From Dastarcus helophoroides (taxonomy: Eukaryota; Arthropoda; Insecta; Coleoptera; Bothrideridae), in the NCBI GenBank assembly GCA_028583605.1, contig CM053327.1:44504059-44568058 (forward strand): DNA of 64,000 bases. Reading direction: 5' to 3'. Under the pieces are notes generated by a model, which searched no databases, was not told the origin of the DNA, and worked only from the letters and a program-made list of their open reading frames with translations. How positions within the stretch are numbered: position 1 is the stretch's first letter; each line of letters begins with the position of its first letter. This document shows positions 1 through 64,000 of the stretch, one piece after another. The position numbers were made by a program, and so were the translations under genes.

Positions 1-810
1 ATTATTATAATTCCACCCGCTTGTGCCACGAGCTTGCCTTAATAGTAGTGTAAAGCGAAGACAAGGCCAGTTACTCAGTTTTTGCGGTTCTAATTTTTAC
101 AATACCGTCGCCAGTAACGGGTTCTACTCTCGCCAAGTCTAAAAGCATTGTAGTAATAGCGATATGCGATACGTGTAATCAGAATAAGAGCGCTGATGAC
201 CTTCTATAGTAAACGGAGACTACTATCTCCAGCATCGATAAATATCACACACATACACAAATATGTGGATAACTGTACACGATTTGCAATATTTTATCAT
301 AAATAATAATAATATGTCGTGGTTTTTAACTTTCAGTTTCAGATATGTTCCAACAATTGTAATCTGACACAAATTGCATAATTATTAATATATTTATTAA
401 AGTGAGCTATTCGGTACATGTATAAAATTCTAGCTATTACCCGAGACTTCGTTTGCGGATTTAGGCGAATAATTAGAATTGAACAAAAAAAAACTATCCA
501 AAATTAAAGAGAGTGTTTAAATTTCCTGAATTTTCTCAATAAAAGTCTTCATATTATCCATATAAAAATTTGTGTTACCGTTGCACTCTTTAAAAAACGA
601 GAGATTCATTTCCAAATACGAATTTATCAAAATATGGAAGAACCCGTAAAATACGGGAGATCTGGCAACTATCACCGTAGAGAAACCGAAATGGTGTCGC
701 ACCCTATCGCGTTATAACGTTGTCAAACTGTCAGACCATTAAATATCCTCTAAAAGAATCCTATCTGCAAAGTTATATCAAGTTTGGACCTCATTGTTCG
801 ATGACGCAGT
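1..810. other. Unique AT-rich sequence, no gene seen
   Basis: No coding region, RNA gene or recognisable repeat could be supported here. Open frames are short and have the composition expected of random AT-rich DNA. Confidence 0.5.
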
Positions 811-823
811 TATCGTGTTGTCA

Positions 824-859
824 TTTCTACTCTCGTATATATGACACGACCCAATTTCC

Positions 860-912
<53 letters not shown>

Positions 913-1007
913 AAATGCCAAGTGTTGCATTTATTTAAATGCAGAATTTGGCATTTTCTATGTAAATACATGAAAATTGAGTCGTGCCATATACACGAGA
1001 GTAGAAA
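824..1007. mobile_element. Small MITE-like element with TA microsatellite
   Basis: Inverted arms lie at 824-857 and 974-1007; each contains CTACTCTCG next to a GACACGAC or GTCGTGCC segment, with a few mismatches. The interior holds a TA dinucleotide run at about 863-909 and a nested hairpin (AAAATGCCAA at about 911 facing TTTGGCATTTT at about 948). There is no coding capacity. This looks like a short non-autonomous inverted-repeat element whose centre has acquired or expanded a TA microsatellite. Superfamily unknown; I could not define a target duplication. Confidence 0.55.
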
Positions 1008-1096
1008 ATCGAGAAAGTCCGCGAAATTTGGCAACGCTAAAACCGACAAACAGGCAGGCAAACACACTTTTGCATTTATATATTATATTTTAAATA

Positions 1097-1380
1097 TTTT
1101 GGTGGAACGAACTGGTCCTTGGTTGTCTTTAAAAATTGAAATACAAATCTTGTCTCCTGAAACCAAGAAAGATTAAAAAATACAATAAAGATTGCTCTAA
1201 CGCGTTTCGATAACCAAGTTATCAATTTCAGAGAGATTCTCAATAACAAAAATTGAAATACAAATCTTGTTTCCTGAAACGGTCTCTAAAGATGATAGTT
1301 TGTCTATTGAAACGCTTTAGAGCAACCTTTGTTGTGTTTTTTAATTTTTCTCGGTTTCAGGGAACAAGATTTGTATTTCG
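1097..1380 (-). mobile_element. Snapback retroposon family 1, copy A
   Basis: Begins with the family's tail (GGTGGAACGAACTGGTCC) on the left and ends with the inverted TTTGTATTTC arm on the right. The arms facing each other contain the CCTGAAACCAAG segment and TTGCTCTAACGCG. Each arm carries the family hairpin; in the left arm, read on the minus strand, the stem is GATAAC/GTTATC around TTG (1209-1223) followed by GAAAC. The flanks at 1085-1096 and 1381-1392 match at 10 of 12 bases, which fits a decayed 12 bp target duplication. There is no reading frame of note. Confidence 0.65.
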
Positions 1381-1386
1381 ATATTT

Positions 1387-1837
1387 TATATACCTTTTCG
1401 TCGAAATACTAGAAGCAGTTTTAAGCATGTGAGACAGTGCGACTGCTCAAGGGCTCTCTTTGTTAAACATGGGCAGTCATTTTGTCGAAGAAGCCTGAAG
1501 ATCAAGCCTGAAGACCAAATAACGGAGATGTGGTTGCAGCACTTTCACCGAATGAACTTTACACATCGTTAAAAGCATCTGACCATTTTAAGCCTTAAAG
1601 CATCAAATGATTTTTTCTTAACACGTGCTAATTTTACCTATTTTAGTTTATGCACTCTGTATTTTCATTAGCACATGTCATATGGCATATAACGAAACAC
1701 AATCTCACCCTAATCGCCACACATGTAAAATTGTTTGTTTCATTTTATAGGAATTAGTAGTACAATGACTTAAAAGGAAATAAAACCTTAGAGACAGTTG
1801 GATAATAAACCACTTTTTTTTGGACGAGTGTTTAAAC
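1387..1837. other. Unique sequence, nothing recognised
   Basis: No gene, RNA or repeat match inside the window was found in this stretch. Confidence 0.5.
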
Positions 1838-2859
1838 CAGTGGCGGCTGGTCTTAAAGAGCGCAAGACCGCGCGCTCCTTGTGAAATGAGCGATGTATTC
1901 TTTTCGGTTTAATGTAAAAGACTTGGATTTATCAAATTTTTAAACACAAAATAATGATATACTAATTAACTAATAATACTTGTGAGTGACTTGGAATAAA
2001 GTATGCAAAAAAAGTTTGATTGCATTATATTAAATATTATAAGGAAATTTAAATAAGTTGGTGCGCGCACCTAACGTGGCTGCCGTGCGATGCCTATCAA
2101 TGGCCTACACGGGATACAAAGAAATAAAATACAGAACATCACGTTAAAGCTAGCTCGCGGTACGCCGCTCCGCGCTTATGCGCTATTGCCAAATGGTGAG
2201 TACGAGTCAGTATATTTACGGTTTATATAAATGCGTAGATGTCGGCTGATCTGAATGCGATTGCTAATTCTGTCGCTTACAGACCTAACTGCCAATACAC
2301 ACAAAGAGATAGCAGTACCAATTCTATAGTCTAATTATTAATTTATAGATTTGAATTTAAACAATTTTGATGAGAAAGTAATGAACACTTTATTTCTTTA
2401 AACGATCGTAGAGCGAATTTTGTTTAAAAAATATTTTTATGTGTTTTTGTAGAGTTTAATTAGAACTTTGCAATAAAATATATATTATTTTCAAATGCAG
2501 TTTTGATGAAAAAGTGATATAATTTTATTTCTATGAAAGCAAACAATTTTAATTAAGTAACCCAGAGCCGTAACGACATGCAACCGTACAAAGTACTTTA
2601 AAGAGGCTCAGAAATGTCGATAATGTTTTTTTTTTGTACTTGATGAAATTTAGAGATGATAATCTAAAAATATTCTGGAGGTTATAAGACGTTAATTAAA
2701 TTTAATTCGTCAAAATACTATTAAATATCACACCTTTTGTATCACTTTTGTTTCTCTTTAATTTAAAGCCTTGCTATGGCACTGGGGTCACCTAAACTCT
2801 TAACTACTAATATTGTTGCATCTGCGCACCCCCTGTCAAAAAGTCACCAGCCGCCACTG
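1838..2859. mobile_element. hAT-type non-autonomous transposon (MITE), copy 1
   Basis: About 1,022 bp with terminal inverted repeats CAGTGGCGGCTGGT and, at the other end, ACCAGCCGCCACTG (one internal base differs). The same element recurs at 11728 and 20332. The flanking 8-mers are GTTTAAAC and GTATAAAC, 7 of 8 identical. An 8 bp target duplication with CAG-starting termini is the signature of the hAT superfamily. There is no transposase frame, so it would need a transposase supplied elsewhere. The outer approximately 50 bp are well conserved between copies, and the interior is AT-rich. Confidence 0.85.
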
Positions 2860-3390
2860 GTATAAACAGAGTTCGTTGTTCGACAGGTTCTTTCAAAGTG
2901 CTATATTACCATAATTGGTGCTATTACATAACATTTTATATTAATCGATACCCGAGTGAGATTTAGCTCAAGAAGAATTCGCCACATATCTTAATTTTTA
3001 TTCCATCCAGTTCTGTAGTCTCACAAAATATTTTAAATTTAGATACATTTTATAGACCACTTATTTTATTTTAATCAACCGTGTAGCATCTAAGACTTAA
3101 AACCATGGACATTTACGACTTCAAAAATTTTATGATCTTTGTAATTTATACGAAATAAGATGGACTTTTAAGTATATAAGAATAGTTTATTGGATTAGAA
3201 AACAATTTCATTGGTATTATCATGGTTCTCATTTTATTTGTTACAGAATCATAAAAAAAGGATGCTTATATAGATAACTTACACAGATTCATTTCTTTGG
3301 TGAAAATTTGTTGGTATAATAGAGGTGTTGGCCAAAAACAAAATTTGCCAGTTATGGGGATTGTTGACAGAAGTGAAAACTTAAAACTAT
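2860..3390. other. Unique AT-rich sequence
   Basis: No gene seen. A short segment at about 3355-3390 (GACAGAAGTGAAAACTTAAAAC) resembles one at about 32320-32355, suggesting a shared but unidentified ancient repeat. Confidence 0.35.
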
Positions 3391-3746
3391 TGTAACGAAA
3401 TGTAAATTGTAGAATTTAGTACGTAAGAAAATTTTCTAGAAAGATCTGATAAGGGAAAGCGGCCGCGATAATGAAGCAAGCGGCAGATAAGCGTTCCAGA
3501 AATTTCGGCCAACGATAAGCCTTACCTGTCGAAAACTTCTAGAACCCGGAAGCGAAAACTATATAAGGCGGACGCCTTTCCCTCCAGAATCAGTTAGTTA
3601 AAGTCAGTCAGTGTAATTAGTGAGTTAGTTGTTAGAAGTAAATAAGTGAGTTCATTATTCAGCTGTACTTTTCCAAGTTTAGTTTGGTAATAAAGTGGAT
3701 ATTATTCAATTCACGTGTATCAATTCGAACCGATAAGTCCGTAACA
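3391..3746 (+). mobile_element. Solo LTR of an LTR retrotransposon
   Basis: A 356 bp segment starting TGTAACG and ending CCGTAACA, with inverted termini as expected of retroviral-type LTRs. It contains a TATA box (ACTATATAAGG at 3558-3568) and a polyadenylation signal (AATAAAG at 3689-3695) in the correct order. A homologous copy lies at 8028-9321. No gag, pol or second LTR is adjacent, so it is best read as a solo LTR left by recombination. I found no clear 4-6 bp target duplication, so the exact ends or the solo status may be off. The LTR superfamily cannot be assigned without an internal region. Confidence 0.7.
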
Positions 3747-3846
3747 GTACGATATAACAGTGATTTTTAAATTTCTAATTGTAATATCAAAAATGAAAAT
3801 GTCCTATTTTGTTAATTAAGTTCATTATTTCTAGTTTTTATATCTT

Positions 3847-6800
3847 TATACGATCTATTTTTTTTTGTGGGACGGACTGGCCCTTGATTATCTTCAAAAA
3901 CTGAAATTCAAAACTTGTCCCCTGAAACCAAGAAAGATGGAACGTCCGTCAAAGGTATCTAATCGGAGTATTGTAGTTGCTATGTTGCTATTACTTCAAG
4001 ATGTTTCCCTAACGTGGGGAATTAAGCATCGAAATTCCGTGAGATCAGTATTTCAATTGTTTTACCACGAAATATTCTCTTCTTGGAGAAAAACCGACAA
4101 AATAATGCTATCTTAAAATGGGTATTTGGTGATTCAAGAGGCAGTTGTTTTCCCATGAAATCACAAAAATTTGTAAATGTTCTCAGGGAGAATGTCGATC
4201 CAAATAATTTTGAGCTAAAACGTTGGGCATTCGATAGTTCATCAGAATTCAAGTGTTTGGTAACGAAAAAGTCTTCAAAATTCACAAATGTGCTCTTGGA
4301 GGTACGAAGGCAAAATAATATTAGGTTAAAAAGTTGGGTACTTGTAGTTCATCAGTAATGCAACTTTTTTCCCTTGAAATCTTCTCTAAGATTCGCAAAT
4401 GTTCTCATGGTGGATCCTAATCAAAACGATTTTGGGCTAAAGCGTTAGATATTTGATAGTTCATTAGTATTTCAATTGTTTTGCCATGAAATATTCTCTT
4501 CTTGGAGAAAAACCGACAAAATAATGCTATCTTAAAATGGGTATTTGGTGGTTCAAGAGGCAGTTGTTTTCCCATGAAATCACAAAAATTTGTAAATGTT
4601 CTCGGGGAGAATGTCGATCCAAATAATTTTGAGCTAAAACGTTGGGCATTCGATAGTTCATCAGAATTCAACGGTTTGGTAACGAAAAAGTATTCAGAAT
4701 TCACAAATGTGCTCTTGGAGGTACGAAGGCAAAATAATATTAGGTTAAAAAGTTGGGTACTTGTGGTTCATCAGTAATGCAACTTTTTTCACTTGAAATC
4801 TTCTCTAAGATTCACAAATGTTCTCATGGTGGATCCTGATCAAAATGATTTTGGGCTAAAGCGTTAAGACATTTGATAGTTCATCAGTATTTCAATTGTT
4901 TTGCCATGAAATATTCTCTTCTTGAAGAAAAACCAACAAAATAATCTTAAAATGGGTATTTGGTGGTTCAAGAGGCAGTTGTTTTCCCATGAAATCACAA
5001 AAATTTGTAAATGTTCTCGGGGAGAATGTCGATCCAAATAATTTTGAGCTAAAACGTTGGGCATTCGATAGTTCATCAGAATTCAATTGTTTGGTCACGA
5101 AAAAGTATTCAGAATTCCCAAATGTGCTCTTGGAGGTACGAAGGCAAAATAATATTAGGTTAAAAAGTTGGGTACTTGTAGTTCATCAGTAATGCAACTT
5201 TTTTCCCTTGAAATCTTCTCTAAGATTCGCAAATGTTCTCATGGTGGATCCTAATCAAAACGATTTTGGGCTAAAATGGTAGACATTTGATAGTTCATCT
5301 GTATTTCAATTGTTTTGCCACGAGATATTCTCTTCTTGCAGAAAAACCAACAAAATAATGCTATCTTAAAATGGGTATTTGGTGGTTCAAGAGGTAGTTG
5401 TTTTCCCATGAAATCACAAAAATTTGTAAATGTTCTCGGGGAGAATGTCGATCCAAATAATTTTGAGCTAAAACGTTGGGCATTCGATAGTTCATCAGAA
5501 TTCAATGGTCTGGTAACGAAATAGTCTTCAAGATTCACAAATGTGCTCTTGGAGGTACGAAGGCAAAATAATATTAGGTTAAAAAGTTGGGTACTTGTAG
5601 TTCATCAGTAATGCAGCTTTTTTCCCTTGAAATCTTCTCTAAGATTCGCAAATGTTCTCATGGTGGATCCTGATCAAAATGATTTTGGGCTAAAGCGTTA
5701 GACATTTAATAGTTTATCAGTATTTCAATTGTTTTGCCACGAAATATTCTCTTCTTGGAGAAAAACCAACAAAATAATCTTAAAATGGGTATTTGGTGGT
5801 TCAAGAGGCAGTTGTTTTCCCATGAAATCACAAAAATTTGTAAATGTTCTCGGGGAGAATGTCGATCCAAATAATTTTGAGCTAAAACGTTGGGCTTTCG
5901 ATAGTTCATCAGAATTCAATTGTTTGGTCACGAAAAAGTATTCAGAATTCACAAATGTGCTCTTGGAGGTACAAAGGCAAAATAATATTAGGTTAAAAAG
6001 TTGGGTACTTGTGGTTCATCAGTAATGCAACTTTTTTCACTTGAAATCTTCTCTAAGATTCGCAAATGTTCTCATGGTGGATCCTGATCAAAATGATTTT
6101 GGGCTAAAACGTTAGACATTTGACAGTTCATCAGTATTTCAATTGTTTTGCCACGAAATATTCTCTTCTTGGAGAAAAACCAACAAAATAATCCTAAAAT
6201 GGGTATTTGGTGGTTCAAGAGGCAGTTGTTTTCCCATGAAATCACAAAAATTTGTAAATGTTCTCGGGGAGAATGTCGATCCAAATAATTTTGAGCTAAA
6301 ACGTTGGGCATTCGATAGTTCATCAGAATTCAATGGTTTGGTAACGAAAAAGTCTTCAAAATTCACAAATGTGCTCTTGGAGGTACGAAGGCAAAATAAT
6401 ATTAGGTTAAAAAGTTGGGTACTTGTAGTTCATCAGTAATGCAGCTTTTTTCCCTTGAAATCTTCTCTAAGATTCGCAAATGATCTCATGGTGGATCCTG
6501 ATCAAAATGATTTTGGGCTAAAACGTTAGACATTTGATAGTTCATCAGTATTTCAATTGTTTTGCCACGAAATATTCTCTTCTTGAAGAAAAACCAACAA
6601 AATAATTTTAAAATGGGTATTTGGTGGTTCAAGAGGCAGTTGTTTTCCCATGAAATCACAAAAATTTGTAAATGTTCTCGGGGAGAATGTCGATCCAAAT
6701 AATTTTGAGCTAAAACGTTGGGCATTCGATAGTTCATCAGAATTCAATGGTTTGGTAACGAAAAAGTCTTCAAAATTCACAAATGTGCTCTTGGAGGTAC

Positions 6801-7796
6801 GAAGGCAAAATAATATTAGGTTAAAAAGTTGGGTACTTGTGGTTCATCAGTAATGCAACTTTTTTCCCTTGAAATCTTCTCTAAGATTCGCAAATGATCT
6901 CATGGTGGATCCTGATCAAAATGATTTTGGGCTAAAACGTTAGACATTTGACAGTTCATCAGTATTTCAATTGTTTTGCCACGAAATATTCTCTTCTTGG
7001 AAAAAAACCAACAAAATAATCTTAAAATGGGTATTTGGTGGTTCAAGAGGCAGTTGTTTTCCCATGAAATCACAAAAATTTGTAAATGTTCTCGGGGAGA
7101 ATGTCGATCCAAATAATTTTGAGCTAAAACGTTGGGCATTCGATAGTTCATCAGAATTCAATTGTTTGGTCACGAAAAAGTATTCAGAATTCACAAATGT
7201 GCTCTTGGAGGTACAAAGGCAAAATAATATTAGGTTAAAAAGTTGGGTACTTGTGGTTCATCAGTAATGCAACTTTTTTCACTTGAAATCTTCTCTAAGA
7301 TTCGCAAATGTTCTCATGGTGGATCCTGATCAAAATGATTTTGGGCTAAAACGTTACACATTTAATAGTTCATCAGTATTTCAATTGTTTTGCCACGAAA
7401 TATTCTCTTCTTGGAGAAAAACCAACAAAATAATCTTAAAATGGGTATTTGGTGGTTCAAGAGGCAGTTGTTTTCCCATGAAATCACAAAAATTTGTAAA
7501 TGTTCTCGGGGAGAATGTCGATCCAAATAATTTTGAGCTAAAACGTTGGGCATTCGATAGTTCATCAGAACTCAATGGTTTGTTAACGAAAAAGTCTTCA
7601 AAATTCACAAATGTGCTCTTGGAGGTACGAAGGCAAAATAATATTAGGTTAAAAAGTTGGGTACTTGTAGTTCATCAGTAATGCAGCTTTTTTCCCTTGA
7701 AATCTTCTCTAAGATTCGCAAATGTTCTCATTGAGTATCCTGATCGAAATGATTTCAGGGGACAAGTTCTGTATTTCAATTTTTCTATACGATCTA
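3847..7796. mobile_element. Family 1 retroposon with internal satellite, bounded by 11 bp direct repeats
   Basis: The 11-mer TATACGATCTA occurs at 3847-3857 and again at 7786-7796. Just inside the left copy is the family tail and arm (GACGGACTGGCCCTTGATTATC at about 3871, then CCCCTGAAACCAAGAAAG), followed by one partial 161 bp family unit (about 3935-4045). Just inside the right copy is the inverted arm (TTTCAGGGGACAAG at about 7753). The simplest reading is one retroposon insertion of about 3.9 kb whose interior consists almost entirely of a 414 bp tandem array. The array may have expanded after insertion. Confidence 0.7.
4045..7735. repeat. Nine-unit 414-420 bp tandem satellite
   Basis: A landmark (AATATTCTCT) ends at 4080, 4499, 4919, 5333, 5752, 6166, 6580, 6994 and 7408, giving periods of 414, 419 or 420 bp. 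The length classes differ mainly by a 6 bp indel next to AATAAT (AATAATGCTATCTTAAAATGG versus AATAATCTTAAAATGG). Units are nearly identical, so the array is young or homogenised. 414 is a multiple of three, so the same 65-100 codon open frames recur in every unit on both strands. They have no recognisable domain, and I treat them as a by-product of the period and not as genes. Confidence 0.9.
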
Positions 7797-8027
7797 GTTT
7801 TTGATCTTGTTTATTTTAAGTAAGTGCACTAATTAAATTTTACATTTGAATGACTAATTTCAAGATAATTCAAAAAAATATGTTTTCAATGTATGCTGAT
7901 TTTTTGTGATTTTATAAACACTTTAATTTAAATTGTCACAATACTGCAAATAATGAGTTACTTCAATCTTCGTTGGATGAGCCTATCTACAAAATATGTA
8001 AAATTAACTTTAAAAATTCGTGTATAG

Positions 8028-9321
8028 TGTAGCGAACTGTAAATTATATAATTAAGTACGTAAGAAAATTTTCTAGAAAGATATGATAAGGGAAAAGCGG
8101 CCGCGATAACGAAGCAAACGGCAGATAAGTGTACCAGAAATTTCGGCACACGATAAGCACACGATTTTTCTAGAATCTGGGGGCCAACACTATATAAGGC
8201 GGTCGCCTTTCCCTCGAGTCAGTTACAGTCAGGCAGTGTAATTAGTGAGCTAGTAGTTGTTATGGTTTAAATTTTCACTGGAAATAGTTGCTTGTGATTA
8301 GGCCACCAAAAATGTTGGTTTTGTAAGTGCTGGCATATCATCTGTCAGTCTTTGTCTGGGGGAAACGTATATGTAATACTTCTATATGGCGTGTTGTGTA
8401 TAATCAGCACTGCAAAATGCTTTGTCAAAAAGGTGAGATGAAAGTATATGTCCTACTCTTTCGAGGACAAGCATTCATTCGTTTGTAGCGGAACAGATGA
8501 CAATATGGGCGGGAACACTAATAAATGAATGATAACAATGACGACTGCCGAGAAGAGGGATATTTGAAGTAAACTTTGGGATTGGTTAATATATTCTGGT
8601 CTCGAAAAAGAGAAACATATATATCCATCTCGCCTTTTTGACACAAACAAAGGGACAACACACGCCATATAGAAGTATTACATATATGGGGGGAAATCGG
8701 CCATCTTCTCTCCTGTCGTTCACTTGGGTGTCATCCTTCTCAAGGTGAGGTTACAGGGTTTTCCAAGTGGATTTTGGATGTTTTTCCTGTGAGGAATTTA
8801 CTGTAACCCATCTTCGGACCGTCTGGGGCGTCATGGTGTTACTGGGTTAGGACGAAAGCCTCAGATGGTTCCGGTATTTCCGGGATAAACATGGAGGTGC
8901 TCCCCAAGCACGCAGCAGAGCCGACCAACAACCAAGGTATGAGCATGTGCCCCTCAACAATCAGTATTTGGAGGGGTAATCCTATTTTCTTAATCTTTAT
9001 AGGCTCGTTCAGTTGGGATCCTTGTCCGTTTTATTTTGGGATCCGTGTCAGTTTTATTTTGGGATCCTTATCAGCTTTATTTTGAGATCCTCACCAATTT
9101 TATTTTGGATTCATCTCTGATCAATCACGACCTGTATAGTGGACACGAGGAGTTCCAAAGGAGTAGTCACCATCTCGTGGAAGACCTCCAAGTGTGGGCC
9201 TCGAGGAAGTCAATAAGTGAGTTAATTATACAGTTGTAGTGTTCCGAGTTTGGTTTGAAAATAAAGTGGGTATTATTCAGCAAGTGTTTAATAATCATTT
9301 CGAACCGATAGGCCCGTAACA
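8028..9321 (+). mobile_element. Second LTR copy, split by an insertion
   Basis: The left part (8028-8262) matches the solo LTR at 3391 through its TATA segment (CTATATAAGGCGG at about 8190), and the right part (9206-9321) matches its 3' end with AATAAAG and CCGTAACA. Relative to the first copy, 8263-9205 is inserted. The two LTRs have diverged by scattered substitutions and small indels, so they are separate insertions and not the two ends of one element. Confidence 0.7.
8263..9205. mobile_element. About 943 bp insertion inside the LTR
   Basis: This segment is absent from the sister LTR at 3391-3746. It holds an inverted repeat: 8368-8397 (TATATGTAATACTTCTATAT and on) faces 8657-8687, with a 2 bp indel, around a 260 bp centre. 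Further right, at about 9017-9106, four degenerate 22-23 bp units based on TTTTATTTTGGGATCC follow each other. The GC content (8700-8950) is higher than its surroundings. No coding domain was recognised. It may be a foreign insertion, or part of the parent LTR element that the solo copy lacks. Confidence 0.5.
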
Positions 9322-9962
9322 ATATTTTAAAAAATATGTATCTATCAATAAGTGCTTCACAGGCAGCTTTCCACGCAACTGGTATGAATAAAGGAATAGT
9401 TCACTCAATAACATGAAAGGGATACATTAAACTTCGATTACACAAAAAAAAATGAAAAAATCTTCAATCTGTTATTAATTCTCCTTGAAACTTCACTTAA
9501 TTTTACGATATCTCCTTCTGGCTTCAATTAAACTGAGTAAATGTTCAAAACATTTTTCGTCCGTTCTTAAAAACGTTTACAACGGTCCCACAATTGCCTT
9601 CTTGAAGTTCCTAATTCATTAAATTTTAACTGCTTTCTCTATAATGAAGGTCTCGCTCACCAATGTCTATTTTTATATAAATAAGTAGCTACTGCTATAT
9701 ATACAGCTGCTCATCATTTCCTTATAAAAATTACCTGTACGAGAATCCAATCTCAAAGATAAATCAATTTCATAACAGAAATAACTTCCAAAGTTGACAA
9801 ATCAAAAATATAAACAAAAACCTTAGAGTTGGTAGCAGATAGTAATGTCACTAGCAAGGAAATGGGTAGAGCTGTTGTATTGTAGGTTCGCCTTTCTTGT
9901 CTTTATTGCCGTTGTCTCGCCCGCCGCACTTCGAATTGACGCCTATAGGCTATAGACAAGTA

Positions 9963-10007
<45 letters not shown>

Positions 10008-10011
10008 TGCA
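9322..10011. other. Unique AT-rich sequence with TA microsatellite at the end
   Basis: No gene seen. A TA run occupies about 9966-10002. Confidence 0.45.
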
Positions 10012-10775
10012 AGTAGACTGCAACCTAGACTACAAAGTCATGCAGCCCTCCAGGAGACGTGTATAGTGGAATCATAGGTAGCCGAACTATCAACAGTTGA
10101 AACACTGCCACCTAGCAGACCGGTTGCTCTCTAGGAAAATTCCCAAAAGACAAGGATTCTAATGCACAGACCAATAGGTTTGAACATTTATTAGATTCGA
10201 AGTTTGGAAACCAAATACCGATTTCGATCTTGTTAGATTTCGTCAGTTTGGTATATCCAACTCGAATGCTAACAAATGTTCCGACAAGTAAGTACTAAAG
10301 AATTCACAGACGTCAAACGTGTGACTCTTAGTACTACCACCTATTGGTCCCTAGAGAAACTATGTCAACAATGTCGTATGCAAGTAGAATGCAACCTAGA
10401 CTACAAATTCATGCAGCCCTCCAGGCGGCGTGTATCGTGAATCATAGGTAGCTGAACTACCAACAGTTGAAACACTGCCACCTAGCAGACCGGTTGCTCT
10501 CAAGGAAAATTCCCAAAAGACAAGGATTCTAATGCACAGACCAATAGGTTTGAACATTTATTAGATTCGAAGTTGGTGGAAACCAAATACTGGTTTCGAT
10601 CTTGTTAGATCTCGTCAGTTTGGTATGCTAGCTTGTCGGAACATTTGTTAGCATTCGAGTTGGATATACCAAACTGACGAGATCTAAGAAGATCGAAACT
10701 GTTATTTGGTTTCCAAACTTCGAATCTAATAAATGTTCAAACTTATTGGTCTGTGTATTAGAAGCCCATAGGCTT
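10012..10775. repeat. 370 bp dispersed repeat family, locus 1 (tandem plus inverted)
   Basis: One full unit (about 10012-10378) and most of a second (10379-10628) run head to tail; both contain GCAACCTAGACTAC, AACAGTTGAAACACTGCC and AATGCACAGACCAATAGG. From about 10629 to 10775 the sequence turns round and repeats the end of the unit in inverse order (GACGAGATCTAAGAAGATCG onward), forming a foldback. The same family occurs in the opposite orientation at 61965-62955. No coding capacity and no known superfamily. Confidence 0.75.
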
Positions 10776-10902
10776 ACCAGAATTTTGCCAGCGTTTTTTT
10801 TCTAAAATAGGCAACTTTCGCTTGTGGAGAAATCAGAAATGATAATAATCAAATTCAACCACAATATAGTATACATATTTTGGCATATTCAATTTAAATT
10901 CA

Positions 10903-10945
10903 GTGGCGCAGTGGTAGAGCAATCGATCAGTAGTTCAAAGAGCTT
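10903..10945 (+). other. tRNA-like A-box fragment, possible SINE head
   Basis: GTGGCGCAGTGGTAGAGC at 10903-10920 matches the 5' part of a tRNA (D-arm and A-box region). A weak B-box-like AGTTCAAAGAGC follows at about 10931, too close for an intact tRNA. No cloverleaf can be drawn. It may be the eroded head of a tRNA-derived SINE or a chance match. Confidence 0.25.
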
Positions 10946-11076
10946 TTTTTGGTAACGCTGTAACGATGTATGTGATTACATATCACATACATAGCAATAT
11001 CCCCCTATATTTAGTTGCTTAGAGCGTCTAAAGAAGTTGTCACTTCAAAATCAACATTGGTTAACCAGAGTTTTCT

Positions 11077-11208
11077 ATGGAGTTTTGCAAAGCTCGCCTG
11101 GGCTATGGTGCAGTAGCAGATAACAGCGTTCTTCGCAACCTGCAACTGCAGGAACTTTCACTCCTTGAGTTAGAGGGGCGAACCGGAGCTGGTACCGACC
11201 AGCCTTGA
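11077..11208 (+). other. Short protein-like open frame (43 codons)
   Basis: ATG at 11077 to TGA at 11208 encodes 43 residues starting MEFCKARLGYGAV and rich in Leu, Glu and Gly. The base composition is clearly more GC-rich than the surroundings. An in-frame stop lies just upstream of the ATG, so it would be a complete small ORF or part of a first exon. The context is weak (T at -3, G at +4). I recognise no domain and no neighbouring exons. It could be chance or a relic of a mobile element. Confidence 0.15.
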
Positions 11209-11727
11209 CATTTCAGCGTCGCACGTTTGCGACAATCACTTGGATGCAAGCTCGCCACTTCGATCTGCGCCTAACACCACTGACATATTCAACAACAGGA
11301 AGAATGTGTTGCAATATTGTTTATTAATAATGAAGATAAATGCACACTAATTTATTATAACGTAACCGTAATGCAACTACTATCACCTTAATTTAATCTA
11401 GACTTTTTTATGGAAGGCTGCATGGCAATTTTGTAATTGGTATGTGCGATAGCGCGATTACCTATGATATATGGTTTTTAAGAGTTGGGAACATGTTCGA
11501 GTAGATATTGGGTAACAACTAAGAAGAGTTCAAATGAAATAGTTGATGTAACGTATGCGGAATGTCGCACTATGTCATTAATTTTAAGAGCGCGATCAAC
11601 ATTTTTTATTTAGTTCAGCCATAAGAAACGGAGCTAAACGTAAGATCTTCGCTGCGACAGCAGACTGCCATCACTACTCGATTTTTAGCGAGACATTTAA
11701 CATTAAAATCTAGACTTTAATAATTGG

Positions 11728-12736
11728 CAGAGGCGGCTGGTCTTAAAGAGCGCAAGAGCGCGCGCTTCTCGTAAAATGAGCGATCTATTCTTTTCGGTTT
11801 AATGTAAAAGACTTGGATTAATCACATTTTTAAACGCAAAATAATGGTTTAATAATTAACTAATAATACTTGTGAGTGACTTGGAATAAAGTACACAAAC
11901 GTTTGATTCCATTATATTAAATATTATAAGGAAATTTAAATAAGTTGGTGCCCGCAGAATTATGCAACTGACGTGGCTGCCGTGTGATGCAGCAACGGGA
12001 TAGGGAGAAATAATTTACAGAACACCACGTTAAAGCTAGCTCGGGGTACGCCGCTCCGCGCTTATGCGCTATTGCCAAATGGTGAGTACAAGTCAGAGAT
12101 TGGAGTGTGTATTGAGGGTTTATGAGCTTAAATGCGTAGGTACCGGCTGATCTGATTCCGATTACTAATTGTGCTGCTTACAGACCTAACTGCCAATACA
12201 CACAAAGAGATAGCAGTACCAGTTCTAGGGTCTAATTATTAATTTGTAAATTTGAATTTAAACAATTTTGATGAGAAAGTAATAAACACTTTATTTCTTT
12301 TAAAGATGGTAGATTTCGTTAAAAGAAATATTTCTTTGTGTTTTTGTAGAGTTTAATTAGGACTCTATAATAAAATATATTTCATTTTCAAATGCAGTTT
12401 TCATGAAAAAGTGATATAATTTTATTCCTATGAAAGCAGACAATTTTAATTAAGTAACCCAGAGCCGTAACGGCATGCAACCGTACAGAGTATTTTAAAG
12501 GGGCTCAGAAATGTCGATGTACTCGCTGAAAATAATTTAGAGATGATAACCCAAAAATATTTTGGAGGTTATAAGATGTTAATTAAATTTAGTTCGTAAA
12601 AATACTATTAAATATCACACCTTCTGTATCACTTTTGTTTCTCTTAAATTTAATACCTTGCTATGCCACTAGAGTCTTAACTACTAATATTTTTGCACCT
12701 GCGCACCCCCTGTCAAAAAGTCAGCAGCCGCCACTG
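11728..12736. mobile_element. hAT-type MITE, copy 2
   Basis: About 1,009 bp, termini CAGAGGCGGCTGG and CAGCCGCCACTG, colinear with the copies at 1838 and 20332. The flanking 8-mers are ATAATTGG and ATAATTAA (6 of 8 identical), consistent with an aged 8 bp duplication. It shares internal indels with copy 3 (for example GCCCGCAGAATTATGCAACT) that copy 1 lacks, so copies 2 and 3 are closer relatives. Confidence 0.85.
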
Positions 12737-12759
12737 ATAATTAATGATTTTATAAAAAC

Positions 12760-13260
12760 CTAATCTATTTAGTAAAACTCTAACACTGACTAACAGACAA
12801 CGCACAGCCTAAACTGGTGGCTCTACAAGAATGAAGTTTTACACGCGAAGGTGTAAACCGTGTGTACGTGTAACGTACGTGAGCAGTAAGAAAGGATTTT
12901 TCAAAATTCAACTTCCAAGGGCCTAAAATTGGGCATTGAAACCCCAAAAAAGGTAAGCAATAAATAGTAGACACCACTGGATTTAAAGTTGCCTTTATAT
13001 ACTGAAAGTATATTGCGTTAATTCATCACTTTGACTGTATGACATATTCTCGCCACGGCACCACGGCGCGGCGATGTTTATTTTGCTTATCGCATTTCTT
13101 ATATCTGTGGCCATGCGGCGCTAAAACTGAAAAACTGAGAGTATGTTCTGTGCTGAGAGTTTTTATTCTGCTGTAGAACGAACAACGTTGATAATACATC
13201 AAGTTGTTTTAATCATTTCAATAATAATAATAATAATAATAAGATTTAATGGTTTTGATG
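12760..13260. repeat. Single copy of the 306 bp satellite family with its 5' flank
   Basis: The segment matches 33540-34010: first the stretch around ACTCTAACACTGAC, then the unit itself (CACTGGATTTAAAGTTGCC, GCTTATCGCATTTCTTAT, GGCCATGCGGCG, CAACGTTGATAATACAT). Here it is a single unit, while at 33.7-35.7 kb the unit is tandemly amplified. An AAT trinucleotide run lies at about 13221-13242. No gene is apparent. Confidence 0.7.
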
Positions 13261-13264
13261 TATC

Positions 13265-14290
13265 AAAGTGTATTTGTTCATGCGAGCATCTCCTATGAAA
13301 GTACTTGTAGGAAAGAGATGTCACCAACCATCCGCCTGTGCTCTAATCTTTCGAATGAATCGGTCAAACTCTCGTCATCAATTAGACGAATCGCTCTTCT
13401 TTGAATTGAATCGAAAAGAGCTAAAGTGCGCTTTGGGGCTGAACTCCAAACATGCGAACAGTATTGGCTAGTGTTGGCCTAACTTGTCTTTGTATAGTGT
13501 GAGTAGCTGATGAGATGTGAAGTACTTTTTAACTCTAAAAGGAAAACCTAGCTTCTTAGAGGCGGATTTGGCAATGGCGAGCACATGATCGCCACAAACG
13601 AAGTTAGTGCTCGCATTTACTTCTAGGATAGACAAAATCCCATCGGGAGGATTAGTATGTTTGTTGCATTATTCCTTGATATTCATAAATGTCAATTATC
13701 CCTTGATGATAACTTGTCTTTGGATAGTGTAAGTAGCTGATGAGATGTGAAGTACTCTTTAGCTCTAAAATGAAAACCTAGCTTCTTAGAGGCGGATTTG
13801 GCAATGGAGAGCACATGATCGTCCCAAGCGAAGTTAGTCCTCGCATTTACTCCTAGGATAGACAAAATCACATCGAGAGGATTAGTATGTTTGTTGCATT
13901 ATTCCTTGATATTTATAAATCTCAATTATCCCTTGATGATGAAAACTGCGGCCTGAGTTTTTGAAGCGTTGAAGTCAACCAAATTTTCCTTACCCCATTC
14001 CAGAATGATTTCGAGATCCCGATTAATCTGCTGTTCCCTTAGTCGATCTGAAGCAGCGAATGATAATGGTTTGTCGATAAAAAAGATGACACCAGGCTAC
14101 ATCATCTACGTAGCTCTATATCAGATTGAAAATTGAAGCCAAGAGATCGTTTATGTGTAACAGAAACAGTTTAGAGACAGGACAGACCCCTGAGGCACCC
14201 CCCATTAATAGCAAATGTCTCGATGAGATGCCACCGACGAAGACTTCGAGGAGATCTGTCAGCGAGAAAACCTGACAATATTAGGCGTCA
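13265..14290 (-). pseudogene. Decayed non-LTR retrotransposon reverse transcriptase (3' half)
   Basis: Read on the minus strand, stretches in shifting frames match the reverse transcriptase of Jockey/CR1-type LINEs. They include a motif like GVPQGSV near 14200, then LFLLHINDLL after a frameshift, a DRLREQQINRDLEIILEWGK segment near 14030, the NASKTQ motif near 13960, KKLGFHFRAKEYF near 13750, and YCSHVWSSAPKRTL with RRAIRLIDD near 13430-13350. Stops and frameshifts break the frame throughout. A 230 bp piece (13481-13710) is repeated at 13711-13940, which no working element would have. The C-terminal part ends near 13265. The clade is uncertain between CR1, Jockey and relatives. Confidence 0.8.
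13481..13940. repeat. 230 bp direct tandem duplication inside the RT relic
   Basis: Both units start AACTTGTCTTTG and end CCCTTGATGAT (13481-13710 and 13711-13940), with a low level of substitution between them. The duplication is younger than the decay of the LINE. Confidence 0.85.
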
Positions 14291-15132
14291 TTTTGATTAA
14301 TTTAGTTATTGTCTTGTTGATATTTAGATGTAATTTACCACTTTATGTTAATGAATGCGTAGAAATTAAGTAGCAGCATCAATTTACACCGTAGCTCACC
14401 TTGTATACACTTAAATAGATGTAATATTTAAATGTCTTTATAACCGACCCAAGCAACAACGTGCCATTTACCATTCTGCTGCCTTTTAACAATGCACGAT
14501 TTTTTGAAAAACAGCAACAACCTGTCAGGCGAATCGAATTTTTAAATTATTATTTCCCAAGTGTTTATAGCTTAATATTATCCGTTATAATATAAGCAGT
14601 AAATAAAGGTTTATGCTATTGTAATGGTCGGTTGTCAAAGATATCATGAAAAAGTATTGAATTATGTATATTATATACGTTGACTCGAGTTCGGTGGTGA
14701 ATTGTTGTAAAACTCAGCTATTTAGGAGAAAATATCAAGGCCGTCTTGACTGCGCCTTTCTATATCTCGTTCACTATTAAAATGTAAATGTGTCTTGTGG
14801 TTTGCCATAAGTAAACAAAAGAGCGCAGTAACTACGGAATACGTAATGAGGCGTCAATTCTATTAGTTTTTATTGATTTTTTTGCGCTACGCTTGAATAA
14901 CCCAAATTATTTAATAGATGTTGTCATTTGACCAGTATAACTTGTCAGGCTTATATTGCAAGAAATCATCATTTAATTCCACCAGAAGAATGCCTGCAGG
15001 ATAAATATTTTAAAAAATTGGTTTTTGTCCACTAGTTTTTACAAAGCTGAATCTGCAGTAACGTGACAAAACGATCTTGGGCTTTTGATGGAAATTGATG
15101 GCGGCCGGTCATTCAGTTTTGTAACCTCTTTT
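14291..15132. other. Unique AT-rich sequence
   Basis: No gene, RNA gene or in-window repeat match recognised. Confidence 0.45.
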
Positions 15133-17370
15133 TATTTTGGTGGAACGGACTAGTCCTTGGTTACCTTCAAAAATTAAAATACAAATCTTATCCCCTGAAA
15201 CCAAGAAAGGTGGAACGTCCGTCGAAGGCATCTAGTCGGAATATTGGAATTGCTATGTTGCTATTACTTCAAGATGTTTCCCTAACGTGAGGAATGAAGC
15301 ATCGACATTCCGTGAGATGAAAGAGTTACAAAAATTGAAATACAAATCTTGTCCCCTGAAACCAAGAAAGATGGAACGTCCGTCAAAGCCATCTAGAGGG
15401 AGTATTGGAGTTGCTATGTTACTATTACTTCAAGATGTTTCCCTAACGTGAGGAATGAAGCATCGAAATTTTGTGAGATGAGAGAGTTGCAAGAATTGAA
15501 ATACAAATCTTGTCCCCTGAAACCAAGAAAGATGGAACGTCCGTCAAAGCCATCTAGAGGGAGTATTGGAGTTGCTGTGTTGCTATTACTTCAAGATGTT
15601 TCCCTAACGTGAGGAATGAAGCATCGAAATTTTGTGAGATGAGAGAGTTGCAAGAATTGAAATACAAATCTTGTCCCCTGAAACCAAGAAAGATGGAACG
15701 TCCGTCAAAGCCATCTAGAGGGAGTATTGGAGTTGCTATGTTGCTATTACTTCAAGATGTTTCCCTAACGTGAGGAATGAAGCATCGAATTCCGTGAGAT
15801 GAAAGAGTTACAAAAATTGAAATACAAATCTTGTCCCCTGAAACCAAGAAAGATGGAACGTCCGTCAAAGGCATCTATTCGGAGTATTGTAGTTGCTATG
15901 TTGCTATTACTTCAAGATGTTTCCCTAACGTGATGAATGAAGCATCGAAATTTTGTGAGATGAGAGAGTTGCAAGAATTGAAATACAAATCTTGTCCCCT
16001 GAAACCAAGAAAGATGGAACGTCCGTCAAAGCCAACTAGAGGGAGTATTGGAGTTGCTATGTTGCTATTACTTCAAGATGTTTCCCTAACGTGAGGAATG
16101 AAGCATCGAATTCCGTGAGATGAAAGAGTTACAAAAATTGAAATACAAATCTTGTCCCCTGAAACCAAGAAAGATGGAACGTCCGTCAAAGCCATCTAGA
16201 AGGAGTATTGGAGTTGCTATGTTGCTATTACTTCAAGATGTTTCCCTAACGTGAGGAATGAAGCATCGAACTTTTGTGAGATGAGAGAGTTGCAAGAATT
16301 GAAGTACAAATCTTGTCCCCTGAAACCAAAAAAGATGGAACGTCCGTCAAAGCCATCTAGAGGAAGTATTGGAGTTGCTATTACTTCAAGATGTTTCCCT
16401 AACGTGACGAATGAAGCATCGAAATTTTGTGAGATGAGAGAGTTGCAAGAATTGAAATACAAATCTTGTCCCCTGAAACCAAGAAAGATGGAACGTCCGT
16501 CAAAGCCATCTAGAGGAAGTATTGGAGTTGCTATGTTGCTATCACTTCAAGATGTTTCCCTAACGTGAGGAATGAAGCATCGAATTCCGTAAGATGAAAG
16601 AGTTACAAAAATTGAAATACAAATCCTGTCCCCTGAAACCAAGAAAGATGGAACGTCCGTCAAAGCCATCTAGAGGGAGTATTGGAGTTGCTATGTTGCT
16701 ATTACTTCAAGATGTTTCCCTAACGTGAGGAACGAAGCATCGAAATTTTGTGAGATGAGAGAGTTGCAAGAATTGAAATACAAATCTTGTCCCCTGAAAC
16801 CAAGAAAGATGGAACGTCCGTCAAAGGCATCTAGAGGGAGTATTGGAGTTGCTGTGTTGCTATTACTTCAAGATGTTTCCCTAACGTGAGGAATGAAGCA
16901 TCGAAATTTTGTGAGATGAGAGAGTTGCAAGAATTAAAATACAAATCTTGTCCCCTGAAACCAGGAAAGATTAATAAATACAAGGCGTTTCGATAACCAG
17001 CATCTCTCTGAAGATGACAGCTTGGCTATCGAAACGCGTTAGAGCAACCTCTGATGTGTTTTTTAATCTTTCTTGGTTTCAGGTGACAAGATTTGTATTC
17101 AATTCTTGTAACCTCCCTCACGGAATTTCGATGCTTCATTCCTCACGTTAGGGAAACATCTTGAAATAATAGCAACATAGCGACTCCAATACTCCGTTTA
17201 GATGCCTTTGACGGACGTTCCATCTTTCTTGGTTTCAGAGGATAAGATTTGTAATTCAATTGTTGTAACCTCGCTCGCGGAATTTCGATGCTTCATTCCT
17301 CACGTTAGGGAAACTTCTTGAAGTAATAGCAACATAGCAACTTCAATTCTCCGTTTAGATTTGATGGACG
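15133..17370. repeat. Family 1 retroposon expanded as twelve 161 bp units plus inverted end
   Basis: Starts with the family tail (TGGTGGAACGGACTAGTCC). The landmark TCCCCTGAA recurs, ending at 15199, 15360, 15521, 15682, 15842, 16003, 16163, 16324, 16477, 16637, 16799 and 16959, a period of 160-162 bp with one 153 bp unit. Each unit is the retroposon arm (AATACAAATCTTGTCCCCTG, AAACCAAGAAAG) joined to a spacer (GGAACGTCCGTC, GATGTTTCCCTAACGTGAGG). Two spacer types (ATTTTGTGAGATGAGAG and ATTCCGTGAGATGAAAG) partly alternate. From about 16975 the hairpin module follows, then inverted arm and spacer units to about 17370. Open frames of 80-105 codons inside are by-products of the repeats. Confidence 0.85.
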
Positions 17371-17998
17371 CTCCGTTGCGTAAATAGGATGAGAATTTAA
17401 ATTTATGATACCAAATCTAATCTACTCATAATATTTCAGGGGGCGAAATAATCCGTGCGAATATGCCATACTACAAACCGTATTTGCCTAAACAGGTTAC
17501 GGGAATTTAAATGTCTTTAGATCGATGATTTGCATAGAAATTTGCAAGATTCAATTTTACCACAGGATTGCAGTTTCGCCTTCGTTTCTGAAACTCCGCA
17601 AATTATACGCTTCGATTGTTCGATTTTAACGTATCAAATGTTATTCTGAATGTGGACATGAAGTTACGAAACTCGCATATTTCCACATTTACGTCGGATT
17701 ATTCACCGCTGCATCGATTATATTCGGAATTAAATTATGCTTTTGTTACAGTTTGTTCTACATTCTTAGATAATTTGCCTAAAATTCAAATATATTAAGC
17801 CGAACATTCATGGTTCTATAATTGGGCATAAGTTCTGCTGTAAATAATAGTATTAAGTTATTTAATACTGATCTGCCTACAACAGATTTATTTCACGTAG
17901 AAAAGGTCATATGATCATGTATTTTAATTTTTGGATCATTTTTATATATTACTCCTTTAAGTTCTAGGATCGTAGTAAAGTATACTGTAAAAGATTAA
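17371..17998. other. Unique sequence
   Basis: No gene supported. A 60-codon open frame at 17616-17798 has no recognisable features and the composition of the background. Confidence 0.45.
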
Positions 17999-18702
17999 AA
18001 ATTGAAATACAGAACTTGTCCCTGAAATCAAGAAAGATTAAAAAACACAACAAAGGTTGCTCTAACGCGTTTCGACAGCCAAGCTGTCATCTTCAAACAG
18101 AGAGAGTTTCTCTCTCTCAAAGACATCTAGATAGAGTATTGGAGTTACTATTACTTCAAGATGTTTCCCTAACGTGGAGAATGAAGCATCGAAATTCCGT
18201 GAGATGAGAGAATTACAACAATTGAAATACAAATCTTGTTCCCTGAAACCAGGAAAGATTAAAAAACACAACAGAGGTTGCTCTAACGCGTTTCGATAGC
18301 CAATATCTCTCTGATGATGACAGCTTGGCTGTCGAAACGCGTTAGAGCAATCTCTGTTGTGTTTTTTAATCTTTCCTGGTTTCAGGGAACAAGATTTGTA
18401 TTTCAATTGTTGTAATTCTCTCATCTCACACAATTTCGATGCTTCATTCCCCACGTTAGGGAAACATCTTGAAGTAATAGCAGCACAGCAACTCCAATAC
18501 TCCCTCTAGATGACTTTGACGGACGTTCCATCTTTATTGGTTTCAGGGGACAAGATTTGTATTTCAATTGTTGTAATTATACATAGCAACAGTAGTAACA
18601 GAGCAACCCTTGTTGTATTTTTTAATCTTTCTTGGTTTCAAGGGACAAGTTCTGTATTTCAATTTTTGAAGATAACCAAGGACCAGTCCGTTCCATCAAA
18701 AA
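17999..18702 (+). mobile_element. Family 1 retroposon, nested palindromic copy D
   Basis: In order: arm and hairpin (minus orientation, 18060-18100), spacer, second arm and hairpin (to about 18305), then the mirror image with the hairpin in plus orientation at 18311-18338, arm, spacer, arm, and finally the tail TTTGAAGATAACCAAGGACC and GTCCGTTCCATC running into 12 adenines at about 18702. The adenine run after the tail, seen also at other copies, defines this end as the 3' end of the RNA-derived unit. The mirror structure is what template switching or twin priming during target-primed reverse transcription could produce. There is no coding capacity. Confidence 0.75.
18311..18338 (+). ncRNA. 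Hammerhead-like hairpin of family 1 (best-conserved example)
   Basis: CTGATGA at 18311-18317 is identical to the conserved hammerhead box. After one extra T (18318) comes a perfect 6 bp stem, GACAGC (18319-18324) with GCTGTC (18328-18333) around a TTG loop, then GAAAC. In a standard hammerhead the stem starts directly after the box, so the extra T would be a bulge. Stem III would be minimal (C-G around GC) with the cleavage site after GTT. Penelope-like elements are known to carry minimal hammerheads. Activity is inference only. Confidence 0.4.
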
Positions 18703-18879
18703 AAAAAAATAAAAACATTAAATTAATTAAATTTGGCTATAAGTGGGTAAATCAAATATGACCCGGAATTACTGTCATGTTGCCATGAGGGCATTGGGAG
18801 TGTGCGCATACTCTTAGATATGTAGGTAGGGATATCGCGTGACTTCCTGCGCTCAAGCGAATTCCGTTCTCGCCGTTTG

Positions 18880-19158
18880 TCACTTGCAAATACAATGAGC
18901 GATCAAGAGGTTCATCCGCACGTTGCGCAGCGCATTTTCGTCACAGTCTTTCTTATCTAAACCTAATATACTGTCTATTGAAAATTTGTTCCCATTGACA
19001 CTCGTATCATAATCTGTCATGAGTTTATGGTATTGCACAATATGTGAGTCTGTGTTGATCACATCAACGCACTGGTCGTCGTCAAAAGAGAAATCTAATT
19101 TAACTTCATTTCGTTTTTCTTCGAAGAGCGGGTCACTGCATCCGGAATAGTTTTCCAT
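18880..19158 (-). CDS. Possible first coding exon of a homeobox-type transcription factor
   Basis: A 92-codon open frame starts at ATG 19158 (minus) in a good context (A at -3, G at +4). It encodes an acidic, low-complexity-free N-terminal-like sequence. Residues about 59-67 read FSIDSILGL, which matches the eh1/octapeptide-type motif that recruits Groucho in paired-class homeodomain proteins such as Rx, Arx and relatives. The GC content is higher than in the flanks, and the segment is unique in the window. Weak splice-donor candidates (for example AAC then GTGCGG near 18925) would lie before the stop. No homeodomain exon is present downstream on the minus strand in this window, where repeats fill the space. 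Alternative: a chance ORF or an unrelated small protein. Confidence 0.35.
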   Translation of the reverse strand: MENYSGCSDPLFEEKRNEVKLDFSFDDDQCVDVINTDSHIVQYHKLMTDYDTSVNGNKFSIDSILGLDKKDCDENALRNVRMNLLIAHCICK

Positions 19159-19307
19159 CTTATAGAAACCGATTGGATGATGCAGCTTTTTTCATTGTGT
19201 CATCCTTTGCTTTACAACGTTTGATGTTGTTAAAAACTCTGCTCCACCGTTGGAAAAACGTTTAAATAAGGAAACAAATCAAAGAAATAAGATTTCAAAT
19301 TGTACTT

Positions 19308-19668
19308 ATAAGGAGTTTGATAATGAAGGTTTCCACGGCCGGCCAGTCAGTACAGGATATACTTCTTCTGGGATTGGACCGTGTCAAAGAACTATTAAAA
19401 GTGTTCGACGTTTCGCCCACCATCGTAGGAGGCTTCTTCAGGAACAATTCAGAAGAGTTTCGCCTCTGGTATGGTAGACATGCTGAATGTTTTGAAATTG
19501 GCCTTTTCATTCTTTTATTTTTGCATATTCCCTCATATTGCTCTTTTCATTTATTGTTTCTTTTCTTTGTTCCTAAAGAAGCCCCCTACGATGGTGGGCG
19601 AAACACTTTTAGTAGTTCTTTGACACGGTCCAATCCCGGAAGAAGTATATCCTGTAATAAGGAGTTTG
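19308..19668. mobile_element. Snapback retroposon family 2, copy 1, with 12 bp target duplication
   Basis: ATAAGGAGTTTG occurs at 19308-19319 and 19657-19668 and brackets a 337 bp element. Its arms face each other: GATATACTTCTTCTGGGATT with GGACCGTGTCAAAGAACTA at about 19355-19400, and the inverse at about 19610-19652. Each arm contains a hairpin; read outward it is CTGAAGAAGCC or CTAAAGAAGCC, a stem, then GGGCGAAAC. No functional coding frame was found. The organisation parallels family 1, but the sequence is unrelated outside the hairpin core. Confidence 0.75.
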
Positions 19669-19682
19669 GCAGAATTAGTCCT

Positions 19683-19860
19683 TGATTGTTCAAAAATTGA
19701 TAGACAAAGCTTGGCCCCTGAATCCAAGAAAGCTAAAAAAACAACATCAGTAACTAAATATCTCTCTGAAGATGATAGCTTGGCTACCGAAACACGTTCA
19801 GTTGCTTTTTTAATTTTTTCTTGATTTCAGGGGCAATCGTTGTATATCAACTTATAAAGA
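19683..19860 (+). mobile_element. Family 1 retroposon, degenerate copy E
   Basis: Both arms are present but eroded (GGCCCCTGAATCCAAG left, TTGATTTCAGGGGC right). A hairpin at about 19760-19795 reads CTCTGAAGATGATAGC, TTG, GCTACC, GAAAC, with one broken pair in the stem. No tail or target duplication could be assigned. Confidence 0.6.
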
Positions 19861-20032
19861 TATTTATCGAAATTAACAAGCTATGATTTTATTTCCCAAT
19901 GATTGTTGTTTTCTGACACCTTACAGACCCGCAGCATTTAGGTGTGCAGGTTGTGCCCCCATAAACGCAATTTGACTGATTGTCTATGCTTAGACTCATT
20001 AATTTTTTCCTGTGTTGGGAATACTTTTTGGA

Positions 20033-21520
20033 TCATGAAATTTCGACGAAATTGCTAGCTTATTTTGTAAAAGGAACAAATCAGTTCTTTTTTTCGCCAA
20101 ATTTCCACATTTGAACTAAAATGTAATTCTAATCTTCGAAATTTTGAAAAAAAGTTGAAATTTCTAAATCGTTTGAGATCATGAAATTGCGACGAAAGAG
20201 CTTGTTTATTTTGTAGAAGGGACGAATCAGTTCAGCTTCAACTTTTTTAGCAAAATTTCCACCTTTGAAGTAGAACGTCGTTAGAATCTTCCAAATTTTG
20301 AGACAAAGTTGAAATTTCTGTATCAATTAAGCAGAGGCGGCTGGTCTTAAAGAGCGCAAGAGCGCGCACTTCTCGTAAAATGAGCAATCTATTCTTTTCG
20401 GTTTAGTGTAAAAAAACTTGGATTTATCACATTTTTAAACACAAAATAATGACATACTAATTAACTAATAATACTTGTGAGTGACTTGAAATAAAGTACA
20501 CAAACGTTTGATTCCATTATATTAAATATTATAAGGAAATTTAAATAAGTTGGTGCCCGCAGAATTATGCAACTAGCGTGGCTGCCGTGTGATGCAGCCA
20601 CGGTATGCGGAGAAATAATTTACAGAACACCACGTTAAAGCTAGCTCGGGGTACGCCGCTCCGCGCTTATGCGTTATTGCCAAATGGTGAGTACGAGTCA
20701 GAGGTTGGACTGTGTATTGAGGGTTTATGAGCTTAAATGCGTAGGTACCGGCTGATCTGATTGCGATTGCTAATTGTACTGCTTACAGACCTAACTGCCA
20801 ATACACACAAAGAGATAGCAGTACCAATTCTAGGGTCTAATTATTAATTTGTTAATTTGGATTTAAACAATTTTGATGAGAAAGTAATGAACACTTTATT
20901 TCTTTAAAAGATCGTAGAGAAGATTTTGTTTAAAAAAATAATTTTTTGTTGTGTTTTTGTAGATTTTAATTAGAACTTTATAATAAAATATATTTCATTT
21001 TCAAATGCAGTTTTCATGAAAAAGTGATATAATTTTATTCCTATGAAAGCAAACAATTTTAATTAAGTAACCCAGAGCCGTAACGGCGTGCAACCGTACA
21101 GAGTATTTTAAAGGGGCTCAGAAATGTCGACGTACTCGCTGAAAATAATTTAGAGTTGATAACCCAAAAATATTTTGGAGGTTATAAGATGTTAATTAAA
21201 TTTAGTTCGTAAAAATACTATTAAATATCACACCTTCTGTATCACTTTTGTTTCTCTTAAATTTAATACCTTGCTATGCCACTAGAGTCTTAACTACTAA
21301 TATTTTTGCATCTGCGCACCCCCTCTCAAAAAGTCAGCAGCCGCCATTGCAATTAAGATCATGAAATTGTGACGAAAGAGCTCCTTTATTTTGTCAAATG
21401 AAAAAATCAGTTCAGCTTCAGTTTTTTTCGCGAAATTTCCACCTTTGAACTAGAATGTCATTCAAATCTTCCGAATTTTGAGAAAAAGTTGACATTTCTA
21501 AATCAGTAGATATAGAAATT
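20033..21520. repeat. 147 bp tandem repeat, interrupted by the hAT MITE
   Basis: Units begin GATCATGAAATT at about 20033, 20180 and 21357 and continue with CGACGAAA, TTATTTTGT, AAATTTCCACMTTTGAA and GTTGAAATTTCT. The hAT copy 3 sits between the second and third units, so the tandem array is older than that insertion. Confidence 0.7.
20332..21349. mobile_element. hAT-type MITE, copy 3, with perfect 8 bp target duplication
   Basis: 1,018 bp, termini CAGAGGCGGCTGG and CAGCCGCCATTG. Flanking CAATTAAG at 20324-20331 and again at 21350-21357 is an exact 8 bp duplication, which supports the hAT assignment for the whole family. The exact duplication and the interrupted 147 bp array suggest this is the youngest of the three copies. 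No transposase is encoded. Confidence 0.92.
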
Positions 21521-21612
21521 TTGTCCCCTGAAACCAACAAAATGTAAAAAAACCCAACAAAAGTTGCTCGATTTGTATATCAATTTTTGAAGATTACCAA
21601 GGACCACCAATA
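21515..21612. mobile_element. Family 1 retroposon fragment F
   Basis: A shortened copy: arm (TTGTCCCCTGAAACCAA), a remnant of the AAAAGTTGCTC module, then the right arm joined directly to the tail (GAAGATTACCAAGGACCACC). The hairpin is deleted. Confidence 0.55.
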
Positions 21613-21639
21613 TTTTGAGAAAAACAAGTTAAAATCAAA

Positions 21640-23165
21640 AAAACTGTCTCTCTACTCTACTCTACTCTACTCTAATCTACTCTACTCTACTCTACTCTAC
21701 TCTACTTTACTCTACCCTACTCTCCTCTCCTCTCCTCTACTCTACTCTACTCTACTCTACTCTACTCTACTCTACTCTACTCTACTCTAGTCTACTCTAC
21801 CCTACTCTACTCTACTCTACTCTACTCTACTCTACTCTACTCTACTCTACTCTACTCTACTCTACTCTACTCTACTCTACTCTACTCTACTCTACTCTAC
21901 TCTACTCTACTCTACTTTACTCTACTCTAATCAACTCGACTCTAATCAACTCTTCTCTAATCAATTCTACTCTACTTTAATCTACTCTACTCTACTCTAC
22001 TTTACTCTACTCTACTCTACTCTACACTCTACTCTACTCTACTCTACTCTACTCTACTCTACTCTACTTACTCTACTCTACTCTACTCTACTCTACTCTA
22101 CTCTACTCTACTCTACACTCTACTCTACTCTACTCTACTCTACTCTACTCTACTCTACTCTACTCTACTCTACTCTACTCTACTCTAATCTACTCTACTC
22201 TACTCTACTCTACTCTACTCTACTCTACTCTACTCTACTCTACTCTACTCTACTCTACTTTACTTTACTCAACTCTGTTCTAATCTACTCTACTCTACAC
22301 TCTACTCTACTCTACTCTACTCTACACTCTACTCTACTCTACTCTACTCTACTCTAATCTACTCTACTCTACTCTACTTTACTCAACTCTGTTCTACTCT
22401 ACTCTACTCAACTCTAATCTACTCTACTCTACTCTATTCTACTCTAGACTTCTCTACCCTACTCTACTCTAATCTACTCTACTCTACTCTACACTCTACT
22501 CTACTCTACTCTACTTTAATCTACTCTACTCTACTCTACACTCTATTCTACTCTAATCTACTCTACTCTACACTCTACTCTACTCTACTCTACTCTACTT
22601 TACTCTACTCTATTTTACTCTACTCTACTCTGCTCTACTCTACTCTAATCAATTCTACTCTACTCTACTCTACTCTAATTTACTCTGCTCTAATCAACTC
22701 TACTCTACTCTACTCTACTCTACTCTAATCAACTCTACTCTACTCTACTCTACTCTACTCTACACTCTATTCTACTCTACTCTACTCTACGCTACTCTAT
22801 TCTACTCTACTCTACTCTACTCTACTTTACTCTACTCTAATCAACTCTAATCTACTCTACACTCTACTCTACTCTAATCTACTCTACTCTACTCTACACT
22901 CTACTCTACTCTACTCTACGCTACTCTATTCTACTCTACTCTACTCCGCTCTACTCTACTCTAATCAACTCTACTCTACTCTACTCTACTCTAATTTACT
23001 CTACTCTACTCTAATCAACTCTACTCTACTTTACTCTACCCTACTCTACTCTAATCAACTCTACCCCACTCTACTCTACTCTACTCTACTCTACTCCACT
23101 CTACTCTACTCTACTCTACTCTACTCTACTCTAATCTACTCTACTCTACTATACTATACTCTAGT
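21640..23165. repeat. About 1.5 kb TCTAC pentanucleotide array
   Basis: Almost uninterrupted TCTAC repeats with variants (TCTAA, TTTAC, TCAAC, TCTACAC) scattered through it. Variant pentamers such as TCTAATCAAC recur in blocks, which shows segmental duplication inside the array. It is not the insect telomere repeat (TTAGG). Any reading frame through it is trivial. Confidence 0.95.
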
Positions 23166-23179
23166 TCAGTCCAGTTTAA

Positions 23180-26040
23180 AAATTACGATATCCAGAAAAA
23201 GTATGAAAAATTATGCAGTTCTCTTCGAAATTTCATTATTAAAGTTGAAATTTTAAGACTAAATTCGACATTTGGAAGATTTTTGGGGGTCATTTTTTCA
23301 AAATTTTAATATTTTTTTTTTCAAAACTGAGAGTTGCAATTTGCAAATTTTATTTTTCCCTGAAATTTTGACTTTAATTCAAAAGTTTCGTTTTAATTAA
23401 AGTTTCGAAATTGTTCATTCAAAATGTATACTTTTTTCCAAATATATCAGATTTTTTTATAAATTTTGAGCTTTTATTTTGAAAATGTCGACTTCCTTCC
23501 GAAATTTAATTTTTTTTTATATTATCATCTAATTGCAAGAGTTTTTTCTCGAAATGCTTTTTTTTCGAAACGTCGATCATTTTTTGTTAAATTCTTTATT
23601 TTTAAATGCCCATATTCGCAAAATTCAATTTTTTTCCTTAAATGCGATATCTTCCTGAAAAATTTCGAATTTTTTTTCGCAATTTTTAGGTTTGTTTTTC
23701 AAAATTGACTGTTTTCTCTAAATTTCGTTTTTTTTTTTGGAAATTCCTTTATTTTTCGTAATACTGGACCCTTTTTTATATTTATTTCTTCTCGAATCTG
23801 AATTTTCAGAAATTTTGAATACTTCCACTTTTTTTCGAAATCCTCCTGTTTATGTTAAAATCAGATTTCCGAAAATGACGAATTTTTCTTCGAAATCCGT
23901 CTGAAAACATCGAAATTTCAAATATTTTTTTCAAAATTCATTATTTTTGGAAATTTAGAGTTTTTCCTCGAAATTTCGACGTTTGTGTTGAAATCCATGC
24001 GATATTTTCCTGAAAAATTTCGAATTTTTTTCGCAATTTTTAGGTTCGTTTTTCAAAATTTGACTGTTTTCTCTAAATTTCGTTTTTTTTTTGGAAATTC
24101 CTTTATTTTTCGTAATACTGGACCCTTTTTTATATTTATTTCTTCTCGAATCTGAATTTTCAGAAATTTTGAATATTTCCACTTTTTTTCGAAATTCTCC
24201 TGTTTATGTCAAAATCAGATTTCTGAAAATGACGAATTTTTCTTCGAAATCCGTCTGAAAACATCGAAATTTCGAATATTTTTTTCAAAATTCATTATTT
24301 TTGGAAATTTAGAGTTTTTCCTCGAAATTTCGACGTTTGTGTTGAAATCCATGCGATATTTTCCTGAAAAATTTCGAATTTTTTTCGCAATTTTTAGGTT
24401 TGTTTTTCAAAATTTGACTGTTTTCTCTAAATTTCGTTTTTTTTGGAAATTCCTTTATTTTTCGTAATACTGGACCCTTTTTTATATTTATTTCTTCTCG
24501 AATCTGAATTTTCAGAAATTTTGAATATTTCAACTATTTTTCGAAATTCTCCTCTTTATGTCAAAATCAGATTTCTGAAAATGATGAATTTTTCTTCGAA
24601 ATCCGTCTGAAAACATCGAAATTTTGAATATTTTTTTCAAAATTCATTATTTTTGGAAATCTATAGTTTTTCCTCGAAATTTCGACGTTTGCGTTGAAAT
24701 CCTGTTTTTCGAAAGTTGGATTTTATCCCAAGATCAAAATCTTTGTTATTTTGGAAGTCTCATCTATTTCTTCGAAATTTCAAATTTCTTGTTTAAAATT
24801 CATCTTTTTTATAGGCGGCTGTGTATTAAAATTTTACTACGTTCTTAAAATTTTACTATTTTCTCAAAATATAAATATTTTCTCAAAATTTGACAGTTCG
24901 AAATCCGTCTGAAAACATCGAATCTTTTCAAAATTCATTATTTTTGGAAATTTATAGTTTTTCCTCGAAATTTCGACGTTTGTGTTGAAATCCAGTTTTT
25001 CGAAAGTTAGATTTTATCCCAAGATCAGAATCTTTGTGATTTTGCAAGTCTCATCTATTTCCTCAAAACTTCAAATTTCTTGTTCAAAATTCATCTTTTT
25101 TATATGCGGCTGTGTATCAGAATTTTACTACGTTCTTAAAATGTTACTATTTTCTCAAAATTTAAATATTTTCTCAAAACAGTTCGAAATTTGTCTGAAA
25201 ACATCGAAATTTCGAATTTTTTTTCAAAATTCATTATTTTTGGAAATTTAGAGTTTTTCCTCGAAATTTCGACGTTTGTGTTGAAATCCAGTTTTTCGAA
25301 AGTTGGATTTTATCCCAAGATCAGAATCTTTGTGATTTTGGAAATCTCATCTATTTCCTGGAAACTTCAAATTTCTTGTTTAAAATTCATCTTTTTATAG
25401 GCAGCTGTGTATCAAAATTTTACTACGTTCTTAAAATGTTACTATTTTCTCAAAATTTAAATATTTTCTCAAAATTTAACCGTTCGAAATCCGTCTGAAA
25501 ACATCGAAATTTCGAATATTTTTTTCAAAATTCATTATTTTTGGAAATTTAGAGTTTTTCCTCGAAATTTCGACGTTTGTGTTGAAATCCAGTTTTTCGA
25601 AAGTTGGATTTTATCCCAAGATCAGAATCTTTGTGATTTTGGAAGGCTCATCTATTTCCTCGAAACTTCAAATTTCTTGTTCAAAATTCATCTTTTTTAT
25701 AGGCGACTGTGTATCAAAATTTTACTACGTTCTTAAAGTTTTACTATTTTCTCAAAATTTAAATATTTTCTCAAAATTTGACTTTCGAAAATACCATTTC
25801 TTTTCTGAAAATTCGTTTTTTTCCCAAAATTCGACTTTTCTCGTAGTTTCGGCTATTTTTTCAAATTTCGTTTGTTCTTTTTTTAATTTTAACTTTATTT
25901 GCAAAATTCAATTGACTTTCGTTGGGTTGGAAAATGTTGACAGCTTTTCTTGAAACTACGTTATTTTTCTTAAGATGCTGATTCTTTTTTAAAAATTTCG
26001 ATCATTTAGAATCTCAACAAATCCAAATGTTGAAAATATT
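23180..26040. repeat. AAATTTCGA-type AT-rich block (T-rich strand) with tandem units
   Basis: The plus strand is T-rich and built from degenerate words such as TTTTTCGAAATTTC and TCAAAATTC. Two tandem series stand out. Three units of about 350 bp (23643-24690) are marked by TTTTTCGTAATACTGGACCC near 23755, 24107 and 24457. Four units of about 292-301 bp are marked by CGAAAGTTGGATTTTATCCC near 24710, 25001, 25297 and 25600. Open frames are Phe/Ser/Leu-rich or Lys/Asn-rich artefacts of the composition. Confidence 0.8.
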
Positions 26041-26071
26041 CTAAATTTATAACAGAATTTAATTTTGCATA

Positions 26072-26254
26072 TACAACAGTTTTGGTGGTTTGGTGGTCCT
26101 TGGTTATATTCAAAAATTGAAATACAAATATTGTCCCCTGAAACCAAGAAAGATTAAAGAATAACAGAAGTTGCTCTAACCTAACAACCTTTGTTGTGTT
26201 TTTTAATATTTCTTGGTTCCAGGGGACAAGTTTTGTATTTCAATCTACAACAAT
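26072..26254 (-). mobile_element. Family 1 retroposon, copy G, with 9 bp flanking duplication
   Basis: TACAACAGT (26072-26080) and TACAACAAT (26246-26254) flank a 165 bp element with the tail (TTGGTGGTCCTTGGTTAT) on the left and arms either side of a short centre that has lost the hairpin (GTTGCTCTAACCTAACAACC). It is a compact snapback form. Confidence 0.65.
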
Positions 26255-26275
26255 CAAAAACGAAACAATTTATCG

Positions 26276-26900
26276 ACATTTTGATGAAAAAAAGACCCAA
26301 AATGAAGACATTTCTTGCCGTTGAATGTGTAAAACATGCCGAAATTCTTTGTAAACTAGAAGCACGGTTTGAGGATACTTGTTTGAAGAAAACTCGAGTG
26401 TATGAATGGCACCAAAAATGTTTGGAAGGACGAACTCAAATTGAAAATGCCATGTCCGTCGTCCTTGGACCAGTGTGACTGCTAACCAGATTAACGCTCT
26501 TAAACGCCTTTTGGAAGGTGATCTCCTTCTGCTGCCAGCTATTGGATGAAGCATATCGGTGGAAGAGGCGCGAATTTTCGGTCAAAAATGTGATTTTGCT
26601 TTATGACAATGGCTGAACCCACTCAGCCAATTTGACCCATCAAAAATTAGAGGAAATGCATTGGGTAACGTTAGAACACCCTGCTTATGGTCCCGACTTA
26701 TCACTATGCGATTATCAGATGTTTGACTACTGAAAGAAGCTCTTGGAGGTGAACGATTCCATGATAATGATGCTGTTGAGACATTTGTGCTTAATTGGCT
26801 GCAACACGCCTCCTTTCTTTTTATGATGATAGTATTAAAAAACTTCCAAACTGTTGGGGAAAATGCATAACAAAATCAGAAGGTTATGCAGAAAAATAGT
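26276..26900 (+). pseudogene. Mariner-type transposase relic with central deletion
   Basis: The first part (about 26282-26476) encodes a helix-turn-helix-like N terminus containing KKTRVYEWHQKCLEGRT, matching the mariner transposase pattern of a hydrophobic helix followed by YxWxxxFxxGR. After 26476 a stop interrupts, then a stretch like VTANQINALKRLLEGD. From about 26597 another frame matches the catalytic end: LLYDNG (aspartate-asparagine box), then HPAYGPDLSLCDYQMF, equivalent to the HPPYSPDLAPxDYHLF block. The expected 120 or so residues between these parts, including the first catalytic aspartate region, are missing. It is therefore inactive. No terminal inverted repeats were identified. 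Confidence 0.85.
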
Positions 26901-27949
26901 TAATAACTTTCATGTATCTTGTACTAATAAAAACAAATTACGCTTCATATTTGATTTACCCTCATAGATAACCTTGATTGAAGGCATATATGACATTTCG
27001 CCAATCAAACTATATCTGGTGTTGAAATTAAAAAAATTTCTTTTCGATTAATCAAACTGGTAATGGTTGGGTTACCTTGTTAATTTAGAATCATTGTTGA
27101 ATCAATTGCTGCAAAAAATTAATAATAACATTCGTGAGGAATTGTCTGCATCTACGATTTTGTAATAAAATATTTTAGCCTTCCTTTGATTAATTATTAT
27201 CTGCTTTACAAATTCAGCATGACATTCTGGAACTCGAATCTTTATATTCTTAGCGACATAAAATAATATGTCATTATTTGGTCAATAAATAATTCTGTGG
27301 TAAACAAATTTTTTATTAATATTCCAGATAAGATACCACAATTTTAATTACTTTTTAATACATTGATATAATAAATTTAAAAAAAGTAAAAATCCATGCC
27401 GGCCTAAATTCCTATAATAAGAAATCAACTATTTTACGGAAAAATTCAGATTGTCTGCCATAATTAATATACAATATTTTATCTAAATTTGGTTTTCGAT
27501 TCGTTCGATTAACATTAATGTACACACACGTTCCAAGGCCAGGGGAGAGATACCGGATTTTTGACAAGGTCCTTTTTTATTTCACGTCTGGGTATGTATA
27601 AAATAAAACCACTACACTTCAATCTTTTGGTAGACACAGTAGCCGAGTAACCAAGCAACATATTAAAGCGTTTTCAGGTGAATCATGATTTGGTTCGTTA
27701 TTCTTGAAAGTGAAATGAGGAAACAGATGTAAGCTGATGTCTGCAGCTCCATCGTTTTATTGCTTATTTGTCTTAAAAAAATAAATTGTTATCTAAGCTT
27801 GTAAGCCTATTATTCTCCCTATACAAATGGTCATTTGTTTTTGCTTTTGATTCTAATACGATTATGTAATATCGTAATTTCTGTATCTCATTAGTTAATC
27901 GATTCCATGGCATTGCCTTCAGGCTACTTGTGATTAAAAAACAAAAAGG
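26901..27949. other. Unique AT-rich sequence
   Basis: No gene supported. Nothing repeats elsewhere in the window. Confidence 0.45.
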
Positions 27950-28028
27950 TTACGCGCTAGAGCAACCTTTGTTGTGTTTTCTAATCTTTCTTGGTTTCAG
28001 AGGACAAGATTTTTATTTCAATTTTTAG
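27950..28028 (+). mobile_element. Family 1 retroposon, single arm H
   Basis: Only one arm: GCGCTAGAGCAACC, TTTGTTGTGTTTTC, CTTGGTTTCAGAGGACAAG, TTTCAATTTTTAG. The hairpin is truncated immediately to the left, and the tail is absent. Confidence 0.6.
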
Positions 28029-28740
28029 TGATTGTCGTGTTGGGTTAAATTTTAATAAAGATTATATTATTAAGAGGCCGAAGAGCCGCCCCGCACAAAA
28101 GATAATGTCAGTTCGCTTATAATAAATTACTATACTTTCGATTTATAAATTCCTTTATGATCAAGTATCTGCAGTTTTATTTAGTACTTTCAATTTATTA
28201 AAGGGCACCTATTATTATTAACATGCGAGTTATCATGCAAATTCGCATTTAAGCCGTTTAAGCATAGATTAAACGTAAAATACGAGTGTAATGGCAAGGT
28301 CGTAGAAGGGAATTCATAATTTTCACTCCAAACAATACTATCACCGGAAACGCAATTCCATAGATATCTTAGAGGACCTCAGAAGCGGAATAAATACCAT
28401 TATATCTTCGAACCGAGTAGATTGCAAGGTCTTACAAGAATTGACGTATAGATGGAATTAACGTGGTAAGCCCTCTGTCATTGTAGGATTAACTCACGTT
28501 ACTAAATTAATGAGGAAACTGCAATAACATTTTTAATTTTCAGACAGTAAAAACAGCATTTACAATTCTACAAAACGATGGTACATTCTTGCTTAAAGAC
28601 AGGAAGTAACTCTTAAATAAGATCGAGTGTCTGTTAAGACGGAATAATGATACTGAGAAGCATTAACAAATTGTAGTAGAAAGGTAGTAAAAACAATGGA
28701 GGCTCGTAGCCAAATCTAATGGGGTGCTGCGACAATATTT
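28029..28740. other. Unique sequence
   Basis: No supported gene. A 48-codon frame at about 28310-28460 is discussed among the rejected items. Confidence 0.4.
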
Positions 28741-31700
28741 AGCGTTTTAAAATTTTTAAGATTTCGACTGAAAATTTCGACATTTTCAAAACGTTACTTT
28801 TCGAAAACTTTAGATTTCCTAACAATGAAAACATTTGATAATGTCGCGTTTCTTGAAAGGTTCGATTTTTTTCCAAATTTCGACTGTATTGCAAAATTTA
28901 ATTTTTATCGTTCGAAAATTCTTACTTTTTCTGAAAATGTAATTTTTTTCAAATCTGGACTTCTGACTTTTTAAATTTTCGACTTTTTCCAAATTTTATT
29001 TTTGTTTATAATTTTTTTTGGAAAATTATAATTTTTTTATTGAAAATTTCGACTCTTAATAATTTCCACTGGTTTTTATTTAAATGTCAACTATTTTTCA
29101 AAATTTCGACTTTTTTTGCAAAGTTTCGATCATTTTTTGATTCTTTTTGTTGACAATTCTTAATTTTCAAAATTCTTTCAAAATTTCGATTTTTTTGAAA
29201 ATTTTGAAATTTAGGAAATGTTTGACATTTTTTCAAATAATTTTTTTGACCTAAAATTTCAACAAAATGTTCCACCTTGATTCAAAATTTTAACTATCAA
29301 AAATTTAAACTTTTTCCAAAATTTTAACTTCTCAATATTTCGACCTTTAAAAACCTCGATCTATCTGATAATTTTCACTTGTTTTCTATATTCAGGTTTC
29401 GAAAATTTTGATTTTTATTAAAAAGTTGAGTACAAATTTTCCAACTATTCAAAATTTAAACTTCTTCAAAATTTCGAATTATTTCGTAAATTCGATAAAA
29501 ATTCTCAAATCTTTTGCAAATTTTAATTTATTTTTTAATTTTGACTATATATTTCGACCTTTTCTTTTTGAAAATTTTTTTTCTTCCAAAATTTTGACTT
29601 CTTTTGGACATTTGAAAGATTTTGAAAATTTTTGCCTCGTCAACAAATTTCGACTTTCTTCATTGAAAATTATAACCTTTTCTTGAATCTGCACTTTTTT
29701 GAAATTTTGGGCTCTTTATTTTAATTCCCACTTTTTTGAAACTTCCGGTCTTTTTCAAACGTTCGAATTTTTCAAATCAAATCATTTTCCAAAATTTAAA
29801 ATTTTAGGAAAACTTTATTTTTACTATTTTTTAATTTCAACTATTTTTAAAATTTTGACATTTTTTGCAAACTGTCGATCCTTTATCTGAAAATTGTGAT
29901 ATTTTTAAGTCAGAAATTTTCTAAAAGCTTTTATTTCGTAAATTTCGACTCCATTTCAAAACTTCGACTTTTTTTTCAAAATTTCGACTTTTTAAAAACT
30001 TGACTTTTTTTTTAAAAGATTGAACTTTTTGAAAATGTTACTTATACATTTTTTAAACATTTCCAATTAAATCTTTGACTTAAAAGAAGAGATTCTTTTT
30101 AAACTTGAACTATTGAAAATTCCGACTTTTTTCAAAATTTGACCTTTTCAAAATTTCAACTTTTTTAATAATTACGAATTCGAAATAATTTTGAGTTTTC
30201 TCCAATATTCAAAAAATTCAGCTATTTTGAAAATTTAATTAAAAACTCTGCAATTTATTTTATATGTCGATTTTTTTCCAAAAATTCGTCTTTTATTAAC
30301 ATTCCCAAAATTATTGAAAATGTCGACCATTTTAAAAATTAATTTTTTTTTAAAAACTTCGACTTTTCTAATAATTTTAGCTTTATTTTTTAAAAGTGGT
30401 AATGTTTTTCTTTTTAAATTTACATTTTTTGAGAGAAATTTCGAAATAAAACTAGAATTAAAAAAAATTAATAACAAAAATTTCTATTTTTAAAATTGAG
30501 CAAAGCTTTGAAACAAATTTCTAAAAAAAACTTGCTTTTTATGTACAAATAAATTGCCAAAATTTAAATTTTAATCACAAAAAATTGGCTTCAAGCTGGA
30601 ATATTTGATTTTTGAAATTTCTCTGGAACTTCAAAATTACTAGGAAAAAATTAAATTAGAACAGTAAATTGTTAATGAATTTTTTTGAACAATTTTGATT
30701 AATTTTAATTTCGAAATTTTGAGACTCTTCTAGAAATGTTGACTCTTTTTCTCAAAAATTTCAGTAATTCCACTTTAGAAGTCAAAATTATTAGAATATT
30801 TTTGACAATTAATTTATTTCAAAAAAAACTTTTCTTTCTTTAATCCCGAAAATATTATTATTTTTTTTTTTGAAAAGGGTTGTTTATTAATAAGAAATTT
30901 CAACTTTTCCTAAAAATATGATTTACTTTCGCTTGAAATTTTGAGTTTCATTGGTAAATTTCGATCTTTTTCTTTATCGAAATTTGAATTTTAAATTCAT
31001 TTCTATAAAAATTGGAAATTCCGATTCAGAATTTCCTTTGGTCCTACAGTAGTAGTAATTTTTTAGAGAAATATCAAATTATAAAAAAGGTTGAAATTTA
31101 CAAGGTTCATTTTTCTTGGAATTTCAATATTTTTCCCAAAGTTTTCTTATTTTTATGCAGATTTGAAGTTTATTTTCCGTAAACTTATACTTGATAATTT
31201 TCAAATTCTTATCAAAATTACAAAATAAAATAAACTTTAAAACTTAAATTTCCAAAACAAATTAGAGAGAAATCAAAATTTTTACAAGAAAAAATATTTT
31301 AGGGACAAAATATCCAGGTAAAGTCGAAATTTTACAAAAATTCTTTGTATAAAATGTTTAGAGATAAACATAAATTGCATAGAGCAAAAAAAAGCAAAAT
31401 TTCTTTGAGAAAATATGGAAATTTGAAAAAAAATTGAAATATCTTTACAAAAAAGTCGAAATTTTTTGTTTTTCCCAAAATGTTAAAATTTTTATAGAGC
31501 TTTCAGGGTTTTTTTCAAACATTTTTTGCCAAAAATACAAAATAAAAAGAACTTTAAGTTGTTAAAGTGTCGTGAAAAAACTTAACATTTTTAAAGCAAA
31601 TTGGAGGAACACAAAGAAAAATCTGGAGAAGTTGGAATTTCTAGAAGAAATTTTAAGAACAACACTTTCAGAAAAAATGGAATTTTCAAGAAAATTTCTT

Positions 31701-32160
31701 TTTATAAAATATTTAAGAAAAATGGAAACTTTGCAGAAAAAATCAAAATTTCCTAAAAAAATCGAATTATCTGAAAAAAACTCAAAATTAACGTATGAAC
31801 TTATTTTTTACAGAAATAGTAAAATGCGAGATAAGTTGGATTTAGATTTTTTCTTGAAATTATAGTTATTTTCTCAAAATGTTGACATTTTCAAAGACAT
31901 TTGATTTTTTTCTTAATATTTTAATTCCTGCTCGAAATATTGATTTTTTCTTCAAAACTTTTACAAAAATTAGTTTTTGAAAATGTGATTTTGATCAAAA
32001 TTGAAAATAAAATATGTTTTTAAATGTCGTAACTTTGTGAAAGAAAACTAAAATTTCTGTGAAAAGAAATCAGAGAAAATTTAAAATTTCTGCAAAAAAT
32101 TGTGTATTGAAAAGTGTTCAGAAAATTTTGAAAAAAAAACTCGGGTGCTGCAGTTCCACA
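28741..32160. repeat. AAATTTCGA-type AT-rich block with strand switch
   Basis: From 28741 to about 30400 the plus strand is T-rich (TTTTCAAAATTTCGACTTTT words); from about 31080 to 31860 it becomes A-rich (GAAAAAATCAAAATTT words). CpG occurs mainly within TTCGA or TCGAAA. There is no fixed long period and no credible gene; the ORFs within are Lys/Asn/Phe-rich composition artefacts. Confidence 0.7.
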
Positions 32161-32524
32161 GTGCCCGTACACCAACCGCCACTGAATAAAAAATGAGCTT
32201 TCAGTGTCAGATGTGTAGATGAAACTGAAAACATTGACCATTAGACTTGCCTCAGTGAATCGACTTTGGAAGAAAATTAAATTCTATATAAAACAATGGG
32301 CCAACAAATTAGGTAGTCTGGGGGATGCTGACAGAAGTGAAATATTAAAACTAGGAAGCAAGGGTAGTTTTTCTTTAATTTTTCAATTACCATAATCGTA
32401 GTATCAAAAACTGAAAAGGTATAATTTATAAATCAAAATTATCATCATATTATCACAGCTTGGGGTATAAACAACTATAATACTCACTCTTGTAATACAC
32501 AGTGATTCAACAATTAAACAATTA

Positions 32525-32955
32525 GAATAATAATCAGCATTGATTCACTTTATTTACTTTGTTTAGGATTTAGATGGTAATTCATAGTAGATTAAGTCAG
32601 TTTGACCTAATGTTTGCTTATAAACTACTTCAGTCATGCCTGTTTCTTTTCCATATTCATAATTTTTCCAATTTTCATTACAACTTCCTGATATGTTATA
32701 GTTTATCATCTTTGTTTATATTAATTATTGACAGCTTACATAATTAAAATAATAATCAGCATTGATTCACTTTATTTACTTTGTTTAGATGGTAATTGTA
32801 GGTAGGTTAGGTCAGTTTGACTTAATATTTGCATATAAACTGCTTCAGTCATGCATGTTTCTTTTCCATATTCATAATTTTTTTAATTTTCATCACAACT
32901 TCATGATATGTTATACTTAATTATCTTTGTTTATATTAATTATTGATAGCTTACA
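32525..32955. repeat. About 219 bp direct tandem duplication
   Basis: Two units starting AATAATAATCAGCATTGATT (about 32527 and 32746) continue with TTTATTTACTTTGTTTAG, TCAGTTTGAC, CTTCAGTCATGC and ATTAATTATTGA. They differ by scattered substitutions and one small indel. No coding potential. Confidence 0.8.
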
Positions 32956-33101
32956 CAAATATCAGCAATCAGCAGTGTCAACTATCAATTAGTTGCAACG
33001 TTGTCGCTTCAAAACAGTTAAATTGTCTTATTTTTGATTACGATATTTAATTAATTTATTAATTTTCTTAATATTCGATTGTTGTATTGTGCTCGTTCTG
33101 C

Positions 33102-33342
33102 CACTTTTTAGTTCAAGATATACTAGTTCCGGGATTGGACCGTGTCAAAGAACTACTAAAAGTTTCGCCCATCATCGTAGGGGGCTTCTTCAGGAACAAA
33201 GAAAAGTAACAATAAATAAAAAGAGAAATATAAGAGATTATGCAAAAATGAAAGAATGAAAAGGCCAATTTCAAAACATCAGAGCACGGTAACCCAGTAT
33301 GTCCACCATACCAGAGGCGAAACTCTTTTGCACTTTTTAGTT
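33102..33342. mobile_element. Snapback family 2, single-arm copy 2, with 12 bp target duplication
   Basis: CACTTTTTAGTT at 33102-33113 and 33331-33342 brackets a 217 bp element. Its first 100 bp match the arm of the 19.3 kb copy (GGGATTGGACCGTGTCAAAG, AACTACTAAAAGTTTCGCCC). The hairpin read on the minus strand is CTGAAGA, an extra A, then GCCC and GGGC around an 11-base loop, then GAAAC. This copy has no inverted second arm, so it may show the basic unit of the family. Confidence 0.75.
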
Positions 33343-33359
33343 ATTTGCTTCTATCTTAT

Positions 33360-33515
33360 TTTTAAAATCCTAGATTGGAACAACTTATAAAAAGTTCCAT
33401 TCCTGCTGATTAGCATTTTCTTCACCAGTTCAATTCAACAGGAATGGAATTAACGAAACCTCGCCAAGAAGATACAGAGAATTATAAAAAGTTGTTCCAA
33501 TCTAGGATTTTAAAA
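33360..33515. mobile_element. 156 bp element with perfect 27 bp inverted repeats
   Basis: The arms are 33360-33386 and 33489-33515 and are exact reverse complements (ATCCTAGATTGGAACAACTT at the core). An internal pair, TTCCATTCCTG facing CAGGAATGGAA, extends the symmetry. It is immediately adjacent to the family 2 copy. Superfamily unknown. Confidence 0.65.
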
Positions 33516-33539
33516 GGAAAACATACTTTTTTCTTAGCT

Positions 33540-35680
33540 TACAATAGTAATCTATTTAATAAAACTCTAACACTAACTGACAGATAACACACAACTTAAA
33601 CAGGTGGCTCAACAAGTTCTCCAAGAATAAAATTATGCACACGAAGGTTACGTATAACGTAGGTGAGCACCAAGAAAGGATTTTTCAAAATTTAACTTCC
33701 AAGAACCCAAAAATGAGCATTGAAATCCTAAAAAAGTTAGGCAATAAATAATACCCACCAGTGGATTTAAAGTTGCCTGCACGAATTAACCATATACTGA
33801 AAGTATATAATTTTGACTGTACGACATATACCCGCCACGGCGCGGCGGTGTTTATTTTGCTTATCGCATTTCTTATCTGTGTGGCCATGCGGCGGTAAAA
33901 CTGGAAAATTGAGAGTATGTTCTGTGCTGAGAGTCTATTCTGCTGCAGAACCAACAACGTTGATAATACATAACGTCGTTTTAACCACAATTTGACCGAT
34001 TCAAGGGTTTTTATGGATCAAAATAGAAAATGAGGCCATAAATAACACACACCAGTGGATTTAAAGTTGCCTTTAAGCGTTAACCATATGCTAAAAGTAC
34101 ATGACAACTCATTACTTTGATTGTATGACATTTTCTTGCCACGGTGCAGCGGTGTTTAGTTTGCTTATCGCATTTCTTATCTATGTGGCCATGCGGCGGA
34201 AAAACTGGAAAACTGAGAGTATGTTCTGTGCTGAGAGTCTATTCTGCTGCAGAACCAACAACGTTGATAATACATAACGTCGTTTTAACCATAATTTGAC
34301 AGATTCAAAAGTTTTTATGGATCAAAAAAAAAGTGAGGCCATATAAATACACACCAGTGGATTTAAAGTTGCCTGTAAGCGTTAACCATATGCTAAAAGT
34401 ACATGACAATTCATTACTTTGATTGTAGGACATATTCTTGCCACGGTGCGGCGGTGTTTACTTTGCTTATCGCATTTCTTATCTGTGTGGCCATGCGGCG
34501 GTAAAACTGGAAAACTGAAAGTAGGTTCTATGCTGAGAATCTTTATTCTGCCGCAGAACCGACAACGTTGATAATACATAACGTCGTTTTAATCATAATT
34601 TGACAGATTCAAGGGTTTTTATGGATCAAAATAGAAAGTGAGGCCATAAATAATACACACCAGTGGACTTAAAGCTGCCTGTAAGCGTTAACCATATGCT
34701 AAAAGTACATGACAACTCATTACTTTGATTGTATGACATTTTCTTGTCACGGTGCGGCGGTGTTTACTTTGCTTATCGCATTTCTTATCTGTGTGGCCAT
34801 GCGGCGGTAAAACTGGAAAACTGAAAGTATGTTCTATGCTGAGAATCTTTATTCTGCCGCAGAACCGACAACGTTGATAATACATAACGTCGTTTTAACC
34901 ACAATTTGACAGATTCAAGGGTTTTTATGGATCAAAATAGAAAGTGACGCCATAAATAATACACACCAGTGGATTTAAAGTTGCATGTAAGCGTTAACCA
35001 TATGCTAAAAGTACATAACAACTCACTACTTTGATTGTATCACATATTCTTGCCACGGTGCGGCAGTGTTTACTTTGCTTATCGCATTTCTTATCTGTGT
35101 GGCCATGCGGCGCTAAAACTGGAAAACTGAGAGTGTGTTCTGTGCTGAGAGTGTTTATTCTGCTGCAGAACCAACAACGTTGTTAATACATAACGTCGTT
35201 TTAATCATAATTTGACAGATTCAAGGGTTTTTATGGATCAAAATAGAAAGTGAGGCCATAAATAATACACACCAGTGGACTTAAAGTTGCCTGTAAGCGT
35301 TAACAATATGCTAAAAGTACATAACAACTCACTACTTTGATTGTATGACATATTCTTGCCACGATGCGGCGGTGTTTACTTTGCTTATCGCATTTCTTAT
35401 CTGTGTGGCCATGCGGCGGTAAAACTAGAAAACTGAGAGTATGTTCTATGCTGAGAGTCTTTATTCTGCTGCAGAACCAACAACGTTTATAATACATAAC
35501 GTCGTTTTAATCATAATTTGACAGATTCAAGGGTTTATATGGATCAAACAAGAAAGTGAGGCCATAAATACACACCAGTGGATTTAAAGTTGCCTGTACG
35601 CGTTAATCATATGCTAAAAGTACATGACAACTCATTACTTTGGTTGTAGGACATATTCTTGCCACGGTGCGGCGGTGCGG
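33540..35680. repeat. 306 bp satellite, six full units plus partial
   Basis: After a 220 bp leader shared with 12.76 kb, units marked by GTGGATTTAAAG (or GTGGACTTAAAG) begin at 33761, 34055, 34357, 34663, 34969, 35275 and 35578, giving periods of 294-306 bp. Each contains GCTTATCGCATTTCTTAT, GTGGCCATGCGGCG and AACGTTGATAATACATAACG. A 65-codon minus-strand frame recurs in several units (34382, 34688, 35300), but it is disrupted in others and has no recognisable domain, so I do not call it a gene. Confidence 0.9.
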
Positions 35681-35689
35681 AGGTGAGAG

Positions 35690-36640
35690 AGGAGGTGGGG
35701 GTGAAAAAGAGGATATGCGTAGAGCAAGCTACCCAAAAATTAACTTTTTATCATTTGAGAAAAATCCTGAAATGTAATCTCATCCCCCCATTTAAAATCG
35801 CTCAAGGCGCCTAAAGAAATTTTCACTTTCATTTTTATTTTTTTACAGATTAAATAACTAACTCATCCTTTCGTTTTCCTCTCCTTTTTTCCAATCTCTC
35901 AATCTATTATAAATAAAAAAGGAATTAATTAAGTTATCCTTGATATTTACAAGACTTCTGCTAATGATGGAAAAAGTGGATGAATTGTTATAGGTAAATG
36001 ATGGCAAGGCGTGGTAATTTTACATTCCTGCGGCTAAAACGGTCACTTTCTGAAATATGCGCTTAAAGCCACACTTAATTTTCCACAATCACCGATTTCC
36101 TCGTTCAGTTTAAAACAGTTGTACGCCCAACAGAGGAAGAATATCACGATTTAGAGAATGTCTACATTCGCACAGATTGTGACATAACTGCGAATGAGAC
36201 AACTTTTATTTGTTCGCAAAAGAGACTAAAGCATTATCGATGAAGCACTTCCGACAGATAACAGATGAAAAAGGAGTTTTTGTAGCCAACACGACATCTG
36301 AGTTTGCATAACAATTTAATAATTTCCTGCTAAAAATAATAGCTTACTATCACTTCGTCCTGGGTGTGAGGATAGTTCTGATGTTGGTGAAATTTATGCG
36401 TTCTTGCAGATATTTTTATCCATTTAATTATAAATAATATCGAGAGTATTACAAAATCGACAAGGAAGTAATTTAACATTATACATATAAATGACTACAC
36501 CTAAAAAAATAAATAAATCAATAGTTTGCATCCATTGTCAAAACCTCATTCTCAGAGTAGACAGCAAAAAATTGTCAATTTGAGAACTAAAATTTCAAGC
36601 TGGCACAATTGGGGTTCCATACCAATTATCCAAATCAGGT
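35690..36640. other. Mostly unique sequence with one protein-like stretch
   Basis: Starts with a purine-rich strand (GAGGTGAGAGAGGAGGTGGGGG at about 35676-35700). Apart from the candidate exon at 36109-36243, nothing is recognised. Confidence 0.4.
36109..36243 (+). other. Possible terminal coding exon (45 codons including stop)
   Basis: A pyrimidine-rich run ending CCTCGTTCAG at 36108 would be an acceptable 3' splice site. From 36109 a frame stays open to TGA at 36243 and encodes a mixed, acidic sequence beginning FKTVVRPTEEEYHDLENVY. The amino-acid mix looks more protein-like than the Lys/Asn/Phe-rich frames around it. The same frame is also open back to a stop at 36076. No homologue is recognised and no partner exon is visible. 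It could be chance or a fragment of an old mobile element. Confidence 0.2.
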
Positions 36641-36642
36641 TA

Positions 36643-36782
36643 AAAATTAAAATAAAAATCTTGTCCCTTGAAACCAAGAAAGATTAAAAAAACAAGACAG
36701 AGGTTGCTCTAACGCATTTCCCAAAGCAAACTCTGTTGTGTTTTTGAATCTTTCTTGGTTTCAGGGGACAAGATTTGTATGA
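36643..36782. mobile_element. Family 1 retroposon, copy I
   Basis: Two facing arms (CTTGTCCCTTGAAACCAAG and CTTGGTTTCAGGGGACAAG) with GAGGTTGCTCTAACGCATTT at the centre. The hairpin is deleted and the tail is absent. Confidence 0.65.
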
Positions 36783-37800
36783 ATAATAATGATGATTGTA
36801 AATGAGAAATAAATGATGTTTTATATTTCAAATATTCCATTCAATAGCGCCACACCACTGCTCACTTTCTTCTGCATTCATTTCAATACGATTATTTCGA
36901 CTTCAATTGAGTGATACTCCATACTTCAAAGTGTCCGAGAAGTGACTCGACGCAACTGCGCACTTCTACTCAAGACGATCATTCATTTCAAAGCAATTAT
37001 GAGTTAAATGGAATATGAAATATGAATTGTTATGGTTTCGACTTCGAATGAGATATGAGTGACTTATCATTGAGTATTCATATTCCATATTCCGAAATAT
37101 CGCGTCGTTTGTTATTCGAATCCTCTTCCAAATGTTTACAGTTACTTTTAAATCATGATCCTAGTTCTCTGGAAGACAATAACATGAGTGGTGTTACGCA
37201 CGTATAAGGTTATTTTATAAATCGAATGTTAGGGCTATTGTGTCACTTCATAATGAACAAATTGCCACATCTCCTCTTCGAGTTTATTCACGTCTCGCTC
37301 TTTAGATCTGCAATTACAAATTAATCAGGAAGCGAGGTCAGCCAAGCATCGTAAATAATAAACTTGCAGCAAATATTTACAACATACCTAGTCTCTGAAC
37401 ATACCAAATGCTCTTCTATGCAATAAATAATAATACGCCGATTATTTCCTTTTAATTTTACGACTTCGTTTTATTAACACGTAAAATGCAACGATAATGA
37501 CATGGGATCGCCCACGCGGCGTTTTTGAAGATCTGAATTAAAATCCAGGACTTGCTCATGGGAACATACTCGCTGTCTGGTTATATTTCATATTACATAA
37601 TTCATATGGAGATGAATGAGATTTTATAAATAAAACGAGATAAAATTGGGACTAACATTTTTAACATTTTTTTGCCACGAGAAGAATTTTCAATAATAAT
37701 AACACTAATCGTGATGTAAGGATAGGGGGACAATTCCCTCCTAAAAAAAAATAAAAGCTAGAGTCGACAGACACGCAGAAAATGAATACTCATTAAACAA
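36783..37800. other. Unique sequence with an inverted repeat near 37.05 kb
   Basis: GGAATATGAAATATGAAT at 37010-37027 faces ATTCATATTCCATATTCC at 37076-37093 with one mismatch, a possible tiny MITE. Nothing else was recognised. Confidence 0.4.
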
Positions 37801-38091
37801 ATGACCTACAGAAGTCGAAATTTCCAAAAATACTTTTCTAGGAATTTTCAGATTTTGCCCAAATTTTGAAAAAAATATCATTTCAAGAAGTATTTTGCAG
37901 AAATTTTTGATTGATTTGTATTAATATTTTGAAAAAACACGTGAAATTTGAAATTTCTAAAAAAAGACCAATTTGGGGAGTCGAAATTTCTAAAATATAT
38001 TTTTCTACAGCCTTGAAATTTCGTGGAAAAAAAATCTAAATTTACAGTATATAACAAAGTTCGAAATAAAAGCTGAAATTTCCAGGAAAAG
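37800..38091. repeat. AAATTTCGA-type block (A-rich strand)
   Basis: Degenerate words such as GAAATTTCTAAAA and TTGAAATTTC lead into the 800 bp tandem. No gene. Confidence 0.6.
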
Positions 38092-40510
38092 CCGTATTTT
38101 GAGAAAAAGAGATTTCGAAAACATTGAGAAACAGAGACTTCGAAAAAATTGAAAAAAAGGAGTGATTTCGAAAAAACTTGAAAAAAAATTTTGAAAACAA
38201 GAGATTTCAAAAATAATGAATTCATCAAAAGTTCTCCAAAGAAAATAAAATTTAAAAAAAAAAAGTCAGATTTTGACAATAGATTGAAACCCAGAACAAA
38301 TTGAAAACCTGAAATTTTTAGACAAATTTGATTTTTTTCAAAAAATGTGAATATCAAAAAGAAATTGTAAAAATTATCTGGAACATTGAAATACAAAACT
38401 TGTCCCCTGAAACTAAGGTTGTTTTTTTTTTGGTGGAACGGACTGGTCCTTGGTTATCTTCAAAAATTAAAATACAAAACTTGTCCCCTGAAACTAAAAT
38501 TGGTTTCAGGGGACAAGTTTTGTATTTCAACTTTGTTCCACCAAAAATAAAAACCAGCAAAAACTGGAAACTTAAAAAAATTTGTTGAACTTTCAAAAAG
38601 TCGAAGTTTTCCAGTAAAGAAGCACAAAGTCAAATTTTAGGAAAAATTTCAAGAAAAAAGTCTAAATTTTAAGTAGAGCTCGAAATTTCGATGAAAAACT
38701 TGTAATTTTCCAGAGAGATTTAAATTTTGAAAGGAAATTTGAAATTTCGAGAAGACGATTTAAAAAATATCCAAATTTTCTGATAAATTCGAATTTTGAG
38801 AAAATAAATAATTTCGAAAATGTTGATAAAACTTCCAGTTTCGAGAAAAGTATTGAATTTAAAAAAAAATGGTCAAATTTCTAGAAAAAGCCGTATTTTG
38901 AGAAAAAGAGATTTCGAAAACATTGAGAAACAGAAAGAGCTTTCGAAAAAATTGAAAAAAAGGAGTGATTTCGAAAAAATTGAGAAAATTGAAGAAATTA
39001 AAAAATTTTGAAAACAAGAGATTTCAAAAATAATGAATTCATCAAAAGTTCTCCAAAGAAAATAAAATTTAAAAAAAAAACGTCAGATTTTGACAATAGA
39101 TTGAAACCCAGAACAAATTGAAAACCTGAAATTTTTAGCCAAATTTGAATTTTTTCAAAAAATGTGAATATCAAAAAGAAAATGTAAAAATTATCTGGAA
39201 CATTGAAATACAAAACTTGTCCCCTGAAACTAAGGTTGTTTTTTTTTTGGTGGAACGGACTGGTCCTTGGGTACCTTCAAAAATTAAAATACAAAACTTG
39301 TCCCCTGAAACTAAAATTGGTTTCAGGAGACAAGTTTTGTATTTCAACTTTGTTCCACCAAAAAAAAAACCAACAAAAACTAGAAGCTTAAAAAAATTTG
39401 TCGAACTTTCAAAAAGTCGAAGTTTTCCAGTAAAGAAGCACAAAGTCAAATTTTAGGAAAAATTTCAAGAAAAAACTCAAAATTTTAAGTAGAGCTCGCA
39501 ATTTCGATGAAAAATTTGTAATTTTCCAGAGAGATTTAAATTTTGAAAGGAAATTTGAAATTTCGAGAAGACGATTTAAAAAATATCCAAATTTTCTGAT
39601 AAATTCGAATTTTGGGAAAATTCCCAAAATAATTTCGAAAATGTTGATAAAACTTCCAGATTCGAGAAAAGTATTGAAGTTAAAAAAATGGTCAAATTTC
39701 TAGAAAAAGCCGTATTTTGAGAAAAAGAGATTTCGAAAACATTGAGAAACAGAGACTTCGAAAAAATTGAAAAAAAAGGAGTGATTTCGAAAAAATTGAG
39801 AAAAATGAAGAAATTAAAAAATTTTGAAAACAAGAGATTTCAAAAATAATGAATTCATCAAAAGTTCTCCAAAGAAAATAAAATTTAAAAAAAAAACGTC
39901 AGATTTTGACAATAAATTGAAACCCAAAACAAATTGAAAACCTGAAATTTTTAGCCAAATTTGAATTTTTTCAAAAAATGTGAATATCAAAAAGAAAATG
40001 TAAAAATTATCTGGAACATTGAAATACAAAACTTGTCCCCTGAAACTAAGGTTGTTTTTTTTTTGGTGGAACGGACTGGTCCTTGGTTATCTTCAAAAAT
40101 TAAAATACAAAACTTGTCCCCTGAAACTAAAATTGCTTTCAGGGGACAAGTTTTCTATTTCAACTTCGTTCCACCAAAAATAAAAACCAACAAAAACTGG
40201 AAACTTAAAAAAAATTGTTGAACTTTCAAAAAGTCGAAGTTTTCCAGTAAAGAAGCACAAAGTCAAATTTTAGGAAAAATTTCAAGAAAAAACTCAAAAT
40301 TTTAATTAGAGCTCGAAATTTCGATGAAAAATTTGTAATTTTCCAGAGAGATTTAAATTTTGAAAGGAAATTTAAAATTTCGAGAAGACGATTTAAAAAA
40401 CATTCAAATTTTCTGATAAATTTGAATTTTGAGAAAATGCCCAAAATAATTTCGAAAGAAAAGAGAATATTGACGAAACTTTCAGCTTCGTGAAAGGTAT
40501 TAAATTTAAA
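38092..40510. repeat. Three tandem units of about 800-820 bp, each carrying a family 1 retroposon
   Basis: CCGTATTTTGAGAAAAAGAG begins units at 38092, 38891 and 39710. Each unit contains the same retroposon with the tail GGTGGAACGGACTGGTCC in the middle (about 38384-38543, 39203-39362 and 40016-40177), an arm to the left ending in TGAAACTAAGG, and a perfect TGAAACTAAAATTGG palindrome centre. All three retroposon copies share private changes, so one insertion was amplified together with its AAATTTCGA-type surroundings. Frames inside are artefacts. Confidence 0.85.
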
Positions 40511-40567
40511 AAAATGATCAAAACTTTCCAGAGTAAGTTAAATTTTAAGAAATTAATCAAATTTTGA

Positions 40568-42470
40568 GATTTGAAAATAGATGAATTTCGTTCGAAATAA
40601 AAGTTGAACTTTCTAGAAAAAGCTTAATTTTGAAAAGAAGATATTTCGAAAAAATTGAATTCGTCAAAATTTCTCAAAAAAACGCAATATTTTTGAAAGA
40701 CTTCGAATTCTGACAATAGACTGAAATTTGCAGAACAAATTTAAAAACCTGAGATGTTTAGACAAATTTAAATTTTGTAAAAAATTGTAAAATTTCGAAA
40801 AGAGAAATTGTAATAAATTAAAAGTTTAAAAAAAATTGTCGAACTTTAGAAGTCGAAGTTTTTCAGAGAAGAAGAAAATAAAAATTTGCAATGCTCCAGA
40901 GAAAGTTAAATTTTAAGAATAAATTGAAATTTCGAGAACAAAACGAATTAAAAAAATCCAAATTTTCAGATAAATCGAATTTTAAGTAAATTGGTAAAAT
41001 AATTTCGAAAGAAAAGAATCTTCCAGTTTCGAGATAAGTATTGAATTTTGAAAGAAGGTAAAAATTTTCCAGAGAAAGTCAAATTTTGAGATTTGAAAAT
41101 AGATGAATTTCGTTCGAAATAAAAGTTGAACTTTATAGAAAAAGCTTAATTTTGAAAAGAAGATATATCGAAAAAATTGAATTCGTCAAAATTTCTCAAA
41201 AAAACGCAATATTTTTGAAAGACTTCGAATTCTGACAATAGACTGAAATTTGCAGAACAAATTTAAAAACCTGAGATGTTTAGACAAATTTAAATTTTGT
41301 AAAAAAATTGTAAAATTTCGAAAAGAGAAATTGTAATAAACTAAAAGTTTAAAAAAAATTGTCGAACTTAACAAGTCGAAGTTTTTCAGAGAAGAAGAAA
41401 ATAAAAATTTGCAATGTTCCAGAGAAAGTTAAGTTTTGAGAATAAATTGAAATTTCGGGAACAAAACGAATTAAAAAAAATCCAAATTTTCAGATAAATC
41501 GAATTTTAAGAAAATTGGTAAATTAATTTTGAAAGAAAAGAACCTCCAGTTTCGAGATAAGTAGTAAATGTTAAAAGGTCAAAATTTCCCAGGGAAAGTC
41601 AAATTTTAAGTAAAAACATTTTTGAGATTTGAAAATAGATGAATTTAGCGAAATAAAATTGAAATTTCCAGAAAATACCGAATTTTGAAAGAAAAGAGAT
41701 TTCGCAAAAAATGAATTTGTCAAAAGTTTTTGAAAAAGATAAAATTAAAAATAAAAAACGTCGAATTTCGACAACAGATTGAAACCCGGAACAAATTGTA
41801 AACCAGAAATTTTTAGACAAATTATGAAAAATTGTAAGATTTCGAAAAGAGTAATTGTAAAAAATTAGATTAGAAAAAATCGTCGAACTTCCAAAAAGCC
41901 CAAATTTTTTAAAGAAGAATTAAAAAAATTTGTATTTTTCCAGAGGAAGTTAAATTTTGAGAATAAATTTGAAGAGAACAAGACGAATAAAAAAAAATCT
42001 CTAAATGTTCAGATAAATTCGAAACGTGATAGAATTTCTAAAATAATTTCGAATCAAAGGACAATGTTGATACAACTTCCAATTTCGAGAAATTTTGAGA
42101 TTCAAACGTTTTGAAAATTGACGAATTTCGTTGAAAAAATCGAAGCTTGCAGAAACGATAAAATATCGAATTTTAAAAGTCGAAATTTCAAAAAAAGAAA
42201 AACCAAATTTTGCGAACCAAGTTCAAATTTGTAGAAAATGCATAAAAGTTTAAATCTTTGTAAAATTCAATATTTGGGCAAATTGGCCTAATTTGGAAAA
42301 AGGACGAATTTTGAAAGGAATATAGAAATTTCGAAAAAAGTGTTGAAGGTTAAAATTTCCCAGAGAAGGTCAGATTTTGAGATTAAGACAAACATTTTAA
42401 AAATATGTAGATACATTTCGTCAAAAGATCAGAGTTTGCAGAAACGATAAAATGTCGAAAGTTGTATTTT
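40568..42470. repeat. AAATTTCGA-type block with 521-536 bp tandem units
   Basis: GATTTGAAAATAGATGAATT marks units near 40568, 41089 and 41624; the third degenerates toward 42150. The plus strand is A-rich throughout. No gene. Confidence 0.7.
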
Positions 42471-42479
42471 TTTTAATAG

Positions 42480-43640
42480 ATAATTAAATGATATGGTTTT
42501 TAATGAAACGAGACTCGTAGATTTTTTTCGTAAGTTACCAAACATCTGCTTAATTAAAGTGAGCACTAGCGCTACAAAGAGGAACACATTGGAATGCTTA
42601 TATCCTAAAGGTCTTATATTATTAAAATATCAATAGAAATGATTAAATTTGCAATTTAAATTACAAACTGATTATAAGATTGCCATAGATGGGGTACGTT
42701 GATTGAGTCATTTTATAACCGTTCATTGTCTCTACAGAAAACATGAATTATCTGCCTCATTGGTAAATTAATTGCACTAATTATGTTGTTTATATTAAAT
42801 ATTATTTATTAGGATTTAATTAACATATAAATGGTCCATTTGATAAGACTAAATAATTTCTTTTTAAAAACACATAAAATCCTATCTTAACGATGTGGCA
42901 TGGAAAAATTGCAACTCAAAATAATATTTAATTTAATCATGGACATGAAAAGGAGAGAGGTTGGGTAAAGCATAAAAATTCTTGTTAATTCTACCAATTA
43001 CACTTCGCATGTAAGGAAATCCTGTACCTTTGAAACTGATCACTTAAATATTCATCTAAAAGGGAAACAAATTATCGGATTTCAGTCAAATGCGGTATAC
43101 AATTAACGGAACATAAAGTCTTTGAAATGTAACAATAATTATTATGAGGTAAAAGAAAATGTTTACTTTCCCATTTATTTCATGCCATTACATCTCTGCT
43201 GTTTATATATTCCATTGCAAATTAATTTAACTTCCGGAGATAGCCGCCTATTTAAAAGAAATTAATCCCACTTTCAGTAAAAAGAGGCGATTTTTTTATT
43301 ATGTAATATGGCGAATAACTTTTCATTTGATCAGTAATAAATGTCGACAATCTCAAAAGTACTAGAAGAGATTTTCTTCCCATCAGTTTTATTGCTAATG
43401 CTGTCGACAACAGCAGAACGAAATAAAAAAAATTATACAGTTAATTCAAATTTAATTTAAAAACGTTGCCCTCTATGTGAATGTTCCAATAAAATCACTT
43501 AAGCATAATCAGCACCGAGCTAACGTTGTGGCTTTTTGAGAATGACTATAGGTATAGCTAGAATAGGGCAGGATATGGCGCTTCTCCACCCCGCTCCCCC
43601 CCTCATTGTTCATGCAGCTAACCAAAAATTTATATGTATT
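42480..43640. other. Unique AT-rich sequence
   Basis: No gene, RNA gene or repeat match was found. Confidence 0.45.
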
Positions 43641-43649
43641 CAACCAAAG

Positions 43650-44400
43650 GACTTTTTCCAAGAATTAACTCTTCTTCAGAATTTAATTTTTCCTTGAAAA
43701 GATTCTTTCGAAATTTCGACTTTTTTTTCTCAAATTTCTTTTTTTTTACAGTACATATCTCTTCCTTTTTAAATTTCGGAATTATTCATAAAATTCGACT
43801 TCTTTTATCAAACATGACTTTGTTAATATTTCGAATTTTCATTTAAAAGTTCGTCGTTTATTTCTGAAATTTCGCCCTGTCTCGAAATTCGACTTTTTTT
43901 GAAAATTTCGACCTTTTTTAATTCTAAAAAATTTGTTTATTAAAATTTGCCTTTTTTTCAAGATTTGGTCGATTTTATCTTTTTCCTTTTAAATTTCGCA
44001 ATTATTCATCCAATTCGACCCCTTTTATCAAACGTGACTTTGTCAACATTTCGAATTTTCATTTATAAGTTCGTCGTTTATTTATGAAATTTCGCCTTAT
44101 CTCGAAATTCGACTTTTTATGAAAACTTCGACTTTTTTGATTCTGAACATTTCAGTTTGTTTATTAAAATTTGCCTTTTTCTCAAAATCTGGTCGTTCTT
44201 TGATAAAAAAGTATATTTTTTGGAAATTTAAAATATTTTTTAACGGACAAGAATACCGAAAACTTTTCTTTGTAAATTTCAATTCTTTTTTAATCAAAAT
44301 TCCTGGAAATTTCAACTTGTTTGTCAACATTTTGACGTGTATCAGAATATTGGTCATTTTCTGATGCCACCTTGAGGCAAAGTTGGGCACCTGTCTTCCT
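43650..44400. repeat. AAATTTCGA-type block (T-rich) with 224 bp duplication
   Basis: TTCCTTTTTAAATTTCGGAA at about 43761 recurs as TTCCTTTTAAATTTCGCAA at about 43984, and the two 224 bp units continue in parallel to about 44200. Confidence 0.7.
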
Positions 44401-44405
44401 CTCAC

Positions 44406-44590
44406 TCGAGCAGTCTATGTTTGATGGAACGGACTGATCCTTGGTTATCTTCAAAAATTGAAACACAGAACTTGTCCCCTGAAACCAAGAAAAATTAAAA
44501 AACAGCAGCAGCAGAGCAACCTTTGTTGTGTTTTTTAATTTTTCTTGGTTTCAGGGGACAAGTTCTGTGTTTCAATTTTCGAGCAGTCTA
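44406..44590 (-). mobile_element. Family 1 retroposon, copy M, with perfect 12 bp target duplication
   Basis: TCGAGCAGTCTA occurs at 44406-44417 and 44579-44590. The 161 bp between them starts with the tail (TTTGATGGAACGGACTGATC), then the arm (CTTGTCCCCTGAAACCAAG), a short CAGCAGCAG centre in place of the hairpin, and the inverse arm ending TTTCAATTTT. The asymmetry (tail on one side only) shows that the element is not a simple terminal-inverted-repeat transposon. Confidence 0.85.
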
Positions 44591-45860
44591 GAGAAAATAA
44601 ATGTTCACCCAAGAAATTTCGATTTTTTTTTCTTAAAATTTCGACTTTTTCCTTGAAATCTGCTTTTTTCTAAATTTCAATAAAATCTGACTCATTTTGG
44701 GAAAATACGAATTTTCACTAAGATTAAACGCTTTTTCTCAAAATTCTTTTTTTTTTTCAACTTTAACCCACTCAAAATTCAGATCTTTTCGTAAATTTTC
44801 GATGATTTCGACTTTTTCTCGGAATTTTGGCGACTTTTTCTAGGAATTTTAACGACTTTTTCAAAATTTCGACCTTTTCTCTAAAAGTGTGACTCTCTGG
44901 AAAATTCTGAATTTTTTGTCCATTTCGAAGGTGTCTCGAGGTTTCGCTATTTTTCCAAAGCCCGATACAACATTTAGCATTGTCTGAAAATTTCTGTCTT
45001 TTAGAATTTTATTTCTTGGAAATTTTGAGTGGTTTCTTAACATTTGCCATTTTCACGAAATTTTGATTTTATTTCAATATTCGACATTTAATATTTCTAG
45101 AAATTTCGCTTTTTTTTCTGGTAAATTTGTCTTTTTCATCAAAATTTTGACTTTTTTCTCTTAAAATAGACCTTTTCCTAAAGTTAGCCTTTTCCAAAAG
45201 TAAGCCTTTTCCTAAAGTTATCCTTTTCCTCAAAAGTTGTCCTTTTTGAAATTTCGACTTTATTTTTTAAAATAATCCTTTTCCTAAAGTTAATACACTC
45301 AAAATTCAGACCTTTTTCGCAAATTTTCGATCATTTTCTCGTAATTTCGACTTTTTCTCGGAATTTTGCCGACTTTGTCTCGGAATTTTAACGACTTTTT
45401 CAGAATTTCGACTTTTTCTCTAAAAGTATGACCCTATGGAAAATTCTGAATTTTTTGTCCATTTCGAAGTTTTCTCGAGATTTCGCTATTTTTCTAAAAT
45501 CTGATACACCATTTAGCATTTTTTGAAAATTTCGATATTTTAGAATTTGATTTTTTAGAAATTTTGGCTGTTTTCTAAACGTTTGCTATTTTTACGAAAT
45601 TTTAATTTTATTTCAACATTCGACATTTAATATTTCTAGAAATTTCGCTTTTTTCTGGTAAATTCGTCTTTTTCCTCAAAATTTTGACTTTTTTCTCTTA
45701 AAATAGACCTTTTCCTAAAGTAAGCCTTTTCCTAAAGTTTCCTCAAAAGTTGTCCTTTTCGAAATTTCGACTTTATTTTCACAAATCTTCTTTAAAGACT
45801 TTTGTTTCAAAAATCGTTTATTTATTGCAAAATTTTGCGATTTTTCTGAATATTTATTTT
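44591..45860. repeat. AAATTTCGA-type block with about 526 bp duplication
   Basis: CTCAAAATTCAGATCTTTTC at about 44773 and CTCAAAATTCAGACCTTTTT at about 45299 start two parallel units running through GAAAATTCTGAATTTTTTGT and CATTTCGAAG. Short CCTTTTCCTAAAGT repeats lie between them. Confidence 0.75.
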
Positions 45861-45862
45861 TT

Positions 45863-45986
45863 TGAAACGCGTTAGAGCAACCATTGTCGTGTTTTTTAAT
45901 CTTTCTTGTTTTCAGGCGACGAGATTTGTATTTCAATTTTTTGAAAATAACCAAGGACCAGTCCGTTCCACCAAAAAAAAAAAAAC
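45863..45986 (+). mobile_element. Family 1 retroposon, 5'-truncated copy N ending in poly(A)
   Basis: Starts in the hairpin at GAAACGCGTTAGAGCAACC, continues through the arm (CTTGTTTTCAGGCGACGAG) and the tail (CCAAGGACCAGTCCGTTCC), and ends in ACC followed by a run of 13 or so adenines. This is the typical form of a 5'-truncated retroposed copy. Confidence 0.75.
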
Positions 45987-46009
45987 CTGAATGAAAAAAC
46001 ACGAGACTT

Positions 46010-48470
46010 TGAGCTAACATAATGCTGAACTCAGATTGAACTGACGTGACCTTGACTAATGTGACCTTGAATTCACGTGCCTTGATCTTCCGCGGCCCCA
46101 ACGACGCGTGACCTTGAATTCGTGTGACCTTAAACTTATGTGACCTTGAATTCGTGTGAGCTTGAACTCGCGTAACCTTAAATTTACGTGACCTTGTAGT
46201 CGCGTTACCATAAACTCACGTGACCTTGAACTTTCGTGACCTTCAATGTGTGTGACCTTCAACTCGCGTGACCTTAAATGCGTTTGACCTTGAACTCACG
46301 TGACCTTGAATGCGTGTGGCCTTGAACTCACGTGACCTTGAATTCACGTGACCATGAACTCACGTGATCTTGAATTCACGCGACCTTGAACCCACGTGAA
46401 TTTGAATCCACGTGACTCTGAGATCACGCGGTCTTGAGCTCACGTGATTTAAGCTCTTATGATCTTGAGTTCGTGTGATCCTGAATTCATATGATTGATT
46501 GTATGACATCGAGATCAAGTAACTTTTCACAGGTTGACCCTGACCTTCTGCGACTTTGATCTATGTAACCTTGAACTCACGTGACCTTGACCTCTTACGA
46601 CATTGATAGCAGGTGACCTTACACTCACGCCACCTTGGATCCACGTGACTCTATAAACACGTCGCCCTCAGTTCACGTGATTTAGACCGCCATGATCTTA
46701 AGCTCGTGTGATCCTGAATCCACATGATTGATTATATGACCTTGAGATCAAGTGACTTTTCACTGGTTGACCCTGACCTTCCGCGACCCTGAACTCACGT
46801 GTCTTTGAACCCGCGTGACTCCGAGATCACGCAGCCTTGAGCTCACGTGATTTAAACTCCCATGATCTTAAACTCGTGTGATCCTGAATTCATATGATTG
46901 ATTGTATGACCTTGAGATCAAGTGACTTTTCACTGGTTGACCCTGACTTTCTGCGACCTAAAATAGGTGACCTTGAGCTCGCATGACCTTAACCTTTCAC
47001 GACCTTGATTGCACTGATTGACTCTGTCCTTCCGCGACCTTGACCTACGTAACCTTGCATTCACGCGACTTTGAATTCTCGTGTCCTTGAATTCACACGA
47101 CCTTGCACTCACGTGACTTTGAACCCGCGTGATTCCGAAATCACGCGGCCTTGAGCTCACGTGATTTAAACTCCCATGAGCTTAAACACGTGTGATCCTG
47201 AATTCATATGATTGATTGTATGACCTTGAGATCAACTGACTTTTCACTGGTTGACACTGACCTTCCGCGACCTTAACATAGGTGACCTTGAGCTCGCATG
47301 ACCTTGACTTTTCACGACCTTGTTTGCACTGGTTGACCCTGACCTTCCGCGACCTTGACCTACGTAACCTTGCATTCACGCGACCTTGAACTCACGTGTC
47401 CTTGAATTCACACTTCCTTGAACTCACGTGACTTTGAACCCGCGTGACTCCGAAATCACGCGGCCTTGAGCTCACGTGATTTAAACTCCCATGATATTAA
47501 ACTCGTGTGATCCTGAATTCATATGATTGATTGTATGACCTTAAGATCAAGTGACTTTTCACTGGTTGACCCTGACCTTCCGCGACCTTAACATAGGTGA
47601 CCTTGAACTCGCATGACCTTCACCTTTCACGACCTTGATTGCACTGGTTGACTCTGACCTTCCGCGACCTTGACCTACGTAACCTTGCATTCACGCGACC
47701 TTGAACTCACGTGTCCTTGAATTCACACTTCCTTGAACTTACGTGACTTTGAACCCGCGTGACTCCGAGATCACGCGGCCTTGAGCTCACGTGATTTGAA
47801 CTTCCATGATATTAAACTCGTGTGATCCTGAATTCATATGATAGATTGTATGACCTTGAGATCAAGTGACTTTTCACTGGTTGACCCTGACCTTTCGCGA
47901 CCTTAACATAGGTGACCTTGAGCTCGCATGACCTTGACCTTTCACGACCTTGATTGCACTGGTTGACTCTGACCTTCCGCGACCTTGACCTACGTAACCT
48001 TGCATTCACGCGACCTTGACCTACGTAACCTTGCATTCACGCGACTTTCAACTCACGTGTCCTTGAATTCACACGACCTTGCACTCACGTGACTTTGAAC
48101 CCGCGTGACTCCGAAATCTCGCGGCCTTGAGCTCACGTGATTTAAACTTCCATGATATTAAACTCGTGTGATCCTGAATTCATATGATAGATTGTATGAC
48201 CTTGAGATCAAGTGACTTTTCACTGGTTGACCCTGACCTTCCGAGACCTTAACATAGGTGACCTTGAGCTCGCATAACCTTGACCTATCACGACCTTGAT
48301 TGCATGTGATCTTAAACTCACGTTATCTTAGATCCACGTGACTCTGAGATCACGTAGCCTTAAACTCACGTGATTTAATCTGTTACGATTTTAAGCTCGT
48401 GTGATCCTGAATTCATATGATTCTGATGTGACCTTGAGATGAAGTGACTTTTAATTAGTTGAATTCGCAG
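46010..48470. repeat. GTGACCTTGA / CACGTG motif array, with higher-order units near 310 bp
   Basis: About 2.4 kb of a degenerate 14-16 bp phrase such as GTGACCTTGAACTCAC. By eye I count roughly forty GACCTTGA words and about thirty CACGTG hexamers. Superimposed on this, a longer phrase (GTGATCCTGAATTCATATGA, then GACCTTGAGATCAAGTGACT) recurs near 46475, 46708, 46888, 47191, 47505, 47821, 48170 and 48402, spaced 180-350 bp and mostly 303-316 bp. The reverse complement TCAAGGTCA is the extended half-site of orphan nuclear receptors (FTZ-F1, ERR). CACGTG is the bHLH E-box. Frames rich in Arg and Ser are artefacts. Confidence 0.85.
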
Positions 48471-48519
48471 ACACAATATGATGGCCCTCTGCAAGTGGAT
48501 TGAACTTAAAAGAAGATAC

Positions 48520-49995
48520 CTAATTTAAATTTGCAATTTTTATAGTTTTTTTTCTAAAAATAATAAATTCGAAATTAATACTATTTCGAAAAATTATGAC
48601 TTTTTGTTCGAACTTTATGATTTTATCTTTAAATTTGAATATTCAAATCGTTTAAATATTCAAAATTTCTAGAAAAGTTGGATATTTTAAGAGATTTATG
48701 TTTCATTTTTGTTTTTTTTATTTTTTGAGAGAATTTTTAGGAAACAAGCAAACTATCAAAAGAATTTCAAAATTTAATCAAAGAATTTCCACAAATTTTT
48801 ATTTTGGACACAAAATTTTGACGAATGTTTGACCTCTTTTTCGAGAATCTTAAAGCTGCGAGATATGAAGAAGAAGTCGAACGTTTAAGAACTTCTTTTC
48901 CAAAAGATCGAATTGTTTTGAAAATATGACAATTTTTTTCTAAAATTCTTAGTCCATTCCACCAAAATTAATTTTTTTAACAAATTATGAGGGAATCTTA
49001 ATAAAAAAGTTGAGAAAAATATTTTTGGGGATTTTGAGAAAAACATTTTTTGATTTCTTGTAAATTCGACGTCTTTACTGAATGATAAATTTTGAGATTT
49101 GGAAATTGCGATTTGTTTTCTTAAAATTAGAATTTTTCTGAAAACAGGGTCTTTTCGCAGAATTAGAGCTCTGAAATGTTTGACCTTTTTCGAATTTTGG
49201 ACATTTTTCGAGTGTTTAAGAAAGGTGTTTTGGCTTACTGAAAATTCTGAATTTTCAATATTTATACAATTTTAAAATTGGTCTTTCGAAATTCGTTTTC
49301 GAAATTCGTTTTCGAAATTCGTTTTCGAAATTCGTTTTCGAAATTCGTTTTCGAAATTTGTCTTTCGAATTGGTCTTTAGCAATTGGTCTTTCGAAATTA
49401 CCATTGTATTCTCAATTTTTCAGTTTTCTTTTTAATACTGAATCTTCTTCATGGTAGACCCTTATTGACCGGAAATATTATGTTTTTTTCAATTTATTTA
49501 ACATTTCTTCGGCCCATAAAAATTTAAATATTTCCAAACTGGGCCGAAGAAATGTTAAATAAATTGAAAAAAACATTGAATCTTTACTTGAAATTTTTAA
49601 TATTTTTTAAAAAATTTAATCTTCATCTCGAAATTGCAGCGTATTATTTAAAAATCGTGAATCTTTTTTAATTAACTGTTCTTTTTTAATTTTTTTTTAA
49701 ATTTGATTCCCTATAATTTCAATTTGTTAGTCGAAATTTATCTTGTTCTCCAAATATTGACTTTTATCCCAAAATTTGGTATTTTCTGCTTTCGACGTTC
49801 CCATTTAAAATTGAATTTTTTTCTGAAGATTTTGACTTTTCATTAAATTCGTTTATTTTTCTAAAATTGCATCGAAATTCTAATACAAAACTTAAATTCG
49901 GTAAATAATATTTTTAGAAAATTTTGAAAAATAGATTTCTTATAAATTACAAGAATATAACAAAATTTAAATGAAGTAAAAATTTAGAATAAAAT
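48520..49995. repeat. AAATTTCGA-type AT-rich sequence with a 13 bp minisatellite
   Basis: General degenerate composition as elsewhere. At 49285-49362 about six near-perfect copies of TTTTCGAAATTCG follow one another, showing how the block can arise from short-unit slippage. Confidence 0.65.
49480..49576. repeat. Perfect 37 bp-arm hairpin with 23 nt loop
   Basis: The arms 49480-49516 and 49540-49576 are exact reverse complements (core ATTTCTTCGGCCCA facing TGGGCCGAAGAAAT). The 97 nt length is in the range of a pre-miRNA, but perfect pairing is more typical of a recent snapback duplication or a small MITE. No further copies were seen in the window. Confidence 0.6.
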
Positions 49996-50476
49996 ACGAC
50001 TGAGTAATGTGTATTTTGATTTAAAAACCACACGAACTGGGCAGATCGAATTTACAGATTAAGGTCGAAATTTCGAGAAAGAGCCAAACTTTAGGAAAAA
50101 ACCTTTCGAAAAATTTCAACTAATGTCGAAATTTCGAAAAAGTGGAAATGTCAAAAAAAAGACGAAATTTCCAAAAGTCAGTTTTTGCGAGAAAAAGGGA
50201 TAATTTTCAGAACAAGTTGAAATTAGGTAATACAAAATTGCAGTTCTTTTACCTAAATTTAACTAGTTTTGGAAATTACCACTTTTTTCTCACAAAAACT
50301 GACTTTTGGAAATTTCGTCTTTTTTTGACATTTCCACTATTTCGAAATTTCGACATTAGTTGAAATTCTTCGAAAGGTTTTTTTCTAAAGCTTGGCTCTT
50401 TCTCGAAATTTCGACCTTAATCTGTAAATTTGATCTGCCCAGTTGATGTGGTGTTGAAGTCAAAATACTCAGTCGT
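49996..50476. repeat. 480 bp near-complete palindrome
   Basis: From ACGACTGAG (49996) to CTCAGTCGT (50476) the sequence folds on itself: GGGCAGATCGAATTTACAGA pairs with TCTGTAAATTTGATCTGCCC, and AAAAGTCAGTTTTTGCGAGA with the matching right side, down to an 18 nt loop near 50231-50248. Scattered mismatches show some age. If transcribed it would give a long double-stranded RNA. Confidence 0.7.
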
Positions 50477-50589
50477 TTTTTTGGCAATGAATTTTTCAAA
50501 ATGGTTGTTGCCCCCCCCCCCCCACCATTGAAGGAAATCCTGCCAACGTCCATGGGAATGTCCAGGGAAAGAGTTTGGTTTTTTTGCCA

Positions 50590-53340
50590 CATCTCAATTC
50601 ATAATAATTAGGTTGAAGAATTTCAGGAAATGCTGAAATGTTTTAAAGATAAAACGAGTTCTTAATTAAAGAAAGGAGTACTAACATTGAGATACCACCA
50701 TTAATTAGAGGAATTTCCATGGGCCATTCGCAATACAATTTCAAGTTTGCTTGAATGAAATAATCAGCAATTTAAACGTTAATGCATTAATATGTAAACC
50801 TGTCATTACAAAGCTCCTCATATCGAAGCAACTATTTAATTAGCTTTGATTTATTATATTTGGTACTTATTGGCTTATTAGTACAACAGATTAAAATTTC
50901 AATCGGCCACTGGTCTTACTATTACTTAATCGAATATAAAATGAAATAGGGGCCTTATTTGTTGTTGCCCAACTTGATTTTTTTTCGCGCTGCGTTACAG
51001 CAAAAATAGCTAAATAGTCTTGTCATGCCAACCAAATAGTAAAGTAAAAGTACTTGCACCAGCGCGGTCAACACCACATTCAAATAAATATGTCACAACA
51101 TTTTTTTTTCCTCGACGTTTTAATATATTTAAAGCAGGTTTAATAAGACAAAATTGCACATAAAGCTGGTGTTAAGATATGCTATTTCGTAGTTTTGCAT
51201 TTTGATGTTGTAAGAATTGGGAATGTTCGCCTGAGGAAACCTACAATTAGAAATCGAATGTGAATTGTTCAGATGAAGTAGCTTGGAACGGTACAGTCGG
51301 AGGTGGGGAATAACAAACGATCAACCGCCCGCACTAACGTCCTTGTCAAGGATATCAACTGCCACTTACCGGAGCCGCTGACCCATCGTACATTTTCCGC
51401 CATCTGTGGGATCTTCACCCAACCATTAGTAGGGGACGGACGGCCAATGGTTTAAGGACAAAAAAAAAATGATTTTCTCATTAGATTACATTCACATAAA
51501 TTTAATCTCATATTATATATTGCTAAGTTGTTAGCAATTTTATCTCAATCGGTAATTCACATGACAAATGTAATCCCATAAATCTGAAAAAGTAACCATA
51601 AATTTAACCCAATCTTGTCGGGAATATTTTATAATTTATTAAACTTCTTTATTTAGAAATGTTACATCTAACGTAATATGCTGGACTTAATTAAGTGCCT
51701 CGTTATACATCGAGTCAAAGTAATGTATAATAGTCGATATGTATGTACGTGTGCGATTCTTTTGTATCAAACGAAATTACTTTCATTTTGCAAAGGTTAA
51801 AAATATGGCTAACAAATTACTTAGAACTGGGTTGAGTAACACTTGTACCAAAGATGCTCAATAACGGTTGTAATTAAATGTTTTGTTCAGCAATAGTTCT
51901 GTCGGATGAATGCATTCACTTTCATCACCATAATACGCCAAAATATTTGATGACCTAGATTGGATAACAGGTTATTCAATAGCGTAATGATTAAGCTATC
52001 ATTTTGCACGGTTATGGCTTTTTTATTGAATATTGTTTTTAACGCAAAAAAAAAAATTAGGAACGCAATGGTACTGTGCTGAGTGTTAGTAATATTTATT
52101 AAATTTCATCAAATTTATTTTGTTTGACATATTTATTCATATTATTTTTTAATCTGCAAATATTGTGTTATAAAATGTTGTAACATAGCGTTAGCTTGAT
52201 TTAGTCTTTTATTATTATTCACGTTGCTTTCTATGCATTTTCATTGCATTTTTGTCAGATATTAACAGTATTACATATTTATATGCAAGATATTCAATGT
52301 CACAGTACGATTTTCAACATGTAAGGTATAGACGAAGAATGGTTTCAAAGATACTTTTCATTAAAAAGTAATATCTTTTATAGGGTGATTTTTTACGCGC
52401 GCGTCGGCAACCAATTAATGAAGGGATGGTAGCAAAGGGGACGAGGTGTAAGTAGTTTTCTTATAGCCGTAACTTCCACAAAAGAAAACGTTGTATAAAC
52501 ATAAAGGTGCCAACCCTTTTTATTGATAAGGTATTACCGCGCACCAAGGGCTGTACTCTCCCGCATGAAAGCGGTTCCTGGCGGCCTAATTTCTTCCTCA
52601 TCAGTTAATATGAGGAAAAAAGTCGACTACCTTCGCCCACGTCTTGATCATCAACACCCGAACACTTCGACTACCGCTAAATAAAAGCATTGTCATGTCA
52701 TTGAAATAGTGGAATACGATGATTTCTAGCGGTAGCGTATTTGTGTAGTCCCAATTTGAGTTCGCACAGTAAATTTCGATGCTTCACCCCGCATATTAGG
52801 GGAACATCTTGAAGTTATCGCAACATAGCGCCTCTCCTATCCCTTCTAAATGCCTAAGACTTCAATGCGGAAATTTTATCGCGTAAGCAGTGCAGTATTG
52901 TCAAAAAATCTACTGTAAAGCGGCTTAGGAGATTTGTATTATTGTATCCCGCGGACAGTCGTGCCAAAAATCGAGTAGTGGTAGTTTACGTCTCACAATG
53001 CTCTAAAAACTGTTTGCTTCGATTACTGCCATTGAACTACTTTAATATTCTTAGATAAAGGTTATTGTTTGGGCCTCCATTAGGCCTCTTTTTCCATGGA
53101 AATTGTTAGTGCTCTAATTCTCTATTTTAAGAATTTATGTATCTCGTTAATTCAAGACTTCGTCAAAGAAAATAACATTTCTTTTTCTTCGAAAACTGAC
53201 AAAACTTCAACATATTTGCATAAATAAATCGCCAAAGAGTAGAAGTGATCATAGAAAACAATCAATAGGTCAGGCCCGTAACCAGGAATTTTTTTCGGCG
53301 GGGGGGGGGGGCTGCGATCCTTCTGCTAAAACTACCTAGT
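50590..53340. other. Largely unique region
   Basis: The least repetitive part of the window apart from its ends. It holds a poly(C) run just before it (about 50511-50523), the candidate first exon at 51370-51403, a partial inverted 161 bp family unit at about 52772-52850 (ATTTCGATGCTTCACCCCGC), and a poly(G) run at about 53299-53311 following CCAGGAATTTTTTTCGG, a phrase often found at eroded repeat ends. Confidence 0.45.
51370..51403 (-). other. Possible first coding exon with consensus splice donor
   Basis: Read on the minus strand, ATGGCGGAAAATG starts at 51403 and encodes MAENVRWVSGS plus one base. It is followed directly at 51369-51364 by GTAAGT, the consensus 5' splice donor. Upstream (51410-51445) the sequence is GC-richer and contains CCAATGG-type and CCGTCCGTCCCC words, as in housekeeping promoters. 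The next exon would lie at lower coordinates; none was found. The exon is very short, so chance is possible. Confidence 0.25.
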
Positions 53341-53371
53341 CTTTGTTTGCGTTTAGGTTAGAGCTAAGAAC

Positions 53372-53545
53372 AACAAAGGTTGCTATAACGCGTTTCGACA
53401 ACCAAGCTGTTATCTTCGGAGAGATAGATAGAGCTAGAGCAACCTTTGTTGTGTTTTTTAATCTTTCTTGGTTTCAGGAGACAAGTTTTGTATTTCAATG
53501 TTTGAAGATAACCAAGAACCAGTCCGTTCCACCAAAAAAAAATCG
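53372..53545 (+). mobile_element. Family 1 retroposon, copy O, with poly(A) end
   Basis: The left arm is truncated (starts ACAACAAAGGTTGC), with a hairpin in minus orientation (CCGAAGATAACAGC, TTG, GTTGTC, GAAAC). A short AGATAGATAGAGC centre follows, then the right arm, the tail CCAAGAACCAGTCCGTTCC and nine adenines. Confidence 0.75.
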
Positions 53546-54278
53546 AATGATAATAGTTTGTTGGGAAAATTGTTATAGACCCAAAAACCTTATGACTTAC
53601 TAATGTAAATACCACTCCCTTAAGAGAGAACAAATAGAGGGCGAGAACAAAAGGGAGAAATGAAAATTAAGCCTTTTCGTTTCCATCTGAAGATTTCTTT
53701 TGTCTTAAAATTGTTGTCACTGTTTTGTTGAAAATTGAATTTCCAGGAATTTGAAAAAGTAACTGACAGCAGACGCAAACGTAACTCCAAATGAAATGAC
53801 TGCGAAACAAAACATCAAAAAATATGACCAAGTAAATGATGGACAATATTTAAGAATAACCCATTAAAGAAAAGGGTTATTTTCAAATATTTTAAACACA
53901 GTGGGCATTGACACACTTAAGGAGTAACTGCTACTGCATTTTTATACTTTTTTTTGCATAATATGTTGACTGATCCACTTATTTGAGTTTTGCTTTCTTT
54001 ATTATAATTACTGACGGCAATTAAGTTTTGACAAATGACCAATTAAATTAAATTAAATTAAGTTTGTTGCAACATTATTTTTGCAACTTCTAAATTCCAA
54101 ATGAACAGAATGAATGTCACACGATCGCAATAAAAATAGATTATTCCCAGGAATTTCTTCTTAACTTTTGTTAGGGTGAAAAAAAATTATAATGAATGCT
54201 TCGCCAAATAGTCAAAATTGCCTAAAATTTGCGCAAAAAATGTCAAAATATGCAACTTTAAATACCAAAGCTGTTAAT
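53546..54278. other. Unique AT-rich sequence
   Basis: Nothing recognised beyond a short AATTA-type run at about 54041-54062. Confidence 0.4.
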
Positions 54279-54500
54279 TTAAACAAATTTGCTTCTGATT
54301 TAAATAATTATCCTTTTATTTTTAAACAAATTTTCTTTTCTTTTAAATAGGTTTGATTTTAATTTGAACAAATCTGTTATTGGTTTAAATAAGTGTGATT
54401 CTAGTGTAAACAAATTTGTTTCTAATTTAAGCAGGTTTGCTTCTAGTTTGTACAAATTTGCAGAGAGTTTGAGCAAATTTGATTCCAATTTTAACAAACT
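54279..54500. repeat. Degenerate 21 bp minisatellite, heptad-like when translated
   Basis: About ten units around AATTTGTTTCTAATTTAAGC or its variants. Read on the minus strand it gives a 65-codon frame (54497-54300) of heptads like NLLKLEA, which would form a leucine-zipper-like helix. Because the period is three times seven, any such minisatellite can give this. There is no other sign of a gene. Confidence 0.5.
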
Positions 54501-54599
54501 TCTAGAATATGCCTACCCAAATTTAGATGTTTCTCTCGAAATTTGGGTCCCAAAATCTGGTGTACAAATTTCACAATTTTCTGTTAAAATTTGTATTTC

Positions 54600-55755
54600 A
54601 TTTTAATGTGTTTTTCTCGAAATTTGAACTTTTTTTTTAAAACTTTTTAAGATTTTTATTCTCAAATGATCTAGAATTTTTCTATAAATTGAATGGTGAT
54701 TAGAGTCGAAATTGTAAGTAAAACAAAATTAAAATTTTTATTAAAAAAACTCTTCAAAGGAAGCTTAATTAAAAAAAAACTCTTTTTTGCGACTGTAATC
54801 GTGAAATTTTTGACATTTTTCTTAAAATGTTTGAAAAAAAAATTACATAATTTATGGATATTGTTCCCGACTTGTTTCAGACTGATTTCAATGTTTTTTT
54901 TTAATTTACCTTTAATTTTCACTTACTTTTTTCTTCTCTAAATTAATGTTTCATTACAAACTAAAAAGTTTGTATTTTTTTTAATTAATTTTGATTTTAT
55001 TTTCGATATTTCATCTTTACTTACATTTCATTTTTATAAATAAATATTTAGATTTTTGTTATAATTGTAACAAGAAATTCTGAGATTTTTGTTATAATCG
55101 TACCAAGAAATTTTGAAATATATTTTCCGAAAATTCATGTGCAAATTCATAACTTTACTCATACATTTCTTGTTTTAAATTTCTTACTTTTGGTCCGTTC
55201 GATTTTTTTTTTAAATTGCAGCTTTTTTAAAATGTCAACGTTTTCAACATTCTAAATTTCTTTAAAATTCTGAATTGCTATATATATCTTGAAATTTTGA
55301 CCTATCGTCGAAAATTCCTCTCCGATCGCAAGGTTTTTTTTATAAATTTTAGGTTTTGTAATTTTTGACTCATTAAAATCTGGATTTTTGTCCAAATTTT
55401 GACTTCTTCCGAATTTTGATTTGGTAAAAATTTTGTTTTTTCATTTCTCCGTTTTTGTTTACTTCAAATATTTTTAAATCTCTCATTTTTTCAAACGAGA
55501 ATTTTCAAAATTTTGACTTCTTTTTAAACTTTGGTTTTTCCACTTTCGATTTTTTTTATAAGAATTCCGATTTTTTCAATTTTAGTTTTAATAAATTCTG
55601 AATTTTGTTTTGTTTTGAGTTTGTTGATCTTAAAATTTCGAAACATTTTCCAAACAGTCGCGATTCGAAAGATTTTTCACAAATTTCACTTTTTTTTGGA
55701 AAATTTCGACCTTTTATTATCAAAATTTTGATATATTTTTTTTTCAAAATATTCG
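54600..55755. repeat. AAATTTCGA-type block (T-rich strand)
   Basis: Words such as TTTTGACTTCTT, CAAATTTTGAC and TTTCGA dominate. No fixed period and no credible gene. Confidence 0.6.
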
Positions 55756-56034
55756 CTTTCGTTTTTAAAAATTGAAATACCGAACTTGTCCCCTGAAACC
55801 AAGAAAGATTAAAAAACACAACAAAGTTTGCTTTAGCGCGTTTCGACAGCCAAGCTGTCATCTTCAGAGAGAAAAGAAAGTTTCTCTTTGAAGATGACAG
55901 CTTGGATGTCGAAACGCGTTAGAGCAAACTTTGTTGTGTTTTTTTAATCTTTCTTGGTTTTAGGGGACAAGTTCTGTATTTGAATTTTTGAAGATAACCA
56001 AGGACCAGTCCGTTCCATCAAACTTTCGTTTTTA
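55756..56034 (+). mobile_element. Family 1 retroposon, copy P: complete snapback form with 12 bp target duplication
   Basis: CTTTCGTTTTTA at 55756-55767 and 56023-56034 brackets 255 bp. In order: left arm (AAATTGAAATACCGAACTTG), the AAAAACACAACAAAG module, a hairpin in minus orientation (55837-55867: CTGAAGA, T, stem GACAGC/GCTGTC, GAAAC), a 20 bp centre, a hairpin in plus orientation (one stem mismatch), right arm, and the tail ending CCAGTCCGTTCCATCAAA. This is the best reference copy of the family in the window. No coding capacity. Confidence 0.88.
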
Positions 56035-56039
56035 TTTTA

Positions 56040-57430
56040 ATGTAAATATTCAAAAGTTTTTCAAATCTCAGTTTTTTTTTTCAAGGTAGAGACTTTAAAA
56101 AGTTGACTTTTTTCAAAATTGTGACTATCAAAATTTCGAGATTTTTCTTTAAAATTGGTATTTAAAAAAAATGAAGGGATTTCAAAAGAGAAGATTTTTG
56201 AATGAAAATGCCAAAATTAGAATTTTGAGAATATGCCATATTTTATCAAAAAAGACTTATTTTAGGAAAAAGAATAAAAATTTCGAGAAAAACTTCAATT
56301 TGGAGAGAAAAGTCTAAATTTCCAGAAACTTTCAGAATTCAGTCAAAATTTCTAGACATTCTGATTCTAAAAGCTCGGAATTTTTACCAAAAAAAAAGAT
56401 CCAAATTTCGACAGTCGACGGTCAATTTTTTAAGTCGAATTTTGCAATAGAATGAAAATTTGAAAAAAAAAACGAATCGAAAATCCCAAAAAAGACATAT
56501 TTCGGGTAAAAAGCGAAGCTTTGAGAAAACTGTAGAAAGGTCCCACAAAAAAAGTCAAATTTTTAAAATAGACGTTTACGAAAAAGACGAATTTGGAAAA
56601 AAAATCCAAATTTTAAGAAAAAGACGAACATCGAAAACAAAATTTGCTTTTAGACTCATTTATGTTGACATAAAAGTATCACTCTCAAGATGATAGCTTA
56701 GCTATCGAAACACGTTAGTTGTATTTTTAATTTTTCTTGGTTTCAGGGGACAAGATTTGTATTTCAATAAAGGTCGAAATGTCGAAAAGACGACTTTGAG
56801 AAAAATGTCGAAATTTCGAGAAAAAGACGAATTTCAAGAATAAAATCTAAATTTGCTAAAATAAATTAAAAAACAAATGGAAATTTCAAAAAAAAAAGAT
56901 CGAATTTCGAAAAAATAGATCAAAATTTCGAAATAACAGATTAATTTTGAAAAAATATTATCATTTCCAGAAATATTAAATACCGAATTTTAAGATGAAC
57001 GTGAAAATTTCGATAAAAAGTTAAGCTTTAAAAAAAATTCTGTTTCTAGCAGGCAGACATTTTCAAAGAGAATCTAATGTTAAGAAAAATAACTAAATTT
57101 CGGGAAAAATTTAAATTTTGAGCAAACGTTCAAAATATCTAAAAGTTCTAATTCTAACAGGTACAAAATATCAAAAAGAATCTAACGTCAAACAAAATTA
57201 CGAAATTTGGAGAAAAACTTGGAATTTAAGAAAGAAAATTCTGAGAGAAAGGCAAATATTGAGAAAATAGTCAAATTTTGCAAATAAAAGCGAAATTAAA
57301 AAAAGACGAATTTTGAAAAGAAAAAAATTAAAATTTAGAAAGAAAACGAATTCCGAGAAAAAGTTAAGGTTGCGCATAGAAAGTCAAATTTTGAGGATAT
57401 ACTTTTACAACAAAAAATTAATAAATAATA
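56040..57430. repeat. AAATTTCGA-type block (A-rich strand)
   Basis: Words such as AAATTTCGAGAAAAAGACGA prevail. The strand bias is opposite to that of 54.6-55.75 kb on the other side of the retroposon. Open frames are Lys-rich artefacts. Confidence 0.6.
56684..56770 (+). mobile_element. Family 1 retroposon, truncated copy Q with covarying hairpin
   Basis: Hairpin stem GATAGC (56692-56697) and GCTATC (56701-56706) around TTA, followed by GAAAC; then the arm (CTTGGTTTCAGGGGACAAG) ending TTTCAAT. Compared with GACAGC/GCTGTC in other copies, the C-G pair is replaced by T-A, so pairing is kept. Confidence 0.65.
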
Positions 57431-57576
57431 GTTGAAATACAAATCTTGTTCCCTGAAGCCAAGAAAGATTAAAAAACACAGGAAAGGTTGCTTGTTTCAG
57501 GGGATAAAATTAGTATTTTATATATATATAATCAATTCCCTTATACCGTAAGGTGTCGGGATTGGTATTCTCTATT

Positions 57577-59220
57577 TTATTCACAAAATTTTTTCCATTC
57601 CTTTTTGTTTAGCGCTAAAATTTTTGCTTCTTTTAGGTTTAATTGTCTCTTTCGGATTAATTTATCAATTATGTCATCCCATCTTTCTTTAGGTCTGCCT
57701 CTACGTCTCCGGTCCGACGTTCTTGCTTCCCATATTTTCTTTACTTGCATGTTATCTTTCATCCTTTGCATATGTCCCCACCAACCTAATTGTTTTTCTT
57801 CGACAATTTCTAATACAGGCTTAGCATCCAGTTCTTCCCTCACTTTTTGATTTCTTATTCGATCTCTTCTACTTATTCCCTTTATCGCTCTCAAGAACTT
57901 CATCTCGACTGCTTGTATCCGGCTTTTCATTCTCTCCGTTAAAACCCAGGTTTCACTTCCAAATAGTAGTATCGGCTGGAAGATAGTCTTGTATACCAAC
58001 ATTTTCGTATTTTTGGATATTTCTTTCTTCTTGACTATGGTTGCACACATACTGTAATATGCTTTAAGTGCTTTCTCTATTCGTTCATTGATGTCTCTAT
58101 CCTGATTTCCTTTATTATCTATTATTACTCCTAAATATTTGAATTCCTTGACCTGCTGCATATCCTTATTTTCCAATCGTATATTTATTTTTTTATTTTC
58201 ATCTTCTGTTATCGCCATTACTTTTGTTTTATTGACATTTATTTTCATTTGCTTAGATTCTAGAGCATCTTTCCATATTTCTAAGTTAGTTTGTAGGTCT
58301 TCGGGTGAATTGGCCACTATTACTATATCATCTGCAAATGCACATTCTTTTATACAGACTTTTTGTAGATTGTAGTATCCTACTTGTAGGCCTGTTGTTT
58401 TAGTACATGTTTGTTTGAGTATGTCATCTATCAGGATAATGAATAGTAATGGGCTAAGTATTCCTCCCTGTCGTAAACCATCTCTTGTGTAGAAAGTAGA
58501 AGACTGCATATTTCGCGTTCTGACGTAATTTGCATTTTCCTCATATATGCTTTTTATTCCAGCAATTAATTTTCGGCTGACTCCTCGTTGTTCCAAACTT
58601 ATCCATATTTCTTTTCTGGGTGCTCTGTCGAAAGCCTTTTCAAGATCAATGAACGCTAGATATGCCTTTCTCCGTTGTCTTAATATTTTATCTGTAAGTT
58701 GTTTCATCGTGAATATATGGTCCTGTATACTATGGCCTCTTCTAAATCCACTTTGGGATACACTTAATTGCGTTTCTATGACTAAACGGAGCCTGTTTAC
58801 TAACACCCTTTCATATATCTTTGCTACCGTGCTCAATAAAGTTATACCTCGATAATTTTGGCATTGTTTTCTATCTCCCTTTTTATATATGGGCATAATA
58901 ACACCTATTCCCCAATCTTTAGGTATGTTTCCTTTTATCCATGCCTTATTACAAATGTTGTACAAGAGTTTTACACCTTTCTTTCTCATGTGTTTAATCA
59001 TATCTGGTGTTATTCCATCATGTCCGGGTGCTTTTCCACATTTTGTTGCCTTGATTGCTTCTTCAACTTCCTCTATCGTAAGTACTTCAATTTCTTCATC
59101 TGCTATTGTGTCAATTGTTGTTACTTCTTTGCCTTCTTGTGTCTCTGTTTCCAGTGGATTTAATAGTTCGTAAAAGTATTCTTTCCATCTGTTCATAATT
59201 AAATTCTCATCTTTTAGCAA
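57577..59220 (-). CDS. LINE ORF2, reverse transcriptase part (broken from the endonuclease)
   Basis: A 547-codon open frame. The order of motifs is: KAPGHDGITPDMIKH at about residue 62, ENYRGITLLS-like QNYRGITLLS at about 122, SGFRRGHSIQDHIF at about 155, motif A FIDLEKAFDRAP at about 190, GLRQGGILSPLLF at about 250, and the catalytic FADD box (CAFADDIVIVAN) at about 293. EFKYLGVIID follows near 362, and the C-terminal block GWWGHMQRM with RRRRGRPKERWDD lies near 477-515. It makes cDNA at the nicked target. The listed ATG is only an internal methionine: coding similarity continues upstream in another frame (KLFYKAVKQRR), so a frameshift lies at about 59218. It ends at the TAA/TGA at 57577, about 56 bp from the element's 3' end. 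Confidence 0.85.
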   Translation of the reverse strand: MLKDENLIMNRWKEYFYELLNPLETETQEGKEVTTIDTIADEEIEVLTIEEVEEAIKATKCGKAPGHDGITPDMIKHMRKKGVKLLYNICNKAWIKGNIPKDWGIGVIMPIYKKGDRKQCQNYRGITLLSTVAKIYERVLVNRLRLVIETQLSVSQSGFRRGHSIQDHIFTMKQLTDKILRQRRKAYLAFIDLEKAFDRAPRKEIWISLEQRGVSRKLIAGIKSIYEENANYVRTRNMQSSTFYTRDGLRQGGILSPLLFIILIDDILKQTCTKTTGLQVGYYNLQKVCIKECAFADDIVIVANSPEDLQTNLEIWKDALESKQMKINVNKTKVMAITEDENKKINIRLENKDMQQVKEFKYLGVIIDNKGNQDRDINERIEKALKAYYSMCATIVKKKEISKNTKMLVYKTIFQPILLFGSETWVLTERMKSRIQAVEMKFLRAIKGISRRDRIRNQKVREELDAKPVLEIVEEKQLGWWGHMQRMKDNMQVKKIWEARTSDRRRRGRPKERWDDIIDKLIRKRQLNLKEAKILALNKKEWKKFCE

Positions 59221-59621
59221 CGCGCCTTCTTTGCTTCACTGCTTTATAAAATAGCTTGCGATCTCCTTTAATTGTCTCCTCCATTTTTTTCCCAAAACAT
59301 TCCCATGCCTTTTGTTTAGCTTCCAAAACCATATTTTTTACTTTGGTTCTTCTCTCCTTATACAAAGTGTATTTTTGTGCGGTGTTATTATTTAAGTACT
59401 CTTTCCACGCTTGTTTTTTTAATTTAACTTCTTTTTTGATTTCATCGTTCCACCCGGCAGTTAACTTTTTATTGGCGTTGGTTGTAATCGTGCCACATGC
59501 TTGTTTAGCTGCTTCTATTACTACTCCTTAAATATTTGCCATATGTCTTCAATATCTTTTTGTTCAATCTCCTTTTCTATATTACTTATTTTTTCCTCAA
59601 GAATTTGGTGACAACTGTTTG
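59221..59621 (-). pseudogene. LINE ORF2, frameshifted linker between endonuclease and RT
   Basis: All frames are interrupted, but coding sequence can be followed by changing frame twice. Frame one runs HQILEEKISNIEKEIEQKD to DIWQIFKE (about 59620-59535). The next runs from VVIEAAKQACGT through GWNDEIKKEVKLKKQAWKEY to CFGKKMEETIKGDRKLFYKA (about 59530-59222). The AGWNDE / KKQAWKEY type sequence is the usual linker of RTE-like ORF2. Frameshifts are placed at about 59630, 59530 and 59218; a sequencing error could explain one of these but hardly all three. Confidence 0.75.
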
Positions 59622-60629
59622 CTATATATTTTCTCTTAATCTGTATGTTTTAATATTTTCTTTTTTTACTGGTGCAGTTTCGTGTCGTTCGTTGTCACTC
59701 CTACACCTCTTCTTTTTCCTAATTTTTGCTACAACCAGGTAATGATCACTAAATATTTCCGCACTTCTTTTGACTCTTACATCCGTGATCGATTTCCTAT
59801 TATTTCTTTGCACAAGTACGTAGTCAATTATGGATCTTTCTTTTCTGTTTTCCGCTATTCTTGTAAATTTATGTATATCCTGGTGTTCATAAAACGTATT
59901 TGTTATTATGAGATCGTTCAAGATGCAATATTCTATCATTCTTAACCCATTGTTGTTTATTTTTGTTTCCCCACAGTTTCCAATCACATTTACATTTCTA
60001 TTCTCTCTTTTACCCACCCTACTGTTAAAATCTCCCATTACGATAATTTTACCTTTACCTGTCTCTGTGGCCAATGTTAGTTCCTCCCAGAATTCATCTT
60101 TATTACTCGCTAAATCATCTTCATTTGGTCCATACACTATTATTATGCATATTCGTTCCCCATATATATCATCAAATTCTATTTTTAGTATTCTTTCAGA
60201 AATGCCTTCCCAATTTAGTATATTATCAACTAATCCTTTCTCTATTATGCACCCAACCCCTGCCGCAGCATGTTTATTTTGTTCTACTCCACTGTATATT
60301 AAAAAGTGTCCATTTTCTAGCACTAGTTCCCCTTGCCCCTTCTTCTTCGTTTCTGTTATTGTTAATATTTGTATCCCTGTCATTTCAAATTCTTCTATTA
60401 GTTCCTCCTCTTTTCCCCTTAGTCCTCTAACATTCCATGTTCCCACTTTCCAAATTTCTTTTCCTGTTTTTTCCTTTTTATTTATTTTTTCTATTGTTGT
60501 GTTTTTATGTGTTTTCGTATCCATTTTCATTTCCTTGTTCGTCATCCTACTATTTACCTCTTTAGATTTATTGCTCAGTTTTTTGAATTTGTATTTTCTA
60601 ATTTTTCCTTGATTTTGTTCCATTTCCAA
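59622..60629 (-). CDS. LINE ORF2, APE-type endonuclease part
   Basis: A 335-codon frame starting at ATG 60629, with a basic N-terminal extension of about 65 residues, then the endonuclease/exonuclease/phosphatase fold. Motifs are: GTWNVRGL at about 68 (metal-binding asparagine), ETKKKG at about 96 (catalytic glutamate), YGPNEDD at about 167, GDFNSRVG at about 201 (Asp and Asn), RSIIDYVLV at about 270, and SDHYLV at about 298 (terminal Asp-His pair). The enzyme nicks target DNA to prime reverse transcription. All catalytic positions look intact. The frame ends early just after the domain at a frameshift (about 59630) instead of running on into the RT. Confidence 0.88.
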   Translation of the reverse strand: MEMEQNQGKIRKYKFKKLSNKSKEVNSRMTNKEMKMDTKTHKNTTIEKINKKEKTGKEIWKVGTWNVRGLRGKEEELIEEFEMTGIQILTITETKKKGQGELVLENGHFLIYSGVEQNKHAAAGVGCIIEKGLVDNILNWEGISERILKIEFDDIYGERICIIIVYGPNEDDLASNKDEFWEELTLATETGKGKIIVMGDFNSRVGKRENRNVNVIGNCGETKINNNGLRMIEYCILNDLIITNTFYEHQDIHKFTRIAENRKERSIIDYVLVQRNNRKSITDVRVKRSAEIFSDHYLVVAKIRKKKRCRSDNERHETAPVKKENIKTYRLRENI

Positions 60630-61354
60630 GTTTCTCCATCAACTATTATCTTGTTATATCCCATTTTGATATTCTTACCCATGCGTTTCTCCTCTTCTGC
60701 TTTATTTTTTAGTTGTCTCTGCTTCTCCCTTTCTTTATGCGTCAAGTCTTCATTTATGAAAATTTTTTCATTAATTTTTCTAAGCTTTGATTTGTTTTTC
60801 ATAATCCGTTTCTTTTCATTTTCATTTTGCAATTTCACAAGATATATATTTCTACCAATGTTATAAGTTTCTTCAACTTTGGTTTGTATTTCTAATTTTT
60901 CTTTAAAGAAATTTTCCATTTCTCTAATTAAAATTGCATTGTCGTTTGTATTTACTGTTAGACCGTTGACAATTATATTATTTTTCCTTTTATCTTTTTC
61001 GATCCACTCCAAATTATTGCTTATTATTTTTATATCCTTTTTCATTTTCTCGTTTTCTTTTATAATTCTCTCGTTTTCTTCTCTTAGTTTGTTGTTTTCG
61101 ATTTGGATTTTTCTAATGTCGTTATTGTATTTTTTCTGTTCATTTTTTATTTCTTGCATTTCTTCTCTTATATCCTGCATCATACTTAGTATAAGATCAA
61201 GCTTATCCTCGTTATCAATTGTTTTTGTTTTTATTGGCGTTCTCGACATTTTTTTTGTTCTCGTTAAGGTTTCTTCTCGTACCCTTTTTCTCTTGCCTCC
61301 TTCGTCTGTGGAGGACTCCTCGATGTCGGCGTCTCTCATATAATTCTTGTCCAT
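60575..61354 (-). CDS. LINE ORF1, RNA-binding coiled-coil protein
   Basis: 259 codons from ATG 61354. Residues 1-45 are charged and basic (GGKRKRVREE). Residues about 50-108 form a heptad-rich coiled coil (DLILSMMQDIREEMQEIKNE and on). About 115-185 resemble the RRM-like domain of L1-type ORF1 proteins (NNIIVNGLTVN, FFKEKLEI, YLVKLQNENEKKRIM). A C-terminal segment contains IFINEDLTHKEREKQ, as in many insect LINE ORF1 proteins. It would bind the element's RNA as a trimer or multimer. The frame is intact and overlaps the start of ORF2 in a different frame, implying re-initiation or leaky translation. Confidence 0.8.
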   Translation of the reverse strand: MDKNYMRDADIEESSTDEGGKRKRVREETLTRTKKMSRTPIKTKTIDNEDKLDLILSMMQDIREEMQEIKNEQKKYNNDIRKIQIENNKLREENERIIKENEKMKKDIKIISNNLEWIEKDKRKNNIIVNGLTVNTNDNAILIREMENFFKEKLEIQTKVEETYNIGRNIYLVKLQNENEKKRIMKNKSKLRKINEKIFINEDLTHKEREKQRQLKNKAEEEKRMGKNIKMGYNKIIVDGETWKWNKIKEKLENTNSKN

Positions 61355-61738
61355 GTTTATTTCTTTATTTCAGCGCTGATTCCTAATCTGATTACTATAT
61401 GTTGTGATGCACGTCTTTTCCACGAAAGAAACCGTTCCTCGAAGGTCACGGTTTCTTATCTCTTATCAGAGCTAATACAAATGCAGCGTCTTACCTTAAA
61501 TTACTAATTATTGCACTAATCTGTTTGTCTCTAGTGTTGTTTTAATCACTACACTGTTCTTATTGTTTACACCTTTGGTTTACCACAATTTTCAGAAATA
61601 ATCGCTCATTAATTCCCGTAGAATTTGGGTTTATTAATGGAGCATATATTTAGCAGCTGCTTATGCACGCACCATCACCACTTCGAAATTAGTATTTTAA
61701 TTTTTGAAAATAACCAAGGACCAGTTCGTTCCACCAAA

Positions 61739-61964
61739 AAAATTTCCATTTTAATTACAAGTCACAACCTTCTTTATATCAAGTGAAATGTTATTTTAAA
61801 ATATCTGACAGTTTTCTAAAAAATCCCTATTGTTAAAAATACCCGAAAAAAAAATATCCTCGGAGCCCTGAGTAAAAAACAAGCAGACATTTTTATTTAT
61901 CGCCCAAAGATTTATTAACAAAATTTGAAGACAAAAATTAAATAAAAAAAACTTGGATTTTAAT
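61739..61964. other. Unique short spacer
   Basis: Nothing recognised. Confidence 0.4.
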
Positions 61965-62955
61965 GCACAGACTACTAGGTTTGAACATTTATTAAATTCG
62001 AAGTTTGGAAACCAAAGAAGAAAGAATCTAGTAAATGTTCAAACCTGTTGGTCTGTGCATTAGAATCCTTGTCTTCTGGGAAATTTTTCCTAGAGAGCAA
62101 CCGCTTCGCTAGGGGCAGTGTTTCAACTGTTGGTAGTTCAGCTACCGACGATTCACTATACACGCCACCTGGAGGAGGCTGCATAAATTTGTAGTCTAGG
62201 TTGCATACGACATTGTTGGCGATGGCCATAGTTTCTCTATGGACCAATAGGTGGTAGTACTAAAGAGTCACTCGCTTGACGCCTGTGATTGTTTTAGTAC
62301 TTACTTGTCGGAACATTTATTAGCATTCGAGTTGGATATACCAAACTGACGAGATCTAACAAGATCGAAACCAGTATTTGGTTTCCAAACTTCGAATCTA
62401 ATAAATGTTCAAACCTATTGGTCTGTGCATTATAGAATCCTTGTCTTCTGGGAACTCTCCTAGAGAGCAACCGCTTCGCTAGGTGGCAGTGTTTCAACTG
62501 TTGGTAGCTCAACTACCTATGATTCACTATAGACGCCTGGAGGCTGTATGAATTTGTAGTCTAGGTTGCATTCTACTCGCATACGACATTGTTGGCGATG
62601 GCCATAGTTTCTCTATGGACCAATAGGTGGTAGTACTAAGAGTCACATGCTTGACGTCCGTGAATTCTTTAGTACTTACTTGTCGGAACATTTGTTAGCA
62701 TTAGCATTCGAGTTGGATATACCAAACTGACGAGATCTAACAAGATCGAAACCGATCTTTGGTTTCCAAACTGCGATCTAATAAATATTCAAACCTATTG
62801 GTCTGTGCATTAGAATCCTTGTCTTCTGGGATCTTTTTCCTAAAGAGTAACCGCTTCGCTAGGTGGCAGTGTTTCAACTGTTGGTAATTCAGCTACCTAT
62901 GATCCACTATACGCGTCTGGAGGGCTGCATGAATTTGTAGTCTAGGTTGCATACA
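61965..62955. repeat. 370 bp dispersed repeat family, locus 2 (inverted, about 2.5 units)
   Basis: Three minus-orientation units are marked by TTGGTCTGTGCATTAGAATC near 62049, 62419 and 62798, spaced about 370-378 bp. Each continues with CTTGTCTTCTGGG, GTGTTTCAACTGTTGG and TTGTAGTCTAGGTTGCAT. At the left end (61965-62035) a short plus-orientation piece (AATGCACAGACTACTAGG) faces the array and forms a foldback, mirroring the structure at 10.6 kb. Confidence 0.8.
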
Positions 62956-63049
62956 AATAAAACATAGTAAAGAAATTAAATTGAAAAAAAACAGATCTGT
63001 AACTCCTTGGGCAATTTTTTGCTAAGGTCAGTCGATGTAAAACAACTTA

Positions 63050-63175
63050 TACAGAGCCTGCCCTGCAGACTACTTCCTCGTGAGATGAGTGATTGTCTTC
63101 TGTTTAATATAAAACACTTACTAAAGCCATAAATTACTAAAAGTTCGATTTATCACATTTTTACGCATAAAATAT
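63050..63175. mobile_element. Eroded fragment related to the hAT MITE
   Basis: CTCGTGAGATGAGTGATTGT, TTTAATATAAAACACTTA and TTTATCACATTTTTACGCAT follow the order of the 5' part of the hAT MITE (1885-1955 in copy 1) with many substitutions. The termini are missing. Confidence 0.45.
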
Positions 63176-63179
63176 GATT

Positions 63180-63312
63180 TCCTAAAACCAAGAAAGATTA
63201 AAAAACACAACAAAGGTTGCTCTAAAGGTTAATCTTTCTTGGTTTCATGGGACAAGTTCCGTATTTCAATTTTTGAAGACAACCAAGGACCAGTCCGTTC
63301 TACCAAAGAAAA
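63180..63312 (+). mobile_element. Family 1 retroposon, copy S, with tail
   Basis: Left arm (CCTAAAACCAAGAAAGATT, AACACAACAAAGGTTGCTC), then directly the right arm (CTTGGTTTCATGGGACAAG), the tail GACAACCAAGGACCAGTCC and GTTCTACCAAAG followed by adenines. The hairpin is deleted at the turn. Confidence 0.75.
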
Positions 63313-63539
63313 AAAAATGATTTCTTAATTTTCCATTCCTTGCAACCCATTTGCAATGAAATACACATCGTTTTATTTCAATGAGAGAACGTTGAAATGA
63401 AATTAGTTCGTTAAACTTGGCGTTACTTAGGCAACGATAGTAGCGCGATACAGAACTAATTTTGCCCCGGCTTGATTTACGACGTGGTCGACTGAAATTA
63501 GTAAAATTACGACGTGGTCGACTGGAATTAGCAAATTAC

Positions 63540-63741
63540 ATTCGAAATGATGCTACATCCGAAATGATGCTACATTCGAAATGATGCTACATTCGAAATG
63601 ATGCTACATTCAAAATGATGCTACATTCGAAATGATGCTACATTCGAAATGATGCTACATTCGAAATGATGCTACATTCGAAATGATGCTACATTCGAAA
63701 TGATGCTACATTCGAAATGATGCTACATTCGAAATGATGCG
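63540..63741. repeat. 17 bp minisatellite, about twelve units
   Basis: The unit TTCGAAATGATGCTACA is repeated with almost no variation (two units have C or A substitutions near the start). It has no coding potential. Confidence 0.95.
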
Positions 63742-64000
63742 AAACATTTTATTGGTTTCAGTTGCGAATTCGGATATTTTTTTTTAGGATATCCGACAGT
63801 TTCGATTACGATGACGGAGATCCATAACACAGCTATTACTTCCTTTAGGAAGCATTTTAAATAAGCATTTATTTTTTTAACAATTATAGTGTGCACCACG
63901 ACGCCTTTTTGTTTCAAACGTTTTTTTTTCCTACTTATTCCTGCCATATGCAGTATTTAACATTAACATAAATAATGTGCTGTATTGTATAATGGAATAA
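63742..64000. other. Window end, unique sequence
   Basis: No gene supported; a 74-codon minus-strand frame at 63723-63947 begins inside the minisatellite region and has no recognised domain. Confidence 0.4.

Follow-up and report, generated by a model that had tools for sequence, protein, structure and literature searches.

The loci with mirror-image arms in the analysed window, a stretch of 64,000 nucleotides (64 kb) of Dastarcus helophoroides DNA, are very probably non-autonomous, internally empty elements of the Penelope-like type, in which two pseudo-LTRs (pLTRs) lie head to head and which would have been primed on both strands of the target. This reading is supported mainly by the anatomy of the copies, on which the membership of this first family rests, because no autonomous copy with its tail was found in the ~340 kb formed by the window and the sampled stretches. 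The designation "non-autonomous Penelope-like" had been proposed in the initial annotation, and it is supported by the hammerhead in the arm, the inverted arm shorter by ~33 nt, the one-sided tail and the variable duplications, as well as by the often palindromic head-to-head junctions, the unrelated DNA between arms, and a second family of the same plan with a resident autonomous element carrying an RT and a GIY-YIG-like endonuclease. Features beyond those given in that annotation are the second family, the arm hammerhead and a reading frame that stays open across the tail. A genome with dozens of short mirror insertions per Mb would provide a natural record of Penelope insertion.

Arms, tails and target duplications of the first family

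The plan of the family is illustrated by the element at 55756..56034. It is bounded by an exact 12-bp repeat, CTTTCGTTTTTA, which forms the left (55756..55767) and the right (56023..56034) target-site duplication, both given on the plus strand. According to the arm alignment, the left arm (55768..55872, minus strand) is an inverted pseudo-LTR without tail, and the right arm (55883..56022, plus strand) is a direct pseudo-LTR with tail; the one-sided tail covers 55990..56022 (plus strand), and its end is CCATCAAA. A near-palindromic head-to-head junction, seen in the sequence without strand assignment, lies between the arms at 55873..55882.

The arm CTTGTCCCCTGAAACCAAG gave 47 matches in the window at three or fewer mismatches, against a mean of 0.01 expected, and the tail CCAAGGACCAGTCCGTTCC gave 13, against a mean of 0.00 expected. 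The blastn self-search of the window produced 22 clusters, corresponding to 19 first-family loci after two copies represented by a cluster at each end, the 3.9-kb one and the interrupted one, had been counted once each and cluster 52771, which consists of the captured segment alone, had been excluded, so the earlier estimate of about twenty loci sharing arms holds. The copy at 44406..44590 (minus strand) has a 12-bp duplication and arms differing at 2/57 positions, as established by flank and arm comparison. At 3847..7796 (minus strand), tandem-repeat and flank comparison revealed arms enclosing a tandem array of 414 bp × 8.9 and an 11-bp duplication; this 414-bp satellite (4044-7755, ~9 units), which lies inside the element and within its duplication, matched the window alone and had no counterpart in the stretches sampled from elsewhere in this genome. 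Composite copies are located at 15131..17374 (minus strand), where 161-bp units made of the captured segment and the arm core are repeated 11.3 times, with the tail at 15131, and at 17997..18710 (plus strand), where the self-search found several units on either side of the mirror. The copy at 38382..40166 (minus strand, arm matches) lies within a ~816-bp unit present as three tandem units, and the copies at 38-40 kb have, in their opposite flank, an extra scrap of 13 nt from the end of the tail.

Arm alignment also located copies at 1098..1386 (minus strand; near-match duplication by flank comparison) and 26081..26244 (minus strand), a lone arm without tail at 27952..28026 (plus strand), a lone arm with tail at 45864..45980 (plus strand) and, together with the self-search, another lone arm without tail at 56673..56768 (plus strand). 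From the self-search came the copies at 19676..19862 (minus strand), with its tail partly kept, at 21509..21606 (plus strand), with its tailed arm largely missing, and at 53370..53542 and 63170..63309 (both plus strand), with damaged left ends, and copy classification identified the one at 36642..36780 (no strand assigned), in which neither side is tailed. According to self-search, domain and flank comparison, the copy at 57427..61739 (plus strand) is interrupted by a non-LTR retrotransposon; the latter lies at 57521-61686 on the minus strand, contains RVT_1 and Exo_endo domains, and, together with its own 13-bp duplication, AATTAGTATTTTA, occupies 57508-61699. Among other repeats of the window, satellites were observed at 33733-35677 and 46036-48304, with 306-bp units, and 16-/315-bp units based on ACCTTGAACTCACGTG, and a (CTCTA)n run of 1.5 kb occupies 21650-23163, in a region of strong GC skew.

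Outside the window, the sample comprised 25 stretches of contig C1 (63.65 Mb), each 10 kb long and evenly spaced except for the first five, which fall within its first 90 kb, one stretch of 3.5 kb, and one stretch of 10 kb from each of contigs C2-C4, giving 276 kb without N. Twenty of the 34 first-family tailed ends fall in these 276 kb (~72 per Mb), which by extrapolation suggests thousands of short mirror copies per genome. The outer ends of left arms lie at reference 96-108 in the window and at 97-114 in the wider comparison of tailed ends (the script admitted 92-116), and tailed arms end at reference ~139, the excess of ~33 nt over left arms being the tail. When the downstream DNA of 19 tailed ends was compared, a single pair had DNA in common (373 bp, 77%, starting 17-39 nt beyond the tail).

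The exact flanking repeats listed in the initial annotation were confirmed in place at 44406/44579 and 55756/56023 (12 bp each) and at 3847/7786 (11 bp), and the three were equalled by 0/240 cross-paired flanks. Its near-match at 1085/1381 is indeed identical at 11/12 positions, although it is AT-rich and 2.5% of cross-pairs equal it; the one at 26072/26246 comes to 7 bp only, which is within chance (22% of cross-pairs). Among the 33 tailed ends of the wider comparison, 23 have a left arm inside the searched distance, which excluded copies longer than ~2.5 kb, the 11-bp copy 3847/7786 being thus treated separately; within these 23 elements, the copy of the 816-bp unit is counted three times and a single left arm twice. 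A flanking repeat above the level of 95% of 506 cross-pairs was present in 11/23 elements and absent in the other 12/23. The supported repeats, some of them AT-rich or with mismatches, range in length from 9 to ~14 bp, in agreement with the variable duplications of roughly 8-15 bp expected of a Penelope-like element. Examples are AACTTAAGTTTTTT in stretch L029 (12 bp provided that AA is element sequence), AAATTCACCAA in L027, which is part of a longer match, CATTACTTT in L029 and CTGGTATTT in L032.

The claim that the tail is present on one side only proved to be a rule with exceptions: of 25 head-to-head copies, 22 are one-tailed, two are two-tailed (L018 and L035), and one (window 36642-36780) is tailless. 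At least 22 one-tailed copies were obtained in 43/200000 trials under random pairing of the ends. The 25 copies were hand-picked from 35 rows, with the addition of the long copies at window 3847 and 57427; L019 was scored as one-tailed by combining its row with a separately mapped tailed end, partial tails (reference 122-126; two window copies and L035) were scored as tails and the 13-nt tail scrap of the copy at 38 kb was not, and the composites at 15-17 kb and 18 kb, the copies at 53370 and 63170, and duplicate or overlapping rows were left out.

Hammerhead, reading frame and a second family

The arm of the first family is organised as a hammerhead with an ATG in stem II, ~60 nt, and the 33-nt tail. 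It starts with CTGAAGA, a 6-bp stem II, GAAA, the palindromic ACGCGT and a 4-bp helix I, an arrangement that, judging by its sequence, corresponds to a minimal type I hammerhead of putative activity. Eleven copies differ from the reference by 1-14 mismatches in 45 positions, against 19-22 for the best matches in five simulated sequences. In an alignment of ten of them, from which 18278 (14 mismatches) was excluded, 87% of cells pair, three pairs are changed on both sides, and the pairing of stem II is kept through two-sided changes, with C-G to U-A in 4/10 copies. The covariation controls were mixed: the doubly changed cells were reached by 3/500 shuffles, the number of doubly changed pairs by 58/500, and the number of further pair types by 429/500. 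A shift of the alignment by three columns likewise gave three doubly changed pairs, the share of paired cells then being 47%.

In the element at 55756, the left-arm hammerhead (55828..55872, minus strand) has C in place of the pre-cleavage U, and the right-arm hammerhead (55883..55927, plus strand) has T in place of the first core C, the core residues and nucleotide roles being those that we take to apply here. Both hammerheads, altered in or beside the core, are probably dead, the right-arm one because its first core C is T. The Rfam search of this element gave zero hammerhead matches, and no hammerhead match at the gathering score was obtained for the first-family arms; microRNA matches in Rfam were below the cut-offs and were rejected as a likely reflection of the hairpin shape. 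Separately, a 380-bp repeat at 10006-10760 and 61961-62952, which forms a tandem arrangement at 62 kb, occurs in both orientations at 10 kb and is present also in L016, L022 and L040, matched Hammerhead_HH9 weakly (at most 30.9 bits against a cut-off of 52) and is possibly a third hammerhead-bearing family.

The first-family consensus frame starting from the ATG of stem II is open through the tail (MTAWLSKRVRATFVVFFNLSWFQGTRFVFQFLKITKDQSVPPKK). Frames were likewise open in 919/5000 and 903/5000 shuffles for the two families (~18%), and the codon-position pattern is absent in the arms, where minor letters amount to 0.069/0.098/0.092 at positions 1/2/3; an open frame by itself is thus weak evidence of coding. 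The search with the 44-aa peptide, which was blind to full-length proteins, gave zero matches, the tail and the exact hammerhead each had 0 matches in viral contigs, and the arm had 2 matches in genome contigs, approximately the chance level estimated for a 19-mer in 257 Gb. Loose hammerhead patterns, found in 1 and 8 viral contigs, were attributed to chance from their surroundings.

The second family is represented in the window by an element at 19308..19668 (minus strand), which has a 12-bp duplication (CAAACTCCTTAT), a hammerhead, a 31-nt tail on one side and an inverted arm (88.7% over 97 aligned columns), and by a partial arm at 33110..33194 (minus strand). The former has an open frame whose ATG lies in stem-loop II, and its sequence is distinct from that of the first family. 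At 19657-19680, this element abuts the extreme end of a first-family tail.

The importance of this family lies in the recovery of its autonomous copy. Located in stretches L037/L035 and flanked by a 13-bp duplication (TAGAATGGTCCTT), it consists of a pLTR, an ORF starting in the hammerhead, a Penelope-type RT, a predicted GIY-YIG-like endonuclease and a pLTR, with its 5' end ~11 bases ahead of the hammerhead core. In L037, the ORF extends from the hammerhead ATG across the tail and contains a single in-frame stop, and by count its frame continues as the RT frame at the L037/L035 border. The L035 RT matched RVT_1 at 1.5e-12, and in its search, which scored 7982 candidates, 4344 proteins reached E 0.001 or better; in the best 120 of the 4344, many were unnamed and the named ones were mostly uncharacterized animal proteins, with insects prominent, including one named as a predicted GIY-YIG endonuclease, and P0053 was listed with PF01541. 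The sequence GVYRVPCSCGSVYIGETGRSFKTRISEH lies downstream of the RT in a different frame, and the segment around it matched P0053 at 8.4e-59 within the set of the best 120 proteins; zero direct Pfam matches and no meaningful PDB match were obtained for this segment. No ORF was detected in the copies in L028 and L038, which have a single tail and are flanked by duplications of 14 bp and 11 bp, respectively; all three second-family head-to-head copies are one-tailed.

Possible origin of the mirror arrangement

Copies of this kind could arise if a Penelope-type protein, supplied in trans, bound the pLTR RNA and cut the target in a staggered fashion. Reverse transcription would then begin inside the RNA at two sites, each serving one target strand: one at the end of the tail (CCACC, ~125 nt past the A of the ATG) and the other ~33 nt upstream of it. 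The two cDNAs would meet and be joined by a few filler bases, giving the mirror, and DNA trapped between the cDNAs, or a jump back to the start site, would yield the long composite copies. The units of the 161-bp tandem array (15168-16971) are joined at reference ~107, which is the tailless start site, as would be expected if the RT jumped back there, and the array may reflect repeated template jumping.

We tentatively suggest that the Penelope start sites are ordered, one per target strand, and that the one-sided tail marks a two-strand insertion, an idea that stands some way short of even odds; if the start sites are indeed strand-ordered, each short mirror copy records one insertion event. 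The counts argue against random pairing of the start sites. In the Poseidon element PAc of Anolis carolinensis, both target strands are cut and extended, and the start site is equal between the strands in vitro, according to the account in PMC11167929, which itself states that the mobilization steps await validation; given this equality, the one-tail rule implies that some ordering is needed in the animal.

A different route to the mirror, self-priming, in which the first cDNA would fold back, copy itself towards the start and halt ~33 nt short, is conceivable but rather doubtful. It was preferred, with an antisense template, by the authors of the Adineta vaga study (PMC3846280), and the junctions of several of our copies are palindromic and head to head; the one-tail rule (22/25) is compatible with a fixed stop. 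The arms of one copy are also closer to each other than arms of different copies (distance 0.118 vs 0.139; 20/20000 permutations over 19 of 20 elements, the remaining one having too few shared columns), with 873/40320 permutations in the window alone. Against this, an arm's own partner is the nearest arm in just 4/19 copies, and 47/149 within-copy differences (0.32) have their minor allele in two or more other elements, a value above the 0.20 given by a model of private mutations and below the 0.41 observed between copies. The sharing of variant letters is thus intermediate, and the within-copy differences are compatible with one template as well as with two. Two-strand priming is preferred here for two reasons: in vitro, cutting and extension take place on both strands (PMC11167929), and in the copies the spacers differ, as often do the inner ends of the two arms.

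The inner ends of the arms vary, the commonest position being reference 1-3 (18/57 arms), which is the upstream edge of the hammerhead, near the 5' start of the autonomous second-family copy; in at least those arms the template would have been uncut at the hammerhead. Cleavage as the step that sets the arm ends was considered and rejected: in the window, 9/21 inner ends, hand-listed by eye, piled up close to the cleavage site (reference 36-43), and 0/15 ends were at the cleavage site in the fresh stretches (ends within reference 10-68, of 30 arms from stretches outside the window). The counts thus lend no support to hammerhead cleavage as the determinant of the cDNA end. The role of the Penelope hammerhead is called unknown in PMC7761336.

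Alternative identities and comparison with known systems

An origin as retrozymes, in which a hammerhead-bounded circular RNA is copied into tandem multimers, appears very improbable. The metazoan non-LTR retrozymes described in PMC7229834 and PMC7761336 resemble the first family in being small and non-coding and in having a type I hammerhead, and they differ from it in their tandem organisation, from dimers up to multimers, in their canonical hammerheads and in having circular RNAs. The single tandem array of 161-bp units would fit, as would the tandem, GC-poor organisation and duplications of >4 bp reported in PMC7229834, but the hammerhead core was not found within that array, many copies are head to head, and 0/15 fresh-copy ends fall at the cleavage site. 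The "retrozyme-like" option of the initial annotation finds no support past the common ribozyme type.

Mobilisation as a SINE or by a LINE, with a poly(A) tail, is less probable again. The variable duplications would agree with it, as would the A-run past the tail, which the initial annotation called poly(A): seven or more A follow in 11/34 ends, three of these 11 coming from the single 816-bp unit, but just 3-4 A in 16/34, which makes the run a weak argument for retroposition. Moreover, the left end is fixed in inverted orientation, and the anatomy is common to the resident Penelope-like element. The least probable identity, and one that the mirror arms had evoked, is a DNA transposon of the MITE or foldback type, mobilised by a transposase; inverted arms, small size and direct flanking repeats agree with it, whereas the ends are as a rule unequal, one being longer by 33 nt, the duplications range from 9 to ~14 bp, the arms contain a hammerhead, the second family of the same plan is linked to an RT, and neither identical terminal inverted repeats, a constant short duplication nor a transposase partner was seen in the sample.

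The preferred Penelope-like reading is in line with the likeness between the two resident families, which share a pLTR hammerhead, a frame through the tail, a one-sided tail and an inverted arm, with duplications of 11-14 bp in the second; they differ in pLTR and tail sequence, in the autonomous copy known for the second family, and in the position of the ATG, in stem-loop II in the second and at the start of stem II in the first. In PAc, the ORF begins at hammerhead stem II and the tail lies between the two RT start sites (PMC11167929). Cleavage follows the ATG by 26 bp in PAc and by 27 nt, in our own count, in the first family, and the RT start lies 111-118 nt into the ORF in the former vs ~125 in the latter; inverted solo pLTRs occur in the first family and are absent from the main-text account of PAc (PMC11167929).

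In the literature available to us, the expression "nonautonomous Penelope" occurs once in the text of PMC6685494, and "inverted pLTR" once in that of PMC8969392. The closest description is that of A. vaga, whose Penelope elements have target duplications of 8-10 bp, palindromes at their inverted junctions, solo pLTRs, and captured DNA lying between pLTRs, and where in Pen2a and Pen3a the inverted pLTR is shorter by 37 bp and one pLTR has an optional 31-bp tail (PMC3846280). The first family resembles Pen2a/Pen3a in its shorter inverted pLTR, one-sided tail, palindromic junctions and captured DNA. Its duplications reach ~14 bp, compared with 8-10 bp in A. vaga, and it carries a hammerhead, a word absent from the available text of PMC3846280. 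Pen2a and Pen3a are described as low in copy number and located mostly around an ORF, whereas the first family is numerous, and it most likely represents a known kind of element in an abundant form that is ORF-less in the copies seen.
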